Shown: in pieces, positions 1 to 64,000 of the stretch
How positions within the stretch are numbered: the first letter of the stretch is position 1
Layout of the letters: the number at the start of each line of letters is the position of its first letter
NCBI GenBank assembly: GCA_019155205.2
Contig: JAHNZQ020000004.1
Coordinates: 4,997,418 to 5,061,417 of the forward strand
Length of the DNA: 64,000 nucleotides
Origin: Gracilaria vermiculophylla
Lineage: Eukaryota; Rhodophyta; Florideophyceae; Gracilariales; Gracilariaceae
Direction: 5' to 3'
Made by a program: the position numbers and the translations under genes
The notes under the pieces: generated by a model
The model's database searches: none
What the model saw: the letters and a program-made list of their open reading frames with translations, nothing else
What the model was told of the DNA's origin: nothing

Positions 1-2987
1 AGAACCGTCTGGAAACGCATCCGTGCATGAATTTGTCTCCTTCTTATTTGCTCGTTGGGATACTAGAGCTTCATGTTGTTCCTTCTCTGTTGGTCTGCAC
101 ACTTTCTTAGGTTTGGCAACTTTTTGAATGCCAAAAGTGTCTTGTGGTACTGTCCAACAATCACTCGCCCCAGATGCCTTGCACGCTGAATTCTCTCCTT
201 GAAACCGCCCGTATTGTGTCTTTCTCAAAAGACATTTTTCATTCTGAAATGCTCGAGCGGTAATCAAGCACTCACCCGCTTCCAATCGCATTTTTTTGAT
301 GGCTGCTGAACACGGTTCTAGAAATTCCGCAGTTCTCTTCCGGCGCGGTAACGTGTGCGCAGCATGTTCTTTCTCGGTATGCCGCACCTCGACGCCTCCG
401 TGCACGGGCGGGGCTTGCTGTTGAACTGTTGTTCGTACAGCTTGAACCGTAGGGCTCTGGTCGAAAAGTGGTGGTGAATATCGGCGGGTCCGCGTCGACC
501 ACGGCCGAGGAACTCGAATAAAACTCCTTCGGGTTTTGGTTGAGCGATGGGAGCGTTTGTAGCGATTTTGCGGCACAGACGACTGATATCGTCTTCGTAG
601 GGGAGGAGTAACGAGCGGTATGTCATTCGAATCGATGGAGCTCGCAAAAGATGAATTGTCATCCACGAATGTAGATGGATTCTCCCTTCGGAAGATACCA
701 AAAAGGGAGCCGATTGCCGATAAGAAGTTTTGCATGGTGATGCGCAAATTAGTACAGAATGCAACCCCACCACTTCTGATTCCCGACAGAATGCGGTTGT
801 GACGGTGGGGTTGGGCGGACTAGAAGACAACGCGGGAAAGAGCAAAAGGGTATTTATATGGTAATGAGAAACTAGGGACTAGCTTTGCTGCCTAAACGCT
901 AAAGAAGAACGTAATGATTTTGCAGTGACATATACAAATTCTGTCAAGGGTGAACGCCTTGGCCCGGAAAAACATTATAATTGCACACTATCGGCACTTG
1001 TGATTTGCATTAAAGTGAAGTCTAGTCACGTTCATGCTTCGAATTCACTCGCAACATTGTTCGAATTGCTCTCTTGTAAATGCCGTCGCAGATGTTGTTG
1101 ACCAAGAGTGTTTTTACATCTGTTGTGTGGGCCGCAATTGGTTTTCTATGTGTCCATGTTGCATTCTGATGTTCCATTTGCAACTTAATAGAGAGGGTTT
1201 AAGTCACTCAAACCGCGGAGGGTTTTGCTGCTAATGTTGATGGAGAGCACTAATTGCGTTCATCTTACTCGCAGCTAGGCTTAGTACCGGAAAGTTCTGC
1301 GAGTGCTGAGGCAACAGTCAAAGAGTTCAACGCACGAGCTTTGTTGAGAGCCCATGAACCACCAGTTGGTATCGTTTTGCAATAAGAACGCCGAGCTGAA
1401 CAACACATCTTTGACAACAATCGCATATGTCGCTTTTCGGGAGTGTCTAACAGTGAGAAGAGAATGTCTCTGAGCAAAAGTGTCAACAGTACGTCAAAAA
1501 GACAATAGCACTGCATCTGCCCGCTATCGTCTTACACGCAGGACAGTGCACATTTTGCTCTTGGATGTGTCAATGAGAAGTACCAAATCCTAGCAGAAGG
1601 AATTGCAGAGCTCACTTTACAAGTGACCGCCAACTTTGTTATGGGTATAGTCTTTCCACCATTGGAATGATCTTGTGTATCGAGCTGTTATGCAAGTTTG
1701 AAGTTTGACTTTGACTGAGAAAGAGACGTCAGCGTGTTTATCACCTTTCGGAAGCTTTTTAGAATTTTAAGCCCTCTATATTTCTCAAAATGCCAGCAGT
1801 AGCAATCATGAAGTACTTGGAGGATAGTGCCTAAAGCTTTAAGTGTTCTCTGGAAGTCACCATGAAACTTTGGTAGTTTTGGCACATTGTACAGCTATTG
1901 CACGGGCTGGGAAATGTGGCTGGAAGGAGACGCTTCCAGATTCTCACCTTTTTTCCGGAGGAAAGGTTTCTCAATGAAATCAGTCCGGAAAGATTATTAC
2001 AAGTCTTCGTCAACTTAAAAGTGCCAGAATGATTTCTGGTCTTTCACAGAGTACGATTGTCAATACCGTCAAACGATTATTTCCTCAATATTTACGACAA
2101 GCTACTTTCGATGCGGCATCTGTGACCCAAGTCAAGTATTATGATACCGCCATTGCGGGCGGCATCAAAAGCACGAGAATGGGGTTTGTGAAAGAAATGA
2201 AGTCGAAACGAATCCAAAGATTCGAAGGCGAGAAAAGGAGCTATTTCCACACCACAGTGGAACAAACATCGAAGAACGTTCCTACTTTAAGCTCCACCTA
2301 ACTTCGAGCGCAGCTCTGGACAAATACGGTGTCTACACTCACATACATATTAGAACCCAGCGTCATTGAAATGTTCCAATAACAGCGAAGATACGGATGT
2401 ACATGAAACAACAAAGATCGTGATTGAAGTCGAATACTGTATCATTAACACAGACGAAGGTGTCAGGTTGGGTGTCATCATATCTTCAGATCAAACGCTG
2501 CTACCTGTCTATCAAAGAAATGGGAGCGCAACTGCAGGAAAAGAATCGCAACGCAGTGATTGAGCTGATGAAACGAGGCTGTTACTTGCGGAGGCAAAAA
2601 AAATATGGAACTGATTGCATCCCTGAAAGCTTTCCGTGTGGCAGATGTTAGTCCCGCCATTTCTGGAATTGAACCAACGATAACATTCTTATAGAGTATG
2701 CCAAAAGCCGGTTTTAAGTGCAAATGATATTCATCTTTCTGAGATCAATGAGGCTTTTTGGCTCACATGCGGACTTTTGTTCTCACATGTCAAGAGTAGA
2801 ATGAGACATGGCGGACGCTATAGAAAGGAGCCATCATTACGTCTTGGCTATCCACTTGGAGAAAATGACAAGGATCTCATAAACAGTATGCATCATACAC
2901 ATGCTTTGCCGAACAAAGTAAGAGGTAAAGTAGGAATGGTCCTCTGTATGTGATGATCGCGCTAGAGTAAAGTCTGGTTCACACGTA
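1..2987. other. Unassigned region, no supported gene
   Basis: I find no gene I can support here. The longest open stretches are 318-845 on the minus strand (175 codons, not opening with ATG) and 2029-2301 on the plus strand (90 codons from ATG). Neither shows a motif I recognise. 1034-1234 (+) encodes a short cysteine-rich peptide and may be chance. The composition resembles the decayed transposon DNA to the right, so old transposon remains are likely but not shown. Confidence 0.4.
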
Positions 2988-4266
2988 CAGTGCGTTTCAA
3001 AATCATATCACGCCTAAAAAACGCGCCAAAGTAGTACTGTAGTGCGCCTTTTGCAGAACATATAAGTAAAAACCGTTTCATAATCGTAACACTACACCAT
3101 CAACATCCATCGTTATGGATCGACGTTCACCTCTTTCTCGCTCTAAACAGCTTGCAATAATACAACTAGAAGCTTATAGAAAATTATATGTCAAAATTAG
3201 CCGACTTTTAAAACGTTATCCATTCACAACCCCCCTTATCCTAGAAAATTAAGCAACCTGTAGAACAAAAACACTTACAAGGCCTTCATACCTTTCCAGT
3301 CCTGGAGATAAACGAGTTAGAAAAGGGAAACTGTGTCAAAGAATAGTTTCATGCAAAACAAATTGCAAAACCCTTAAACCTCAATGTTTCTAAATAAATA
3401 ATTTGACAAATAAGCAATAAAAAAATTGTTCAAGTATAAACAAATGATTAAAACATTTCATTTAGAAGATAAGCATAAGCAAAAAAGCAATATACTTGTA
3501 TGCAATCATGGCGTACTAGACAAATCAATGGGATTCCCTTATTTTTTCTGATGAATAAATATTCAACTTGGATGTTACAAATTGTTATAAATTTTATTGA
3601 CATGATCTAAGAAAAAAAAGCTCTGAATTCCGGACCTGAAACTCTAGAGGCTGTTCTATGATGGTCCGGGCATGCATATCAGAATATGGGAAAGCAGATA
3701 TTGCATTTACTCACATACATATAGATTTTGCATGCTATGAAAAAGTTGTTTATAACTATAGACCAGCTTATAGATATTGTGTGCACGAAAGAAGTTTGGT
3801 TTTCCAGCGAAATAATTAACCAGTGTACAAATCTAAAGTAGTGACAGATTGGCTACAAGAAGCAAGTATTACGGTAATTGATTCGCCAGCATGCTCCCCA
3901 GCCGTGAACTCCATTAAAAATGGATGACAGTTCTTATCAAGAACGGTCTATGGCCACGGAAGGCATTTTAGCGCAGTTTTTGATTTGAAAAACTGTTTTA
4001 AGACTTGCTTTGACAATACATCTATTTTTACAATCAATACCTACATCAATTTGATGCCCAAACGCTTTATTTTCGTAATTAAGCAAAAAGGTGGAAAAAC
4101 TAGTTACTGAGTCGCCAAAAGAGACTTAAACTTCACAAAGTTGTTATGATTTTGAAACGTTTTTTGGACTTGAATTTATTTTTAATCTTGATCTTTTAGT
4201 CGTACAGTGCCAAATTCACAATTTTTGTACTTGGACACCGACGTGTTATGATTTTGAAACAGACTG
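2988..4266 (+). mobile_element. Tc1/mariner-like element M1 (1279 bp, degenerate)
   Basis: Flanked by TA (2986-2987 and 4267-4268). The left end reads CAGTGCGTTTCAAAATCAT; the right end reversed reads CAGACTGTTTCAAAATCAT. Each end holds two direct copies of a GTTTCAAAATCATAACAC-like box: left at 2994-3011 and 3075-3092, right at 4142-4158 and 4243-4260. This resembles the IR/DR layout of some Tc1-like elements. Copies M2 (1278 bp) and M4 (1278 bp without its nested insert) have nearly the same length, which supports the boundaries. Confidence 0.85.
3115..4130 (+). pseudogene. Tc1/mariner transposase remnant of M1
   Basis: The ATG at 3115 opens a reading frame beginning MDRRSPLSRSKQLAIIQLEA, clearly related to the start of the M2 transposase (19282) and M4 transposase (43170). 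It stops after about 45 codons. Downstream only scattered fragments remain in several frames, for example the region equivalent to the SPDLNPIEN motif near 3900. Frameshifts and stops are numerous, so this is a dead copy. Family knowledge: Tc1/mariner transposases cut and paste DNA at TA sites using a DDE/D triad. Confidence 0.7.
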
Positions 4267-4700
4267 TACAAGACACCTGGCATTTTGATGCAAATCATCA
4301 ATTTCAGAACTTGTACTTTAATGCCCGTTCTACGAGTTGACAGAAATGATGACGGAAATTTTTTGGCGCCGCACATTGTTTGTTTCCACTCGTAATACTG
4401 GGTCACTTCTAAAAACACAAATCGCAAAATGCGTGTATTCAAATTGATAACATTTGCACCAAAAGAGTGTGCGCAAACCGCTCCAAGTGGTTATGCCACC
4501 CACTCGTCAGACAAATTGCTCCAATGTAGCAAATATCAAATTTTGGCGCGCAATAGGAGAAAGCGCGCCACGCATACTGTGAGCGTTGAGAACGACCTTC
4601 TCGAAAGGCGGGCTTACGTACCATTTACCACCAAGCACCCGCCCCTCCCTTCCCTTTCCCGCCTCCTTGCGGGTTCAAGTCCGAAACCGATGCCCTTCAG
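4267..4700. other. Short spacer and probable left flank of Harbinger element 1
   Basis: No gene seen. It probably holds the left end and promoter of the Harbinger-like element whose genes lie at 4701-6883. I could not fix a terminal inverted repeat. Confidence 0.3.
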
Positions 4701-5810
4701 ATGGCTCCAGCAGACATCCCTTATCACTCCGCTTCACCGACTTCCGGATCTGCTTCAACTAATCCCGTTGAAGAACGTCCATCTATCGATTCTTCTCCGC
4801 AGCCCTCCACCACCTCGGCCCCATTACTGAGCGCTTATGAATCGCCTCCATGCACTTCCGGTGCCGTTCTCTCGCCGAAGGCGCCTCCTGGACGCGCAAC
4901 TTTTACAGCGGCTTCGCAATTCCGTTCTAAGGCATATGGACTTGAAAGTGGTGGTCATACTCCTATCATTGCTCATCGTCCGATACTGCGACATCGTCAG
5001 CGAGGCGGCCGCCGTTCTGGTTCAAGTCGAGGTACCGGCTTCACGCAGAAAGAAGTCGAAAGTGTACTAAGTGTAATTGAGAAGTATTTACCTCTTTGTA
5101 AAGAAGAGTGGGATATGGTTGCAAAGAAGCACGGCGAGACATTCTTCGTAGAAAACCGCACTGTAGATAGTATCAAGCGCAAGTTTGCTACACTCCACCG
5201 TCGTAAAGTTCCAACCGGCGATCCACGGATGCCGGATGACGTGCGACGAGCTAGACGCTTACGCTTTCGTATGTGCGAGAGAGCTGACATAGGCGAAGGT
5301 GCAGGTGCAGAGGAGACCATTGGAAGAATTCTACCGAGCAGCGATGAAGAAGCTGATAACACAATGGACACCGATGAAAACGAGATCGCTGCTTCGAACT
5401 TGCCAAATGTGGAGCGCGTTCCCGCCACCCCGAGCAACACTCTCGCTGATGCTGTTGACAGTCCACGCCCAACTACGGTAGCGCCTCCTATCGTGTTCAA
5501 GAGGTCCCAAGCTCGTTTTTCACGCACATCTAAGGAAACCGAAGGAGAGAATTTTTACCAGCTTTTTCAAATGTCGCTACTGCAAGAGCAGCAGCGTAGT
5601 GAAGAGGATATGAGGTGTCGTCGAGAGGATCGAGAAGAGAACAGAAGAAGAGCTCAGGAAGAAGCTACAGGACACCAGCAGCTTATGGAAATGATGACCA
5701 TGCTTGTAGCTCAAAACGCTCGTGCTAAAGAACTTTATATATGTAGCGATTCGTGCAAAAAAAAGTTAGCTTCTGCACTAAGATGCGGCATATACAATGA
5801 TAAAATTTGA
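4701..5810 (+). CDS. DUF6818-type Myb/SANT-like protein of a Harbinger-like element
   Basis: Intact 369-codon ORF from an ATG with G at +4. Residues 1-110 are low-complexity (Ser/Pro/Thr, then Arg-rich). Residues about 112-197 form the recognisable domain: GFTQKEVESVLSVIEKYLP, a tryptophan in EEWDMV, then IKRKFATLHRRKVPTGDPR and a basic stretch. This is the pattern I associate with DUF6818/Myb-SANT-like proteins of red algae and oomycetes. Residues 205-235 are acidic and residues about 282-345 are a charged coiled-coil candidate. It converges on the transposase pseudogene at 5927-6883. Harbinger transposons typically encode a transposase plus a Myb/SANT-like DNA-binding partner, so it is probably the partner protein; a domesticated host gene is the alternative. 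Unlike the transposase it carries no stop or frameshift. Confidence 0.75.
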   Translation: MAPADIPYHSASPTSGSASTNPVEERPSIDSSPQPSTTSAPLLSAYESPPCTSGAVLSPKAPPGRATFTAASQFRSKAYGLESGGHTPIIAHRPILRHRQRGGRRSGSSRGTGFTQKEVESVLSVIEKYLPLCKEEWDMVAKKHGETFFVENRTVDSIKRKFATLHRRKVPTGDPRMPDDVRRARRLRFRMCERADIGEGAGAEETIGRILPSSDEEADNTMDTDENEIAASNLPNVERVPATPSNTLADAVDSPRPTTVAPPIVFKRSQARFSRTSKETEGENFYQLFQMSLLQEQQRSEEDMRCRREDREENRRRAQEEATGHQQLMEMMTMLVAQNARAKELYICSDSCKKKLASALRCGIYNDKI

Positions 5811-5926
5811 TCGATACCAACCATCCGAGCTCTCAGGTTGAAGAGTAGGACGGTGCAGTGAAGAATAAGCTTTCGTTCTCCGTGTTCTTCATAAACGAGT
5901 CGATCCTTCATTCTTGGGAATGAACC

Positions 5927-6883
5927 TTAAAAAGCCCGCATACCCCACTCCGACGCTTGTCTTGCAGAAGTTGCTTGTTTCAACAGGACGACTTCGGCCG
6001 CACCATCTGCCCTAGTTTCATCTTGAGCGGATTTGATTAGAAACGGATAGTCCCCTTTTGAAAACGCAGAATCTACCACACATTGGCCCCCGTAAGTTCT
6101 ATAGCAATTTTCAAGTTTTTTGTATACTCCGCCCCATTCTGCTATTTGTGAGTCATGCATGCATCCAGGTGCATTTATGGCGCATGATACGATAGTCCCT
6201 GACGGTGCAAAATCAAAGACGTTACCAACGTAGTGGTCATGAGTCCAGCCGTTGTAAAACATGTTTTGAATTACGAAGTCCCCAGACTACTCTAAGTACA
6301 GCTTTAGGCCATCCGCTACAGCGTACACATTTTGTAGAGACATGTACCTAGAGGAAACGGCAGTCTTATACTGTTCCATCTCGTGCTGATCCGGCATCCG
6401 TACTTGTGCCCGGCTGTCCCTTGAAAGTACACGAAGTAAGAGCCTTCTCCCGAAGCGAATGAAAATTGAACACACAGACGATGTTATGCCAAAGAGCATG
6501 CATAACGTAAACATCGGTCCACGTATTCTGTGCCATGCAAGAACCAACCCCAAACACTAAGTCGCGGACATACTTCTGGGCCTTCCCCTCGTGCGATTCG
6601 TAAAGGCGATGATTCTGATGACTCCATCTTCCGAGTAGGGAGTAAATCTGCGATATAGTGGAGCAAACTGCTGTAGTATAGCAACAAACGTGCAATGGTC
6701 AAATCCGGTTACTGTAATCAAAGATTGATCGCACATGGACTTAAGCAGCACCATAAACGGGGAAATGGCAGGACTTTGTAAAGCCCGGCGAGTTACTCTG
6801 TGGTCTCGACGTCTTCTTCCTGCAATCGTTAATCGATTTCGTAAGCCGACCCGTGGCACCTGCCACTGCCGGTGTGCCAGCAT
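5927..6883 (-). pseudogene. PIF/Harbinger-like DDE transposase (two in-frame TAG stops)
   Basis: One minus-strand frame runs from about 6883 (or ATG 6913) to a TAA at 5927. It is interrupted only by TAG codons at 6557-6559 and 6287-6289, with no frameshift. Conserved blocks in order: an N-terminal part with LLKSMCDQSLITVTGFDHCT; then RGRPRSMSAT, stop, CLGLVLAW; FGRRLLLRVL; VYAVADGLKLYLE (first catalytic Asp region); and after the second stop, YNGWTHDHYVG, CAINAPGCMHDSQIAEW (second Asp region) and CVVDSAFSK. This is the DDE_Tnp_4-type order. The start is uncertain because the frame stays open to 7150 through a tandem repeat. It forms a convergent pair with 4701-5810. Probably inactive unless the TAG codons are read through. 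Confidence 0.8.
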
Positions 6884-6918
6884 CGCGAGCAATAGTGCAG
6901 ATATAGAAGGCATAGGGA

Positions 6919-6974
6919 CGCTCGTACTCGGTGTCGTACTCGCACACGCTCGTACTCGGTGTCGTACTTGCACA
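6919..6974. repeat. 28-bp tandem duplication
   Basis: Two adjacent copies of a 28-bp unit containing CTCGTACTCGGTGTCGTACT. It lies just upstream of the presumed transposase start and keeps that minus frame open. Confidence 0.85.
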
Positions 6975-7182
6975 CAGTTATGTGCGAGAGTTGCCAAATT
7001 GGTACGGACTTTTCGTGCCCATTTCAGTCGTATCAAATCTGTCAATACGTATTTTGATATTTGAGTGCTGGTACAAATTTGTGTTTTTCGGAGCGACCCA
7101 CTGTTCTCACAGTTCTGGAAACCAGGGCCGCAGCTTCCCTCCCCGTGCAAAACGAGAGGTCGGGTTCACATTCGGCATAATC

Positions 7183-8502
7183 ATGCGCCAACATCACTTG
7201 CACGTCTGTCTCAAACTTCTTCGAAGGTCCTGTTCAGCAAAACCCCCCGCACGAAGAGAGGGACAGAAATGGCTACAACGTATTGCTGTTCATGTGCTTT
7301 ACACTACTCTTGCGGTGTCTTCTCTAACACAAACAGTCTCAGTTCCGCAAACATTACATTCTTGTCCTTCTTTTGACAGCCATCAGCACATCACCCTCTT
7401 ATCTGAAGATCTATTCAAGCGCATGTACCACGTAAGCAAAAAACAGTTTGAGCTGTTACTGTCCATACTGCGTATCATACTTCGAAAAAAGCAGAGGACG
7501 CATTCGGTTGTATCACAAGCGGTGTCACCTGCGGTGATGATGTTCATTGCGCTTCGACTCCTCGCTGGCGCCAGTTACTTGGATCTACACTACCCATATG
7601 GATTAACAGTCAGTACCATCTATCGCGTTTTCGAGCAAACACTCACTGTGCTAAACAACGTTTTACCTCTCATATATTTTCCAGCTACGGCTGCATGCTG
7701 CTGTTCCAGCGCAGGACGTTACAAACGCATGCGCAAAACACCATTTTATGGTGTCATCGCTGCTATAGACAGACTCGCTGTTGAGATGCGACAGCCTTCT
7801 TTGTCAGATGTTTCCGACCCAATAAAGTATTATGACCGAAAAGGATTTTGCGCCGTTGTCGTACAAGCCGTTGTCGAAGCAAACTACGAGTTTTGCTTTC
7901 TATCTGCTCGTCACGCAGGTGAAACTCACGACTCAACCGCATTTCAGGCTTCAAAGCTTTTCACTCTGCTGAAATGTGACCTTCTGCCTCGATGGGCAAC
8001 AGTGTTTGCAGATGACGCCTACGCAAACGAAGGAAGAGTAATGATGCCATAATCTTGAAAAGGACTCACGCCGGCGCAAGATTCTTTCAATTATTATCAT
8101 TCCTCAATAAGGATAATAGCGGAACAAGCCTTTGGTATGTTATTTTGCAGGTTTGGTATTTTCTGGTCCGCGCTGCGTCTTCCTGTGGCGAAGTGTACAC
8201 TGATAATTCTGGTTACCGCAAAGCTGCACAACTTTATTATCGATAATGCAGATTCGGATATCTTCGTAATGATATCTCCTCATGATCGTAATCGTGTCCA
8301 AGGTTCCCCTGTTGTGCATCTTCAGAATAATCTTCACATGGAAATAGACACACCTAGACCGAAACAGTGGCAGAGAAAAAACACAAAAATGAGAGATGAC
8401 TTAGCGCAAAGCCCACAACGATACGGCTACATTCTTCGGCGCCATTACCGTCATATTGACGTAGCGAATCCAACACTACCATATCTGGAGCTGGTGGCAT
8501 AG
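7183..8502 (+). pseudogene. Second PIF/Harbinger-like DDE transposase (broken by TAA and TGA)
   Basis: A single plus frame from ATG 7183 to a stop at 8500. It is broken only by TAA at 8050-8052 and TGA at 8056-8058. Blocks in order: an N-terminal helical region; LTVSTIYRVFEQTL (helix-turn-helix-like); FYGVIAAIDRLAV (first Asp); YYDRKGFCAVVVQAVV; SARHAGETHDSTAF (second Asp region); FADDAYAN; then, past the stops, DSFNYYHSSIRI, EQAFGMLFCRFGIFW and KLHNFIIDN. This is the DDE_Tnp_4 order and the C-terminal 'QAFG...R' block carries the usual Glu. The sequence differs from the transposase at 5927, so it is a second element. No Myb-like partner or inverted repeats were found. The start is the first ATG that keeps the family-like part; the frame is open further upstream. 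Confidence 0.8.
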
Positions 8503-8941
8503 TCCTACGTTTGGTTGCTCTGTCGAATAAGCACATATGCTCTCTTACACTTCGAGCTGTGAATGGATTAGCCGTCAGGAAGTCAAGCCCACACAGCTCT
8601 ACTTGATGAAAAGGGTTTCAGGCATCAGATACACCTTGATTTGGAAGAACCTACTGTTTTCGCTCGTCGTGGCGCGAAGCAGCACGCTTTCAAGTGCATT
8701 GTTCCTCCAAAATGGGAAACATGTTGGCCCGACATTCGAACATAGTCGCCTCGCACACACACACACAGACAAATCAACGAGTGTCCCTCAACAATATGCC
8801 TTATCCCTCCCTTTCGCTCTTGATGGTGATGATAGCGCAGTCAACACCCGCAGTTAGAACTTAAGCGAAGTCTGTGGAACTTCTTATTCAATCATGCAGC
8901 TCATGGCAGCTGCTTCCATGCCTTTTCTGATCGCATCATAT
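8503..8941. other. Unassigned stretch between Harbinger 2 and gypsy B
   Basis: An open frame at 8537-8857 (+) of 106 codons has no recognisable motif. It contains a short CA run near 8757. This may be the 3' part of the second Harbinger element; its end is not identifiable. Confidence 0.3.
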
Positions 8942-9426
8942 CCAGTGTGTGTTCCTAAAGTTGGTCTCCGGTATTCGCTGTCACGAGCCGGGGGAATTTT
9001 TGAAAGGGATCTGCAAACACCAAGCGGAGGGGGGTGGTTTACTGGGCGGAAAACGCTCCTACAGGCGCTGCTATGATGTGACCTGGGGATCGGCGGCTTA
9101 GAAACCTGAGGATGATCGACGAGAGTCTCCAACCGGAAAGGTATATGAAGACTCAAGGGTGCTTGTCTTTACTTCACCAGAAGTGGAGATCAACCGGGAA
9201 ATTAAGTATGAAGCCGGGAGCCCGCCTCGGCAGGTCTCACTACTGTAGTAATTACCTACGTAAATTAACTAAAATAAATATAAATTCTGCCGTCTCTTGA
9301 GGATAATGTCGAGCACGCGGGCGGAGTTATGCACCACGTGGCTCAGTTAATAAAATACGAACCTTCCTTAGGAATATCACGCCATGAATCCACATCACAA
9401 TATTTCCTAGGAGCCATTATACTATA
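8942..9426 (-). repeat. 3' LTR of gypsy B, truncated
   Basis: Matches the other LTRs of the 553-bp family from the GTGTTCCT...GGTCTCCGGTATTCGCTGTC segment to the TGTAGTAC-type terminus, here decayed to TATAGTAT. About 75 bp of its 3' (U5-side) end is replaced by unrelated DNA. Confidence 0.85.
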
Positions 9427-9439
9427 CACCCCCTTTCGT
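9427..9439 (-). promoter_or_regulatory. Polypurine tract of gypsy B next to the 3' LTR
   Basis: Minus strand reads ACGAAAGGGGGTG directly before the LTR. The equivalent tract in element A is AGGAAAGGGGG (53935-53945). Plus-strand priming site by position. Confidence 0.7.
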
Positions 9440-9930
9440 AAATTGCACCACGTCCTCGAGGTGCATCTTCCCATTCCTTGATTTTTGGAAGGACTCCTAT
9501 CGGTGTGATGTAAGCGCCCTCCGGCGATGGACACATTCTGTCCTTCAGGCATTCCTTTATACTTCGATAATTCTGCGCAGCGTACCACCGCGGGCTCGTG
9601 TATTATCCCTTGCAGTGTTTGCGGGCCCTGGTCCTCTTTAACCCAGCTGAGTCTCCTCCTTCTTGGCGTAAATCGTTGGTGTTGCCGCGTCAGTCGGCGG
9701 CGTGAGCTTCCGCGCACTCCAGCGTGTTATCTGCAGTGCAGGCGTGAAACCTCCGTAGCCCGAGCGCGGGTCAGTCCAGAGTGGACACAGACTCTCTCAA
9801 GGCACTTGACGCTCCGATTCCTTCGAGGATTCTTCTTCGGGGAACACCCGCTTCATCGCCTCCGTTCATTACGTCTCCGTGAAGGTGCGTCATCTCGTAA
9901 TCTTCGCGTCCGCGCTCTCTTCGGGCTCCA

Positions 9931-11982
9931 ATGGATATGAACGTACGCCCCGCTATGATGCTCCATACCTCGCCTGCTTACTGTCGCCCGGTTTCCTTGC
10001 GAGTTCCACCATGGCGGCTTGGCGCGGCTCCCTCCCCGGTTGGGCGTATAACTGCGGGCCGCTCCCCAAGTGGCGTCAGATCACTCTCCTCAGGTGCCAC
10101 AACGCGTTCAATCGCCATCCATTCAGCTTCCTACACCTTCTGCATGTTTTCTCCAACTCCGGCGCCTGCGTCGACATCCAATCCTGAGTTGTACCACACC
10201 TCGACCGGTGCACCGCTCCGTCCAGGAGAGCAGTTCGATCATCGTGCCACACGGGTCTCCGTCTCGTTCTATGATAGGCTTGTAAGTCTCCCGTGCCCCG
10301 TGGAGGATTACATCCATCACTTTGGACCGTACCTCCAGGCGATGCGATTCCGCGCTGTATCGGAGGTTACATGGAACGACCAGAAGTGGAATCGGGTGGA
10401 CGCTTCTCACGCTCACTGGCTCCACACTCCTATACACGGTGAAAACGCTCCAACTACGGTGGAACATTGCGATACTCCATATCTGAGGTGCGCCGAGGAA
10501 CGCGGGGTTCAGGCGCGACTCCAGGTACTCCATAAAAAGGAGAGTTGACACCAAAGGGCGGGGCAACCCGGCAGCATTGCCGATGGACGCTCGGCCCTCG
10601 CGGTGTTACGCTTTGATCCCCCATACGATGGCCTCGACTGGCTGAACCGAAATCTATGGGGGACGCACCTTGAGAATAAAACCCGAGTACATACCGCCTT
10701 CGGGTACTTCTATGGTGGGCATAACACGGAATTCCACGACATGCCTTCTGGGCAGCGTCCGAACTACTACCTCATGGTGATTAACTCTTGAAGGGATCAC
10801 TGGGTATCCCTGCACCTCTGCGTGGCGACACCCATCACTTTCGCATATCACACCTCCGACAATCTAGATCCATACGACTCCATAGGGCGTTTCCACATGT
10901 TGATCGCCTCGACGAAGTTCTCGGTCGGCACCCTGATGACGTATCTCCAAGCAGCAAACGAGAGCGTTACCTCCTATACTTGGTGACGTGATGGTCGCCT
11001 CTACCAGGACTCTTCGCATCAGCCGACCGCCGGACATTTGCTCTTCTTGTTGGCGTCCATTATCCGAGTCCTGCGCTCCTTTGGCATCCACAATCTTATT
11101 AAGGGCACCGCATGGAATGAGTCCGTGGCGGATACGTTGCTAAATTACAACCTGCAAGTGGCGTGGAATGACACACCGGGCTTTCTTTGGTACGATTACG
11201 GCGAAGATAAGGTCCACCCAGTCGTTAGGAGTCCCAACGGAGTCGATGACGGGCGAACCTATCCGACTTTTCTTTGTCTGGAGCCTTTTCGGGTTCCTCA
11301 GGTGCCACGGCCCCGAGTACCCGACTGTAACCTCTTGATGGAGAGCCTGGCGCATCATTCGCCCCGTCGGCTACCGGCTCCGTCCCAGGATATGGGCGCA
11401 CCTCCTGAGGTGATAACTCCGCAGCCCGCCACAAGGCCGGGTGTTCCCGCTGTGGGAGCCGCCGTGTATCCTGTGGAAGAGGACGAAATGGCTTCCGTCC
11501 CGGTACCTTCGGCCCCGGCGATGCAACCCCGACTGTGAAGTGTTCCTGAGCCTGTTCTCCAGCCTCGCCTGCGGATCGTTCCAGTTCCCGCACCGCCGTC
11601 ACCTCGGGTGTCACCGACTCCGTCCTTGGCTCTGTATACCTCCTTGGCGGAACCTGCAGGGTCCCGTCGAGAAGCCCCTATTCCACCTGGTCCGCCGTCC
11701 GCAGCTGCTTCCGTGGCGGGTGTTGCGCCGTCAACGGAGGTGGCCACTTCGGTTGCACCGTCGGGCGGATTGTCCTCTGGAGCTCTGGGTGCTGTCTTCC
11801 AGGAGTTGGTGCAGGTGTGCCTAGTGATGGGCCGTCCTGCTCCGGCTTCTACTATAGAGGCTCTGCGCGAGGTGCGTGCCTAGGTCTTAGAACTCCACAC
11901 GGCCCGGGCGGACCGAGCCTCGATTGGGGCCACTAATGAAAGCCTGGCGGAGTTTTTCCAGAGCCAAGCTCTCACGGCATAA
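9931..11982 (+). pseudogene. Antisense gene of gypsy B, possibly Ulp1/C48 protease-like
   Basis: This gene lies on the strand opposite to gag-pol. One frame runs from ATG 9931 to TAA 11980-11982 (683 codons), broken only by TGA at 10546, 10789, 10984 and 11536 and TAG at 11881. The ATG and the first roughly 150 codons recur in element A (53455 downward), also starting MDM, with many conservative replacements. Codons about 1-90 are Ser/Pro-rich and about 94-150 a conserved block (RPGEQFDHRATR, VEDYIHHFGPYLQAMRFRAV). DWLN sits at codons 236-239, VINS then HW at about 285-291 and Q at 359. His to Gln is 69 codons, close to Ulp1/C48 proteases. No catalytic Cys is evident at the expected place (TAG at 366-368 instead of CG). 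The C-terminal third is Pro/Ala-rich. Function is inferred from weak motifs; that it is or was a gene is better supported. Confidence 0.6.
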
Positions 11983-12270
11983 CCTCGCCTCGAAGCAAGG
12001 TATACGACGCGATTTAGTGACCTACAGGGGATAGAACCCTAGCGATAGGAGTGAATTTTCGGTAGCGGTGAAATAAAAGATCCTTCAGTTGGAGCAGAAG
12101 CTCCATGATCAGCAGTTTCAGTATGACTAGGCCGTACCCGCGTGCTCAACCACACGAAGTGCCGCCGCGACAGCATGCGAAAAGCAAGCAACGGCATCCT
12201 GGAGACGAAAAATAGAACTCCAGGTAGGGGATAGACTGTGGAGACGAAGAACAACTCCGGTTGGGGGCCG
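11983..12270. other. Spacer between antisense gene and pol end in gypsy B
   Basis: No frame of interest on either strand. The 3' ends of the antisense gene and of pol/chromodomain converge here, so any terminators for both transcripts would be expected in this interval. Confidence 0.4.
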
Positions 12271-12284
12271 CCTCCCCCTTTCCT
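12271..12284 (-). promoter_or_regulatory. Internal second polypurine tract after the chromodomain of B
   Basis: Minus strand TTAGGAAAGGGGGAGG, nearly identical to the tract at the 3' LTR of A (TTAGGAAAGGGGG). The same tract follows the chromodomain in element E (63779-63797). It brackets the antisense cassette together with 9427-9439. Confidence 0.6.
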
Positions 12285-12500
12285 AAACGGAAACGTCTAT
12301 GTGGAGAGGCGTTTCCGCACCAGCTTGGCGTTTTATTGCCCAAGGAAGTTTTTCGGGGTGTGTTCCAGCGGTTCTTCCGTGTCACCGTTTCAGGTGTACC
12401 CATACCAGCAGACGCAGGACAGTATTCTTGGAGGGGTTTGTCGGTGGGAGACAATATGGTCCACCGCGTAGAGGATGTCACTTTCAGGGCTCATGATAGC
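12285..12500 (-). pseudogene. Chromodomain remnant at the pol C-terminus of gypsy B
   Basis: The minus strand aligns with the chromodomain of element E (63583-63760): VDHIVSHRQTPPRIL, a CWYGYT segment, then DTEEP. An in-frame stop follows the GYT part and the last helix is altered. Chromodomains at the pol C-terminus mark chromoviruses and can direct integration to particular chromatin. Confidence 0.65.
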
Positions 12501-12639
12501 GTCTGGGGCTTCCAGCAATGGTTCACCGAAGCGGTGATGCGGATTCTAATACCCAACGGTGTCGTCACTCCTGAGGTGGTCGGATGAGGAAGTTTTGCGC
12601 ATGGTCCCTGAGGTGGGACGGCGGGCATTCCTGAGGGGC

Positions 12640-13650
12640 TAGGCGTCGAGACTTTCGTCAACCTATCACGGGATACAACGTCTCGGAGCCCATTTCCTTC
12701 AATGATGACAGTTTCCTTATAGATGACTAGGACTTTAGAAGGCCGTGAGGTGGTCTGCGCTAACTTGTGCGTGGCGTTCGGCGGTTAATCGGAGGTTTCC
12801 CCAGTTTTGTCGAGGAAAACCCCGTTACGTGTTTTCAGGTGAGAGCTTTTCATCACCTTCCGGTCGAAATCGTGTTTACATCTCCTCTGCGAGGCTTTAA
12901 GTCTCTCCTCTGCGAAGGAGAGTGCATTCACATAACATCTTAGGATGGAGCGTCTGGCTTGCGCCGCTGTTGGTTCCTAGGGCCCATCCGCCGAGTGTTC
13001 CATGGCACGTACCGCAATGACGGCACTTTGCGGAATTCGTGAGAGCACCAGGTTGAAAGCAGCGGTCCCCGTGGAGCAGCGCACCTGCAGGTTGTATGCA
13101 TACGTGAGCGGGCCGACATATGCCTCCCAATCCTTCTGGTGGTCCACGACCTGGGGCTTATGATCTTTGAGAAAGGATCAGTGATTACGAGGATAAATAG
13201 GTGCCCTCGAACCGTCTTGGGGAGAGGGCACAAAATATCCCTGATCACAAACTCCAAAGGTTCTGAAGGTGGGAACAGAGTGAGTGGTGTCCGGTGCTTC
13301 CGTATATAACCCCAAGTGGCGGCGGAAAAGTAGCAATCCTTCACCGTTTAGAAGGCGTCACTAGCCATTTTCGGCCAATTGAACTCCCTCCGCATGTTGA
13401 AATACGTCCGCGGTCTACCGGGGTGCCCGGCGAGGCGATGATAGTGCAAGAGATACAGCACCCTCGCCCTTATTTACGTCATGACCACTTTTTGGAGAGC
13501 TCCATGCAGCGGAGTGAGGCTTACAAGTGAGCCGTCCCGGTCAACACCGAATGAGGACGTTAGCATGCCCACAGTGGCGAGGGACTCCTTGCAGTACGCA
13601 TCCGTACTCTGCTCTTTCATGAACTCCGCGACGGTAATGGGGAGAACTTC
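12640..13650 (-). pseudogene. Integrase region of gypsy B, catalytic core deleted
   Basis: Minus strand. The H2C2 zinc region and the start of the core remain (PSEPLEFVIRDILCPLP, HLFILVITDPFSKI). The sequence then jumps directly to the part equivalent to VTDHQKDWDAYVGPL in element A. About 265 bp is missing, which removes the TDNGPQF Asp and the catalytic Glu. The rest, near 12.9-13.1 kb, is readable only with frameshifts (RSTGTAPFNLVLSRIP-like). No functional integrase can come from this copy. Confidence 0.75.
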
Positions 13651-13659
13651 CTTCTCCTC

Positions 13660-15979
13660 CTAAACAAGAGCCATCACGTCAGGGGATTCACCATACCTTC
13701 CTCCAGGTTCACAGCATTCCAATAATTCTCCATCGGAAGCTTCTTTCCCGTCGGCGTCTTGGATGACCAGACACAGGATGGTGTCCTCCAAGGGTGTTTT
13801 GTCTTCGCCCTCGGTTGAGATTCGCGAGAGCGCGTCCGCTGCCTGGTGTTTAATGCCAGGACGGTGGACGTTATCAAACCCGAACTCCAAGAGGCGTAGC
13901 TTCCACCTTTGCAGGCGATCGGAAGCATCTGTCAAAGACAGTATCCACCTCAATAATGCGTGGTCCGTCCTCAAGATGAAGCGCGCCTTCCAGGTATGGG
14001 CGTAAAAGCAAAACCGCCCACACGATGGCGAGACATTCGCGCTCAGAGATGGGATAATTCCGTTCCGTGGGGGTGAGGCTGCGACTCCAATATCCTATGG
14101 GTTGAAGTCCATCTCCCTGTTGCTTTTGTAGGAGGGCACATCCGACCTGGTATTTACAGGCGTCAGTGTCCAGCACCATTTGGCCGTGCCACTTCGGAAG
14201 TACCAAGATTGGTGGCTCTATTAGTCTCCTCTTCAGGTTGTTAAAGCCTTCAAACTCTTCGTCCGTCAAGATAGCCAATTACGTCGGCTTTTCTTTCTCC
14301 ACGAGGCGGTTTAACGGCGCCGCGATACGGGAGAAGTTCGGGACAAACCGCCGGAAGACATTACACAACCCCAGGAAGGAGTGGAGCTCTGTTTGGTTTG
14401 AGGGTGGGTGAGCTTCCTTGATGGAGTCTTGAGGTTTTGTGGAAACCTGTAGGTGGCCCGGGAGCACAAAATGCCCCAGATAGTCCACCGAGGACTTGAA
14501 AAAGAAATATTTTTCCAGCTTCAAAGTGAGTCCAAAATCCTTCAGGAGTTGCGGCACGTGTTTTACATGCATGAAATGCTCCTTCACGCTGTTGAAGTAT
14601 AGAATGACATCATCATTATACACCAAAGCGTACTGCCACTTCACTTTTGACAGGATTATGTGCATCGCTCGTTGGAACGTAGCGGGTGCATTCCTCGATA
14701 CAAATGGAATCCTTAGGACTCCAAAAATTCCACAGTGCAAGGTGAAAGTTCTATTATCCTCACCGGGGTCATCCATCTGAATTTGCCAGTAGTCGCTGAT
14801 AGAATCCAGCGTGAAGAAAACGGACACATTTCTTAAGGGGTCCCTTTGTTCATTTAATCAGGGTATTGGGTACGAATCGCATACCCTCACCTCGTTGAGG
14901 CGTCTATAGTCAATACAAAACCTCAAGAAGCCTTTTTTTTTTTCAAAAACACCTTCATGGAGGCCCATTCGGAATTGAAGGGCTCGGAAACGCCCTTTTT
15001 CCATCATCCGGTGGATCTCATCGCTTTCGAAATCGCGCGCATGGGGTCCGGCCCTTTTCGGGACTTGGTGTACCGGTTTCGCATTAGGTGTTAGCTGTAT
15101 CCGGTGCTTGGCCAGGCTAACCTGACCCGGGTGACGAGACCATATGTCCTCAAAGATGGATAGCATCTCCACTATTCTATGGCAATATTCTTGGAAATCT
15201 TCGTCGATTTGAAGCTTCTCCGGCGATGTGGAAGGATTACCATCCTCTGGAGCCATTGAGGTCGCTTGAGCTTCCACAGTGGCGATTGCATCGCAGTACG
15301 CAACGTCTTTGGCACGATAAAGTTGAGCCAGTCCTGCAAGGACGAGTAGTGCCAATGCGAAGATAGTTCCTTTCTGGAGCCGTAACAACGACTCTTTCAT
15401 GTTGGCAAGCACAACCCTGAAGGGAATGTTCGGTACTATTTCCATAACACCGTTCGCAATCATGGAGTGCTGCTTCGTGGTCAGGTGTGGGCTTCTTTGT
15501 AGGAATGAAGGGCCAGATGCAGAAGTCTCCCCCCAGCCCTCGACCTGACTCCTTACGGATATTTCCATACTTTTCACCAACCGGAGCTTATTCGACTGCG
15601 TCTTCTTTGGAAGATTACCCACGTGGCGAGCGTTGGCGTCCGGTCCTGGAGATGCGGACACGATACCGACAGGGACGGCGTCGTGAAAGTTCACCTTCCG
15701 CCGGCGTGGGTAGATTACACGAACATACCGACCCACAAAGGAAGTGCCCCAGATGCATTGTGCGCCCAAATCGGTTGCCACAAGGAACCACACCTTCACT
15801 TGTAGGGAGATGGACCGTAGATACAGGGATATCGCTCCGAGGATGTTCAATGCTCGACGCGACGCATCGTGCACAGTAGGGAGCTTGCCAGTCCTCAAGG
15901 AGCCGCGAGCAGACCGCGGGAGCACGTCGGCGTGCACCAGATTGGGGCCAGCTCCGGTATCAAGGATAGCGCGCACCAT
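13660..15979 (-). pseudogene. Protease-RT-RNase H region of gypsy B
   Basis: The main minus frame runs from 15979 to about 13960, with in-frame stops at 14858 (TGA) and 14279 (TAA), then a one-base shift at about 13960 into 13974-13660. Protease: VRAILDTGAGPNLVHADVL, keeping the DTG active-site triplet that A and E have lost. RT: FCIDYRRLNEV, then GYW-equivalent DYWQIQMDD, RNAPATFQRAM and YNDDVILY, so the usual YIDD/YVDD-type box reads YNDD. RNase H: LDTDACKYQVGCALL and RTDHALLRWIL. Order PR-RT-RH-IN is that of Ty3/gypsy elements. Confidence 0.85.
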
Positions 15980-16208
15980 GATGGAGGCGAGCGGGGAGCA
16001 TCATGTAGAAGCGAGCACTTTGTAATTCTCACGGTAAAGCGTGCAAACAGAATCCGCAAAGGAATCGATTGGGTCCAACGGGATTGATGGGCCCGCCGAT
16101 TCTGTGGTGACGAAGAAGACGGCTTTTCCCTTTTTCTTAAGGGGGACCCCGTGGAGCTGAGACTCGATGGTAAAAAGCCTCGCAGAGCCTTTACGTATAG
16201 CCTTGAGG

Positions 16209-16215
16209 GTTTTTT
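16209..16215 (-). promoter_or_regulatory. Candidate -1 frameshift site at the gag-pol junction of B
   Basis: Minus strand A AAA AAC, in the gag phase (CAA AAA AAC), 8 codons before the gag stop. Shifting by -1 gives the open pol frame that continues into protease. In A the same place reads GGAAAAC and in E CAGAAAACC. Confidence 0.45.
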
Positions 16216-17348
16216 TGGTTGGAGAAAAGCTGAGCTCTAGTAGGGGACGGCTTCTCTGGCTGTGCATCCAGATGCGACGTGTTCCTCTGAGGTGCAACCG
16301 GTTTGGAAACTGGCACCTGCGTTGCTAGTACAAGTGACAGTGGAATAGGCTGTACGTTCAGTGGAGCGCGGTAACCGTAGTTTCCTTGAGGGAAGGGGAT
16401 GTCGCGTTACGCAAATCGATAACTTTCGCATTTCGTTGGTGTGTCCTTCAGGTCCTGAAAGTTATTTTCCGGTTCCTGTGGGATGGCGGCCCTCATTGTG
16501 GGGGTGAGATTCGTACAATATACTGGCTCTAGAGGCAAGCAAATCCTGCAAGGTGGGGGCTTGCTTCAAGGTTTCGCCAATCGGAAGCTCCTGTAAGATC
16601 CTGCCGAGGCGTACTAAGTGGAAGACGAGGGTGTCCTCGTCCAAGACGTTTCTCCCTGAGATGAGGCATATGTGAGGGCAAGGGCCTCTTGCTCTCCCAC
16701 GAGCGTGAGGTCGTCGACCTCTTCCGAGGTGCTGCAGTCCAAAGTCAGGGTGGATGCCCGACGGGTCTTTGAAGCCGCCGGTTTGTCCGAAAGTTGGGTA
16801 TCGCTGCGACGAGTGGAATGGTAGGTATCCCCATAGGGATTGGCGAAACGCGCTAGCTCCGTATACGTGGTCTTTGGGTGCGTTGTAAGGTAATTACGCA
16901 CCCTCGCGCGTATCGAGGAAATGAGTCCCTTGACAAACAACGACTACAACCGCCGTTCGGAGTACATGTTCTAATACCGTAAGTCCTTCGTACGCAGCTT
17001 CTGTGAGAACTCCGTCTTGGTCCTTCCCGTGTTCTGCCTATAGGAGGTGACTTCAGCATCAGCATTGGCAATCATCCGGCCGTGGCGTACCTTTTCAGGA
17101 GGAAACTGACCACTTCCAGGTACGTCGTCAAGATCTCCGTTCCAGGATTACCCACAATGGTGCTCTACCACGTGAGGCACGGCTGCACCAGCGAGTGCTC
17201 TTGGCCTGTGAGGAAGAACTGAAAGCACCATACGGCGACACCTACATGGACACCATTGGTATTACACTCTGAACAGAAGCGTGTGGGAAAATTCAACATC
17301 GAGATAGCGTCTCCGCCTGAGGAGGAGTGCTTCTTCATTTGAATATGC

Positions 17349-17427
17349 TGTTGGAAAACAGATGAGCTATTTGCGCTATACTCCCTTGTGACACAGGGCG
17401 CACAGTTCACCATTTAAACTATCAACA
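17349..17427 (-). repeat. TRIM left LTR (79 bp)
   Basis: TGTTGGAAAAC...AACTATCAACA. Three mismatches to 17579-17657. Confidence 0.9.
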
Positions 17428-17563
17428 CGCCCCCTCGCCCTGTACTTACTTACAGAACGAGACCTCGGGCTTACAGTAGCCAATCTTCACTACTGCTGTA
17501 CACCTGTACAATTTCTCAGGCTCAGGTCACTTCTGGGAGTCAAACCCAGGGTCCTAACGATCA

Positions 17564-17578
17564 GCTGGGCCCATAACC
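17564..17578 (-). promoter_or_regulatory. TRIM primer-binding site, half-tRNA-iMet type
   Basis: Minus strand GGTTATGGGCCCAGC starts directly after the LTR. Its complement, GCTGGGCCCATAACC, is the anticodon arm of eukaryotic initiator tRNA-Met (CAT anticodon in loop context). Drosophila copia is the known example of priming from an internal cut of this tRNA. Confidence 0.7.
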
Positions 17579-17657
17579 TGTTGGAAAACAGATGAGCTAT
17601 TTGCGCTATACTCTCTTGTGACACAGGGCGCACAGTGCACCATTTGAACTATCAACA
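17579..17657 (-). repeat. TRIM right LTR (79 bp)
   Basis: Second copy of the 79-bp repeat, followed by the TATGC duplication. Confidence 0.9.
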
Positions 17658-18522
17658 TATGCATGCGGCGCTGGATCTTTGTGAGTCCAACAGCGACCGA
17701 CGTCTTGTAAAGAGTGGAGCGATCATTCAACCTGTAGGTGTCATAATCAACCACTTTGGTGAAGAGGTCGTTAAGCGGGACGACCTTCCCGACCATTCTG
17801 CTTTTCTCCTTGGGAGGTACACTGCCCTCCCAACTGGAGCTGTTTACGGATTCAGAGTCTGAGCTTCTCTCCGATATGGTGTCTCGATTTTTTCTTTTCC
17901 TTCTCCATTTCTTTCGGTGTCTTTCCTTTAGGTGGACCGGGTAACTGATGATACCCCCGTTGTGGTGAACCACCGGAGGAGTATCCCGTCCTTCTCTCTC
18001 TGAGTGAATTGCTTCGCGACCCATATCTTCTCCTCCTCCCCGGGGCGTCGGGTCTAGACGGTGCATAGCAGGACTCCTGAGATGGGCGCATTTCCCTACA
18101 GTAGTATCCTTTTCTCCTCATGTGTAGGGAGTGGCAGTATCCTGTCCATCTCTGCCCGCGGCCACCTTAGGTGTTGATAGAGGGAACCTATCCTATACGG
18201 AAAAATGACTTTGAAACGCCGCTGCTGAGAGCAGCTGCGCGGTCTGGGAACGAACCTCCGCACGGAAAACATCTGCGATGACCTCAAGGAAAGGGTCGAT
18301 ATCCAGCAAAACATCCACAGCACAGTGAGCGCTCTCCGTTGCGATCTACTCTACAATTAAAGGCCATCGCGCTCCGCAGTCGGCTTCAACACCTGCAGGT
18401 ATTCTTTCGACCAGCTCTTGTGAGAGCCAATCCGTAAGACGTGGAGCTAGCGACTCCAGGAGGGAGTTAGCCTCCGGGTGTTCCCGTACTTGTAGCTCCT
18501 GAGGTGGTGGCTGTGATGTCGT

Positions 18523-18536
18523 GTGTCGAGAGACCA
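18523..18536 (-). promoter_or_regulatory. Primer-binding site of gypsy B
   Basis: Minus strand TGGTCTCTCGACAC two bases after the LTR. It matches the first part of the PBS of A (TGGTCTCCCGACTT). The rest was lost in the deletion that joins the PBS to gag. Confidence 0.6.
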
Positions 18537-18538
18537 GA

Positions 18539-19092
18539 TGTGGTACTGTCAGTTCTCCTTTCGAGGTAGTAAAGCACAACGCCCGTTAGGAGTTTTTGTT
18601 GACTCCAAAGGTGCGTGTTCCTGAAGGTGGTCTCCGGTATTCGCTGTCGCGAGCCGGGGGAATTCTTGAAGGGGATCTGCAAACACCAAGCGGAGTGGGA
18701 GATTTACTGGGTGGGCAATGCTCCTACACGCGCTGCTATAATGAGACCTGGGGATCGGCGGCATAGAAACCTGAGGATGATCGACGAGAGTCTCCAGTCA
18801 GAAAAGTAGATGAAGACTCAAGGGTGCTTGTCTTTACATCACTAGAGGTGGAGCTCAACAGGCAAAATAAGTATCAAGCCGGGAGCCGGCCTCGGCGGGT
18901 CTCACTATTGTAGTAATTACCTGCATAAATTAACTAAAGTAAATATAAATTCTACGGTCCCTTAAGGATACTGTAGCGTACGTGGGCGGAATTTCGCACC
19001 TCGTGGCTCAGTTACTAAAATACGAGCTCTCCTTAGGAGTATCACGCCACAAAGCTACACCACCATGTTTCCTTAGAAGCCACTGTACTACA
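18539..19092 (-). repeat. 5' LTR of gypsy B
   Basis: 554 bp. In plus orientation it starts TGTGGTACTGTC and ends CTGTACTACA, the reverse of the family termini TGTAGTAC...GTACCACA. Confidence 0.9.
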
Positions 19093-19154
19093 GTACTTAG
19101 TTCTGTGCAAACAAGTTTTTGAAAAATGTCCAATTCATAACGATAGGACACCTA

Positions 19155-20432
19155 CAGTGCGTTTCACATTAATAGCACGCCCAAAAACAGTGCCGTAGTA
19201 GTACTTTACTGCGCCTTTTGCATATCATATAAGTTAAAATCGTTTCATAATCACAACACTACATTAATAATAATCATCGTTATGGCTCAAGGATCACCTC
19301 TTTTGCGCTCCAAACAGCTTGCAATCATGCAACTAAAAGCTTTTAGAGAATCTTTTGCTAAAACTGGTCGACTTTTAAAACGTCATCCGGTCACAATTCT
19401 ACAGTTCCTTGAAAACCATGCAATCTATAGGACAAAAACGTTCGCAGGGCGGCCACACATTTTGAGTCCTGCACATAAACACTGTGTAAAACGGGATTTG
19501 TGTCGACGAAAAGTTTTATGGAATAAAATTGCAAAAACATTAAACTTCAATGTTTCGAAATCAACAGTTTGACTTGAAATCAACAAGAAAAATTTGTTCA
19601 AGTATAAAAAATGAGAATAAAATTCCTTTTAAAAGGTTATGATGAGCAAAAAGCAATAAAATGGTATGCAAACATGGCGCACCTGAAAAAGCAATGAAAC
19701 CAAGTTATTTTTTCTGACGAAAAATAATTCAACTTAGATGGTCTGGATTATTACAAATTTTATTGGCGTGATTAAAGAAAGCAACACTCTGCATTTTGGA
19801 CAAGAAACTCTGGAGCAGATTTTACTACGGTATAAGTTGGCATATGAAAATATGGAAAAACAGATATTGCATTTACTGATAAAAATATAGACTCTGCATG
19901 TTATCAAGAAGTTTTATTATAACTATTAGCTACCTTACGGATGTTTTGGACAATGATAACGTTCTGTTTTCCTGCAAGATGATGTACCAGTACACAAATC
20001 AAAACTGGTGCCAGATTGGCTATAAGAAGCAAACATTATGGTAATGGATTGGCCAGCACGTTCTCCATACTTAAACCCCATTGAAAATGGATGGGGTTTA
20101 TCATCATGAATGGTTTATGGCCGTGGAAGGCAGTTTTGTACATTTTTTATTAGAAGAACTGTATAAAAATTGCTGGGGCAACACTTCTATTTCGACAATT
20201 AATGGCTACATTACTTAGACGTCCAAACACTGTATTTGCATTATTTAGCTAAAATGTGGAAAATTCAGCTACTGAGTCGCCATAAAAGCCTTAAAGTTGA
20301 TAAATCTGTTATGATTTCAAAACGGGTTTTGAACTTCAATTTTATTTTAAATCTTGATTTTGTTGTCGTATAGTACCAAAATCACAATTTATGTACTTCG
20401 ACACTGACGTGATCTGATTTTGAAACAGACTA
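19155..20432 (+). mobile_element. Tc1/mariner-like element M2 (1278 bp, degenerate)
   Basis: Flanked by TA (19153-19154, 20433-20434). Left end CAGTGCGTTTCACATTAATA, right end ...TTTTGAAACAGACTA. It has the inner repeat of the GTTTCATAATCACAACAC box at each end like M1. It lies only 62 bp from the 5' LTR of gypsy B. Confidence 0.85.
19282..20240 (+). pseudogene. Tc1/mariner transposase of M2, degenerate
   Basis: ATG 19282 opens 96 intact codons: an N-terminal paired-like DNA-binding region (RSKQLAIMQLKAFRESFAKT), TFAGRPHILSPAH equivalent to the GRPK motif, and LNFNVSKSTV. It then ends in TGA. Farther on, FSDEK (first Asp region), GLDYYKFYW and a damaged QQD-N block (DDVPVHKSK-like near 19978) can be read only across frames. 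The active-site triad is not encoded in one frame. Same family as M1, M3 and M4. Confidence 0.7.
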
Positions 20433-20648
20433 TACTTATAACGCTCATTTGTGAGGCTACGCTTCACGAAATCCTGCAACCAAAAATGAGAAACTAAAGT
20501 TTAGCAGTGCAAATTTTTCATTTCAGAATTCCTATTGTAGAATTCTGTGACATATATTACTCATACAGAAAAATAGCGCCGCCGTGAGTATGAGTGTCTA
20601 CTGCATCAGGTATGAGTAAATCTAGAACACAATCGCTGAATTGCCACA

Positions 20649-21827
20649 ATGAGAACAGGGAGGCAGAAAGACCAACGCTTGCGTCCTTTACGCGAACGGG
20701 AAATAAGGTGGAGACTAGCGCTCATGCACATGGCTTCTCGATTTATGTTGCTCAGTGAGTCATTCTTCACGAACACTAAAGCTCGCACTGCTATGGCTGC
20801 AAGATACCTGCAGGAAACACAAGAACTGCAACCTCATCTACAGCGTACGATTCGGATCGGCACATCTCAACTCAGTTTTAACTTTAACAATTTTACGGAA
20901 GCAGAATCTTTTCCTCACTTTTTATTTCAAACGAAGGACAACACTCGTATCCTCCACACCATTGGATGGCCCCTACGTCAGAAAAGTACAAAAAGAAAGC
21001 GCTACAGCGTCAACCCCCTCCTCTCCACATGCTTGATTCTGCGAGGACTAGCCTCTCCGGCAAGGTGATAAGAACTAAATATTATGTTTGGAAAGCACGC
21101 TTCACAGTTATCTAAAATATTTTGGGAAGGAATCGAGAACTTCGTTGCAAAACGTAATCACCTCATAACAAGCCCGATAGACGAACACTTCATGTTACAG
21201 CATGTGCATCGCAATGCTACTGCCATTCATCAGAAATGTGGCGGACTTTCAAATTGCGTATCTTTCATTGATGGAAGACTCATAGGTATAGCCAGCCCAA
21301 ATGGATTTGGCGTTCAATGTAAAATTAATAATATCCACAAAAGAAAACAGGCGCTCAAGTTTTAAATAATCAGTAGCCCTTATGGAGTCGTTCTTTACAC
21401 ATGCGGGTCTATGGAAGGCCGCCGTTATGACTGGACACTGTACACAAGAAATGTAGTCGAAGAACATCTACGAAACATTCTCGATGTTAACGGATTGATA
21501 TGCTGCATATATGGAGACTCAGGGTATAACAAGCGCTGGATCTTAGAAGTTCCTTTCTAGGGATGAAACCTTAATGATAATCAGAACGCGTTTAAATAGG
21601 CTATTTCATCTGTTCGCATCACGCCGGAGTGGGTCTTCAAGGAAGTGAAGTTATATTTTACTACTTTAGACTACAAATGGAAAGTATTTGAGTTGTCGAT
21701 TGCATCACTCTACTTTGCGGATATACTGCTCACTAACATCCGCCGTTGTGTGTACAGGAATCAAATCGCAAATTTCTTGGACTGCTCGCCACCATTGTTA
21801 GAGCAATACCTTGTCCACGGTTTCTAA
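20649..21827 (+). pseudogene. PIF/Harbinger-like transposase (third element), stops in one frame
   Basis: One plus frame from ATG 20649 to a TAA at 21825, interrupted by TGA-TAA at 21066-21071, TAA at 21363 and further stops near 21.56-21.6 kb, without frameshift. Blocks: FPHFLFQTKDNTRILHTIGW; NPLLSTCLILRGLASPAR then the stops; MFGKHASQLSKIFWE; CVSFIDGRLIGIASPNG (first Asp); QALKF; CGSMEGRRYDWTLY (second Asp region); CIYGDSGYN; EWVFKEVKLYF (Glu region); LLTNIRRCVYRNQ. This is the PIF/ISL2EU-like version of the DDE_Tnp_4 fold, a different lineage from the two copies at 5.9-8.5 kb. It is followed by a convergent Myb-like ORF, which fits the two-gene Harbinger plan. Confidence 0.8.
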
Positions 21828-21988
21828 GCTGCTTTTGAGTCCACGTAAGCATGCCATAGCGATGTTTTCAAGCGTTGGAAGTGTAAGCATTAGATATCAA
21901 CTTAAAATTTGTCCAGTAAAAGAGGTCTACAGCTCTCTAACGAAGCAATTCTGTTTACCTTTTAGCTAGAGCAGTACCCCAAAGCTTT

Positions 21989-22494
21989 TACATTTCAATC
22001 TCGCGCTTATGGGCCTCCTGACCTTCTTCATTACGCTCCTGTCTATCATGCTCGCGCGCCTCTCGACCTGCTATTATACTCTCTCGCTCGAAATTCAAAT
22101 GTTCATGCAGCAACGTTATTCGAGCTAGGCCTGCTTTACGTAAATGATCACCAAAGCGATCAATTTCTCCGCTTCAGTCAGTGGGGAAACTTCTTATGCT
22201 CTTCTTTGGAGGCGGGCTCGTTTCATTGCCGGTTTTTTGAACCTTGATTACTGATCGTTGACGCTTTGTACCCATCTCCACTATCTCATCACCAATTCTT
22301 TCTTTTTCATGTTCTGCCGACTGATAAGCTCCCTTTTTCATTCTAATCCCAGTGATCAGATCACCACGTGCCTCCTTCAGTCCCATCAGCAGGTCTTTGA
22401 TTTCTACCATCTCCCCACCAACCCCTGACATACGCTGATTGAAAGCATCTCCTTTATCAAACTGCTCTTGAATTCTTTTATAACGGTTCCGCAC
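21989..22494 (-). pseudogene. Myb/SANT-like partner of the third Harbinger element (C-terminal part)
   Basis: Minus frame 22494 to 21989 with one in-frame TGA at 22174. It reads RNRYKRIQEQFDKGDAFNQ then MSGVGGEMVEIKDLLMGLKE, and past the stop a charged helix (NFERESIIAGREAREHDRQE) and a TAA. The arrangement (basic RxRYxRI segment, SGVGGE segment, C-terminal coiled coil) is what I recall for the DNA-binding partner encoded by Harbinger-like elements. Upstream on the minus strand more family-like sequence is out of frame, so the N-terminal SANT part is broken. Convergent with 20649-21827. Confidence 0.6.
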
Positions 22495-22962
22495 TGTCTT
22501 TTACGAGACCATCTGCGTACGATGTGGGTTAGCATTTATATTTGTAGCAGGCTTTTCATAACAGGGTTGAAGCTTAGCATAGGCTGCTACGTGTGGTTTT
22601 TATGCCGAAACTTCTCAGAATATGGCGATATCTTCCGTTGGACTGAAGCGGGAGTGGCGCCCAGTCTCCGGACTGTTGGATTCGGATGATGAAAGCTCGT
22701 TGGTAGTGGTAGCTTCCGCAATGAGTCCGGATATGCAGGCGAGAACTTGTACAGCGTGATGGAGATTCTATCTTAGTCAAGCTGGGTAGAAGAAGTATGA
22801 AGAGTTGAAATGTGGCGCCAATTTGCATACAAGTGGCAAGGTTTGCTGCGCTTTTGTTACAGACGGACTTTCACTAACTAGACACTTTTCAGCTATTTTG
22901 TTAACAAGACAGTTGCAGAATTCTTTATCACTTGTACATCTGTCATACGCGTTGCCGAATCC

Positions 22963-23870
22963 TCAGAAATGGTTGCGGAATTCTGTTTGCGTAATCTCTC
23001 TATTATCTCTTGTTGAAAATTTCACATTTGCTCCACTTTTCTGGATAACACTAATGCATTGCTTTGGCATCCATTCTATGCAAGAAACAATACTTGAAAT
23101 TTTGATAATTCTCGAGCAATTTTCCATACAAGTTTTTAAATGAATAACTGAATAAAACTGACTCCCGTGGCCAATAATCATCCTAGCCAATAGACCCCAA
23201 GCATTTTCAATGGGGCTCAAATTCGGGGATGGCGCGGGGCACAATATTAAATTTCGTGCCCATCTCAGAAGAGCAATCTCTCATTGGTATAGAAGTGTGA
23301 ACCGCAGCGTTGTCCTACTATATAACAGCTCAGCTATATTGCAGGCAATTCGCCAACTGCAACAAAAGTTGTACAAAGAATATTGACAGCTGTTAGAATT
23401 CAGTTAACCTTCAATAAAGACCAAATCAGTTGTTAGTTTTTCATACGAACTCCAGCTCACACCATAACAAAACTTTTAACAGAATTTCTTGATGTAACAA
23501 TCTTTTTGGTTTCTTAGAATCATTTTATCAACTTTTAGAGCCATGTGTGCCATGTAACCCGAACTTCTTTTCATCCGCAAATATAATATATTTCAAATCA
23601 TCTTTCGAGCAGCCCATCTCAGCATTTTATGCAACAAAATATTTTTATGGTGTTCCATAAAAAGGTTTATTTATTTTTACGAATTGATGTACACTTACTT
23701 GTTTGATTGCGCGCTAGACTGTTTTTTTATAAATTTCCTAGCATTTGTCTTGCAATTTTTATGCACAAAGCCTAATATCCCGTAGTATACTTTATGTGCG
23801 CCTTTTATCAGCTTGTTGTAGACGTTTTGGGCCTCCGAAGAAACGTTTAGATTGACGATTCGTTCACGAC
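22963..23870 (-). pseudogene. Tc1/mariner transposase of M3, degenerate
   Basis: Minus-strand blocks in order: a GRPK-like segment (LRRPKTST) near 23840, YYIFADEKKFGLHG (first Asp) near 23580, DNAAVHTSIPM (second Asp) near 23310, and SPNLSPIENAWGLLARMI (Glu) near 23210, followed by HGSQFYSVIHLKTC. They lie in different frames with stops. The N-terminal DNA-binding part would lie beyond the solo LTR at 24424-24650. No functional product is possible. Confidence 0.75.
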
Positions 23871-24423
23871 TGTGGTATCTTCAGTTCTTCTTTCGAGGTG
23901 AGAGCGCCCAGCGTCCGTTCGAAGTTTTTGGTGACTCCAATGGCGCGAGTTCCGAAACGTGTTCTCTGGTAATCACGCTTACCAGCCCGGGGTATCCTGA
24001 GAGGCGTTTTGCAAGCACCAAGCGGAGAAGGGAGTTTAATGGGCGGACAATTCTTCTACAGGCGCTGCTATAACGCAACCTGGAGATCGGTGGCTTAGAA
24101 ACCTGAAGGCATTCGCTAAGATTCTCGAACCGGGAAAAAAATAGAAGAAGACTCAAGGGTGCTTTATTTTTTTCCCCGAGAGGGGGGGCTCAACCGGCAG
24201 GCTAGGTATGGTACCGAAAATCTCTCACTCCATGGGTCTCAGTACTGCACACTAGTCAAATTAAGTACATTAATGTATGAATTCTACAATTGCTCAGGAT
24301 TACTGTGGGGCGCGTGGACCGAATATTTCACCACGCGGCATAGTTAATAAAATAAGAACACTCCTTAGGAATATACCGTTGCAAAATAACAAAAAATATC
24401 ACCTTAGGATGCACTGTACTACA
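23871..24423 (-). repeat. Solo LTR of the gypsy A/B/E family inside M3
   Basis: 553 bp from TGTGGTATCTTCAG to GCACTGTACTACA, more diverged than the other copies. The flanking pentamers (ACGAC, AATTT) do not match, so the duplication has decayed or this LTR arose by recombination between different insertions. Confidence 0.8.
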
Positions 24424-24702
24424 AATTTGATAGAAAAGAGAATATAGAATGCCGAAATCTGCCTCGATTTCCTTATTGATATGAAACAAATTGTGACGTT
24501 TTCATTCGTAGTTAAGATACTGAAGGATTTGATGTTGTTTCGAAACTAAAAGAGGACATATTGTCGCGATCACTGCGGCACAGTAAAGATTTTTCGAGTT
24601 TTATGAAATTCGTTTTGATATTTCAAACGTAAGTTGGCTACAGTAGGCAATAACCCATATTTAGGCGTGCTTTTGCTCTTCATTATACTTTTGAAACGCA
24701 CT

Positions 24703-25585
24703 TATGTGAGCATTCACTGCAAAAGAATCAACACCACCAAAAGGCAAGCAAAATGAGAATGCTTACCACGCGTCTCCGTTAAAAACATCGACCATCAATT
24801 TTGGTACCTGCGCAATTCAAGGGATTAATCTTATCAGATCTATGTTTATGAAGTGCACTAGCATTTTTCCTGGTATTCGCACACACGGGCTCAAGCTGCG
24901 AAATACGCAGGAAGGGATTAGTATGACTAAGTCCCACGTAAGCGATTGGCGGCACGCATATTACACGTGTAGGCCAGTGCCCGGTATAGTGCACGGGCGA
25001 TGGCCCAAATGGCCGGGTATTTATTTATTCATTTACGATTTTTCCTATTTATTTAATTAGTACTACAGTGGTTAAGGGCTCCGGCATCCCTGCCGCCGCA
25101 CTCAGTAAAAGGGAACCAAAGTTCCGGCTCTGAGCCTTCCGCCTACGACGGTATTTGCCTCTCGCGAGGGATATCCCGTAGCGTATGGTTGCTTATCCGC
25201 CTTATTCGCTGAGAGCGCTCATACTTAAGTATATTACCAGCCATATTTTGCTCGCACCTTGTATAAAGACATTTACCGCTCGCCATTGTTTGCATTACGG
25301 CCACACCTCTTTGGTGGTACATCTTCGACCTTGTGGATCGCGCAACCCGCGCTCCCCCTTTCTTTCACATCTCTTTCTTCCAGAGAGGCACCGCACACAC
25401 GTACATCAACCAGGTAGGTATTCTTTTTATAACTCTCGAGCTAAGTGCTGCTGGGGGAACCTTGTTCTTACACCCGACATTGTCCTGTTGTTCTCGCGAG
25501 AGGGCTATACCGCCAAACGTCCTCTACAGAGGAAAACTCGGACGCTTTTCTGTATTTTTCAGCTTGCGGACTTTTGCACTAAAAG
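24703..25585. other. Probable 5' LTR region of gypsy C, boundaries not found
   Basis: No gene seen. 24950-25020 has GC-rich short inverted repeats (GGCCCAAATGGCC type). TATAAA occurs at 25262-25267. Because a family-like PBS starts at 25586, the 5' LTR of element C should end here, but I found no matching second LTR near 31 kb. Confidence 0.3.
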
Positions 25586-25610
25586 TGATCTTCCGACTTA
25601 GAAGGATCAC
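25586..25610 (+). promoter_or_regulatory. PBS-like sequence of gypsy C
   Basis: TGATCTTCCGACTTAGAAGG followed by ATCAC. It resembles the PBS of A (TGGTCTCCCGACTTAAAAGG) and E (TGGGCTCCCGACTTAGAAGG), although C is otherwise a different family. Confidence 0.5.
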
Positions 25611-25826
25611 TTAAATCTGTGTCTTTTCTTTCAGGTTTCATTTCCCGAAGATCTCAATGGCTTTCCCGCTTCCACTGTTCCAATATGCTGAATAAGCCAT
25701 CTGTAGCGGGGCGTGTTATCACTCGCAGCCGCTTCCAGCAAGGTTGTGATCGTCCGGGCAACCGGTTACTTTCACGGATCTCCATACATTCTGGGTAGAG
25801 TCTAGCCGCGAAGGATCTCAAAATCG

Positions 25827-26753
25827 TTGGGCCATGACTCGGATAATCGAGATCTCCTTCCAGCTTTGCTGGATAGTCTGACACCCGGTGGGGGATCATC
25901 TATAGGGATTTCTGCCGAAGCGTTTGCCCAGACAACAAATGATGCTGTTGGAGTTTTCCTTGTTGAGAACCCGGTATCACAGTTCCAAGTTTTGCGCGCT
26001 GCCCATGAAGCCCTTTACAGAGACTTCATCCTCTTATGAGGGGTTGTCGAGGCTAACGCATTGAGGGAGGTGGTCGAGCACTTCTGTCTTCTGCGGGCAG
26101 GTGTCAACACCATATGGGAATGTCTCGGTGGACTGGCCACCTGTCTAGAAGGAGTTAAGATCCAGTTCAAACGTGTTAGATCCCGTCTCAAGACGTTGAG
26201 AAAGGCACTCCTGACAGACCCGCCAAATTCGGATAGGCCAGCTGCAGTCTTTCAACGAGATGATCATAGAGAAAGGGGAAAGAACCGCCGTAGGCGGAAG
26301 TCAAAAGGGCACAAGCATTCCCAGTAGGATGGCCTGTCGCCTTCGTGGAGTTCTTCACAGAGCGATTCAGACGCTTCTAGGAGCTTGGGGTCTGATTCTG
26401 AAGACCTGCGGTGCCTACTCCCAATCCGATAGCTGCCATCGATCGCAGCCCCGTAAGACGCCCTCACTCGAGAGCAAAAAGCGTCGGTCCCTGTTGCATT
26501 CTATCTCCGTGCAAAGACGGACTTCAGCGCAGCTCGGCCAGGACCAATCGTGTGGCATGACTCTGCGGGACTGATATGGCTCTCATGGAAAGGAGCCAAA
26601 ACCAACTCGGCCTCAGCGCGGTACCGTGGCCAAAATGGCAAAGCCCTTGTTACAGAGGAGTCTGAGCGATCCATTCAGGATGCCCAAAAGCAGGGAAACC
26701 AACCTCGAAAGTTTCCCCTCTGGGAGAGGCGTCCACGAGGTCGAGGTGTTTGA
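25827..26753 (+). pseudogene. gag-like region of gypsy C
   Basis: One plus frame from about 25827 to TGA 26751, broken by TGA at 26037, TAG at 26325 and further stops. It contains a helical part (LREVVEHFCLLRAGVNTIWE), a basic tract (RERGKNRRRRKSKGHKHSQ) and a Ser/Asp-rich stretch. A basic plus Ser-rich tract in the middle is also seen in the gag of A. Identified mainly by position before the protease. The protease frame is -1 relative to this one. Confidence 0.5.
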
Positions 26754-27280
26754 CGGCCGAAACGCCGCACCCGCGCTCCCCCGTAAAAATCCTGACAAGG
26801 AAGGATGCTGCAGAATTAGACTCGGAATACCTCACGGTGCTAGAGACCGGTGCAAACAACAAATTTGTCGTTGAATCTCTATTGCACCCGCAAATGCAGT
26901 CTCGCATCCGTCACAAATGGTGCTTGAGATCGCGCATGCGAACAATAATTCGTTGAAAACGGTGGGAATTATCGACTTTGTCGTACGCCTGAGAAGCTTG
27001 AAGATGGAGTTCGACTTCATGATTTGCCAATCGTTGGCAGCTCCAGTGATACTGAGATGGGACTGCTGCGTCCTCTCCATCGATGCTATCTGACCCCGCT
27101 AAAGGCGATTGGAATTGGAAGATGGATCCTCCTTTCCGATTGGTCTTCGTCTCGTGAAGAGTTCCTCCCAGAGGCAGGTACCCATCCTTGCTGCACAGGA
27201 TCCTCCACTCGCCTGGCGGGAGTAGACGAAGCATTGAGTAGCTACTTCGATCCGGATTTCCGCAGCAACTTGAATTTATG
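26754..27280 (+). pseudogene. Aspartic protease region of gypsy C
   Basis: Plus strand: PVKILTRKDAAELDSEYLTV then LETGANNKFVVESLL. The active-site triplet DTG appears as ETG. Stops at 26954 and frameshifts afterwards. Position between gag and RT supports the call. Confidence 0.5.
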
Positions 27281-27689
27281 ATGAATGTGAACTCCCGTCG
27301 TCACGGTGTACGGGTTGTTCAATCCCTTCCCTAGTTGTAAGAGAAGCATTCATTAGCCGTTACAAACGGGATTGTGCAGATGACACCGTATATTCCATTG
27401 AGCATCCTGGTTGCTTATATTGGTAATACTTCCCTGTTCCTGCAGAGGAACTAAGTCATTGGCTTAGTCACGCCACATATACTGGCAATGGTCTTAACCA
27501 AAATGATCTCGGCCGAGGTCCTCGGGATTTTCACAGATAACAGTGCTCCAAAGGGAATTGAAGCCCGGTATCCGGGAGAGTAGACTCTATCGCGTACACA
27601 TGAGTGTAGAAATTCTCCTAACGAAGACAAGAGAGAGGCCAGTGAGAGTGAAAGCCGCACGCCAAAAAGCTTCGACGTGGTGAACCCTC

Positions 27690-29130
27690 AGAAGTCACTC
27701 GAGGATCTCAACCTTGGACACATTCCACAGTCAAACCGTGAGCGCTTCCGTAATATGCTGCAGGAATTCACTACGATGTAGCATGACTCTCTCAATGAGA
27801 TTTCTGCAACAAAACACCGTATCGATATGTAGCCGGACGCAAAGCCAGTGGCACAGCACCTTTATGAGGCCGGACCAAAGACCCGGGAGGAGGAACTGTT
27901 CCAAGTAGACAAGATGCTCCGCACATGTGTGACTTAGCCCGCTCAGTCTCCTTGGGCATATCTATCGATACTGGCTCTGACGTCTATTCGAACCTGGCGG
28001 TTCTGCGTCGACCATCGCCCGTTTATTGCCGTGACGGTACGCGATGCTTACCTTATTCCTCGGAAGCATGAATGTATGGACTCCCTTGGGAATGTTACTG
28101 TGTATTCTGCGTCAGATGTGTATTGGGGCTACTGGCAAGCCCTTGTTCAGGAAAAAGACCGTGACCAGATCGTCTTAATTTCCATTCTGGCTCCTATCGC
28201 TTCAAGCGAATGGTTTTCAGGGACACGAATGCCACTGCCATCCTCCAGCGTGCTATCGACATACTGTTGAGCCACTTCAAGGAGTGTACATGTTTCGTAT
28301 ATCTGGGTAACATCGTCGTTTTCTCAGATCATCTAGATGACCTCCTCAGCCATGTGAGGGGGGCCATGAGCGTTTTACGGGATGCAGGGGTGACCCTCGA
28401 TCTGAGGGAGTGCGACGTGTTCACAGATACAGTAAAGTACCTGGAACACATAATCCGTCCCGGACGGTTATCGATCGAGAAAGCTCGTTTCAATTCTCTG
28501 GCTAAGGCAAAGGAACCCAGATCGCCGTCAGAGCTACGCTCCTTCTTGTGGCTGGTCAAAATCTACAGACGTTTCGTCCCTAGTTTATTGGACATTTTCG
28601 CGCCTCTGAACACGCTGCTGCGGAAGTGTCAGGGAACCAAACTGGAACCCTTCACATCCGCTCAAATGAATGCTTTCAAATCCGTTCCGGAGGCCGTCAT
28701 TTCAGTACCAATTTTGTCGTGACCTAAATCGCGTCTTATATACTTCATCAATACGGATTCGAGTGACCACCAAGTTCGTAATGCGCCCTTTCAAACCACC
28801 CCATAGAGATAATGACCACCAATGGGCTATTGACCACGCTCGCTCAATGAGCTTGAGCAAAACTACAGCGTCTGGGAGGAATAGTGTCTGGAAGTCGTCT
28901 AGGCACTGTTCATCCTCTGTTGATATCTTATGCGGATGCATTTCACCTTTTGCGCAAATCAATCATCTCTGCAGGGGTTCCTGATTATTTTGGGTCCATC
29001 AGGTCTCCTCATGCGATGGAGATTACGCTTAGCGGAATACGAATAACAAGTAGTATACACAAATGGTGCACAGAACATCCAGGCCAGCACAATGTCACAC
29101 CTTTCCACTTCCGGGGAAGAAGTTCATTCT
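27690..29130 (+). pseudogene. RT and RNase H region of gypsy C
   Basis: Scattered plus frames: PDAKPVAQHLYEAGPKTRE, FCVDHRPF, HECMDSLGNVTVYSASDVYW near 28.05-28.13 kb, then one open stretch at 28210-28722. That stretch has FRDTNATAILQRAIDILL, YLGNIVVFSD (in place of YIDD, so the catalytic aspartates are lost), LRSFLWLVKIYRRFVPSLL and the following LNTLLRK. RNase H traces lie near 28.7-29.1 kb. Strongly decayed. Confidence 0.7.
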
Positions 29131-29569
29131 AAAGACGATGAAATCCTGTGGTTCACGACAGAGTCCTCCAATCCGGAAGGGATAGAACCGGTGGAGCCAG
29201 AGTAGCCAGTCGACTGGAACTTTTGAGCTGATATGAAGGATACGCTCGCCGAAGGCGAGAGCAACAAAGAGAAATCCGTACCGAGATAGTCTGTACCGGT
29301 GTAAACGGCGGAATAGATCCGAGAACAATATGCTGGCCCGTTCTGCACGTAAATACGAGCCCATATCAATGGTGGTGAACTTCTTCCTTTCGGTTTTAAT
29401 GACGTCGAATTCTTTTTCTGCACGGTCAAAGCCATTCTACAGATCGTGGTTATTGACTTTCAGCAAACGCAGATATTGCACCTTTCGCATCACACGAAGG
29501 TCAGTGGTCACGCCAGTAATAGGAAGCTCTACCTGACTCTCTGGAGGCATATTTAATGGCCCGGCCTGG

Positions 29570-30617
29570 CGGTAGAATGTTACGCAGCTATGCGAGATGC
29601 TCCGCAAACGCACGACAAAACTTCACCTTTTCCGTGCACGGGCATCGCTTGAGTTTGTTGTGACCGATGTTCCTGGTCCACTCCTCATAACCAAGAAAGG
29701 CAACGACTTCCTACTCGTAATCACGGACAGGTTCTCAAAAATAGTCCGAACTGTCCCTCTACGGAATACCACGACCTTTATGGTTGCCGATACGTTCATC
29801 ACTGATCAAATATTCATCTATGAATATCCAGTGGAGTTATTGTTCGATAATGGAAAACACCTCACGTCCAAGTTCTTCCAAGATGTCTTTTGTATCCTAG
29901 ACGTGAAGATTTGGTTTAAAACGACATACTAGTCACATTGTGATGGGCAAAACAAACGGTTTAACCGTATTATCCTCGCTTCTCTGCAATCGTATGTTAC
30001 TGATCACCCAAAGACCTGGGACCTGTGCACGGACGCGCAATCGTTAGTATACAACACGCAAAATCACCTGACTGCCATGGTGTCACCGTGTCAGTGTGTG
30101 CTGTCGTGGACTCCACTACCAGTGGCTTTGGAACCCCCAGCTACGCTTGACATTTTCCCATCAAGTGGGTCAAAACAGCCATCGGTGTAAGGACTGGTTC
30201 ATGAAGCTAGTCTCCGATATGCGGAAGTCAATGGCACGTGACCAAGCCACTTACAAGTGGGATTTTGATTTTTGCTTGGGGCGTTTACGTGCTAGACCCA
30301 TTGAAGCGAGCGACTTTGTGTTCGTTCAGAACGAAGTTTTTAATCCCGAAGTGGACAAGCGCCAAAAACTCTTACCTGTGGCGCACGGGCCATTTAAGCT
30401 CTTCTTCGTAGCAACCAATACGGTCGTGGTCGCCATGAACGGCGCTAACGAACTTCTGTCCCGTGCTCCGGTCACCCCGGCCCCTGCTTTCGCCTTGGAG
30501 GTTGTTCTTCACTGCCCCATACTGGGGGACACAGCGGCCTCGCATCTGCCAGCATCATCTGGTACACCGGCAATCAGACGGCCTGCCGTCTTGACATACG
30601 TCTTTCGAGGTCTTTAA
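29570..30617 (+). pseudogene. Integrase region of gypsy C
   Basis: 29597-29932 reads SLEFVVTDVPGPLL, DFLLVITDRFSKIVRTVPL and VELLFDNGKHLTSKFF: core with the first two Asp regions. After a stop at 29930, GQNKRF stands where GQxERF is expected, so the catalytic Glu is Lys. 30096-30617 continues with ATYKWDFDF and a C-terminal part ending SRAPVTPAPAF. Inactive. 29.1-29.57 kb between RNase H and here is unreadable. Confidence 0.7.
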
Positions 30618-30620
30618 GAT

Positions 30621-31632
30621 ATCCCGTACATGTTGGGAGACAAAACGAATTTCTCGGATCGGGCTGACCTACATGGCCAATCCACAACAAGTCCTGTTCA
30701 AACTGGAATATTTTACCAGCCAAGCGATACAACGGGTATCTCCCACCGCTCCGCTCCGTCTAAGAGGAGGGAGGATGTCTATTCTGCTTCCATCAAGGAG
30801 GTTGTCTGCTTGGAGTTGCAACGGGAAACAAAACGTGACCCATGGATAAGTTACACTTCGTTGCAGCTAACACGGTAAAACGTCCCGGAGATAACACTGT
30901 CCATAATGGAAACAAGCACCAAGGTGGTTGGAAACCGCAGTGCAAAACCGCGGCGAATGTTTTTGAGAGCCCAGTCACCCCGGAAGCGCTGCTCGACCCA
31001 GTCGAAACCACCAGTCGAAAACGGAAGTCGCCAGACGCCATTGCCAAGCGCCCCCACTGTGGGCAGCAAACACGAGCGCCAGCATCAGCAGGTGCAGAGC
31101 AGCTGCATGGCTAGCCGATCACAATGGAATCATACGTAGAGAACGTAGATATAGCCGCGAGACGGAAAGTTGTTCGGAAATCACCTGCAGCCTGACAAGT
31201 GGTACGGCTCTAATAGTAGAGACCGATCATTTGCCGAACGGCGTGTGCCCGACAAGGAAGCCACGATCTCGCAGAACGGAGACTTTCACGGGGATACGAC
31301 AGCCCGCTCAAGGTGGTAACAGCCGAGCCGAACGCGCCACAGTATCACCTCGCGAACGTTCGCCGCACAGAATCGCAATGAAACCGGAATAACGGGAGGC
31401 AGAGGCCAGCACCCCACTGCAGGAAAATAGACTCGTAACGGGGACGCACAAATCAGCGCAGGGGAAACCATGATAGTCCCGCATACTCAGAAGGTTTACA
31501 TACAGTACTGTGTCGTGGAACGCATTGTCGGACACTCGTAAAATGATGATGCGGTGCTAGAGTGCCACGTACTCTTCCTCTTTTCATGTGCTTGTGAATA
31601 TTTGCAACTTCACATTCTTCTTATTTTTCTGT
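30621..31632. other. Unassigned, between gypsy C and D
   Basis: No gene seen. It should contain the 3' end of C (right) and of D (left, minus strand), but no LTR pair is visible. Confidence 0.35.
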
Positions 31633-32600
31633 TTATATTGGTATGTGACTTTTTTGAAATGAGGCATCTATAACAATTGGTTTTTTCTTGTGAGGTATCG
31701 TATGGCTGACATGGAGAATAGAATGAAATTTGATATGATCATGGAGCTCAAAATTCAAATTATTCTTTCCAAGTATCTTGACGACTTGGAAAGGCCCGAA
31801 TCTTCTGGCTCTTAGCTTATCAGATTCTTGAGAGGTGGCATAAGCATCCTTGGAAAATGACCTGTTAAGCCAAACGGTTTCTGTTATTTTATATTTAGGA
31901 ACCCGATAGATCATAAAATAGTATACGCTTTGGCCAGCCTTTGCAATTTTGTAAGAATACGGTGCATCTTCGAGTGAGGGTTTAAGCTTTTCCTTTCATT
32001 TCTTCGCATTCTCCATTGGTATCTCTTTTCCAGAAAGCATGTCAACCGGAGAATTTGTTGTCCCTCGAAAATCCAATTCAAAAGGTGACATCCTATGATC
32101 ACCAGTCACTGCAGAGTTGTATGCAATCTCAGCTGCAGGCAGCAGTTCATCCCAGTCGTTTTGGAGGAAACAGTGATAACAACGCAGATATTTTTCAAGC
32201 ATTCTGTTCATGACTTTAGTCACTCCATCAGTTTGTGGATGTTTTTTCGATGACATTCTCAACTAAACTCTACATATTTTCATCAGAGCATCCCAAAACT
32301 TGGATGTAAACTTTGGATCTCGGTCCGAGGTTAGGTTTTCCGTCATCCCATGGTGCTTAAAAAATGTTTAAAAACTAGGCCTTCGCATCGTCCTCAGCTG
32401 TGTCATTGATGGCTTTCCTTAAGAAATGTACTTTTCCAGTCAACCGATCAACCCATGTAGTTATTGCATCAGACGCGCCTTTTGACTTCGGTAAGCTTGC
32501 GATGAAGTTTGTAGAGACTGAGATCCATCTTCTCTCTGGTATCTATAAAGATTCTGGTCTGGTTAACTTCTTTTTATTTGAGTCCTTAAACTGCTGACAT
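31633..32600 (-). pseudogene. Integrase region of gypsy D
   Basis: Minus strand: ENLTSDRDPKFTSKFWDAL near 32.3 kb (second Asp), a stop, then HPQTDGVTKVMNRMLEKYL. The usual GQTERVNR has become GVTKVMNR, so the catalytic Glu is Lys. QNDWDELLPAAEIAYN and SPFELDF follow. 31914-31633 is the C-terminal domain: LRARRFGPFQVVKILGKNNL and HSILHVSH. Frame changes and stops separate the parts. Confidence 0.8.
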
Positions 32601-33064
32601 CTCATGCATAATTCGAGATACTTCCGATCGTCTCGACTCTCGAACCTTCATATGGAAATTGCTACGTCTCAACAGTGCTTTTGCAGACTTAAAATGGCCA
32701 CTTATCATAGAATCATGTTCCAGTTACTACACACCTGACACGGATTTTCTGGTATGCAAAGCTTTCCACCATCCTTTCTAAACTATTGGAGTACCTTTTC
32801 CAGTTCCTCTCTTTGAATCTAATCGTCTGGGTATGCATCTTTCCCGGCTTTCACAACAGAATAATAGAATTGATCATCATCGTATCGAGGTATAACGTCT
32901 TTATGTATGACATATGGTACTATAATGTCATAAAATAAAAAGCCTCCATCACTATTTTTCATAACAAGAGGAGCTCCAGATAGAACATCTTTCATGACGT
33001 GTGTCTTGCCAGGTTTAAGAGCTATACGGAAGATTCTGAATTTTCCAAGAGCTTCAAGCCATCT

Positions 33065-33843
33065 TCATTCTTTTTTGCTTACTTTTGGTTTCATAAAGAA
33101 ACACTTTAGCAATTGGGTGTCTGTAGAGTCTTCGAACTCCGTCCCTTCCAAAACAATATCTGAACCTATTAAAGAATGAAATTCGCCCAAGAACCTCTTT
33201 GTCACTAGATGAATACACGGATTCTGTTGGGGAAAACGTCTTTGAATAGGAGGCAATAACGCATTTTCTTGCATTCTCATCAAGTTGTGTCCAAGTTCCA
33301 CCAATAGCGGTCTATGAAGTATCAATATGATATCTCAAAGGCTTGCTTCAATTTGGCGATACCAAAATTGGTGCATTTGTGATTGATTCTATTAAAATTT
33401 TCAAAGGGTTCATCACAGTTTTCATTCCATTACTTGATACCTTGATCTATTTTGTCATACTTGTAATTGGAGCAGCAACTTCTGAAAAACCTCTAAAGAG
33501 TTGCAGTAGTTCCAGGAAACTTCGACCTTCAAATAAGGATTTAGGCTTTTTTTAAGTGCTTCAAGTGACTTGCTTCATTCTTACTGAAACCAAGGACATC
33601 ATCCACAAAGACAACCAGTAATTCATCAATAAGATCACACAAGAGCTGGTTCATCAACGTTTGAAAAGTCGCAGGAGCATTTCGAAGCCCCACAGGCATA
33701 ACAAGATACTCAAATTGCCCATACTTTGTGTTGAACGCAGTCCTCTCGATATGTTCTGGCTTCACCCGTATTTGATGGAAACCCATCTTTAGATCTAACT
33801 TGGGAGAAAACTTTTGCTCTTCTAATCCTATCAAACATCTCAT
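33065..33843 (-). pseudogene. RT and RNase H remnants of gypsy D
   Basis: 33843-33541 encodes a clear RT palm: FSPKLDLKMGFHQIRVK, RTAFNTKYGQFEYLVMPVGL, NAPATFQTLMNQLL and VVFVDDVLGFSK (FVDD box intact). 33325-33065 in another frame reads LVTKRFLGEFHSLIG and FEDSTDTQLLKCFF and sits where the RNase H/integrase linker would be. Both parts are followed by frameshifts and stops. Confidence 0.8.
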
Positions 33844-34362
33844 CGGATAGCGGGAGGGGAGCGTTATTTTTCCTAGTGAGTCAATTAAGTGCTCGATAGT
33901 ATATGACTCCTCTTAGTTTTCCGTTTGGTTTCACAAAAAAATAACGAAGCTCCATACAATTATTTGCCTGGTCTTATTTTCCCTGCTTTTAGCAACTACT
34001 CCACATATTCCTTTATTGCTTCTAACTTGACAGGAGACGGCTGGAATAACGGACGGTGTGGAGGCTCTGAATCTGCTTCAACCCGGATCTCAAGATCAAC
34101 AAATAACTTTTATCAGCAATCCGGAATGTAAATATGTTTTGGAAACAGACTCGAATTCAGCAGGCAGTCTCTCTAATTTGGGCATTCTTTTTTGTGAATC
34201 TATCTCCCTCCAAATGCTTCACCTCTCGGATCTTAACTTGAAACAATTCAACTTTTATCTAGTTCTTTCTCATCAGTCTTCGGAATTTTTCTCTACCTAC
34301 AATCGTTACTTGACCCCTGTCATTATTCATTTGAATCACTGGAATAATACCGGGTACAGCCT

Positions 34363-34750
34363 TCACAATCCTTTGTTCATCATCGAATGTTGGATTGTGG
34401 AAAACATGCCGCGGTATTCCCAACACAACATCATACCTGGTTTTGGCAACAATACCATCAGACGTATAGAAATGAGCTTAAAGTCGTAGAATGCCATTGA
34501 GTATGATTTCCTGTGCTTCTTTTCTTGTGCCTTTCTGCAAGTGCTCAACTGTAACGTTTTCCTGACATACGTGAAAGGTATTTATGCTTCCATACTTATC
34601 CAGAAACTCTATGCTAACCACGTTAGTATCACCTTCGTCATCTTTCAATAATTTCACATTGAGTCCATTCATGATACCACTCAGTACAAGTAGATATTTT
34701 ACGGGTATGGGTCCTTCCTTAAGGATGTTCTCACAACGAATCCTAATCAT
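34363..34750 (-). pseudogene. Aspartic protease-like region of gypsy D
   Basis: Minus strand: YLLVLSGIMNGLNVKLLKDD then GDTNVVSIEFLDKYG, equivalent to a DxGxxxNVVS protease start. Then YDVVLGIPRHVFHNPTFD in a neighbouring frame (the LG strand of retropepsins). Stops and a shift near 34.5 kb. Confidence 0.65.
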
Positions 34751-34911
34751 GGCATTTTAGTCTGCACTGAAGATACTTGGCACATCACTGCCCTCTTCTC
34801 TCGTAAAGGCTTTCACTTCGTTTTTTAGATAATTCAACGCGCTCTCCCAACGGTTGATCACACTCTCTTCGTGTCCAACCTGATTGATTACTATTCCTTT
34901 GGGTGGACCGT

Positions 34912-35711
34912 TCAGTTTCCTAGAGGACGCGAGTCACTGTCATGAGTCCGGTTCATTTTGGTGCTGTTCCCCTGGACAGTTTTTCTCTTCTGCTGGTTCT
35001 TTCCAATCTTGTGTTTCCTTGAACAGCATCCACGCTTATGAGAAAGGAAACAAGTATTGTTTTTCAAATGTCTCATTTGCTCAGCACAATTTTCTCGCTG
35101 ATTATTTCGCCTTCCGACATTACCGATCTCCAAAGGAGCTGGTCAGTTCTGAAAACCAGTATTGATTCCGAATCCGCGCTTAGAGAACAATCCTGCACGA
35201 CAGAAAACACCGTCGACGTCTAGCACAATCTTTGCTGCTTCTTCAAACACTGTTGAACTGACTTCGCGGATTTCTAGGACATTGTGAGGCTTGAATCCTT
35301 CGGTGAATCTAGCGAGCTTCCCGGAATCACTTTCCCTGGAACATCGATCACATTGTTTCGAAAACCAGACCAATAGATGGCTACTCTGGATTCGTGCTTT
35401 AGCATATAGAGTTTGTGTCGTGCTCTTACAATAATGTCCATGGGCACAAACTCGTTCTCGACACAGAGTTTAGAGGCTTCCCAAGTAGGCGGAACCTTTT
35501 CTTCCAATACCAGCGTAAATCACCAGTTCGCAGTGGTACCCTGCATATACGTTGAGGTGCATTCGGCCACAGTACGTGCATATATGTCTACATGTTGCCC
35601 AATTTGAACGAGACGAAGAGATTTCTCAACGAAGTGTAACCATGCACGAACAGTCAGGGCATCACGGCAGCCATCAATTTCATTGGGTGTCGACGGTTTC
35701 ATGAAAGGCAT
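34912..35711 (-). pseudogene. gag of gypsy D
   Basis: Minus frame 35711-35274 with one in-frame TGA (35517) contains a gag-like helical region: ALTVRAWLHFVEKSLRLV, PPTWEASKLCVENEF. A shift follows: KLARFTEGFKPHNVLEI at 35.3 kb and, at 35133-34912, a zinc-knuckle-like CAEQMRHLKNNTCFL segment. The order fits gag followed by protease. Confidence 0.65.
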
Positions 35712-38624
35712 GTTGAAATGATTTTCCTGTTCTCAAAAATATTCTTATTCTTGATATTGATAGCACCCGTAAGGAAGGTTCTTTCGCCCTAAGTATTTGA
35801 TATTGGCCGCAAGTGTTATAAAACTCAATAACTTTGACAATATTTGACACTAGAAAAAAACTGCTCAGTTGCCTTTCCAGGATATCCCCACCAGTCTACC
35901 TACAATCACAGAGTGTGATGTAATCAATGTACATCCTCCCAGTGTCCTTACCTTAAAAACGAAGCTTCACGAGCTGACCGTAAGTTGTACGTTAGTGTAC
36001 AGCGCGATGAGAGAACCTAGAAACACCTACTTCGTCCAAGGCTTGACTGTGCTTTGCTCACAAGAGTTACTCGAAACCCATGCCATACAGATCTGCCCTA
36101 GTTAACAACCAACAAGTCGAGGGGTTGAATAGAATACTTGGTTTTACAACAATTACCCCTGGTCGGTAAATAGTGTTCGGTAATCTTCCACCTTTACTTC
36201 ACCCGATATCCACGGGCTAGCCACAGCACTTTGCGTGGGTGGCGCCAACAACCAACAGCCAGGTACTTTAAAGTAGCCCCACTACTGTGTCAACGATTAC
36301 CTAGCTCTCCTGCCCACAGGTTAACCTACTCTGACTCACTTTGCACAGATTTGACGATTCAACTCACTTGATTTCCACTAAAACTTCCATTTGAAACAGA
36401 ACAATTTCCACTGAAAGTAGTGTCCTTTCCACGAAAACCACAAATCAAAATCAAATCCAAATCTTGAAAAATCACGATAGTTCTAGAAAATACCGCTTTA
36501 AAAAATTACACGTTTATAGTGACGGTTTTTTTCTTTTAGGTCAAGGTGGCCGCAGCGGCTAAAACGATAGCGATATTACTATTGAAATGAATAGTAGGTC
36601 GACGGTAAGCTGAACAAAAATTTGGTTTAGTTCCTCCGATGTCTCTGCAAATCAAGAACACCGTGCATTTACATAGGCTTTAGATTCCTCCTCTTGGAAA
36701 AATCTGGAACAAAGTTGGAGGCTGTCCTGCACAGCAAGCTGAGCTAGATAGCCTCCAGACACTTTTACATACGTTGGGGAATTAGGTTTCGACATCACAC
36801 TAAATAAATAAATTATAACTTTCAAACAGTTTGTTACAGTCTTCTTGTTTTATGGATTGACTAAGATGTAAAAAAGATTTGAAAAAGAATTTACACAGGA
36901 TTGCCGTTTGTCAAAAAAAAGCCCTGAAGAGTTTTCCAATTTTTTGGGACTTCAACGTGAGCAGAACAATTTAGAATGACAATTATGACCGGAGTCGGGC
37001 CATAAACGTACATTGACTTGATAGTAGAGTGATTTGACTTTGATAAGACACGAAATAAAGTTAAACTGTAGTTCTATGATATAAAATAGCTGTATTTTGT
37101 GAGATTTTTTATTATAGCAGTTATTTCAGACAACGCTTGACGAAGAACGAAACCGAATTTGATAAAATGTATCATTCGGATTGACATGATTTTCAGATCA
37201 TGCATAAGAACAGAAGATGAACGAAAATTTTTCTCTCACCTGGTGTGGCAAGGAGATGTGATTTTCAGCTTTTTAAATGTTTCAATCATGCAAGATCATG
37301 GCTTTTCTTCACACAAGAATCACAAAATTCAAGACCGAAAGTTTTGAGAAAAGGACCCTGTCACAAGATTGATGTGAGACTGACCCTTTTTAAAATATAT
37401 GCTTTAAGTAGTGCGATAATAAAGGCCCTTCTACTTTAGCATTTTATTTTGTCAAAGTTTTTATTCTTGGTTATATTGCACCTGATTATTTTGAGAAATC
37501 ATTTTATGTAGCGAGAGAGTGAAGAGCATTTTTATATAGTTGGCAAACCTTTTTCATATTTGTAAGTCATTTTCCAGGTGCCGAGGGTCATCCTTTATGT
37601 CGATTATTTCAACGTTAGCAACTTTTTGTCATGGAAGGCGTAGTAAGGGTTCTATTGAGTAGTGTTTCTTCATTGTTGGTCTTTCGGGAGGTGTCTTTAA
37701 CTTGATGAGTCATCAGGGCGTCTTCCGAGCTGTGGAAAGCATGATGTCCAAATCATGCTTGGAGCGACATTAATGAGCCCAAAAAAAAAAATTTACCGTG
37801 AATAGGAGATGTGGGGCTGAACTTGTTTCACATTTGTGCGCGCAGAATCTGTACTTGGAATTCGTGACTTGATGCTAGACTTTGGATTGGAAACCCGAAA
37901 CATTGTCCAAAAATCATGGATACCGTTATCGCCAGCCGCAAACGTATCATATACCTTTATTGTGAGAGACGCCAAATTCGGGCACGACAACCGCACGACA
38001 AACGTACGACGAGCAAATCTCATTCAGTTTTGGATATTGATGTTAGTTGAGCTGGCGATCTGGGACACTAATGTTGTCAGTATGAAGATATACTGCGTCA
38101 CATATGAAAATGTTGAGGATCGTTAAGAGAAGGGTACATAGGTATCGAGCAATTTAGTGCAAGGGCGGCGCATATTGTGAAAGCATGTCACGTGAAATGA
38201 ATATTCTTATGAGGAAGAAGAACACCACATTGCTTCAACCGCTTTTGTGCCTCTGGGTTGTTTCACCACAGACAACTTGTTTTTGCAAGCGGCCGTGACG
38301 GACGACCATCAATATTAGATTTGAAACCCTTGGTCATTGGCTTCACGGGATTTGGTCTGCAGATGCGCATCGGTTTTCGCACCGGTAGTGGTAGATATAA
38401 ACATATGTGTGTTTTAGAGGCACACACATGTCGTAGATACTTCAATGAATAACGCGTCCCGCCTCTAATATGAAATATCGAGAGTTGCCTTTCAAACTTT
38501 GGTAGCGTTGTGTTGATTATGAAATTTGGAGGCGCTGTTGCTGCAACAGGAAGAAAATTCTTTTGGAAGTTTAACCCGTTTCGGCCATCTTCTCGGATTC
38601 TTATCAGTCTGCTTTACGGCGACA
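35712..38624. other. AT-rich intergenic region, nothing supported
   Basis: About 2.9 kb without a convincing gene. Short frames (35869-36105, 37159-37347, 37836-38126, 38258-38452, all +) lack recognisable motifs, and the one at 37836 does not begin with ATG. The last few hundred bases before 38625 would hold the promoter of the nicotianamine-synthase-like gene. I see no clear TATA box there. Confidence 0.4.
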
Positions 38625-39785
38625 ATGGGAGGTTGTGAGAGATGGAGGGGAGCTCAAGCAAGCGATGACCTCGCAACATTGCACTGTGTCAGCGGTTGCG
38701 GCAATGATGTCAAGTCTAGGGCAAAGAGGGTGGTCGAGCAAATCTTCGGCTGCGATGTGCTCCCATGCGAAGCGCAATGTCGAAGTTCAAAGGAAAGCAT
38801 CTTCTCTCGACTGGAGTCATTTGAGCATGCCGCTGACGAAGAGCTGGACCCGTGCGACGTGTTGAACAGCACTTTGACTGAACTGGTGCATTGCCTGCAA
38901 GCAAAACGAAGCGAATGCAACGGAGAGGACTACGATGAGTCGAGCGATTTCTGTGAGATTCAGAAGCAAGTTTGTCGGTACATTGACACGGATGACGAAC
39001 TTGGGCGACGAGCTGATGTTATACGGGTAGTGGCCACTCGGGCAGAAAGTCGCCTGGAATTGTTCTACGCTCGAAAGTTGTTGTATAGCGTGGGAGGCGT
39101 AAACGTTGCACAAGGCTACACGCAGAGAATCCGTCAAGCGGCGTCGGAGTTCCCCTACACGGACAATTACGTGGAGATGATACAGAAGGAGATGCAGGTC
39201 ATCAAGGAGCTCCTGCGGTCGCAGTGCTCGGGGGAGAGGATGACAAGAGTGGCGTTCTGCGGCAGCGGGCCGTTGCCGTTGAGCGGAATACTGCTAAGTG
39301 CGTTTGCAAACGTGGAGGTGACGTTGGTGGATCGGGATGAGCAGGCGGTAGCCGTCTCGCGCAAGCTGCTGCGCAAATGGGAGCGCGAGATCATCGTGCC
39401 GCCCGGTCGGGTGCGTGTAATGTGCGCGGATGTGGGCTCGCTGAAGTTCAGCCGACGTGCGGGGGAGAGCGACGTGCGCTGCGACGTTGTGTTTGTGGCC
39501 GCGTTGCTCTCGGGCGACGCGCGACGAAGCTTGCTGGCGGGTGCGCACCGGTGCAGAGACGACGCGCCGCTGGTGGTGTTGCGCTCGGCGCACGGGCTCA
39601 CGGCGCGGGTGGCGTACCACCGTGCGCGAGCTCACGGAGCACCGCGTGTGGCGTTGGTGGTGCCCGCGCGACACGTCATGCGCGATGGACACGTCGTCGA
39701 CGAGCAGCGCGGCGTGTGCGCCACACACGTGTTCCACGCGTCGATTCTCAACTCTCTGGAGGTGTTTGCGTGGCCACGCGCGTAA
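38625..39785 (+). CDS. Nicotianamine synthase-like protein
   Basis: 386 codons from ATG 38625 (A at -3, G at +4). The frame is open up to an in-frame TGA at 38520, but no earlier ATG exists. Motifs, numbered from this ATG: ASEFPYTDNYVEMIQKEM (about 173-190), RVAFCGSGPLPLSGILL (208-224, the SAM-binding GSGP loop), VTLVDRD (232-238), CDVVFVAALLSGD (286-298), APLVVLRSAHG (314-324) and near the end HASILNSLEVF. These match the order in nicotianamine synthases (PF03059), which join aminopropyl groups of S-adenosylmethionine into the metal chelator nicotianamine. The N-terminal approximately 170 residues, Cys-rich at the very start, are longer and more divergent than in plant enzymes. No introns. 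It lies 77 bp upstream of the lipid-kinase gene on the same strand. Substrate and product are inferred from family only; opine-type relatives of this fold exist. Confidence 0.75.
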   Translation: MGGCERWRGAQASDDLATLHCVSGCGNDVKSRAKRVVEQIFGCDVLPCEAQCRSSKESIFSRLESFEHAADEELDPCDVLNSTLTELVHCLQAKRSECNGEDYDESSDFCEIQKQVCRYIDTDDELGRRADVIRVVATRAESRLELFYARKLLYSVGGVNVAQGYTQRIRQAASEFPYTDNYVEMIQKEMQVIKELLRSQCSGERMTRVAFCGSGPLPLSGILLSAFANVEVTLVDRDEQAVAVSRKLLRKWEREIIVPPGRVRVMCADVGSLKFSRRAGESDVRCDVVFVAALLSGDARRSLLAGAHRCRDDAPLVVLRSAHGLTARVAYHRARAHGAPRVALVVPARHVMRDGHVVDEQRGVCATHVFHASILNSLEVFAWPRA

Positions 39786-39862
39786 TGTGGCGCGGCCACA
39801 GCGTGAAGATATGCATGCCGGCAGCCTGAGGGGCGCCCTGCGGAGCACACCCGCCATACCCG

Positions 39863-41002
39863 ATGGCCGACCCAACGCAATCTCCGCGGCAGACCGCGCG
39901 GGTGGATGTCATCTTCAACGCCATCAGCGGCACGAGGGATCCCGAAAGCGATCTTTGCATCATCCGCGAAGAGCTCGCCAAGACATTCGAGCGCGTCGTC
40001 GTCTGGCATACCACCGCCGAGAAGGACGGCGGCGTGATCGGTTCCGAGGCAATCGCCGATGGCGCACAGCTGCTGGTGGCGTGCGGCGGTGACGGTACGG
40101 TGACTGCCGTCGCCAGTGCCATCCACCGCGCGGAAAATGAGAACCTCGCTGATTCGAACAAGCGGCTGGTACTTGCGGTGGTGGCGCGCGGAACTGCCAA
40201 CGCCTTCTGCAATGCGCTGGACATCCCCACGAATGTACATCGCGCCGCTGAGATGGTGGGCAGTGGCATGGTGAGACGAGTGGATCTGCCGGTGGTGCAT
40301 GTGGGGGACTCGAGTAACCGCATGCTTTTGTTGGCGGGCATCGGGCTGGAAGCCAAGGCGGTTAAGGGCGCGGCGCGAAGCATGAAGCGCATGTTTGGCG
40401 CAGTTGCATACGGCCTTGCCGGACTGCGATCTGTCTGGAAGCAGGAGAAGTTTAAAAGCACGATAGTTCTGTCCGACGTAGCCGATAGCCAGGCGTTTGC
40501 GAGCGGGGAGCTGCAGGCCAAGCAAGTGCAGCTCAACGATGTGTACCTGAGCGGCGTGACAGTGGCCAACGCGGCACCGGCTACGTCCGTACTAGCGCAG
40601 GGCTTGGGCGCCGTCAAGCCGGACGACGGGCTGGTGGAGGTGGTGTGCGTCACGAGCAACACGCCGGTGGACATGCTGCGCACGATGCTATTCCTGCTGC
40701 GCTGCGCGCTGCTGCGCGTGCGCGAGCCGCGGCACAACGTGTTTGGCATGCGCGCGCGCGCTGTTCGCGTGGAGTGCTGGCCGCCGCAGCCGGTGGTGGT
40801 GGACGGGGAGGCGGTGGGGCACACGCCTATCTCTGTGGCCTTGGGCGAGCGCGATAGCGTGCTGGTGGTGGCGCCGGCCGCGCGCGAGGTCAGCCGCCGG
40901 CGCCACCTCTTCAGTCGCGCGCTGCGTCGGCTGTGGCGCAACACGCGCGGCGCCGCGATGCTTGCCACCGCTGTCGTGCTTTTGCGCCGCTCGCGCGATT
41001 GA
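39863..41002 (+). CDS. YegS/BmrU-type diacylglycerol (lipid) kinase, cyanobacterial-like
   Basis: 379 codons, ATG 39863, no intron, very GC-rich third positions. DAGK catalytic domain: VDVIFNAISGTRDPESDL (14-31), GGDGTV (75-80, nucleotide loop), ARGTANAFCNALDIP (108-122). The second domain has LLLAGIGLEAKAVKGAAR (155-172), VANAAPATSVLAQG (234-247), PDDGLVEV (253-260) and VVDGEAVGHTP (312-322). The RGTANAF box and ANAAPPTSVLAQG-like segment are what I associate with the cyanobacterial YegS/Rv2252/BmrU lipid kinases, rather than eukaryotic DGK or sphingosine kinases. These enzymes phosphorylate diacylglycerol or similar lipids. A C-terminal basic/hydrophobic tail (340-379) is extra. No obvious transit peptide. 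Plastid-derived or transferred origin is an inference. Confidence 0.85.
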   Translation: MADPTQSPRQTARVDVIFNAISGTRDPESDLCIIREELAKTFERVVVWHTTAEKDGGVIGSEAIADGAQLLVACGGDGTVTAVASAIHRAENENLADSNKRLVLAVVARGTANAFCNALDIPTNVHRAAEMVGSGMVRRVDLPVVHVGDSSNRMLLLAGIGLEAKAVKGAARSMKRMFGAVAYGLAGLRSVWKQEKFKSTIVLSDVADSQAFASGELQAKQVQLNDVYLSGVTVANAAPATSVLAQGLGAVKPDDGLVEVVCVTSNTPVDMLRTMLFLLRCALLRVREPRHNVFGMRARAVRVECWPPQPVVVDGEAVGHTPISVALGERDSVLVVAPAAREVSRRRHLFSRALRRLWRNTRGAAMLATAVVLLRRSRD

Positions 41003-41254
41003 GAGCGAGCACGCGCTCGCGTTGCGCGCAGAGTGCGCGCAGCGCAACCGTGGCCAGCGAGGCACTCGTGGCAGCCGTGGTTGGCGGTGGGCGCGCCGGC
41101 TGCGACATGCGCGCCAATTGGCGTGCGCCGCGATCGCCGAGCCGTCGTGCTTAAGACGTGGTGCAGATCGCGTCTTCAGGTGCCGTAAATAAATCGTGCA
41201 GACTACGTTGGCACCACACCTTGTCACCCTGTCGTATGTGCGTTTCGCTTCAAA

Positions 41255-42190
41255 ATGGTTGCTCCGCTGCGACTTGCGGCGCGTTTTGTCCTACGAAAAG
41301 CTTCCGTCCGCTCGTCAACCTCACCCTCCAGACAGCTGCAATCGCATCCCGCCATCCCCAGCGCAACCACCGTTCCGTGCGCCGCGTCGCGCTCGCGATG
41401 GGGCGCCGCCCGTGATGCGTCCGGTGTGTCATGCGTTCAACTGCCAGACATCTTTGCCCTGTCCAGTTCCCCGCCAATGGGCACCATGTCTCTCCTCGAT
41501 GCCCTTAAACCGCGCGCGATTGGCGCCGTGCGCGGCATGCGCCTGGCTCCTGTGGGGGACGCGCTGGTCATGCTCAGAGGGGCTGTTCGCGCGCCGAATC
41601 TGCAGAGGATACGAATTGTGAGGACTGTGCCTGTTCGATTTGTTCGCGCAGCCGTGGGTATGGCTTGGGCCGCCGCTGTCGCGTCTGAGCCGAGACACTC
41701 ATTATCCCCTCCCCTTTCCACCTCGCTCAGGTCCAATCAGGGACCCCGGCGAATCGGCATTGGGTGTCTCTCCCCGTTCTGGAGGAAAATGCTAGCGGCT
41801 GCCTTGGCATTGTTTTTTGGCGGCGGTGCACTCTATGTGGGCATCTCGTGCGCCCAGGGGGTCATGGCTGTTGTTTTATGTTCTCTGTTGTGTTTCGCAA
41901 CTAGACCAGATTTGAAGAGCTTTGTAACTTGGGTTAAGGAGCGTTCGCCAGCTGTAGCCAAAAGAAAACAACTCTTGGTTGATCGCGTCAGGGTTCTTGC
42001 TGCGCCTTATTTGTTAAGGCTCCGACCGCCTGTTCTTCATGATTATGGTCTTTTTTCTGTCGTTTTACTCACCGACCATGAGCAGTATGTCTATGTTTAC
42101 GCGGGATGTATGTCCAGATGGTGCTTACTGGGATGGTACAACAGCGCTGATGAATATGACTTTGATTCTTCGCTGACCAAGTCCCTATGA
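41255..42190 (+). CDS. Unknown protein with targeting-like N-terminus and membrane hairpin
   Basis: 311 codons, ATG 41255 (A at -3, G at +4), ends TGA. I do not recognise the family. Residues 1-60 are rich in Arg, Ser and Ala with almost no acidic residues, like an organelle transit peptide. Residues about 179-215 are strongly hydrophobic with small residues (LAAALALFFGGGALYVGI, VMAVVLCSLLCFA) and could form one long or two short membrane segments. They are followed by a basic stretch (228-250) and a C-terminal part rich in aromatic residues (HEQYVYVYAG, WCLLGWYNSADEYDFD). Codon usage moves from GC-rich in the first half to more AT-rich in the second. It is the third gene of a collinear row with only 252 bp to the kinase. 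Plastid or mitochondrial membrane protein is a guess. Short frames at 42187-42436 are probably its 3' UTR. Confidence 0.55.
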   Translation: MVAPLRLAARFVLRKASVRSSTSPSRQLQSHPAIPSATTVPCAASRSRWGAARDASGVSCVQLPDIFALSSSPPMGTMSLLDALKPRAIGAVRGMRLAPVGDALVMLRGAVRAPNLQRIRIVRTVPVRFVRAAVGMAWAAAVASEPRHSLSPPLSTSLRSNQGPRRIGIGCLSPFWRKMLAAALALFFGGGALYVGISCAQGVMAVVLCSLLCFATRPDLKSFVTWVKERSPAVAKRKQLLVDRVRVLAAPYLLRLRPPVLHDYGLFSVVLLTDHEQYVYVYAGCMSRWCLLGWYNSADEYDFDSSLTKSL

Positions 42191-42574
42191 ACCCGATGCG
42201 TATTGCGCTTTGTTCGTCATTACTTGTATTTTCTAACATTTATCCCACTCTTAATTCGTTTTCCATGGCTTCTGGTGCACTCTCATGGCATTGCGTGCCA
42301 AGCACGGGAAATAACCATCGTGGCGGTAGAGTCGTACGGTCTTGGCTCAGGTGTAAGCATGTTGCGCCTGTGTCATACATGTTGCATTCTTTTTGAAGGC
42401 CACACACGATTCCCTGAGATTGCAGTCCACATTTAATGCATGTGAAGTGCCGTGAATATACTTAATATAGGATGCCCCAATTAACTCAGCACCATAGCAA
42501 TTTCGTTTGCGATTCTTTTTCTCACATTTATCTCTTTCGTGAAATGCAAAGCCTTCTAATTTCTGTCGGACCGT

Positions 42575-42633
42575 TGCGCTGACCTCATGCGTTAAAGTAT
42601 GTGGTCAAATTGACCTCATTCGAGGTCAGCGCA
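42575..42633. repeat. Inverted repeat, 12-bp perfect arms
   Basis: TGCGCTGACCTC (42575-42586) and GAGGTCAGCGCA (42622-42633). A smaller nested hairpin TGACCTC-ATTC-GAGGTCA overlaps the right arm. It may be a 3'-end structure of the gene at 41255 or a tiny MITE. Confidence 0.7.
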
Positions 42634-42775
42634 CAATCACGCAAAATAAAAAATAAAAGACTAGGATTTGACCCGTCGACCAATACATTGGAAATTTATA
42701 ATTTAAAATGGTTCACCAGGGCGGCCTATGTACAATGAAAACGTTTACTTTACTTTAGTTGTAGAACACGCCAAA

Positions 42776-42858
42776 AAGTGCGTTTCATATTCATATCACG
42801 CCTTAAAAACGCGCCAAAGTAGTACTGAAGTGTGCCTTCTGCATAACATACTTTTACG
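42776..42858 (+). mobile_element. Left-end fragment of a Tc1/mariner element of the M1-M4 family
   Basis: AGTGCGTTTCATATTCATAT followed by CACGCC, GCGCCAAAGTAGTACTG and GCATAACATA matches the first approximately 85 bp of M1 and M2. The rest is absent. It lies 268 bp left of M4. Confidence 0.75.
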
Positions 42859-42980
42859 TTTATAAGGGGCGGTCTGTGTGTTTGAAAATCATGAAATTAT
42901 GAAATTTGGAAATCAATCATAACAGAACCAACTAATAAGATCAAATAATGTTGCGTTTCCAGATTTTTATTTTTCCTTCA

Positions 42981-43009
42981 TGTCGGGGAAATGTAGAATT
43001 TCCCCGACA
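42981..43009. repeat. Perfect 12-bp stem, 5-nt loop hairpin
   Basis: TGTCGGGGAAAT, loop GTAGA, ATTTCCCCGACA. Function unknown. Confidence 0.8.
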
Positions 43010-43169
43010 CAGAAATCACCGTTTATGATTCCAGCATTAGGTACAGTGCGTTTCAAAAAACTAATATCCCTCAAAAGTGCGCCAAAACTGTACTGTAGAC
43101 TAGATTTTGCGCATAGTCTATGTTGAATTGTTTCAAAAAGATATGTACACCGTCTTTTTTCTAGTAAAA

Positions 43170-44095
43170 ATGTCTCGAGGCCCGCCACTTTCCAAGCAAG
43201 AACAGCTTCTAATCGTTATATTGAACGCCAAGAAGCAATCTAACAGTGCTATCGCTAAAAAAGTAAAGCGTTCTAGAGTCACAAATGCTACTTTCCTCAA
43301 AAACCCGACTTTATATGGCTTAAAACGATCTTCGGGACGCCCGAAGAAACTCAGCCCAGCACATTAGAGAGGAAGTAAAAGGAAGTTGTGCAAAGGAAAA
43401 GTGTCTTGCAAAAAAATTGGAATGCATCTCAATCTCAACGTTTCTAAATTTACTATATGTAAGCAGATAAACAGCACAAATATATTTAAATATAAAATAA
43501 TTAAAAACAATTTCTTTCTCGAAGACCATCAAAAGCAGAAAAGAGTTGACTGGTGTACTGGAAAAGCCTACTGAAAAAAAATATCGGAAAACATTAATTA
43601 TACTGATGAAAAAAAGTTCAATTTGGTCGGACCAGATTTCTACAAATTTTATTGGCCCGATCTTAGTAAGAAACGTCACGATTTTTATACCAGGCATTCA
43701 GGTGGAGGCTCTGTAGTGGTTTGGGCAGGCATTTCTAAAAAAGGTCTGACGGAAAGTGCCTTCATTGAAACAAACATGAACCCGGAAAAATATCAAAAAG
43801 TTCTATTTAATCATTTCCTGCCGTTTTGTTTATGTTTTTATGAAAAAAATTTCATTTTTCAACAGGATAATGCGCCTGTACACACTTCACCTTTAATCAA
43901 AAATAGGCTACAGGAGTCTGAAGTATCTGTTTTAGAGTGGCAGGCGCGCTCACCAGATTTGAACCCAGTTGAAAACGTCTGAGGACTGCTGGCGAAGATA
44001 GTTTATGCGTATGGAAGGGATTTTCAGACAGTTTTTGAACTCAAAAACTGTATTAAAAATTGCTAGAAATCTATAACAATTTCAACAGTAGAAGA
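43170..44095 (+). pseudogene. Tc1/mariner transposase of M4, best-preserved copy
   Basis: One frame from ATG 43170. Only nonsense codons break it: TAG 43365, TGA 43572, TGA 43980 and TAG near 44064. There is no frameshift. Order: MSRGPPLSKQEQLLIVILNA (helix-turn-helix part), SSGRPKKLSPAH (GRPK AT-hook), a second DNA-binding part, INYTDEKKFNLVGPD (first Asp), GGGSVVVWAGI, FQQDNAPVHTS (second Asp), ARSPDLNPVENV (Glu, 34-residue spacing). The end of the protein (EYTNSMPKRCISVL) lies at 54506-54546, beyond gypsy A. The stop at 43980 replaces the Trp that normally follows VENV, i.e. TGG to TGA. Cut-and-paste DNA transposase by family. Confidence 0.85.
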
Positions 44096-44648
44096 AGTAG
44101 TACAGTGGCTCCTACGGAAATAGGGTGGTTTGGCCTTAAGGTATATTATTCCAAAGGAGGGTTCGTAATTTATTAGCCGGACCACGTGGTGCATAATCTT
44201 GCCCGCGTGCGCTGCAGTATCCTTGATGTACGGTAGAATTATTATTTATTTTAGATAATTTATGCAGGTAATTAGTACAGTAGCGAGACCTGCCGAGGCG
44301 GGCTCCCGGCTTGATACTTAATCTGCCGGTTGAGCTCCACATCTGGGGCAGTAAAGACAAGCACCCTTGAGTCTTCATCTACTTTCCCGGTTGGAGTCTC
44401 TTCTCGATCTACGCAGGTTTCTAAGCCGCCGATCCCCAGGTCGCCTCATAGCCGCGCCTGTAGGAGCACTGTCCGCCCAGTGAACCTACCCCTCCGCTTG
44501 GTGTTTGCGGATCCCCTTTCAGAATCCCCCCGGATCGCGACAGCGGATACCGGAGACCACCTTTAGGAATACGCGCCTTTGGAGTCAACAAAAACTCCTA
44601 ACGGACATTGTGGTTTACTACCTCGAGAGGAGGGCTGACAGTACCACA
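44096..44648 (+). repeat. 5' LTR of gypsy A (553 bp)
   Basis: AGTAGTACAGTGG...GACAGTACCACA. The first base, T in other copies, is mutated to A. Confidence 0.95.
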
Positions 44649-44650
44649 AC

Positions 44651-44668
44651 TGGTCTCCCGACTTAAAA
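44651..44668 (+). promoter_or_regulatory. Primer-binding site of gypsy A
   Basis: TGGTCTCCCGACTTAAAA, two bases after the LTR. It begins with the TGG that pairs with a tRNA CCA end. The same site is found in E (56090) and in part in B. The tRNA was not identified. Confidence 0.7.
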
Positions 44669-44804
44669 GGTCACAGTTCCTAAAGGACTCGCACAAATCG
44701 CAGCAGAACCGTGTTTCTAGTTTGCAACGACCAACCCCCATCAGAGGAATTCTTCCTTAAGGTGATTCGGAAGTGGAAGCAAATCACCTCCGACCTACTC
44801 CTCT

Positions 44805-47084
44805 ATGGACCCCTCAGAACATCTCATGGAAACTCCCCTACAGGATCCTCAAGCAACCGGCTCCGTCGGTGGGCGCAGTACGCGCAGCGCTCCCCAAGAG
44901 ATGGCCGCCACACTGGAGGACCCTGAAAGTTTCCTTCGGAATCCTGGCTTCTCTGTGGAGCGTTTCAGGAATCGCCTTAGGAGAATGCATGATCGGAGGC
45001 AACCGGAATTCCCCGCGACACCTCTGGAGAACGCCGATGTGGAGGTTGAAGAACCGCACACGGCATCGCAGCCGCCACCTCAGGAGCTGCAGGGACGGGA
45101 AGACCCGGAGACTAACTCCCTCCTGGAGTCGCTGGCCCCGCACTTTACGGATTGGCTCTCACAAGAGCTGGTCGAAAGAATACCTGCAGGTGTTGAAGCT
45201 CACTTCGGAGCGCGCCGCCCCGCCCTTGTGGAGCATATCGCAACGGAGAGCGCTCACCGTGCTGTGGATGCTTTGCCGGATTCCGACCCTTTCCTGGAGG
45301 TGATCTCAGACGTTATCCGTGCGGAGGTTCGCTCCCAAACCGTGCAGCTGCTCCCCGCAGCGGCGTTTCAAAGTTATTCATCCATACCGGAGAGGTTCCC
45401 TTTATCAACACCTAAGGTGACCCCGGGCAGAGAAGGACAGGATACTGCCGTAAGGAAACGGGAGCATCTGAGGAATCTTGCTATGCACCGTCTGGACCTG
45501 ACGCCCAACGGAGGAGGACAGGATACCGGTCGCGAAGAATTTCACCTAAGGAGAGAAGGACAGGATACTCCTCTGGTGGATCGCAATAACGGGGGTATCG
45601 TCAGTAACCCAGACCACCTCAAGGAAAGACGCCGAAAGAAACGGAGGGAGAAAAGAAGAAAGCGAGACACCGATTCGGAGAGAAGCTCAGACTCCGAATC
45701 CGTGAACAGCTCCAGCTCGGGGGGCATTAAATCTCCCAAGGAGATGAGCACAAGGGTCAGGAAGGTCGTCCCGCTAAACGACCTCTTCGCCAAAGTGGTG
45801 GATTATGACAACTGCAGGTTGAATGATCGCTCCAACATTTTACGACGCGTTGGTCACTAAACGACTCACGAAGATCCAGCTCCGTATGGATATTTAAATG
45901 AAGAAGCACTCCTTCTCAGGCGAAGATCCCATCTCGGTGTTGAATTTTCTTACGCGCTTCCGTTCGGCGTGTAACACAAATGGTGTCCATGAAGGTGCCG
46001 CCGTATGGTGCTTTCAGTTCTATCTCACAGGCCAAGCGCACTCGTTGGTGGGGCCGCACCTCACGGGGGAGAGCACCATTGTGGATGATCCTGGAACGGA
46101 GATCTTGACGACGTACCCGGAGGTGGTCAATTTCCTCCTGATAAGGTACGCCACGGACGAGGTGATAGCCCATGCTAATGCCAAAGTCACCTCCTATAGG
46201 CAGAACACCGGCATGACCAAGACGGAGTTCTCACAGAAGCTGTGGACGAAGGCCCTGCGGTGTGGGAATGTGTACTCCGAACGGCGGTTGAAGTCGCTGT
46301 TTGTCGAGGGACTTCTTCTCTCGATACGTGCGATGGTGCGTAATCACTTGGCCACGCACCCAAAGACCACCTATACGGAGTTAGAACGTTTCGCGGAATC
46401 CTATGGGGATACCCATCGTGCCGCTCGCCGCAGTCATGCTCCACTTTTGGACAAACCGGCCGCTTTAAGGACCCGTCGGGCATCCGCCCTGACGTTGGAC
46501 TCCAGCACCTCGGAGGAAGTCGACGAGCTCACGCTCGTAGGAGAGCAAGAGGCCCTTGCCCTCTCATACGCCCCCTCCCATGGAGCACCGTCTAGGACGA
46601 GGACACCCTCGTCTCCCACTTCGTACGCCTCGGCGGGATCTTTCAGGAGCGTCAGATTTGCGAACCCTCGAGGCTACCCACCGCCTTGCAGGATTTGCTT
46701 GTCACGAGAGCCCGTACACTGTACGACTCTCACCCCGGCAATTAGGGCCGTCATCCTACAGGAAAGAGAGAAAAACTTCCAGGACCTGCAGGACATACCA
46801 ACGGATAGCGGAAGCTATAGAACCGCTTATCGCGACATCCGCTCCCCTCAAGGAAACTTCGGTTACCGTGCTCCACCGAGAGAGGAGCCTGTCCCACTAT
46901 CCCTGGCACCCGCAACGCAGGCACCGGTGTCCCAGTCGGTTGCACCTCAAGGGAACACGTCGCATCGCGATGCACAGCCGCAGAAGCCATCCCCGTCTGG
47001 AACTCAGCCCCTCTCCAACCAGGAAAACCCTCAGAGTTACGCGTAGAGGCTCCTCGTGGCTCTCCAACATCGAGCCTCAGCTCC
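44805..47084 (+). pseudogene. gag of gypsy A (frameshift and stop)
   Basis: ATG 44805 starts MDPSEHLMETPLQDPQ and runs 351 codons. A one-base difference near 45836 (relative to B and E) shifts the frame, and the rest is read at 45898-47046 after a TAA (45895) that replaces CAA. Features: SQPPPQELQG and ERIPAGVEAHFGARRP (N-terminal), basic KERRRKKRREKRRKRDTDSE, NDLFAKVVDYDNCRLNDRS, capsid-like helical part (FLTRFRSACNTNGVHEGAAV, VVNFLLIRYATDEV) and a Cys/His segment CRICLSREPVHC (spacing C-2-C-6-H-C, not the usual CCHC knuckle). Gag ends TAG 47044. Pol lies in the -1 frame and is then cut by the copia insertion. Confidence 0.85.
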
Positions 47085-47089
47085 ACGGA

Positions 47090-47223
47090 TGAAAGGATCG
47101 GCCGCTTGACTCCGGAGAGTCAGGCGGGACGGAATCGCCGGCCGTGCGTTTATTTTGCACTGTCGGGTGGAACGGGTGGATACTGTTGCCCGGTCCAGTG
47201 CACGGCCAGCATCTGGTCATTCA
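47090..47223 (-). repeat. Copia LTR, left (3' LTR)
   Basis: 134 bp, 3 mismatches to 49034-49167 (about 2%), so much younger than the host gypsy A. The purine-rich GCGAGGGACGG on the minus strand just inside (47224-47234) is the likely polypurine tract. Confidence 0.95.
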
Positions 47224-47456
47224 CCGTCCCTCGCAAACATAATACCTAATGCATGTGTTGCGTGTAAACTACAATACTCAACGTAGCGTCTACCGTTAAA
47301 AACCTTTGTCGTGATAAAACCCTTTGGGACAAAACTCATGACATGAGGAAAAGGTATAGCGCTCAAAACAACTTAAAGACGAAAGGATACACACAAAACA
47401 GAGATCTGTGAAACGCATAGTAATAGACAAAAACAAATATAGTTAGTACAAAAACC

Positions 47457-47562
47457 TTAAGCTCTCAAGCCGCAAAGCAGACGGTATTTCTCAAGCTTAT
47501 CAGCTTTCAAAGCTTTTGTCAACACATCGGCGGGTTGCAAACTCGTGTCGATCTTATTCAAT
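47457..47562 (-). pseudogene. C-terminal end of copia polyprotein (RNase H), truncated by gap
   Basis: Minus strand from the gap edge: LNKIDTSLQPADVLTKALKA then LEKYRLLCGLRA and stop. The PADVLTKAL motif is the conserved end of Ty1/copia RNase H. In a copia element this must be preceded by RT, which is not in the assembly. Confidence 0.85.
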
Positions 47563-47662
47563 NNNNNNNNNNNNNNNNNNNNNNNNNNNNNNNNNNNNNN
47601 NNNNNNNNNNNNNNNNNNNNNNNNNNNNNNNNNNNNNNNNNNNNNNNNNNNNNNNNNNNNNN
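47563..47662. other. Assembly gap, 100 N
   Basis: Exactly 100 N, the customary placeholder for unknown size. Minus-strand gag lies to its right and the RNase H end to its left, so it probably hides most of gag-pol. Confidence 0.95.
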
Positions 47663-48069
47663 TCCATTTCCAGGAGGTGTTTCTGGATATCGTCAGCATC
47701 GTTGAATAGAAATGTAGTCAACTTCTGTCTCAAGTTCATTTTGGACTGAATGTTGTCCTTCTTGTACGTAGCCTCGAGCTTAGTCCATATCTCCAGAGCG
47801 GAACAAGTCTCACGCTCAAGTAGTTCCGAGACAGCGACGATGGGTTGGATGCCAAGGTTTTGCACAATAGCAGATCGTGCCTTACGGTCGGCATCATCCC
47901 AACGTCGGCGAGCTTGTGCGGTGCCATCTTCTGGCCGAGGTTCAGTCAGAACGAAAAGGGAATGCAAGGAACGCATGTAGTCACGGATATATATACGCCA
48001 AGTATAGTAGTCGGCGGCACCTTTGAGCCGAGGGATGCGTTTCGACTCGTGCTCGTCAGCTCCTTCCAT
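47663..48069 (-). CDS. Copia gag N-terminal part, runs into the gap
   Basis: ATG at 48069 (minus): MEGADEHESKRIPRLKGAAD, then YYTWRIYIRDYMRSL, ARSAIVQNLGIQPIVAVSEL, ALEIWTKLEATYKKDN, MNLRQKLTTFLF and HLLEM at the gap edge. This is the helical UBN2/DUF4219-type gag of Ty1/copia elements, which begins with a short domain containing a YxxW segment. No stop or shift in the visible 136 codons, in keeping with the low LTR divergence. Whether the full polyprotein is intact cannot be seen. Confidence 0.8.
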
Positions 48070-48113
48070 CGCGGAGTATACTCAACGCGAGAGGCGGCCG
48101 ACGGGTGTTGAAG

Positions 48114-48185
48114 TTCTTCGCCAGTCCCCTGCTGGTCAAGGGATCCTTCTTCTTCGCCAGTCCCCTACTGGTCAAGGGATCCTTC
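48114..48185. repeat. Tandem repeat, 2 x 36 bp, in the copia leader
   Basis: Two copies of a 36-bp unit with GCCAGTCCCCTGCTGGTCAA, one mismatch. It lies 45 bp upstream of the gag ATG. Confidence 0.9.
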
Positions 48186-48790
48186 TTCTTCAAGAAATAA
48201 TCTGTTCGTCGCAATGATATGAAAGTTAGAGAACTTCGCACGTCCCCTACGCGTGGAGGAGGCCGTTTCTTCTCGCTCAAAACGCACACAGCAGGCCTAA
48301 GTGGTGCGCGGTGGTTAGATGCGTTTGGATACTACACACTAGGCGGCAGGACCAACCCTTACTTCAGTGTCGTTTTCCTATAGCAAATCGCACCTTGAGC
48401 CTGGAGTAGTTCCCTTCTTCAGGGGCCCGTGTAGGAATGCCGGTGCAACTTCACCACCGACAAACCACAACACACTACGCAGTCTTCTCGTAGGTGAGGC
48501 GGGACTTTCTTCTCCAACTGCAATGACGTATGCAGTGGAGGCACGTTGTTGGGTCGTCACGCGGGGTACGCGTCGGGAAGGATACTTGGCGCGTGGCACG
48601 GTCCGGGAGGTAGTGGTAATCCAACGACGAAGAGTAGCGTCGGGTGCAGTGTAGTTGCAGCCCGCTTTAGTGCAACGCGTGAGCGGTGGTGCGGTGCGCA
48701 CGAGTTCGTGGCGGCGGAATGTCCAAGGTGCGGTGGCGGCACACGGTGCTCGCGGTGGTGAGTGCGCGTCGACGGTCTGAAAACGCGAGT

Positions 48791-48912
48791 GAGACGATCA
48801 AGTCGGCGGTGGTTGCAACACGCAGAGTGATGCGGTCGCCGCGAAAGAGGCGAAACGATCGCGGCGGCGGTGGTTGCAACGCGCAGAGTGGCGCTGGCGC
48901 CACGGAAGAGGC
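48791..48912. repeat. Tandem repeat, 2 x 61 bp, in the copia leader
   Basis: Two diverged 61-bp copies sharing CGGCGGTGGTTGCAAC and CGCAGAGTG. GC-rich leader between 5' LTR and gag; the leader is about 960 bp, long for copia. Confidence 0.8.
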
Positions 48913-49017
48913 GCCGGTAGGCGCGCGCGCGGTAGTGAAGGGAATGCTATGTGGCGAGGGTGTGCGCACAGCGGTGTTGCCCTCGAAGAAGGGGTGGGGG
49001 TGCGGTCGGAGGAGATC

Positions 49018-49033
49018 GGTAGCGATGCTACCA
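49018..49033 (-). promoter_or_regulatory. Primer-binding site of the copia element
   Basis: Minus strand TGGTAGCATCGCTACC, directly after the LTR. TGGTAGCA would pair with a tRNA ending TGCTACCA. It also forms a GGTAGC/GCTACC hairpin. Confidence 0.6.
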
Positions 49034-49167
49034 TGAAAGGATCGGCTGCTTGACTCCGGAGAGTCGGGCGGGACGGAATCGCCGGCCGTGCGTTTATTTT
49101 GCACTGTCGGGTGGAACGGGTGGATACTGTTGCCCGGTCCAGTGCGCGGCCAGCATCTGGTCATTCA
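49034..49167 (-). repeat. Copia LTR, right (5' LTR)
   Basis: 134 bp, TGAAAGG...ATTCA on the plus strand, followed by ACGGA. Confidence 0.95.
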
Positions 49168-51948
49168 ACGGAGGTCGCCTTTAGGAAAGGAGGAGAGGTC
49201 GTCTGCTCCGTCGACGGAGAATCGGCGGGCCCCCCAATCCAGTTGGACCCATTCGACCCCTTTGAGCATTCTGTGTGCACGCTCTGCCTTGAGAATTAAA
49301 AGGTATTCGCCTCTATAGGATGTTCCCCGCTCGCCTCCACTACGGTGCGCGCTATCCTTGATACCGTAGCTGGCCCCAATCTGGTGCACGCCGACGTGCT
49401 CCTGCGGTCTGTTATCGGCTCCTTGAGGACTGGCAAGCTCCCTACGGTGCACGATGCGTTTCGACGAGCATTTACCATCTTCGGCGCAATCCCCTTGTAC
49501 CCCCGGTTGAGCTCCTTACAGGTGAGAGTGTGGTCCCTCGTGTCGACCAACTTGGCCGCACAATGCATATTGGGCACTTCCTTTGTGGATCGATACGTAC
49601 GTGCAATCTACCCACGCCTGCGGAAGGTGACGTTTCATGACGCCGCCCCTGTAGGCATCGTGTCCGCATCTCCAGGACCGGACGCGAATGCGCGTCAAGT
49701 GGGTACCCTTCCAAAGGAGACGCAGTCGAATAAGCTCCGCGTGGTGAAAAGGGTTGAAATACCCGCGAGGAGTCAGGCTGAAGTCTGGGTGCAGACCTCT
49801 GCATCTGGCCTTTCATTCCTTCAGGGGATTCCACACCTGACGACAAAGCAACACTCCCTGATGGAAAACGGTGTTATGGAAGTAATACCAAACATCCCCT
49901 TCAGTGTCGTGCACGCTAACCTCAAGGAGTCGCCGCTACGGCTCCAGAAAGGAACTGTTGTCGGACTGGCACTACCCGCCCCTGCAGGACTGGCTCACCT
50001 TCCGCGAGCGGAAGACCTTGTGGACCGCGATGCTTTCGCCACCATGGAAGCTGAAGCGACTTCAACGGCTCCAGAGGAAGAGAATCCTGCCACCTGGAAG
50101 GAGAAGCTCCAAATTGGCGATGAATTCGAAGAGTATCGCCGTAGGATAGTGGAGATGCTATCCGCCTTTGAGTACATTTGGTCTGGTCGCCTGGGTCAGG
50201 TCAGCTTGGCAAAGCAAAGGATCCAGCTCACACCGGATGCAAAACCGGTACTTCAACTCCCGAGGAGGACCCAACCCCACGCGCGCGACTTTGAAAGCGA
50301 TGAGGTCCACCGGATGCTGGAGAAGGGCATGACAGAGCCTTCCAATTCCGAATGGGCCTCCCCGGTGGTGTTTTTCAAAAAGAAAGATGGCTCCCTAAGG
50401 TTCTGTATTGACTACAGGCGCCTTAACGAGGTGACGGTATGCGATTCGTACCCGATACTCCGGATGGATGAATGTATCGACTCCTTAGGCGATGCCTCCG
50501 TTTTCTCCTCGCTGGATGCCAACAGCGGCTACTGGTAGATTGAGATGGACGACTCCGATAAGGACAAGACAACGTTCACCTCGCACTGTGGGATCTTCAG
50601 ATTCCAAAGGATTCCATTTGGATTGAAGAATGCACCCGCTACGTTCCAACGAGGGGTGGAAATTATCCTGTCAAAGGTGAAGTGGCAGTACGCTTTGGTG
50701 TATATCGATGATGTCATCATATACTCCCACAGCGTGGAGGAGCACTTCATTCATGTGAAGCACGTGCTCCAACTCCTAAAGGATGCTGGCCTCACCTTGA
50801 AGCTGGAGAAATGTTTCTTTTTCAAGTCGTCGGTGGACTACCTGGGACACGTTGTGCTTCCGGGCCGCCTACAGGTTTCCAGGATAACTCAGGACGCCAT
50901 CAAGGAAGCTTGCCCTCCCACAAACCAGATGGAGCTCCGCTCCTTCCTAGGGTTTTGTAACGTCTTCCGTAGGTTTGTACCCAATTTCTCCCGTATAGCG
51001 GCACGGTTAAATCGCCTTTTAGAGAGGGACAAGCCGACGCAATTGGCTCTCCTGACCGACGAGGAGTTTGAAGCCTTCGATACCTTGAAGAGGAGACTTA
51101 TAGAACCACCAATCTTGGTACTTCCGAAGCGGCACGGCCGAAGGGTGCTGAACACTGACACCTGTAAATACCAGGTCGGATGGGGCCTCCTAGAGGAACA
51201 ACCTGAAGGTGGACTTCAACCCATCGGGTATTGGAGTCGCAGCCTCACCCCTACGGAACGGAATTATTCCACTTCGGAGTGCGAGTGTCTCGCCATCGTG
51301 TGGGCAGTATTGCTTTTACGCCCATACCTGGAAGGCGCGCGCTTCACCTTGAGGACGGACCACGCACCACTGAAGTGGATACTGTCCTTGACGGATCCTT
51401 CCGGTTGCCTGGAAAAGTGGAGGTTACGCCTTCTAGAGTTCGAGTTTGACATCCTCCATTGTCCTGGCATAAAACACCCGGCCGCGGATGCGCTCTCGCG
51501 AATCTCCACCGATTGGGAAGATAAAACACCTTTGGAGGACAACATCCCGTGTCTGGTCATCCAGAACGCCGACGGGAAAGAAGGATCCGATGGAGAATGT
51601 TTGGAATGCTGTGGACCTGGAGGAAAGTACAGTGGACTCCCGGAGGTGATGACTCTTGTTGAGGAGGAGAAAGAAATTCTCCCCATTACCGTCGCGGAGT
51701 TCCTGAAGGAGCAGAGTACGGATGCATACTGCGAGGAGTGTCTTGCCACTGTGGGGAGTTTGACATCGTCATTCGACGTCGACCGAGACGGCGTACTTGT
51801 ACGCCACGCACCCCGGGATGGAGCTCTCCAGAAGGTGGTTCCGACGAAGCTACGGGCGAGAGTGTTGTATCTCTCGCACTATCCCCGCCTCGCCGGGCAC
51901 CGTGGTGGATCTCAGATGTATTTCACCATGCGGAGGGAGTTCTATTAG
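49168..51948 (+). pseudogene. Protease-RT-RNase H of gypsy A (single-frame, TAG stops)
   Basis: After the copia, the pol frame continues through VAFRKGGEVVC and, past a TAA near 49299, into one frame broken only by TAG at 50536 (GYW then stop, CAG to TAG) and ending at TAG 51946. Protease: VRAILDTVAGPNLVHADVL, with DTG changed to DTV. RT: FCIDYRRLNEVTVCDSYPI, FSSLDANSGYW, RIPFGLKNAPATFQRGVEII, YIDDVIIYSHSVEEHF, SFLGFCNVFRRFVPNFSRIA. RNase H: LNTDTCKYQVGWGLLEEQ, GYWSRSLTPTERNYSTSE, LRTDHAPLKWIL, HPAADALSRIS. The H2C2 zinc region of integrase begins (HYPRLAGH). RT is the best preserved of the three family copies. Confidence 0.9.
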
Positions 51949-53060
51949 CCGAACAAGGCCAATGACCCCTTCCAAACGGTGGCGGATTGCTATTCCTGTG
52001 CCGCCGCTAGGAGGAGTATACGGAAACACAGGGCGCCGCTCACGCTGTTCCCATCTCAGGACTCTTGGAGTTCATGGCCATAGACATCCTAGGTGCTTTC
52101 CCCAAGACAAAGCGAGGGCAACGCTTTATCTTCGTGATCACGGATCGCTTTTCAAAGATCACGCGTGCCACCCCCCACTGGAGCACTACTGCAGCAGTGA
52201 TTACCGACGCCTTTCTGCAGCAATGGGTATATCCCTACGGGGTACCGTTTTATCTCCATACGGACAATGGACCCCAGTTCGCGACGAAACTCTTCAGGGC
52301 CGTCTCCGGAATACTGGGGATGAAGCAGTTGTTTACAACTTCCTATCATCCCCAGACAAACGGACAGGCGGAAAGGTTCAATAAAACCATGGCCTCGAGG
52401 CTGAAGCACTATGTCACGGACCACCAGAAGGATTGGGACGCATATGTGGGACCCCTCACGTATGCATACAATCTGCAGATGCACCGCTCCACGGGGACCG
52501 CTCCTTTTAACCTGGTGCTCTCGCGCATCCCGCCAAGTGCCGTCATCGCGGCACGCGCCACGGCGCACCCGGTGGATGGGCCACAGACGCCAACAGCGAC
52601 GCAAGCCAAACGTTCCATCCTAAGGCGATATGAGAACGCACTCTCCCTCGCGAAGGAGAGACTCAACGCCTCGCTGAGGAGATACAAGCAGGAATTCGAC
52701 CGAAATGTTATGGAAGGACCTCACCTGAAGGAAGGCGACGAGATTTTTCTCGACATACCCGGCGAAAACTCCGATGAACCGCCGGACGTCACGCGCAAGT
52801 TTGTGCCGACCAGCTCAGAGCCCTTCAAAGTCCTTGCCACCTATAGGGATACTGTCGCCATTGAGGTAAACGGGCTCAGAGATGTCGTCTCCCGTGATAG
52901 GGTGACGAAAGGCCCAACGCCCAGCCTTCCAGGAATGCCCGCCACCCCATCTCAGGGGCACCGCGCGGAGATTCCTCATTCCCCCACCTCAGGCGCGTCC
53001 CGCTTCTGGTCGTTCCATGCAACCTCCGGTACGGCGCGGAATCGCATCGCCTGCAGGTAA
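51949..53060 (+). pseudogene. Integrase of gypsy A (separated by stop and one-base shift)
   Basis: The zinc region finishes after the TAG (DCYSCA). A one-base change near 52050 moves the frame, and 52065-53060 encodes the core: FMAIDILGAFP (Asp), FVITDRFSKITRATP, LHTDNGPQFATKLF (Asp), YHPQTNGQAERFNKTMASRL (Glu). Then DWDAYVGPLTYAYN, TAPFNLVLSRIPPSAV, a basic C-terminal part and VNGLRDVVSRDRVTKGPTP. The DD35E triad is present. After RAEIPHSPTSG the frame runs into the reverse of the antisense gene because of the approximately 2.2-kb deletion, so the chromodomain is lost. Confidence 0.85.
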
Positions 53061-53455
53061 GGCCCAAAGCGGTGAATGTAATCCTCCACTAGACACGGCA
53101 GACTCACGCGCCTATCATGGAACGGGACGAAAACTCGCGTGGCGCGATGATCAAAGTGCTCGCCTGGACGGAACGGTTCTCCTGTCTAGGTATGATACAT
53201 CTCCGGATTGGAAGGGGATGTCGGTGCCGGAGTAGGAGAGGACATTCCGAAGGTGTATGCATCAGGGTGGATAGCGACAGAACGCGTGGATGCGTCTGAG
53301 GAGAGAGACTTGACACCACTTGGGGATCGATTCGCTATATGCACCATTGCGGAGGGAGTCGTATCGAGCCGCCACCGTGGAATCCGAGGCGAAGCCGGGT
53401 GACCGGCATCGGGCGAGTTATGGCGCACCATCGCGGGGCGCGCGCTCATATCCAA
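52998..53455 (-). pseudogene. Antisense gene of gypsy A, N-terminal part only
   Basis: Minus strand, ATG 53453-53455: MDMSARPAMVRHNSP, then RSPSGVKSLSSDASTRSVAI, SSPTPAPTSPSNPE, a TAG at 53186, and in the same frame FRPGEHFDHRATRVFV, VEDYIHRFGPYLQAMRFRAV, ending at the deletion junction. It aligns codon for codon with 9931-10390 of element B (about 89 codons against 90 before the YHT segment), with roughly two thirds identical residues by eye and many conservative changes. Retention of a protein-like pattern in two copies argues for a real gene of the family. Confidence 0.65.
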
Positions 53456-53934
53456 CGGAGAACTATGGGGGTGCTGACGAGAAACCTATGAGTTCGGCGC
53501 CTTCACGGAGATGAGATGAACGGACGCGACGACGCGGGTGTTGCCAAAAGGAGTAACCTCGGAGGAGTCAGAGTGGCGAACGCCTCCAGTGGGGTCGGTA
53601 TCCTTACGGGACTGGCCCACGCTCCGTCCACGGAAGCTGCGCGGTGCACCTGAGGATGCAGACAACTGCGCTGCCGATTGGCGCAGCGGCACCGAAGGGT
53701 GACACCAAGAAGGAGCGGATATCGCCGGGTGAAGAGGAGCTGGAGCCCACGAACGCCGCAAGGAGTGAAACGAGAACCCGCGGCAACCCGCCGCGCGAGA
53801 GTATGGAGAAGAGAAGGAACGCCTGGAGGAGAGAACGGGCGAACCGCCGGAGGCCGCACGAGCCGCAACACCGATAGGAGCCAACCCAGGGATCAAGAGA
53901 GCCGAGGATGCACCTCGAAGACGTGGTGCAATTT

Positions 53935-53945
53935 AGGAAAGGGGG
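53935..53945 (+). promoter_or_regulatory. Polypurine tract of gypsy A
   Basis: AGGAAAGGGGG, two bases before the 3' LTR. Confidence 0.85.
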
Positions 53946-53947
53946 TA

Positions 53948-54500
53948 TGTAGTACAATGGCTCCTACGGAAAGAGGGTGGTTTGGCGTTAAGGTAAAATA
54001 TTCCTAAGGAGGGCTCGTATGTTTTTAGTTGGGTCATGTGGTGCATAATCTCGCCCGCCTGCGCTACAGTATCCTTCAGGTACGGTAGAATTATTATTTA
54101 TTTTAGATAATTTATGCAGGTTATTAGTACAGTAGCGAGACCCGCCGAGGCGGTCTCCCGGCTTGATACTTAATCTGCCGGTTGAGCTCCACCTCTGGGG
54201 AAGTAAAGACAAGCACCCTTGAGTCTTCATCTACTTTTCCGGTTGGACTCTCTTCTCGATCTACGCAGGTTTCTAAGCCGCCGATCCCCAGGTCGCCTCA
54301 AAGCCGCGTCTGTAAGAGCATTGTCTGCCCAGTGAACCTCCCCCTCCGCTTGGTGTTTGCGGATCCCCTTTAAGAATTCCCCCGGCTCGCGACAGCGGAT
54401 ACCGGAGACCACCTTAAGGAATACGTGCCTTTGGAGTCAACAAAAACTCCTAACGGACGTGGTGCTTTGCTACCTCGAGAGGAGGGCTGACAGTACCACA
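53948..54500 (+). repeat. 3' LTR of gypsy A (553 bp)
   Basis: TGTAGTACAATGG...GACAGTACCACA, followed by GAAGA. Confidence 0.95.
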
Positions 54501-54941
54501 GAAGAGTACACCAATTCGATGCCAAAACGTTGCATTAGCGTCTTATAGCAAAAAAGATACGAAATAAACTATTGAGCGTCGCGCAGTAAAGATTTGTAAT
54601 TGATGATCATATGTTTTTGAAACGTTTTTTTGACTTTACTTTTTTCTGAAACCTATTTCTGTAGGCGTACAGCATACATTTGGTAGTTTTTTGAGATTTC
54701 ATACCATGTTGTATGTTTTTGAAACAGTCTGTATAACGGAGGATACCAAATGATGACCTACTGTCATTTATTTTCTACGACGTCCAAAGATTCGAACAAC
54801 TTCATTTTCTAGCCTTCCTCCCATGAGCTCTAGCATTGAACAAATGCAGTCTTTTTGCCAACGTTTCCGGTCGTCAGTCCTAGTCCCACGGAGGAGTCGC
54901 CGGCATCTCCATGTCCTCCGAGTGGTCATAGTGTTCCATCT

Positions 54942-55556
54942 ATGCCAACGAGCGCTACAGTAATCCCAAGCACTCCCGTTCATCAACTACAGCTAACGGA
55001 AGCCCGTCGAAGTATACCATCTACTCTACAAGAAGCAAAAAAGCTGGTGAAGTTATTACTGCTGGAAAATAACACATACATAGCCATCCTCAAAGCCTTG
55101 AAAATCACTGGAGCGTCAAACCTAAAGCTAGCAACAAATCAGGCAATAATTTCTGTTGAGACGGCTATTTCTATAATTGACCGTAATGATGACTGTATTC
55201 AATTGACAAGTGGCGCATATCAGTTAAATCTTCTACCGGCTACAGTAGTCAAAGTTGTTAAAACAAACCTCGGCGTTGAGGAATTTACTTGGCAGAGAGG
55301 AGATAAACCCGTGTTTGATGATCAAGGTAAAATTAGAGTACGGGGACCGACAATTGTTGATGGCGTCAATTCCTGTATAGTACTGGTAACAACCCGTGAA
55401 CCCAATTCTCAAGCTTCAGAGTACTGTCGTATTGTACATGTTCTCGCAGATGCTGGAATGACGAGAGCGAAAATACAACTCATGGAACAAATAACAAAAG
55501 CGGAACTTGACAAGCAGGCAGTCAGTCCATGTTTAGGACAGTGGCTTCTATGTTAA
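54942..55556 (+). CDS. Unknown ORF truncated by the 5' LTR of gypsy E
   Basis: Open from ATG 54942 (the frame is also open upstream to about 54855 with no ATG) for 204 codons. The last approximately 9 codons lie inside the LTR that starts at 55530, so the natural C-terminus is lost. Contains a helical region (STLQEAKKLVKLLLLENN, YIAILKALKITGASNLKLAT) and a beta-rich part (EEFTWQRGDKPVFDDQGKIR, NSCIVLVTTREPN). No family recognised. It could be a gene of another transposon, since it lies between M4 and gypsy E. Confidence 0.4.
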   Translation: MPTSATVIPSTPVHQLQLTEARRSIPSTLQEAKKLVKLLLLENNTYIAILKALKITGASNLKLATNQAIISVETAISIIDRNDDCIQLTSGAYQLNLLPATVVKVVKTNLGVEEFTWQRGDKPVFDDQGKIRVRGPTIVDGVNSCIVLVTTREPNSQASEYCRIVHVLADAGMTRAKIQLMEQITKAELDKQAVSPCLGQWLLC

Positions 55557-56087
55557 AAATGGAGGTGTGGCCTTATGGCATAATATTCCTAAGGAGGGCT
55601 CGTACTTTATCAACTGAGCCACAAGGTGCATAATTCTGCCCACATGCGCAATCGTATCCTTAAGGGAGGGTAGAAATACTATTTATTTTAGTAATTTTAC
55701 ACGGGTAATTAGTACAGTAGTGAGATCTGCAGAGGCGGGCTCCCGGCATGATATTTAATTTGCGTGTTGAGCTCTACCTCTGGGGGAAGTGAAGGCAAGA
55801 ACCCTTGATTTTTCATCTATTTCTCCGGTTGGAGACTCTCGTCGATCATGCTTAGGTTTCTAAGCCGCCGATCCCCAAGTCGTATCATAGCAGCGCCTGT
55901 AGGAACATTTTCCGCCTAGTGAACCTCCCCCTCCGATTGGTGTTTGCGGATACCCTTGAAGATTACCTTTGGCTCGCGACAGCGGATACCGGAGACCACC
56001 TTTAGGAATACGCGCCTTTGGAGTCAACAAAAACTCCTAACGGACGTTGTGCTCGACTACCTCGAGAGAAGGGATGCCGGTACCACA
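55530..56087 (+). repeat. 5' LTR of gypsy E
   Basis: 558 bp, TGTTTAGGACAGTGGC...GCCGGTACCACA. The first bases are diverged. Confidence 0.85.
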
Positions 56088-56089
56088 AC

Positions 56090-56107
56090 TGGGCTCCCGA
56101 CTTAGAA
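56090..56107 (+). promoter_or_regulatory. Primer-binding site of gypsy E
   Basis: TGGGCTCCCGACTTAGAA, two bases after the LTR, one G for T at position 4 relative to A. Confidence 0.65.
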
Positions 56108-56241
56108 GGTCAGCGTCCTAAAAGATTCGCACAAGTCGCAGCAGAACCGTGTTTCTAGTTTGCAACGACCAAACCCAACAGTGGAATTCTTCCTTAAGGT
56201 GCTTTGGAAGTAGAAGACAATCACCCCCGGCTTACTTCTCT

Positions 56242-57239
56242 GTGGACCCCTCACAACATCCCATGGAAATCCCCCTACAGGTCTGAAAGCAACCGGCTCC
56301 GTCGGTGGGCGCAGCACGCGCAGCGCTCCCTAGGAGATGGCCGCCAGACTGGAGGACCCTGAAAGTCTCCTTCGGAATCCTGGCTCCTCTGTGAAGCGTT
56401 CCAGGAATCAACTTAGGAGAGTGAACGATCGGAGGCAAGCGAAATGACCCGCGACACCTCTGGAGAACGCCGATGTGGAGATTGAAGAACCGCACACGGC
56501 CTCGCAGCCGCCACCTCAGGAGCTGCAGGGACGGAAATACCCGAAGACTAACTCCCTCCTGGAGTCGCTGGCCCCGCACCTTACAGATTGGCTCTCACAA
56601 GAGCTGGTCGAAAGAATACCTGCAGGTGTTGAAGCTCACTTCGGAGTGCGCCGCCACGCTCTTGTGGATGAAATCGCAACGGAGAGCGCTCACCGTGCTG
56701 TGGATGCTTTGCTGGATTCAGACCCCTTCCTAGAGGTGATCTCAGATTTTATACGTGTGGAGGTTGGCTCCCAAACCGTGCAGCTGCTCCGCGCAGCGGT
56801 GTTTCAAATTCATTCTTTCGAACAAGGAGAGGTTCCCTCTATCAACACCTAAAGTCACCCCGAGCAGAGAAGGACAGGATACTGCCACCCGCTTCGCCAT
56901 AGGAGAGAAGGATACTGCCGTAGGGAAACGGGACCACCTCAGGAATTGTGCTATGCACCGTCTGGATCTGACGCCCAACGGAGAAGGACTGGATACCGGT
57001 CACGAAGAAATTCACCCAAGTAGTGAAGGACAGGATACTCCTTGGGTGGATCGCAATAACGGGGGTATCGTCAGTTACCCAGTCCACCTAAAGCAAAGAA
57101 GAAGAAAGAAACGGAGAGAGAAAAGTAGAAAGCGAGGCAATGATTCGGAGAGAAGCTCAGACTCCGAATCCGTAACCAGCTTCAGCTCGGAGGACAGTAT
57201 ACCTCCCAAGGAGAAGAACAGAAGGGTGAGGAAGATCAT
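56242..57239 (+). pseudogene. gag of gypsy E, 5' part
   Basis: The gag start codon is GTG (56242) where A has ATG. After several shifts, 56475-56852 reads SQPPPQELQGRKYPKTNSLL and ERIPAGVEAHFGVRRHALV. 56860-57235 reads the basic part (KQRRRKKRREKSRKR) and Ser-rich stretch up to RKI at the solo LTR. It contains a small extra segment near 56880-56915 absent from A. Confidence 0.75.
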
Positions 57240-57791
57240 TGTAGTACAGTGACTCCTACGGAAGAGGGTGGTTTGGCCTTAAGGTATAATATTCCTAAGG
57301 AAGGGCCGTATTATATTAGCTGGGTTACGTGGTGCATAATCCCGTCAACGTGCGCTACAGTATCCTTGCGGAAGGGTAGAATTATTATTTAGTTTAGGTA
57401 CTTTAGGCAGGTAATTAGTACAATAGTGAGACCTGCCGAGGCGAGCTCCTGGCTTGGTATTTAACCTGCCGGTTGAGCTTCAACACTGTGAAAGTAAAGA
57501 CAAGCACCCTTGAGTCTTTATCTACTTTTCCGGTTGGAGTCGCTCGTCGATCAACTCAGGTTTCTAAGCCGCCGATCGTCAGGTCGCATCATAGGAGCGC
57601 CTGTAGGAGCATTGTCTGCCCAGTGAACCTCCCCCTCCCCTTGGTGTTTGCGGATCCCCTTAAAGAATTCCCCCGGCATGCGACAGCGGATACCGGAGGC
57701 CACCTTTAGGAATACACGCCTTTGGAGTCAACAAAAACTCCTAACGGACGTTGTGCTTTACTACCTCGAGAGGAGGGCTGACAGTACCACA
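57240..57791 (+). repeat. Solo LTR (552 bp) inserted in gag of E
   Basis: TGTAGTACAGTGAC...GACAGTACCACA. The flanks ATCAT (57235-57239) and GTCGT (57792-57796) correspond to a GTCGT duplication. The left copy carries two G to A changes; A still has AAGGTCGTCC at the uninterrupted site. Confidence 0.9.
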
Positions 57792-59103
57792 GTCGTCCCG
57801 CTTAGCGACCTCTTCGCCAAAGTGGTGGATTATGACACCTACAGGTTGAATGATTGCTCCACTTTTTACGACGCGTCGGTCGCTAAACGACTCACCAAGA
57901 TCTAACGCCGCACGGATATTCAAATGATGAAGCACTCCTTCTCAGGCGATGACCCCATCTCAGTGTTGAATTTTCTTACGCGCTTCCGTTTAGCATGTAA
58001 TACCAATGGTGTCTATGAAAGTGCCGCCGTATGGTGCTTTCACGTCTACCTTACAGGCCAGGCGCACTCATCGGTGCAGCATTGCTTCGCGGAGGAGAGC
58101 AGAATTGTGGATGAGCCGGGAACGGAGATCTTAACAACGTACCCAGAGGTGGCGAATTTTCTCCTGAAATTGTACGCAACGGACGAGATGAAAGCAGATG
58201 CTGACACTAAAGTCATGTCCTATAGGCAGAAAACAGGAATGACCGAGACAGAGTTCTTGCAAAAGCTGTGGAAGATGGCTCTACGGTGTGGGAACGTATA
58301 CTCCGAAAGGCGGTTGAAGTCCTTCTTTATCAAAGCACTTCTTCTCTCGATCCGCACCAGGGTGCGTAATCACTTGGCAATGCACCAAAAGACCACCTAT
58401 ATGGAACTAGCTCGTTTCGCGGAATTCAATGGGGATACCAGTTGTTCCGCTCGTCGCAGGCATGCTCCACTTTCGTACAAACCGGCGGCCTCAAGGCACC
58501 GTCGGGCATCCACCATAATGATGCAGTTCAGCCCCTCAGAGTAGGTCGACGTGCTCACGCTCGTGAGAAGCAAGAGGCCCTTTTCCTCACATAAGCCTCA
58601 TCTCAGGGAGCACCGTCTAGGACGAGAACACCCTCGTCTTCTACTTGGTACTTCTCGCCACGATCTTACAGGAGTATCCGATTTGCGAACCCTCGAGGTT
58701 ACCCACCGCCTTGCAGGGCTTGCTTGTCTCGAGAACCAGTACATTGCACAACTCTAACCCCAGCAGTGAGAGCCACCATCCTGCAGGAACGGAAGAAGAA
58801 CTTCCAGGACCTGAGGGACACACCAACGGAGAGCGGAAGTTATCGAACCGCGTATCGCGGCATCCACTTCCCTTAAGGAAGTTACGGCTACATCGCTCCA
58901 CTCGGAGTGCAGCCAGTCCCACAGTCACTTGGACGAGAAATGCAGGTGCCCGTATCCAAACCAGTTGCTTCTCAAGGGAACACGTCGCATCTCGATGCAA
59001 AACCGCAGAAGCCGTCCCCTACTGGAGCTCAGCCCCTCTTCACCAGAAAACCCCTGAGGGCCACGCGTAGAGCCTCCGCGTGGCTTTTTACCATCGAACC
59101 TCA
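57792..59103 (+). pseudogene. gag of gypsy E, 3' part
   Basis: Resumes exactly after the solo LTR: VVPLSDLFAKVVDYDTYRLN, a TAA at 57903, then 57924-58544 open for 206 codons: MMKHSFSGDDPISVLNFLTR, AAVWCFHVYLTGQAHSSV, TYPEVANFLLKLYATDEM, RRLKSFFIKALLLSIRTRVR. A stop at 58542, shifts, then the Cys/His segment CRACLSREPVHC near 58705. Gag ends in frame 1 at a TAG near 59070 and pol is in the -1 frame, as in A and B. Confidence 0.8.
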
Positions 59104-62100
59104 GCTCCACGGAGGTCGCCCTTAGGAAAGGTGGAGAAGCCGTCTGCTCCGTCAACGCCGAATTGGCGGGATTCCCAATCCAGTTGGACCCATTCGGCGC
59201 CTTTGCAAATTCTGGTTGCACGCTCTGCCGTGAGAATTACAAAGTGTTCGCCTGTATAGGATGTTCCCCGCTCGTCTCCATCACGGTGCGCGCTATCCTT
59301 GATACCAGAGCTAGGCCCAATCTGGTGCATGCCGACGTCCTCCCGCGGTCTGCTCTCGGCTCCTTGAGGACTGGAAAGCTCCCTACGTTGCGCGATGCGT
59401 CGCGTCGAGCATTGAACATCCTCGGAGCTATACACCTGTATCTCAAGTTGGGCTCCTTACAGGTAAAGGTGTGGTTCCTCGTGGCAACCGGCTTAGCCGC
59501 ACAATGCATACCGGGCACTTCCTTTGTGAATCAGTATGTACGTGCAATTTACCTACGCCTGCGGAAGGTGACGTTTCACGACACCGCCCCTGTAGTTATC
59601 GTGTCCGCATCTCTCGGACCGGAGGCCAACGCGCGTCACGTGGGTTATCTCTCAATGGGGACGCAGTCGAGTAATCTCCGTGTGGTGAAGAGCATCGAAA
59701 TACCCGCGAGGAGTCAGGCCGAGGTTTGGGCGGAGACCTCTGCATCTGGCCTTTCATTCCTACAGGGAAGCCCACACCTGAAGACGAAACAGCACTACAT
59801 GATGTGGAATGTTGTTATGGAAAAAGTACCGAACATTCCCTTCAAGGTTGTGCTCGCCAACCTGGAGGAGTCGCCGTTACAGCTCCAGAAAGAAACTGTC
59901 TTCGGATTGGCACTACTCGCCCTTGAAGGACTGGCACCATTTACTCGTGCCAAAGACGTTGCGATACGCGATGCAATCACCACCATGCAAGCTCAAGCGA
60001 TTTCAATGGCTCCAGAGGATGGGGATGCTGCCACTTGGTAGGAGAAGCTCCAAATTGGCGAAGATTTCGAAGAATATCTCCATAGGATAGTAAAGATGCT
60101 ATCCATCTTTGACGACATGTGGTCTAGTCACCTGGGTCAGGTTAGCCCGGCCAAGCACAGGATCCAGCTCACACCTAATGCAAAACCGGTACACCAACTC
60201 CCGAAAAGGGCCGGACCCCATGCGCGCGATTTCGAAAGCGATGAGGTCCACCGGATGCTAGAGAAGGGCGTTTCCGAGCCCTCCAGTTCCGAATGGGTCT
60301 CCCTGGTGGTGTTTTTGAAAAAGAAGGATGGCTTCTGGAGGTTCTGTATTGACTATAGACGCCTCAACGAAGTGAGGGTATGCGATTCGTACCCCGCACC
60401 CTGTATAAATGAATGTAATGACTCCTTAAGAGATGCGTCCGTTTTCTCCACGCTGGATACCAACAGCGGCTACTGGCAAATTGAGATGGATGACCGCGAT
60501 AAGGATAATACAACTTTCACCTCGCACTGTGGAATTTTCAGATTCCAAAGGATGCCATTTGGATTGAAGAATGCACCCGCTACGTTCCAACGAGCGATGC
60601 ACATAATCCTGTCAAAGGTGAAGTGGCAGTACGCTTTGGTGTATAATGATGATGTCGTCATATACTTCCACAGCATGTAAGAGCACTTCATGCATGTGAA
60701 GCACGTGCTCCGACTCCTGAAGGATGCTGGAATCACTTTGAAGCTGGAAAAATGTTTCTTTTTCAAGTCCTTGGTGGACAACTTGGGGCACCTTGTGCTC
60801 CTGGGCCACCTACAGGTTTCCACAAAACCTCAGGACGCCATCAAGGAAGCTCACCCACCCTCAAACCAGACGGAGCTCCGCTCCTTCCTGGGGTTCTGTA
60901 ATTTCTTTCGGGGGTTTGTTCTGAATTTCTACCGTATCGCGGCGCCGTTGAATCGCCTCTTGGAGAAGGACAAACCGACGCAACTGGCTATCTTGACGGA
61001 TGAGGATTTTGAAACCTTTAATATCCTGAGGAGGAGATTAATAGAACCACCAATCGTAGTACTTTCGAAGCGGCACGGCCTAATGGTGCTGGACAGAGAC
61101 GCCTGTAAATACCAGGTCGGATGTGCCCTTCTAGAGGAGCAACCTGAAGGTGGACTTCAACCCATCGGGTATTGGAGTCGCAGCCTTACACCTACGGAAC
61201 GGAATTATTCCACCTCAAAGCACGCATGTCTCGCCATCGTGTGGGCGGTTTTGCTTTTAAGCCCGTACTTGGAAGGCGCGCGTTTCACCTTGAGGACGGA
61301 CCACGCACCACTGAAGTGAATACTGTCTTTCACGGATGCTTCCGGCCGCCTGGAAAGGTGGAGGCTACGTTTCCTGGAGTTCTAGTTTGACATCGTCCAT
61401 CGTCCTGGCATAAAACACCAGGCAGCGGACGCGCCCTCGCGAATCTCTAGCGAGGGAAAAGACAAAACACCTTTGTAGGACAACATCCCTGTCTGGTCAT
61501 CCAAGATGCCGACGGGAAAGAAAGATCCAATCGAGAATGCTTGGAATGTTGTGAACCAGGAGGAAGGTTTAGTGGACTCCGTGAGGTGATGGCTCTTGTT
61601 GAGGAGGAGAAGGAAGTTCTCTCCAGTACCGTAGCGGAGTTCTTGGAGGAGCGAAGTACAGATGCGTACTGCAAGGGGTGCTTCGCAACTGTGGGGAGTT
61701 TGACATCGTCATTCGATGTGGACCGGGACGGCGTGCTTGTACTCCGCGCTCCCCTGAATGAAGCTCTCCAAAAGGTGGCCACGATGAGACTACGGGCGAT
61801 GGTGCTGTATCTCCCGAACTATCCTCGCCTCGCCGGGCACCTCGGTTGATTGCGTATGTACTTCACCACGCAAAGGGAGTTTTATGGGTTGAATATGGCT
61901 AACAACGCCTTCGAAACGGTGTCGGATTGCTATTCGTGCGCCACCACTAGGGGAACTATCCGTAGACACCTGACGCCACTCGCTCTATTCCCACCTTCAG
62001 GACCTTTAGAGTTCGTGGCCATGGACATTTTGGGCCCTCTCCTCCAGACGGAGCGAGGGTACCGATTTACCCTCGTGATCACTGATCGTTTCTCGAAGAC

Positions 62101-62775
62101 CACGCGCGGCATTCCCCACTGGAGCATTACTGCAACAGTAATTCTCGACACCTTTCTGGAGCACTGGTTTTACCCATTTGGGATACCATTATACCTTCTT
62201 ACGGACAAAGGGCCCCAGCTGGCGGCGAAGCTCTTCGGCACCGTCTCCAGAATGCTGGGGATGAAACAGTTGTTCACAAATGCCTATCACCCCCAGACCA
62301 ACGAACAAGTGGAGAGGTTCAACAAGACCATAGCCTCGAGGCTGAAGCACTAAGTCGCGGACCACCAGAAGGAATGCGACGCATATGTGGGACCCCTCAC
62401 GTATGCATACAACCTGCAGGTGCACCGCTCCACGGGGACCGCTCCTTTTAACCTGGTGCTCTCGCGCATTCCGCCTAGTGCTGTCATCGCTGCACGCGCC
62501 ACGTCACACCCGGCGGATGGGCCACAGGCGCCAACAGCGGCGCAAACCAAACGGTCCATCCTAAGGCTATATGAAAACGCACTCTCCCTCGCGAAGGAGA
62601 GACTCAACGCCTCGCAGAGGAGATACAAACAGGACTTCGACCGAAAGGTAATGAAAGGCCCTCACCTGAAAGAAAGCGGCGAGGTTTTCCTCGACAAACC
62701 TCTGGAGACATCAGACGAATCGCTGGAAGTCACGCGCAAATTAGTGACAAACACATCATGAAGTTACAAAGTTCT
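59104..62775 (+). pseudogene. pol of gypsy E (PR-RT-RH-IN)
   Basis: Frame 0 from about 59104 to 61319 with TAG 60039, TAA 60678 and TGA 61317; a shift near 61.4-61.5 kb; then one frame to 62775 with TGA 61847 and TAA 62351. Protease VRAILDTRARPNLVHADVL (DTG is DTR). RT RLNEVRVCDSYPA, TNSGYWQIEMDD, MPFGLKNAPATFQRAMHIIL, YNDDVVIYFH (YNDD as in B). RNase H LDRDACKYQVGCALLEEQ. Integrase: zinc His replaced (NYPRLAGH), VAMDILGPLLQTERG, LLTDKGPQLAAKLF (DNG is DKG), YHPQTNEQVERFNKT. The second solo LTR cuts the C-terminal part after SYKVL. Confidence 0.85.
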
Positions 62776-63329
62776 TCTGGTACTGTCAGCCCTCCTCTCG
62801 AGGTAGTAAAGCACAACGTCCGTTAGGAGTTTTTGTTGACTCCAAAGGTGCGTGTTTCTAAAGGTGGTCTCCGGTATCCGCTGTCGCGAGCCGGGAGAAT
62901 TCTTTATGGAGATCCGCAAACACCAAGCGGAGGGGTAGGTTCATTGAGCGGACAATGCTCCTACAGGCGCTGCTATGATGCGACCTGGGGATCGGCGGCT
63001 TATAAACCTGAGGATGATCGACGAGAGTCTCCAACCGGAAAAGTAGATGAAGACTCAAGGGTACTTGGTTTACTTCCCTCAGAGGTGGAGCTCAACCGGC
63101 AGGTTAAATACCAAGCCGGGAGCCCGCCTCGGCATGTCTCACTACTGTAGTAATTACCTGCAAAAATTAACTAAAGTAAATAATAATTCTAGCGTTCCTT
63201 AAGGATACTGTAGCGCCCGCGGGCGGAATTATGCATCACGTTGCTCAGCTAATAAAATATGAGCCCTCCTTAGGGATATCACAGCATAAAGCCACACTAC
63301 CATATTTCCTTAAAAGCCACTGCACTACA
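62776..63329 (-). repeat. Solo LTR (554 bp), reverse orientation, inserted in pol of E
   Basis: Plus strand starts TCTGGTACTGTCAGCCC and ends GCCACTGCACTACA. Flanks GTTCT (62771-62775) and GTGCT (63330-63334), a 5-bp duplication with one mismatch. Confidence 0.9.
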
Positions 63330-63796
63330 GTGCTGAATACTTATGAGGACACTGTCGCCATTCAGGTAAACGGGCTCCGAGACGTTGTCTCCCGTGATAG
63401 GGTGACTAAAGTCCCGACACACAGCCCTTAAGGAATGCCCTCCACCCCATGTCAGGAACCATGTGCGGAACTTCCTCATACGACCACCTCAAGAATGGCG
63501 ACACCGCTGGATACTAGAGACCTCATCACCCCTCTCGGTGAATCATTGCTGGAGGCTCCAGACGCCATCATGACCCCTTAAGATGATATCCTCTACGCGG
63601 TGGACCATATCCTCTCCCACCGACAAACCCCCGCAGGAATTTTGTACCGCGTCCGCTGGTATGGGTATACCTCGAAGGATGACACGGAAGAACCTCCGGA
63701 ATACATCCAGGAGAACTTTCTTAGGCGATACCACGCCAATCTGGTGCCGAAGCGCCTCTCTACACAGGCACTTCCGTTCAGGAAAAGGGGGAGGGG
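63330..63796 (+). pseudogene. Pol C-terminus of gypsy E with chromodomain
   Basis: Continues VAIQVNGLRDVVSRDRVTKV, stops at 63428 and about 63580 (TAA). Then YAVDHILSHRQTPAGILYRV, RWYGYTSKDDTEEPP and EYIQENFLRRYHANLVP, i.e. a chromodomain with the aromatic positions Y, W and Y, followed by RKRGRG and the purine tract AGGAAAAGGGGGAGGGGG. It is the best-preserved chromodomain of the family here and defines what A has lost. Confidence 0.8.
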
Positions 63797-63884
63797 GCTC
63801 AGTTAATAAAAATACGAATCCTCCTTAAGAATATCCCATCGTAAAGCCACCTGACAATTTCACCTTAGGAGCCACTGTAGTGCA
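63797..63884 (-). repeat. Reversed LTR fragment joined to the end of E
   Basis: 88 bp equal to the first approximately 85 bp of the family LTR in reverse (CTCAGTTAATAAAA...GCCACTGTAGTGCA). It abuts the polypurine tract of E directly. Confidence 0.8.
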
Positions 63885-64000
63885 ACGCCCCGTCGAGGGT
63901 CTACCGCATCAGCGGACGTCATAAGTATTTCATCCGCTCCCGGCTGCCACAACCGTGGTTATGAGGAGTATTAGCTTCACTAGCCCCATTTGGGGGTGTC
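63885..64000. other. Unassigned window end
   Basis: 116 bp, no gene seen. Confidence 0.4.

What the first reader, a model, noticed from the sequence alone, without database searches (positions are those of the whole stretch)
9931..11982. A gypsy retrotransposon family carries an antisense gene, possibly a Ulp1/C48-like protease
Seen: in element B a single frame of 683 codons lies opposite to gag-pol, between chromodomain and 3' LTR, broken only by five stops (four TGA, one TAG). Its start and first roughly 150 codons recur in the same place and strand of element A (52998-53455). The two copies differ at many sites, but changes such as K/R, I/V and E/Q predominate. Family knowledge: antisense ORFs at this position are known in some plant Tat-lineage elements, and Ulp1-like proteases are known as cargo of DNA transposons. 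Inference: DWLN (codons 236-239), VINS-HW (about 285-291) and Q at 359 have the order and roughly the spacing of C48 peptidases. The Cys is not evident and the Asp is uncertain. I do not know of a Ulp1-like antisense gene in a chromovirus of this sort.
Basis: partly seen in the sequence, partly recalled or inferred. Interest (0 to 1): 0.88.

Follow-up and report, generated by a model that had tools for sequence, protein, structure and literature searches.

The report
Backwards gene in a red-algal retrotransposon

Summary
The antisense frame is real and is a gene. In 54 aligned genomic copies, variants shared by many copies are mostly synonymous in this frame (codons 72-470: omega 0.38, 0.16, 0.07 for variants in >=3, >=5, >=8 copies), while single-copy variants look neutral (1.39). 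The mirror sense frame, the only rival, has 17 stop codons at majority sites. The window copy is a decayed member; two of 30 loci examined keep uninterrupted frames of 708 and 723 codons. By conservation the gene runs from about 10144 (ATG in 47 of 54) to 12027 (stop in 39 of 46), between a chromodomain and the 3' LTR of a Ty3/gypsy family with 150 scored matches in a 44.8-Mb genome whose light-harvesting and phycobilisome-linker genes point to a red alga. No Pfam or PDB relative was found; one fragmentary relative exists in another data set. It works like the known antisense accessory ORFs of plant Retand/Grande/RIRE2 and fungal Boty, with an unrelated protein. Most likely an accessory protein of the element; its molecular role is not shown.

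The parts
10144..12027 (+). antisense gene as delimited by conservation (ATG codon 72 to family stop codon 699, counting codons from 9931); broken in this copy by stops at 10546, 10789, 10984, 11536, 11881 and 11980, and reading CAG at 12025
   Evidence: shared-variant omega 0.16 in codons 72-470, 0.67 in 471-600, 0.28 in 601-683; ATG at codon 72 in 47 of 54; stop at codon 699 in 39 of 46; window stops; window letters
9931..10143 (+). possible N-terminal extension (codons 1-71); weak constraint, ATG at codon 3 in 45 of 52
   Evidence: omega of shared variants 0.60 (codons 1-50) and 0.28 (51-71)
10144..11340 (+). conserved core of the protein, codons 72-470, rich in His; near-invariant His/Cys at 162, 165, 169, 179, 180, 187
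   Evidence: omega 0.38/0.16/0.07 for variants in >=3/>=5/>=8 copies, single-copy 1.39; conserved positions
11341..11730 (+). Pro-rich linker, codons 471-600, weakly constrained
   Evidence: omega 0.67; 23-25% Pro in residues 491-615 of P0003 and P0004
11731..12027 (+). C-terminal segment, codons 601-698, constrained again
   Evidence: omega 0.28 for codons 601-683
9425..9900 (.). non-coding stretch between 3' LTR and the antisense gene; would have to hold its promoter
   Evidence: omega about 1 at 9450-9900 in the antisense frame at every threshold, 0.73-1.35 in the six frames of the three map windows 9300-9899
8945..9424 (-). 3' LTR of element B (aligned part)
   Evidence: 86.3% identical to 18611-19090, 481 columns, 64 mismatches, 2 gap openings
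18539..19092 (-). 5' LTR of element B
   Evidence: matches other LTRs of the family in the window over 554-558 columns
12300..12463 (-). chromodomain region of pol
   Evidence: counterpart in L008 scores 30.1 bits to PF00385 (cut-off 25.1); motif seen in 5 of 30 loci including this one; omega of shared variants 0.41 (>=5) in the sense frame
12570..13480 (-). integrase part of pol
   Evidence: PF00665 in L002, L013 and element A counterparts; omega of shared variants 0.30 at 12600-13049
13660..15979 (-). RNase H, reverse transcriptase and upstream part of pol
   Evidence: PF17919, PF17917, PF00078; the piece 14858-15979 had no Pfam match
52998..53455 (-). remnant of the antisense gene in element A, which lacks B's 10390-12569 (rest of the gene and the chromodomain)

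Best explanation
A chromodomain-bearing Ty3/gypsy family of (very probably) a red alga carries an accessory protein gene on the strand opposite to gag-pol, between the chromodomain and the 3' LTR. SHOWN: the frame was under purifying selection while the family multiplied and drifts neutrally once a copy has landed; the protein (about 627 residues from ATG72, up to 696 from ATG3) has a constrained His-rich core, a loose Pro-rich linker and a constrained C-terminal segment. INFERRED: it is transcribed from an antisense promoter in the stretch between the gene and the 3' LTR, as reported for Grande; the protein acts on the copy that encodes it or on sister copies at some step after transcription (regulation, nuclear entry or escape from silencing). 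The individual copy dies by point mutation after insertion, which explains the stops in the window copy.
For: Shared versus single-copy variants: in codons 72-470 omega is 0.16 for variants in >=5 of 54 copies (229 synonymous, 77 amino-acid-changing and 5 stop-making variants), 0.06 with transversions alone, 1.39 for single-copy variants; 0.07 for variants in >=8 copies; Fisher p 9e-71 for shared versus single. Controls: three of the other frames plus one sense frame 1.67-3.90; non-coding flank 9450-9900 about 1; integrase 0.30 and single-copy 1.06. The mirror sense frame also scores low (0.28-0.29) because it shares third positions, but has 17 majority-stop codons over 10144-11340 against 0. 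Stop at codon 699 in 39 of 46. Uninterrupted frames of 708 and 723 codons in L053 and L057, 2 of the 30 loci L031-L060. A relative in another data set: P0006, profile E 2.8e-35, 54% identity over 101 residues, followed by a Pro-rich stretch. Of 54 rows, 50 align at 9300 (LTR side) and 45 at 12300 (chromodomain), so most copies sit in elements. Precedents for antisense genes at this place: PMC7264820 and PMC11963269 (passages).
Against: No transcript, protein or phenotype was examined. No known domain: the best of eight weak Pfam families among 50 pieces was FAM101, E 0.0074 in 3 of 50, taken as chance. Codons 1-50 and 471-600 are weakly constrained. Elements A and E2 of the same window lack most or all of the gene, so it may be dispensable or supplied in trans. 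The 54 loci are the top of two ranked lists and are biased to long, well-matching copies. The fold prediction of one piece was uninformative (pLDDT 40.5).
Confidence: 0.7

Rival explanations
1. The antisense frame encodes a Ulp1/C48-like cysteine protease carried as cargo.
For: H290 (48 of 54), D313/D316 (50 and 51 of 54) and Q364 (44 of 54) are conserved in the right order; W237-L238-N239 is conserved.
Against: Caveat: A2 holds only three sequences.
Confidence: 0.03
2. Chance open frame or mirror image of a sense-strand gene.
For: GC-rich stretch; a sense frame shows a low omega too (0.28-0.29).
Against: That sense frame has 17 majority-stop codons and a transversion-only omega of 0.39 against 0.06; shared stop-making variants 5 in the antisense frame against 13 in the mirror frame.
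Confidence: 0.02
3. The antisense RNA, not a protein, is the functional product (silencing or dsRNA decoy), as discussed for some elements in PMC7264820.
For: Antisense transcription alone is a known mode (passages).
Against: Selection follows codons: third positions carry most shared variants, and amino-acid-changing ones are depleted. An RNA role in addition is not excluded.
Confidence: 0.06
4. A captured host gene kept by the host or hitch-hiking, rather than a working part of the element.
For: Capture is a proposed origin of antisense ORFs (PMC7264820, PMC11963269, passages); the relative P0006 lies on a short contig (2,356 bases) of unknown context.
Against: The gene sits in elements in most copies and variants are constrained across the copies' shared history. 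A host progenitor was not found, but only the best-scoring candidates were scored (97 of 716; 150 of 546), so absence is not shown.
Confidence: 0.15

Closest known systems
Antisense ORFs (aORF-3R) of plant Retand, Grande and RIRE2 elements (PMC11963269, PMC7264820; passages read)
   Same: Extra ORF antisense to gag-pol between pol and 3' LTR, family-wide, conserved, function unknown; Grande's is reported to be transcribed from its own promoter and to be nuclear.
   Different: Host is apparently a red alga; pol bears a chromodomain whereas Retand is a non-chromovirus lineage; no TRP28 (PF04195) match in 50 pieces.
Boty-like elements with antisense gene brtn in Botrytis cinerea (Zhao et al. 2011; only its title seen in a reference list, and one passage of PMC8365987)
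   Same: Antisense gene in a gypsy element outside plants.
Chromodomain-bearing Ty3/gypsy elements: chromoviruses, Chronos of oomycetes, Ectocarpus lineages (PMC5348765, PMC12477816; passages)
   Same: Integrase followed by a chromodomain.
   Different: In the passages I saw none is described with an antisense gene; a term search of PMC5348765 for antisense gave 0 occurrences. RT phylogeny of this family was not done.
Ulp1/C48 peptidases (PF02902)
   Same: A few similarly ordered residues (H, D, Q).
   Different: No profile match and no conserved Cys in place.

Membership tests
Peptidase C48/Ulp1 | match to PF02902 | tested here: not met
   0 of 50 members at E <= 10; genome-wide PF02902 search gave 5 places, none at a listed copy
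Peptidase C48/Ulp1 | catalytic His-Asp-Gln-Cys in order | tested here: not met
   H290, D313/316, Q364 conserved; no Cys at 80% between codons 353 and 629
Peptidase C48/Ulp1 | profile similarity to host C48 domains | tested here: not met
   hhalign probability 0.2%, E 0.32, 17 columns
Peptidase C48/Ulp1 | papain-like fold | tested here: inconclusive
   one 141-residue window piece outside the supposed catalytic stretch folded with pLDDT 40.5; nothing searched with it
antisense accessory ORF (aORF-3R type) | antisense to gag-pol between pol and 3' LTR | tested here: met
antisense accessory ORF (aORF-3R type) | present in many copies and conserved as coding sequence | tested here: met
   150 scored matches; omega series
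antisense accessory ORF (aORF-3R type) | own antisense transcript | not testable with these tools
   no RNA data
Retand-type antisense ORF | TRP28 domain (PF04195) | tested here: not met
   not among the 8 families matched by 50 members at E <= 10
chromodomain-bearing Ty3/gypsy | RT, RNase H, integrase and chromodomain in that order | tested here: met
   PF00078, PF17919/PF17917, PF00665, PF00385 in L008's counterpart; three longer pol ORFs that end inside or before the chromodomain gave no Chromo match
chromovirus clade | RT phylogeny within chromoviruses | not tested
   no tree built

The most novel reading that the evidence does not exclude
Chromodomain-bearing gypsy elements of red algae independently acquired an antisense-encoded protein of a family that matches nothing in Pfam or the PDB by sequence, and it became a regular working part of the element, under constraint at least as strong as that on its integrase.
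Probability: 0.5. Interest if true: 0.65.

Novelty: new variant of a known kind. Interest (0 to 1): 0.52.

Why it matters
Antisense genes of LTR retrotransposons are known in flowering plants and one fungus, but their function is open. A case in a distant lineage, with a different protein and a selection signature that separates 'while active' from 'after landing', says that encoding a protein on the opposite strand next to the 3' LTR is a recurrent solution and that its product matters to transposition or persistence. The shared-versus-single-copy test needs only genome sequence and could be applied to the plant elements too.

Tried and rejected
Protease idea: Pfam on 8, 4 and 50 pieces, PDB sequence searches with two pieces and with the profile (none at E <= 1; one at E 0.87, a phage capsid matching the Pro-rich tail), hhalign with host C48: rejected. 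Relatives elsewhere: protein searches with P0001 (none), with A1 (one, P0006), with a 141-residue piece (none of 12 candidates); viral contigs (none). Structure: alignment A3 (a window piece plus P0006) gave pLDDT 40.5 and was not used for a fold search. Elicitin search for an oomycete host: no match, but its control did not ring either, so it says nothing. RIP-like hypermutation considered: transition/transversion ratio 1.59 with many transversions does not fit.

Not done: RT phylogeny, transmembrane prediction, a count of co-located chromodomain and antisense hits over the whole genome.

Full report
What was checked. The + strand frame 9931-11982 in element B, whose gag-pol runs on the minus strand, is as described: 683 codons with TGA at 206, 287, 352, 536 and TAG at 651, then TAA at 684. 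Other frames of the stretch carry 14-23 stops in this copy. Pol of B has RT, RNase H, integrase (counterparts) and a chromodomain (PF00385, 30.1 bits against a cut-off of 25.1, in the counterpart in L008; three longer pol ORFs did not score). B's LTRs align over 481 columns with 64 mismatches.

Copies. The genome holding the window (44.8 Mb, 27 contigs) gave 41 matches to the DNA of the frame (40 of 555 candidates scored), 97 to a 432-residue open piece of a copy (97 of 716 scored; 9 of 97, the query's own place included, have no stop in the aligned part) and 150 to the piece 10987-11538 (150 of 546 scored). Sixty loci were cut out; six repeats were dropped, leaving 54 copies with the window's own. 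Thirty of them differ pairwise by 17% on average (identity mean 0.826). In the loci L031-L060, two of 30 have an uninterrupted frame of more than 700 codons, L053 (708) and L057 (723; its tail follows a one-base deletion). Within codons 72-683, in the window's register, 4 of 54 copies have no stop, mean 3.33; some of those loci contain runs of N, and one has a one-base deletion.

Is it a gene? Variants found in one copy arose after insertion for the most part; variants found in many copies arose while the family was active. In codons 72-470 the single-copy variants fall on codon positions 1, 2, 3 as 344, 363, 266, those in >=5 copies as 54, 30, 227. Corrected for mutation class, omega is 1.39 for single-copy variants, 1.02 for 2-4 copies and 0.16 for >=5; with transversions alone 0.06. 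On a second, BLAST-anchored alignment it is 0.38, 0.16 and 0.07 for >=3, >=5 and >=8 copies; Fisher p for shared versus single 9e-71. The CpG-transition class is weaker (0.43), as recurrent mutation would give. Frame controls: four of the other five frames 1.67-3.90; the fifth, a sense frame that shares third positions, 0.28, but with 17 stop codons at majority sites against none. Place controls: non-coding 9450-9900 about 1.0 at all thresholds; integrase 1.06 (single), 0.30 (>=5), 0.12 (>=8), with fewer copies covering it; chromodomain frame 0.82, 0.41, 0.12 on few variants. The sliding map shows the antisense signal from about 10050 to 11250 at 0.10-0.19, weaker (0.32-0.56) to 11999, and no coding signal in any frame at 12000-12299.

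Limits of the gene. ATG at codon 72 (10144) is kept in 47 of 54, at codon 3 in 45 of 52; codons 1-50 have omega 0.60 and 51-71 0.28, so the start is either codon 72 or earlier with a loose N-terminus. The usual stop is codon 699 (39 of 46); the window copy reads CAG there and its own TAA at 684 is shared by one other copy of 46. Of its internal stops, those at 206 and 352 are found in this copy alone, those at 536, 287 and 651 in 2 of 53, 10 of 53 and 5 of 48.

What protein? A constrained His-rich core (codons 72-470), a Pro-rich weakly constrained linker (471-600; 23-25% Pro in two copies) and a constrained C-terminal segment. H162, H165, H169, H179, C180 and C187 are kept in 87-100% of copies, which could be a metal site; that is inference. 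Pfam found nothing above cut-off in any piece; among 50 pieces eight families appeared at E <= 10, the best FAM101 at 0.0074 in 3 of 50, which I take as chance. PDB: nothing of use. One relative outside this genome, P0006 (241 residues, on contigs of at most 2,356 bases), matches the end of the core with 54% identity over 101 residues and likewise continues into a Pro-rich stretch. A second search with a shorter piece found none, nor did viral contigs.

The protease idea. The genome has five PF02902 matches, none at a listed copy. hhalign of A1 against three of them gives probability 0.2%. H290, D313, D316 and Q364 are conserved, but no Cys is conserved at 80% between 353 and 629. So neither profile nor catalytic set is met. 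A remote, inactive relative cannot be excluded without a structure.

Host. Ten matches to chlorophyll a/b-binding proteins and eleven to phycobilisome linkers together point to a red alga (that glaucophytes lack the former and cryptophytes the latter is recalled, not looked up). The rRNA search did not run.

Literature. [quoted passage not shown] Passages of PMC8365987 cite brtn in Boty. Seven paper searches ran; from their listings and the passages I opened I saw no antisense gene reported for a red-algal or chromodomain-bearing gypsy element, but listings were cut and subscription journals are missing.

How it most likely works. Shown: selection on the protein while copies multiply, release after landing. 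Inferred: an antisense transcript from the stretch inside the 3' LTR, translation, and an effect on the element's own cycle. That elements A and E2 lack the gene or most of it fits internally deleted copies that use others' product, or dispensability. I call it a new variant of a known kind.

Noticed in passing
8945-9424 vs 18611-19090; 49165-52805 vs 59106-62746: Decay is almost purely by substitution: 64 mismatches and 2 gap openings between B's LTRs, 583 mismatches and 2 gap openings over 3642 columns between two other elements. The transition/transversion ratio of 1.59 among antisense copies does not look like RIP. Other pairs have more gaps (e.g. 321 mismatches, 19 openings).
   Followed up: partly
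52993-53000 (element A): Element A lacks B's 10390-12569, i.e. most of the antisense gene and the chromodomain.
   Followed up: yes
62775-63798 and L066: Element E2 has an LTR-like stretch at 62775-63329 between integrase and chromodomain, and beyond the chromodomain an LTR fragment instead of the antisense gene; no antisense protein match in the next 2583 bases.
   Followed up: partly
47089-47226 and 49033-49170: Two 138-base direct repeats, 97% identical, flank about 1.9 kb in element A that element B lacks: perhaps a young small insertion.
   Followed up: no
4701-8052: DUF6818 ORF next to DDE_Tnp_4 pieces on both strands (5927-6262 minus, 6931-8052 plus): decayed Harbinger-like transposon material (the Harbinger label is recalled).
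   Followed up: no
38526-41002: Intron-poor genes: nicotianamine synthase-like (PF03059) followed by a diacylglycerol kinase-like ORF (PF00781).
   Followed up: no
17343-17657: Two 85-base repeats, 94% identical, 230 bases apart in element B.
   Followed up: no
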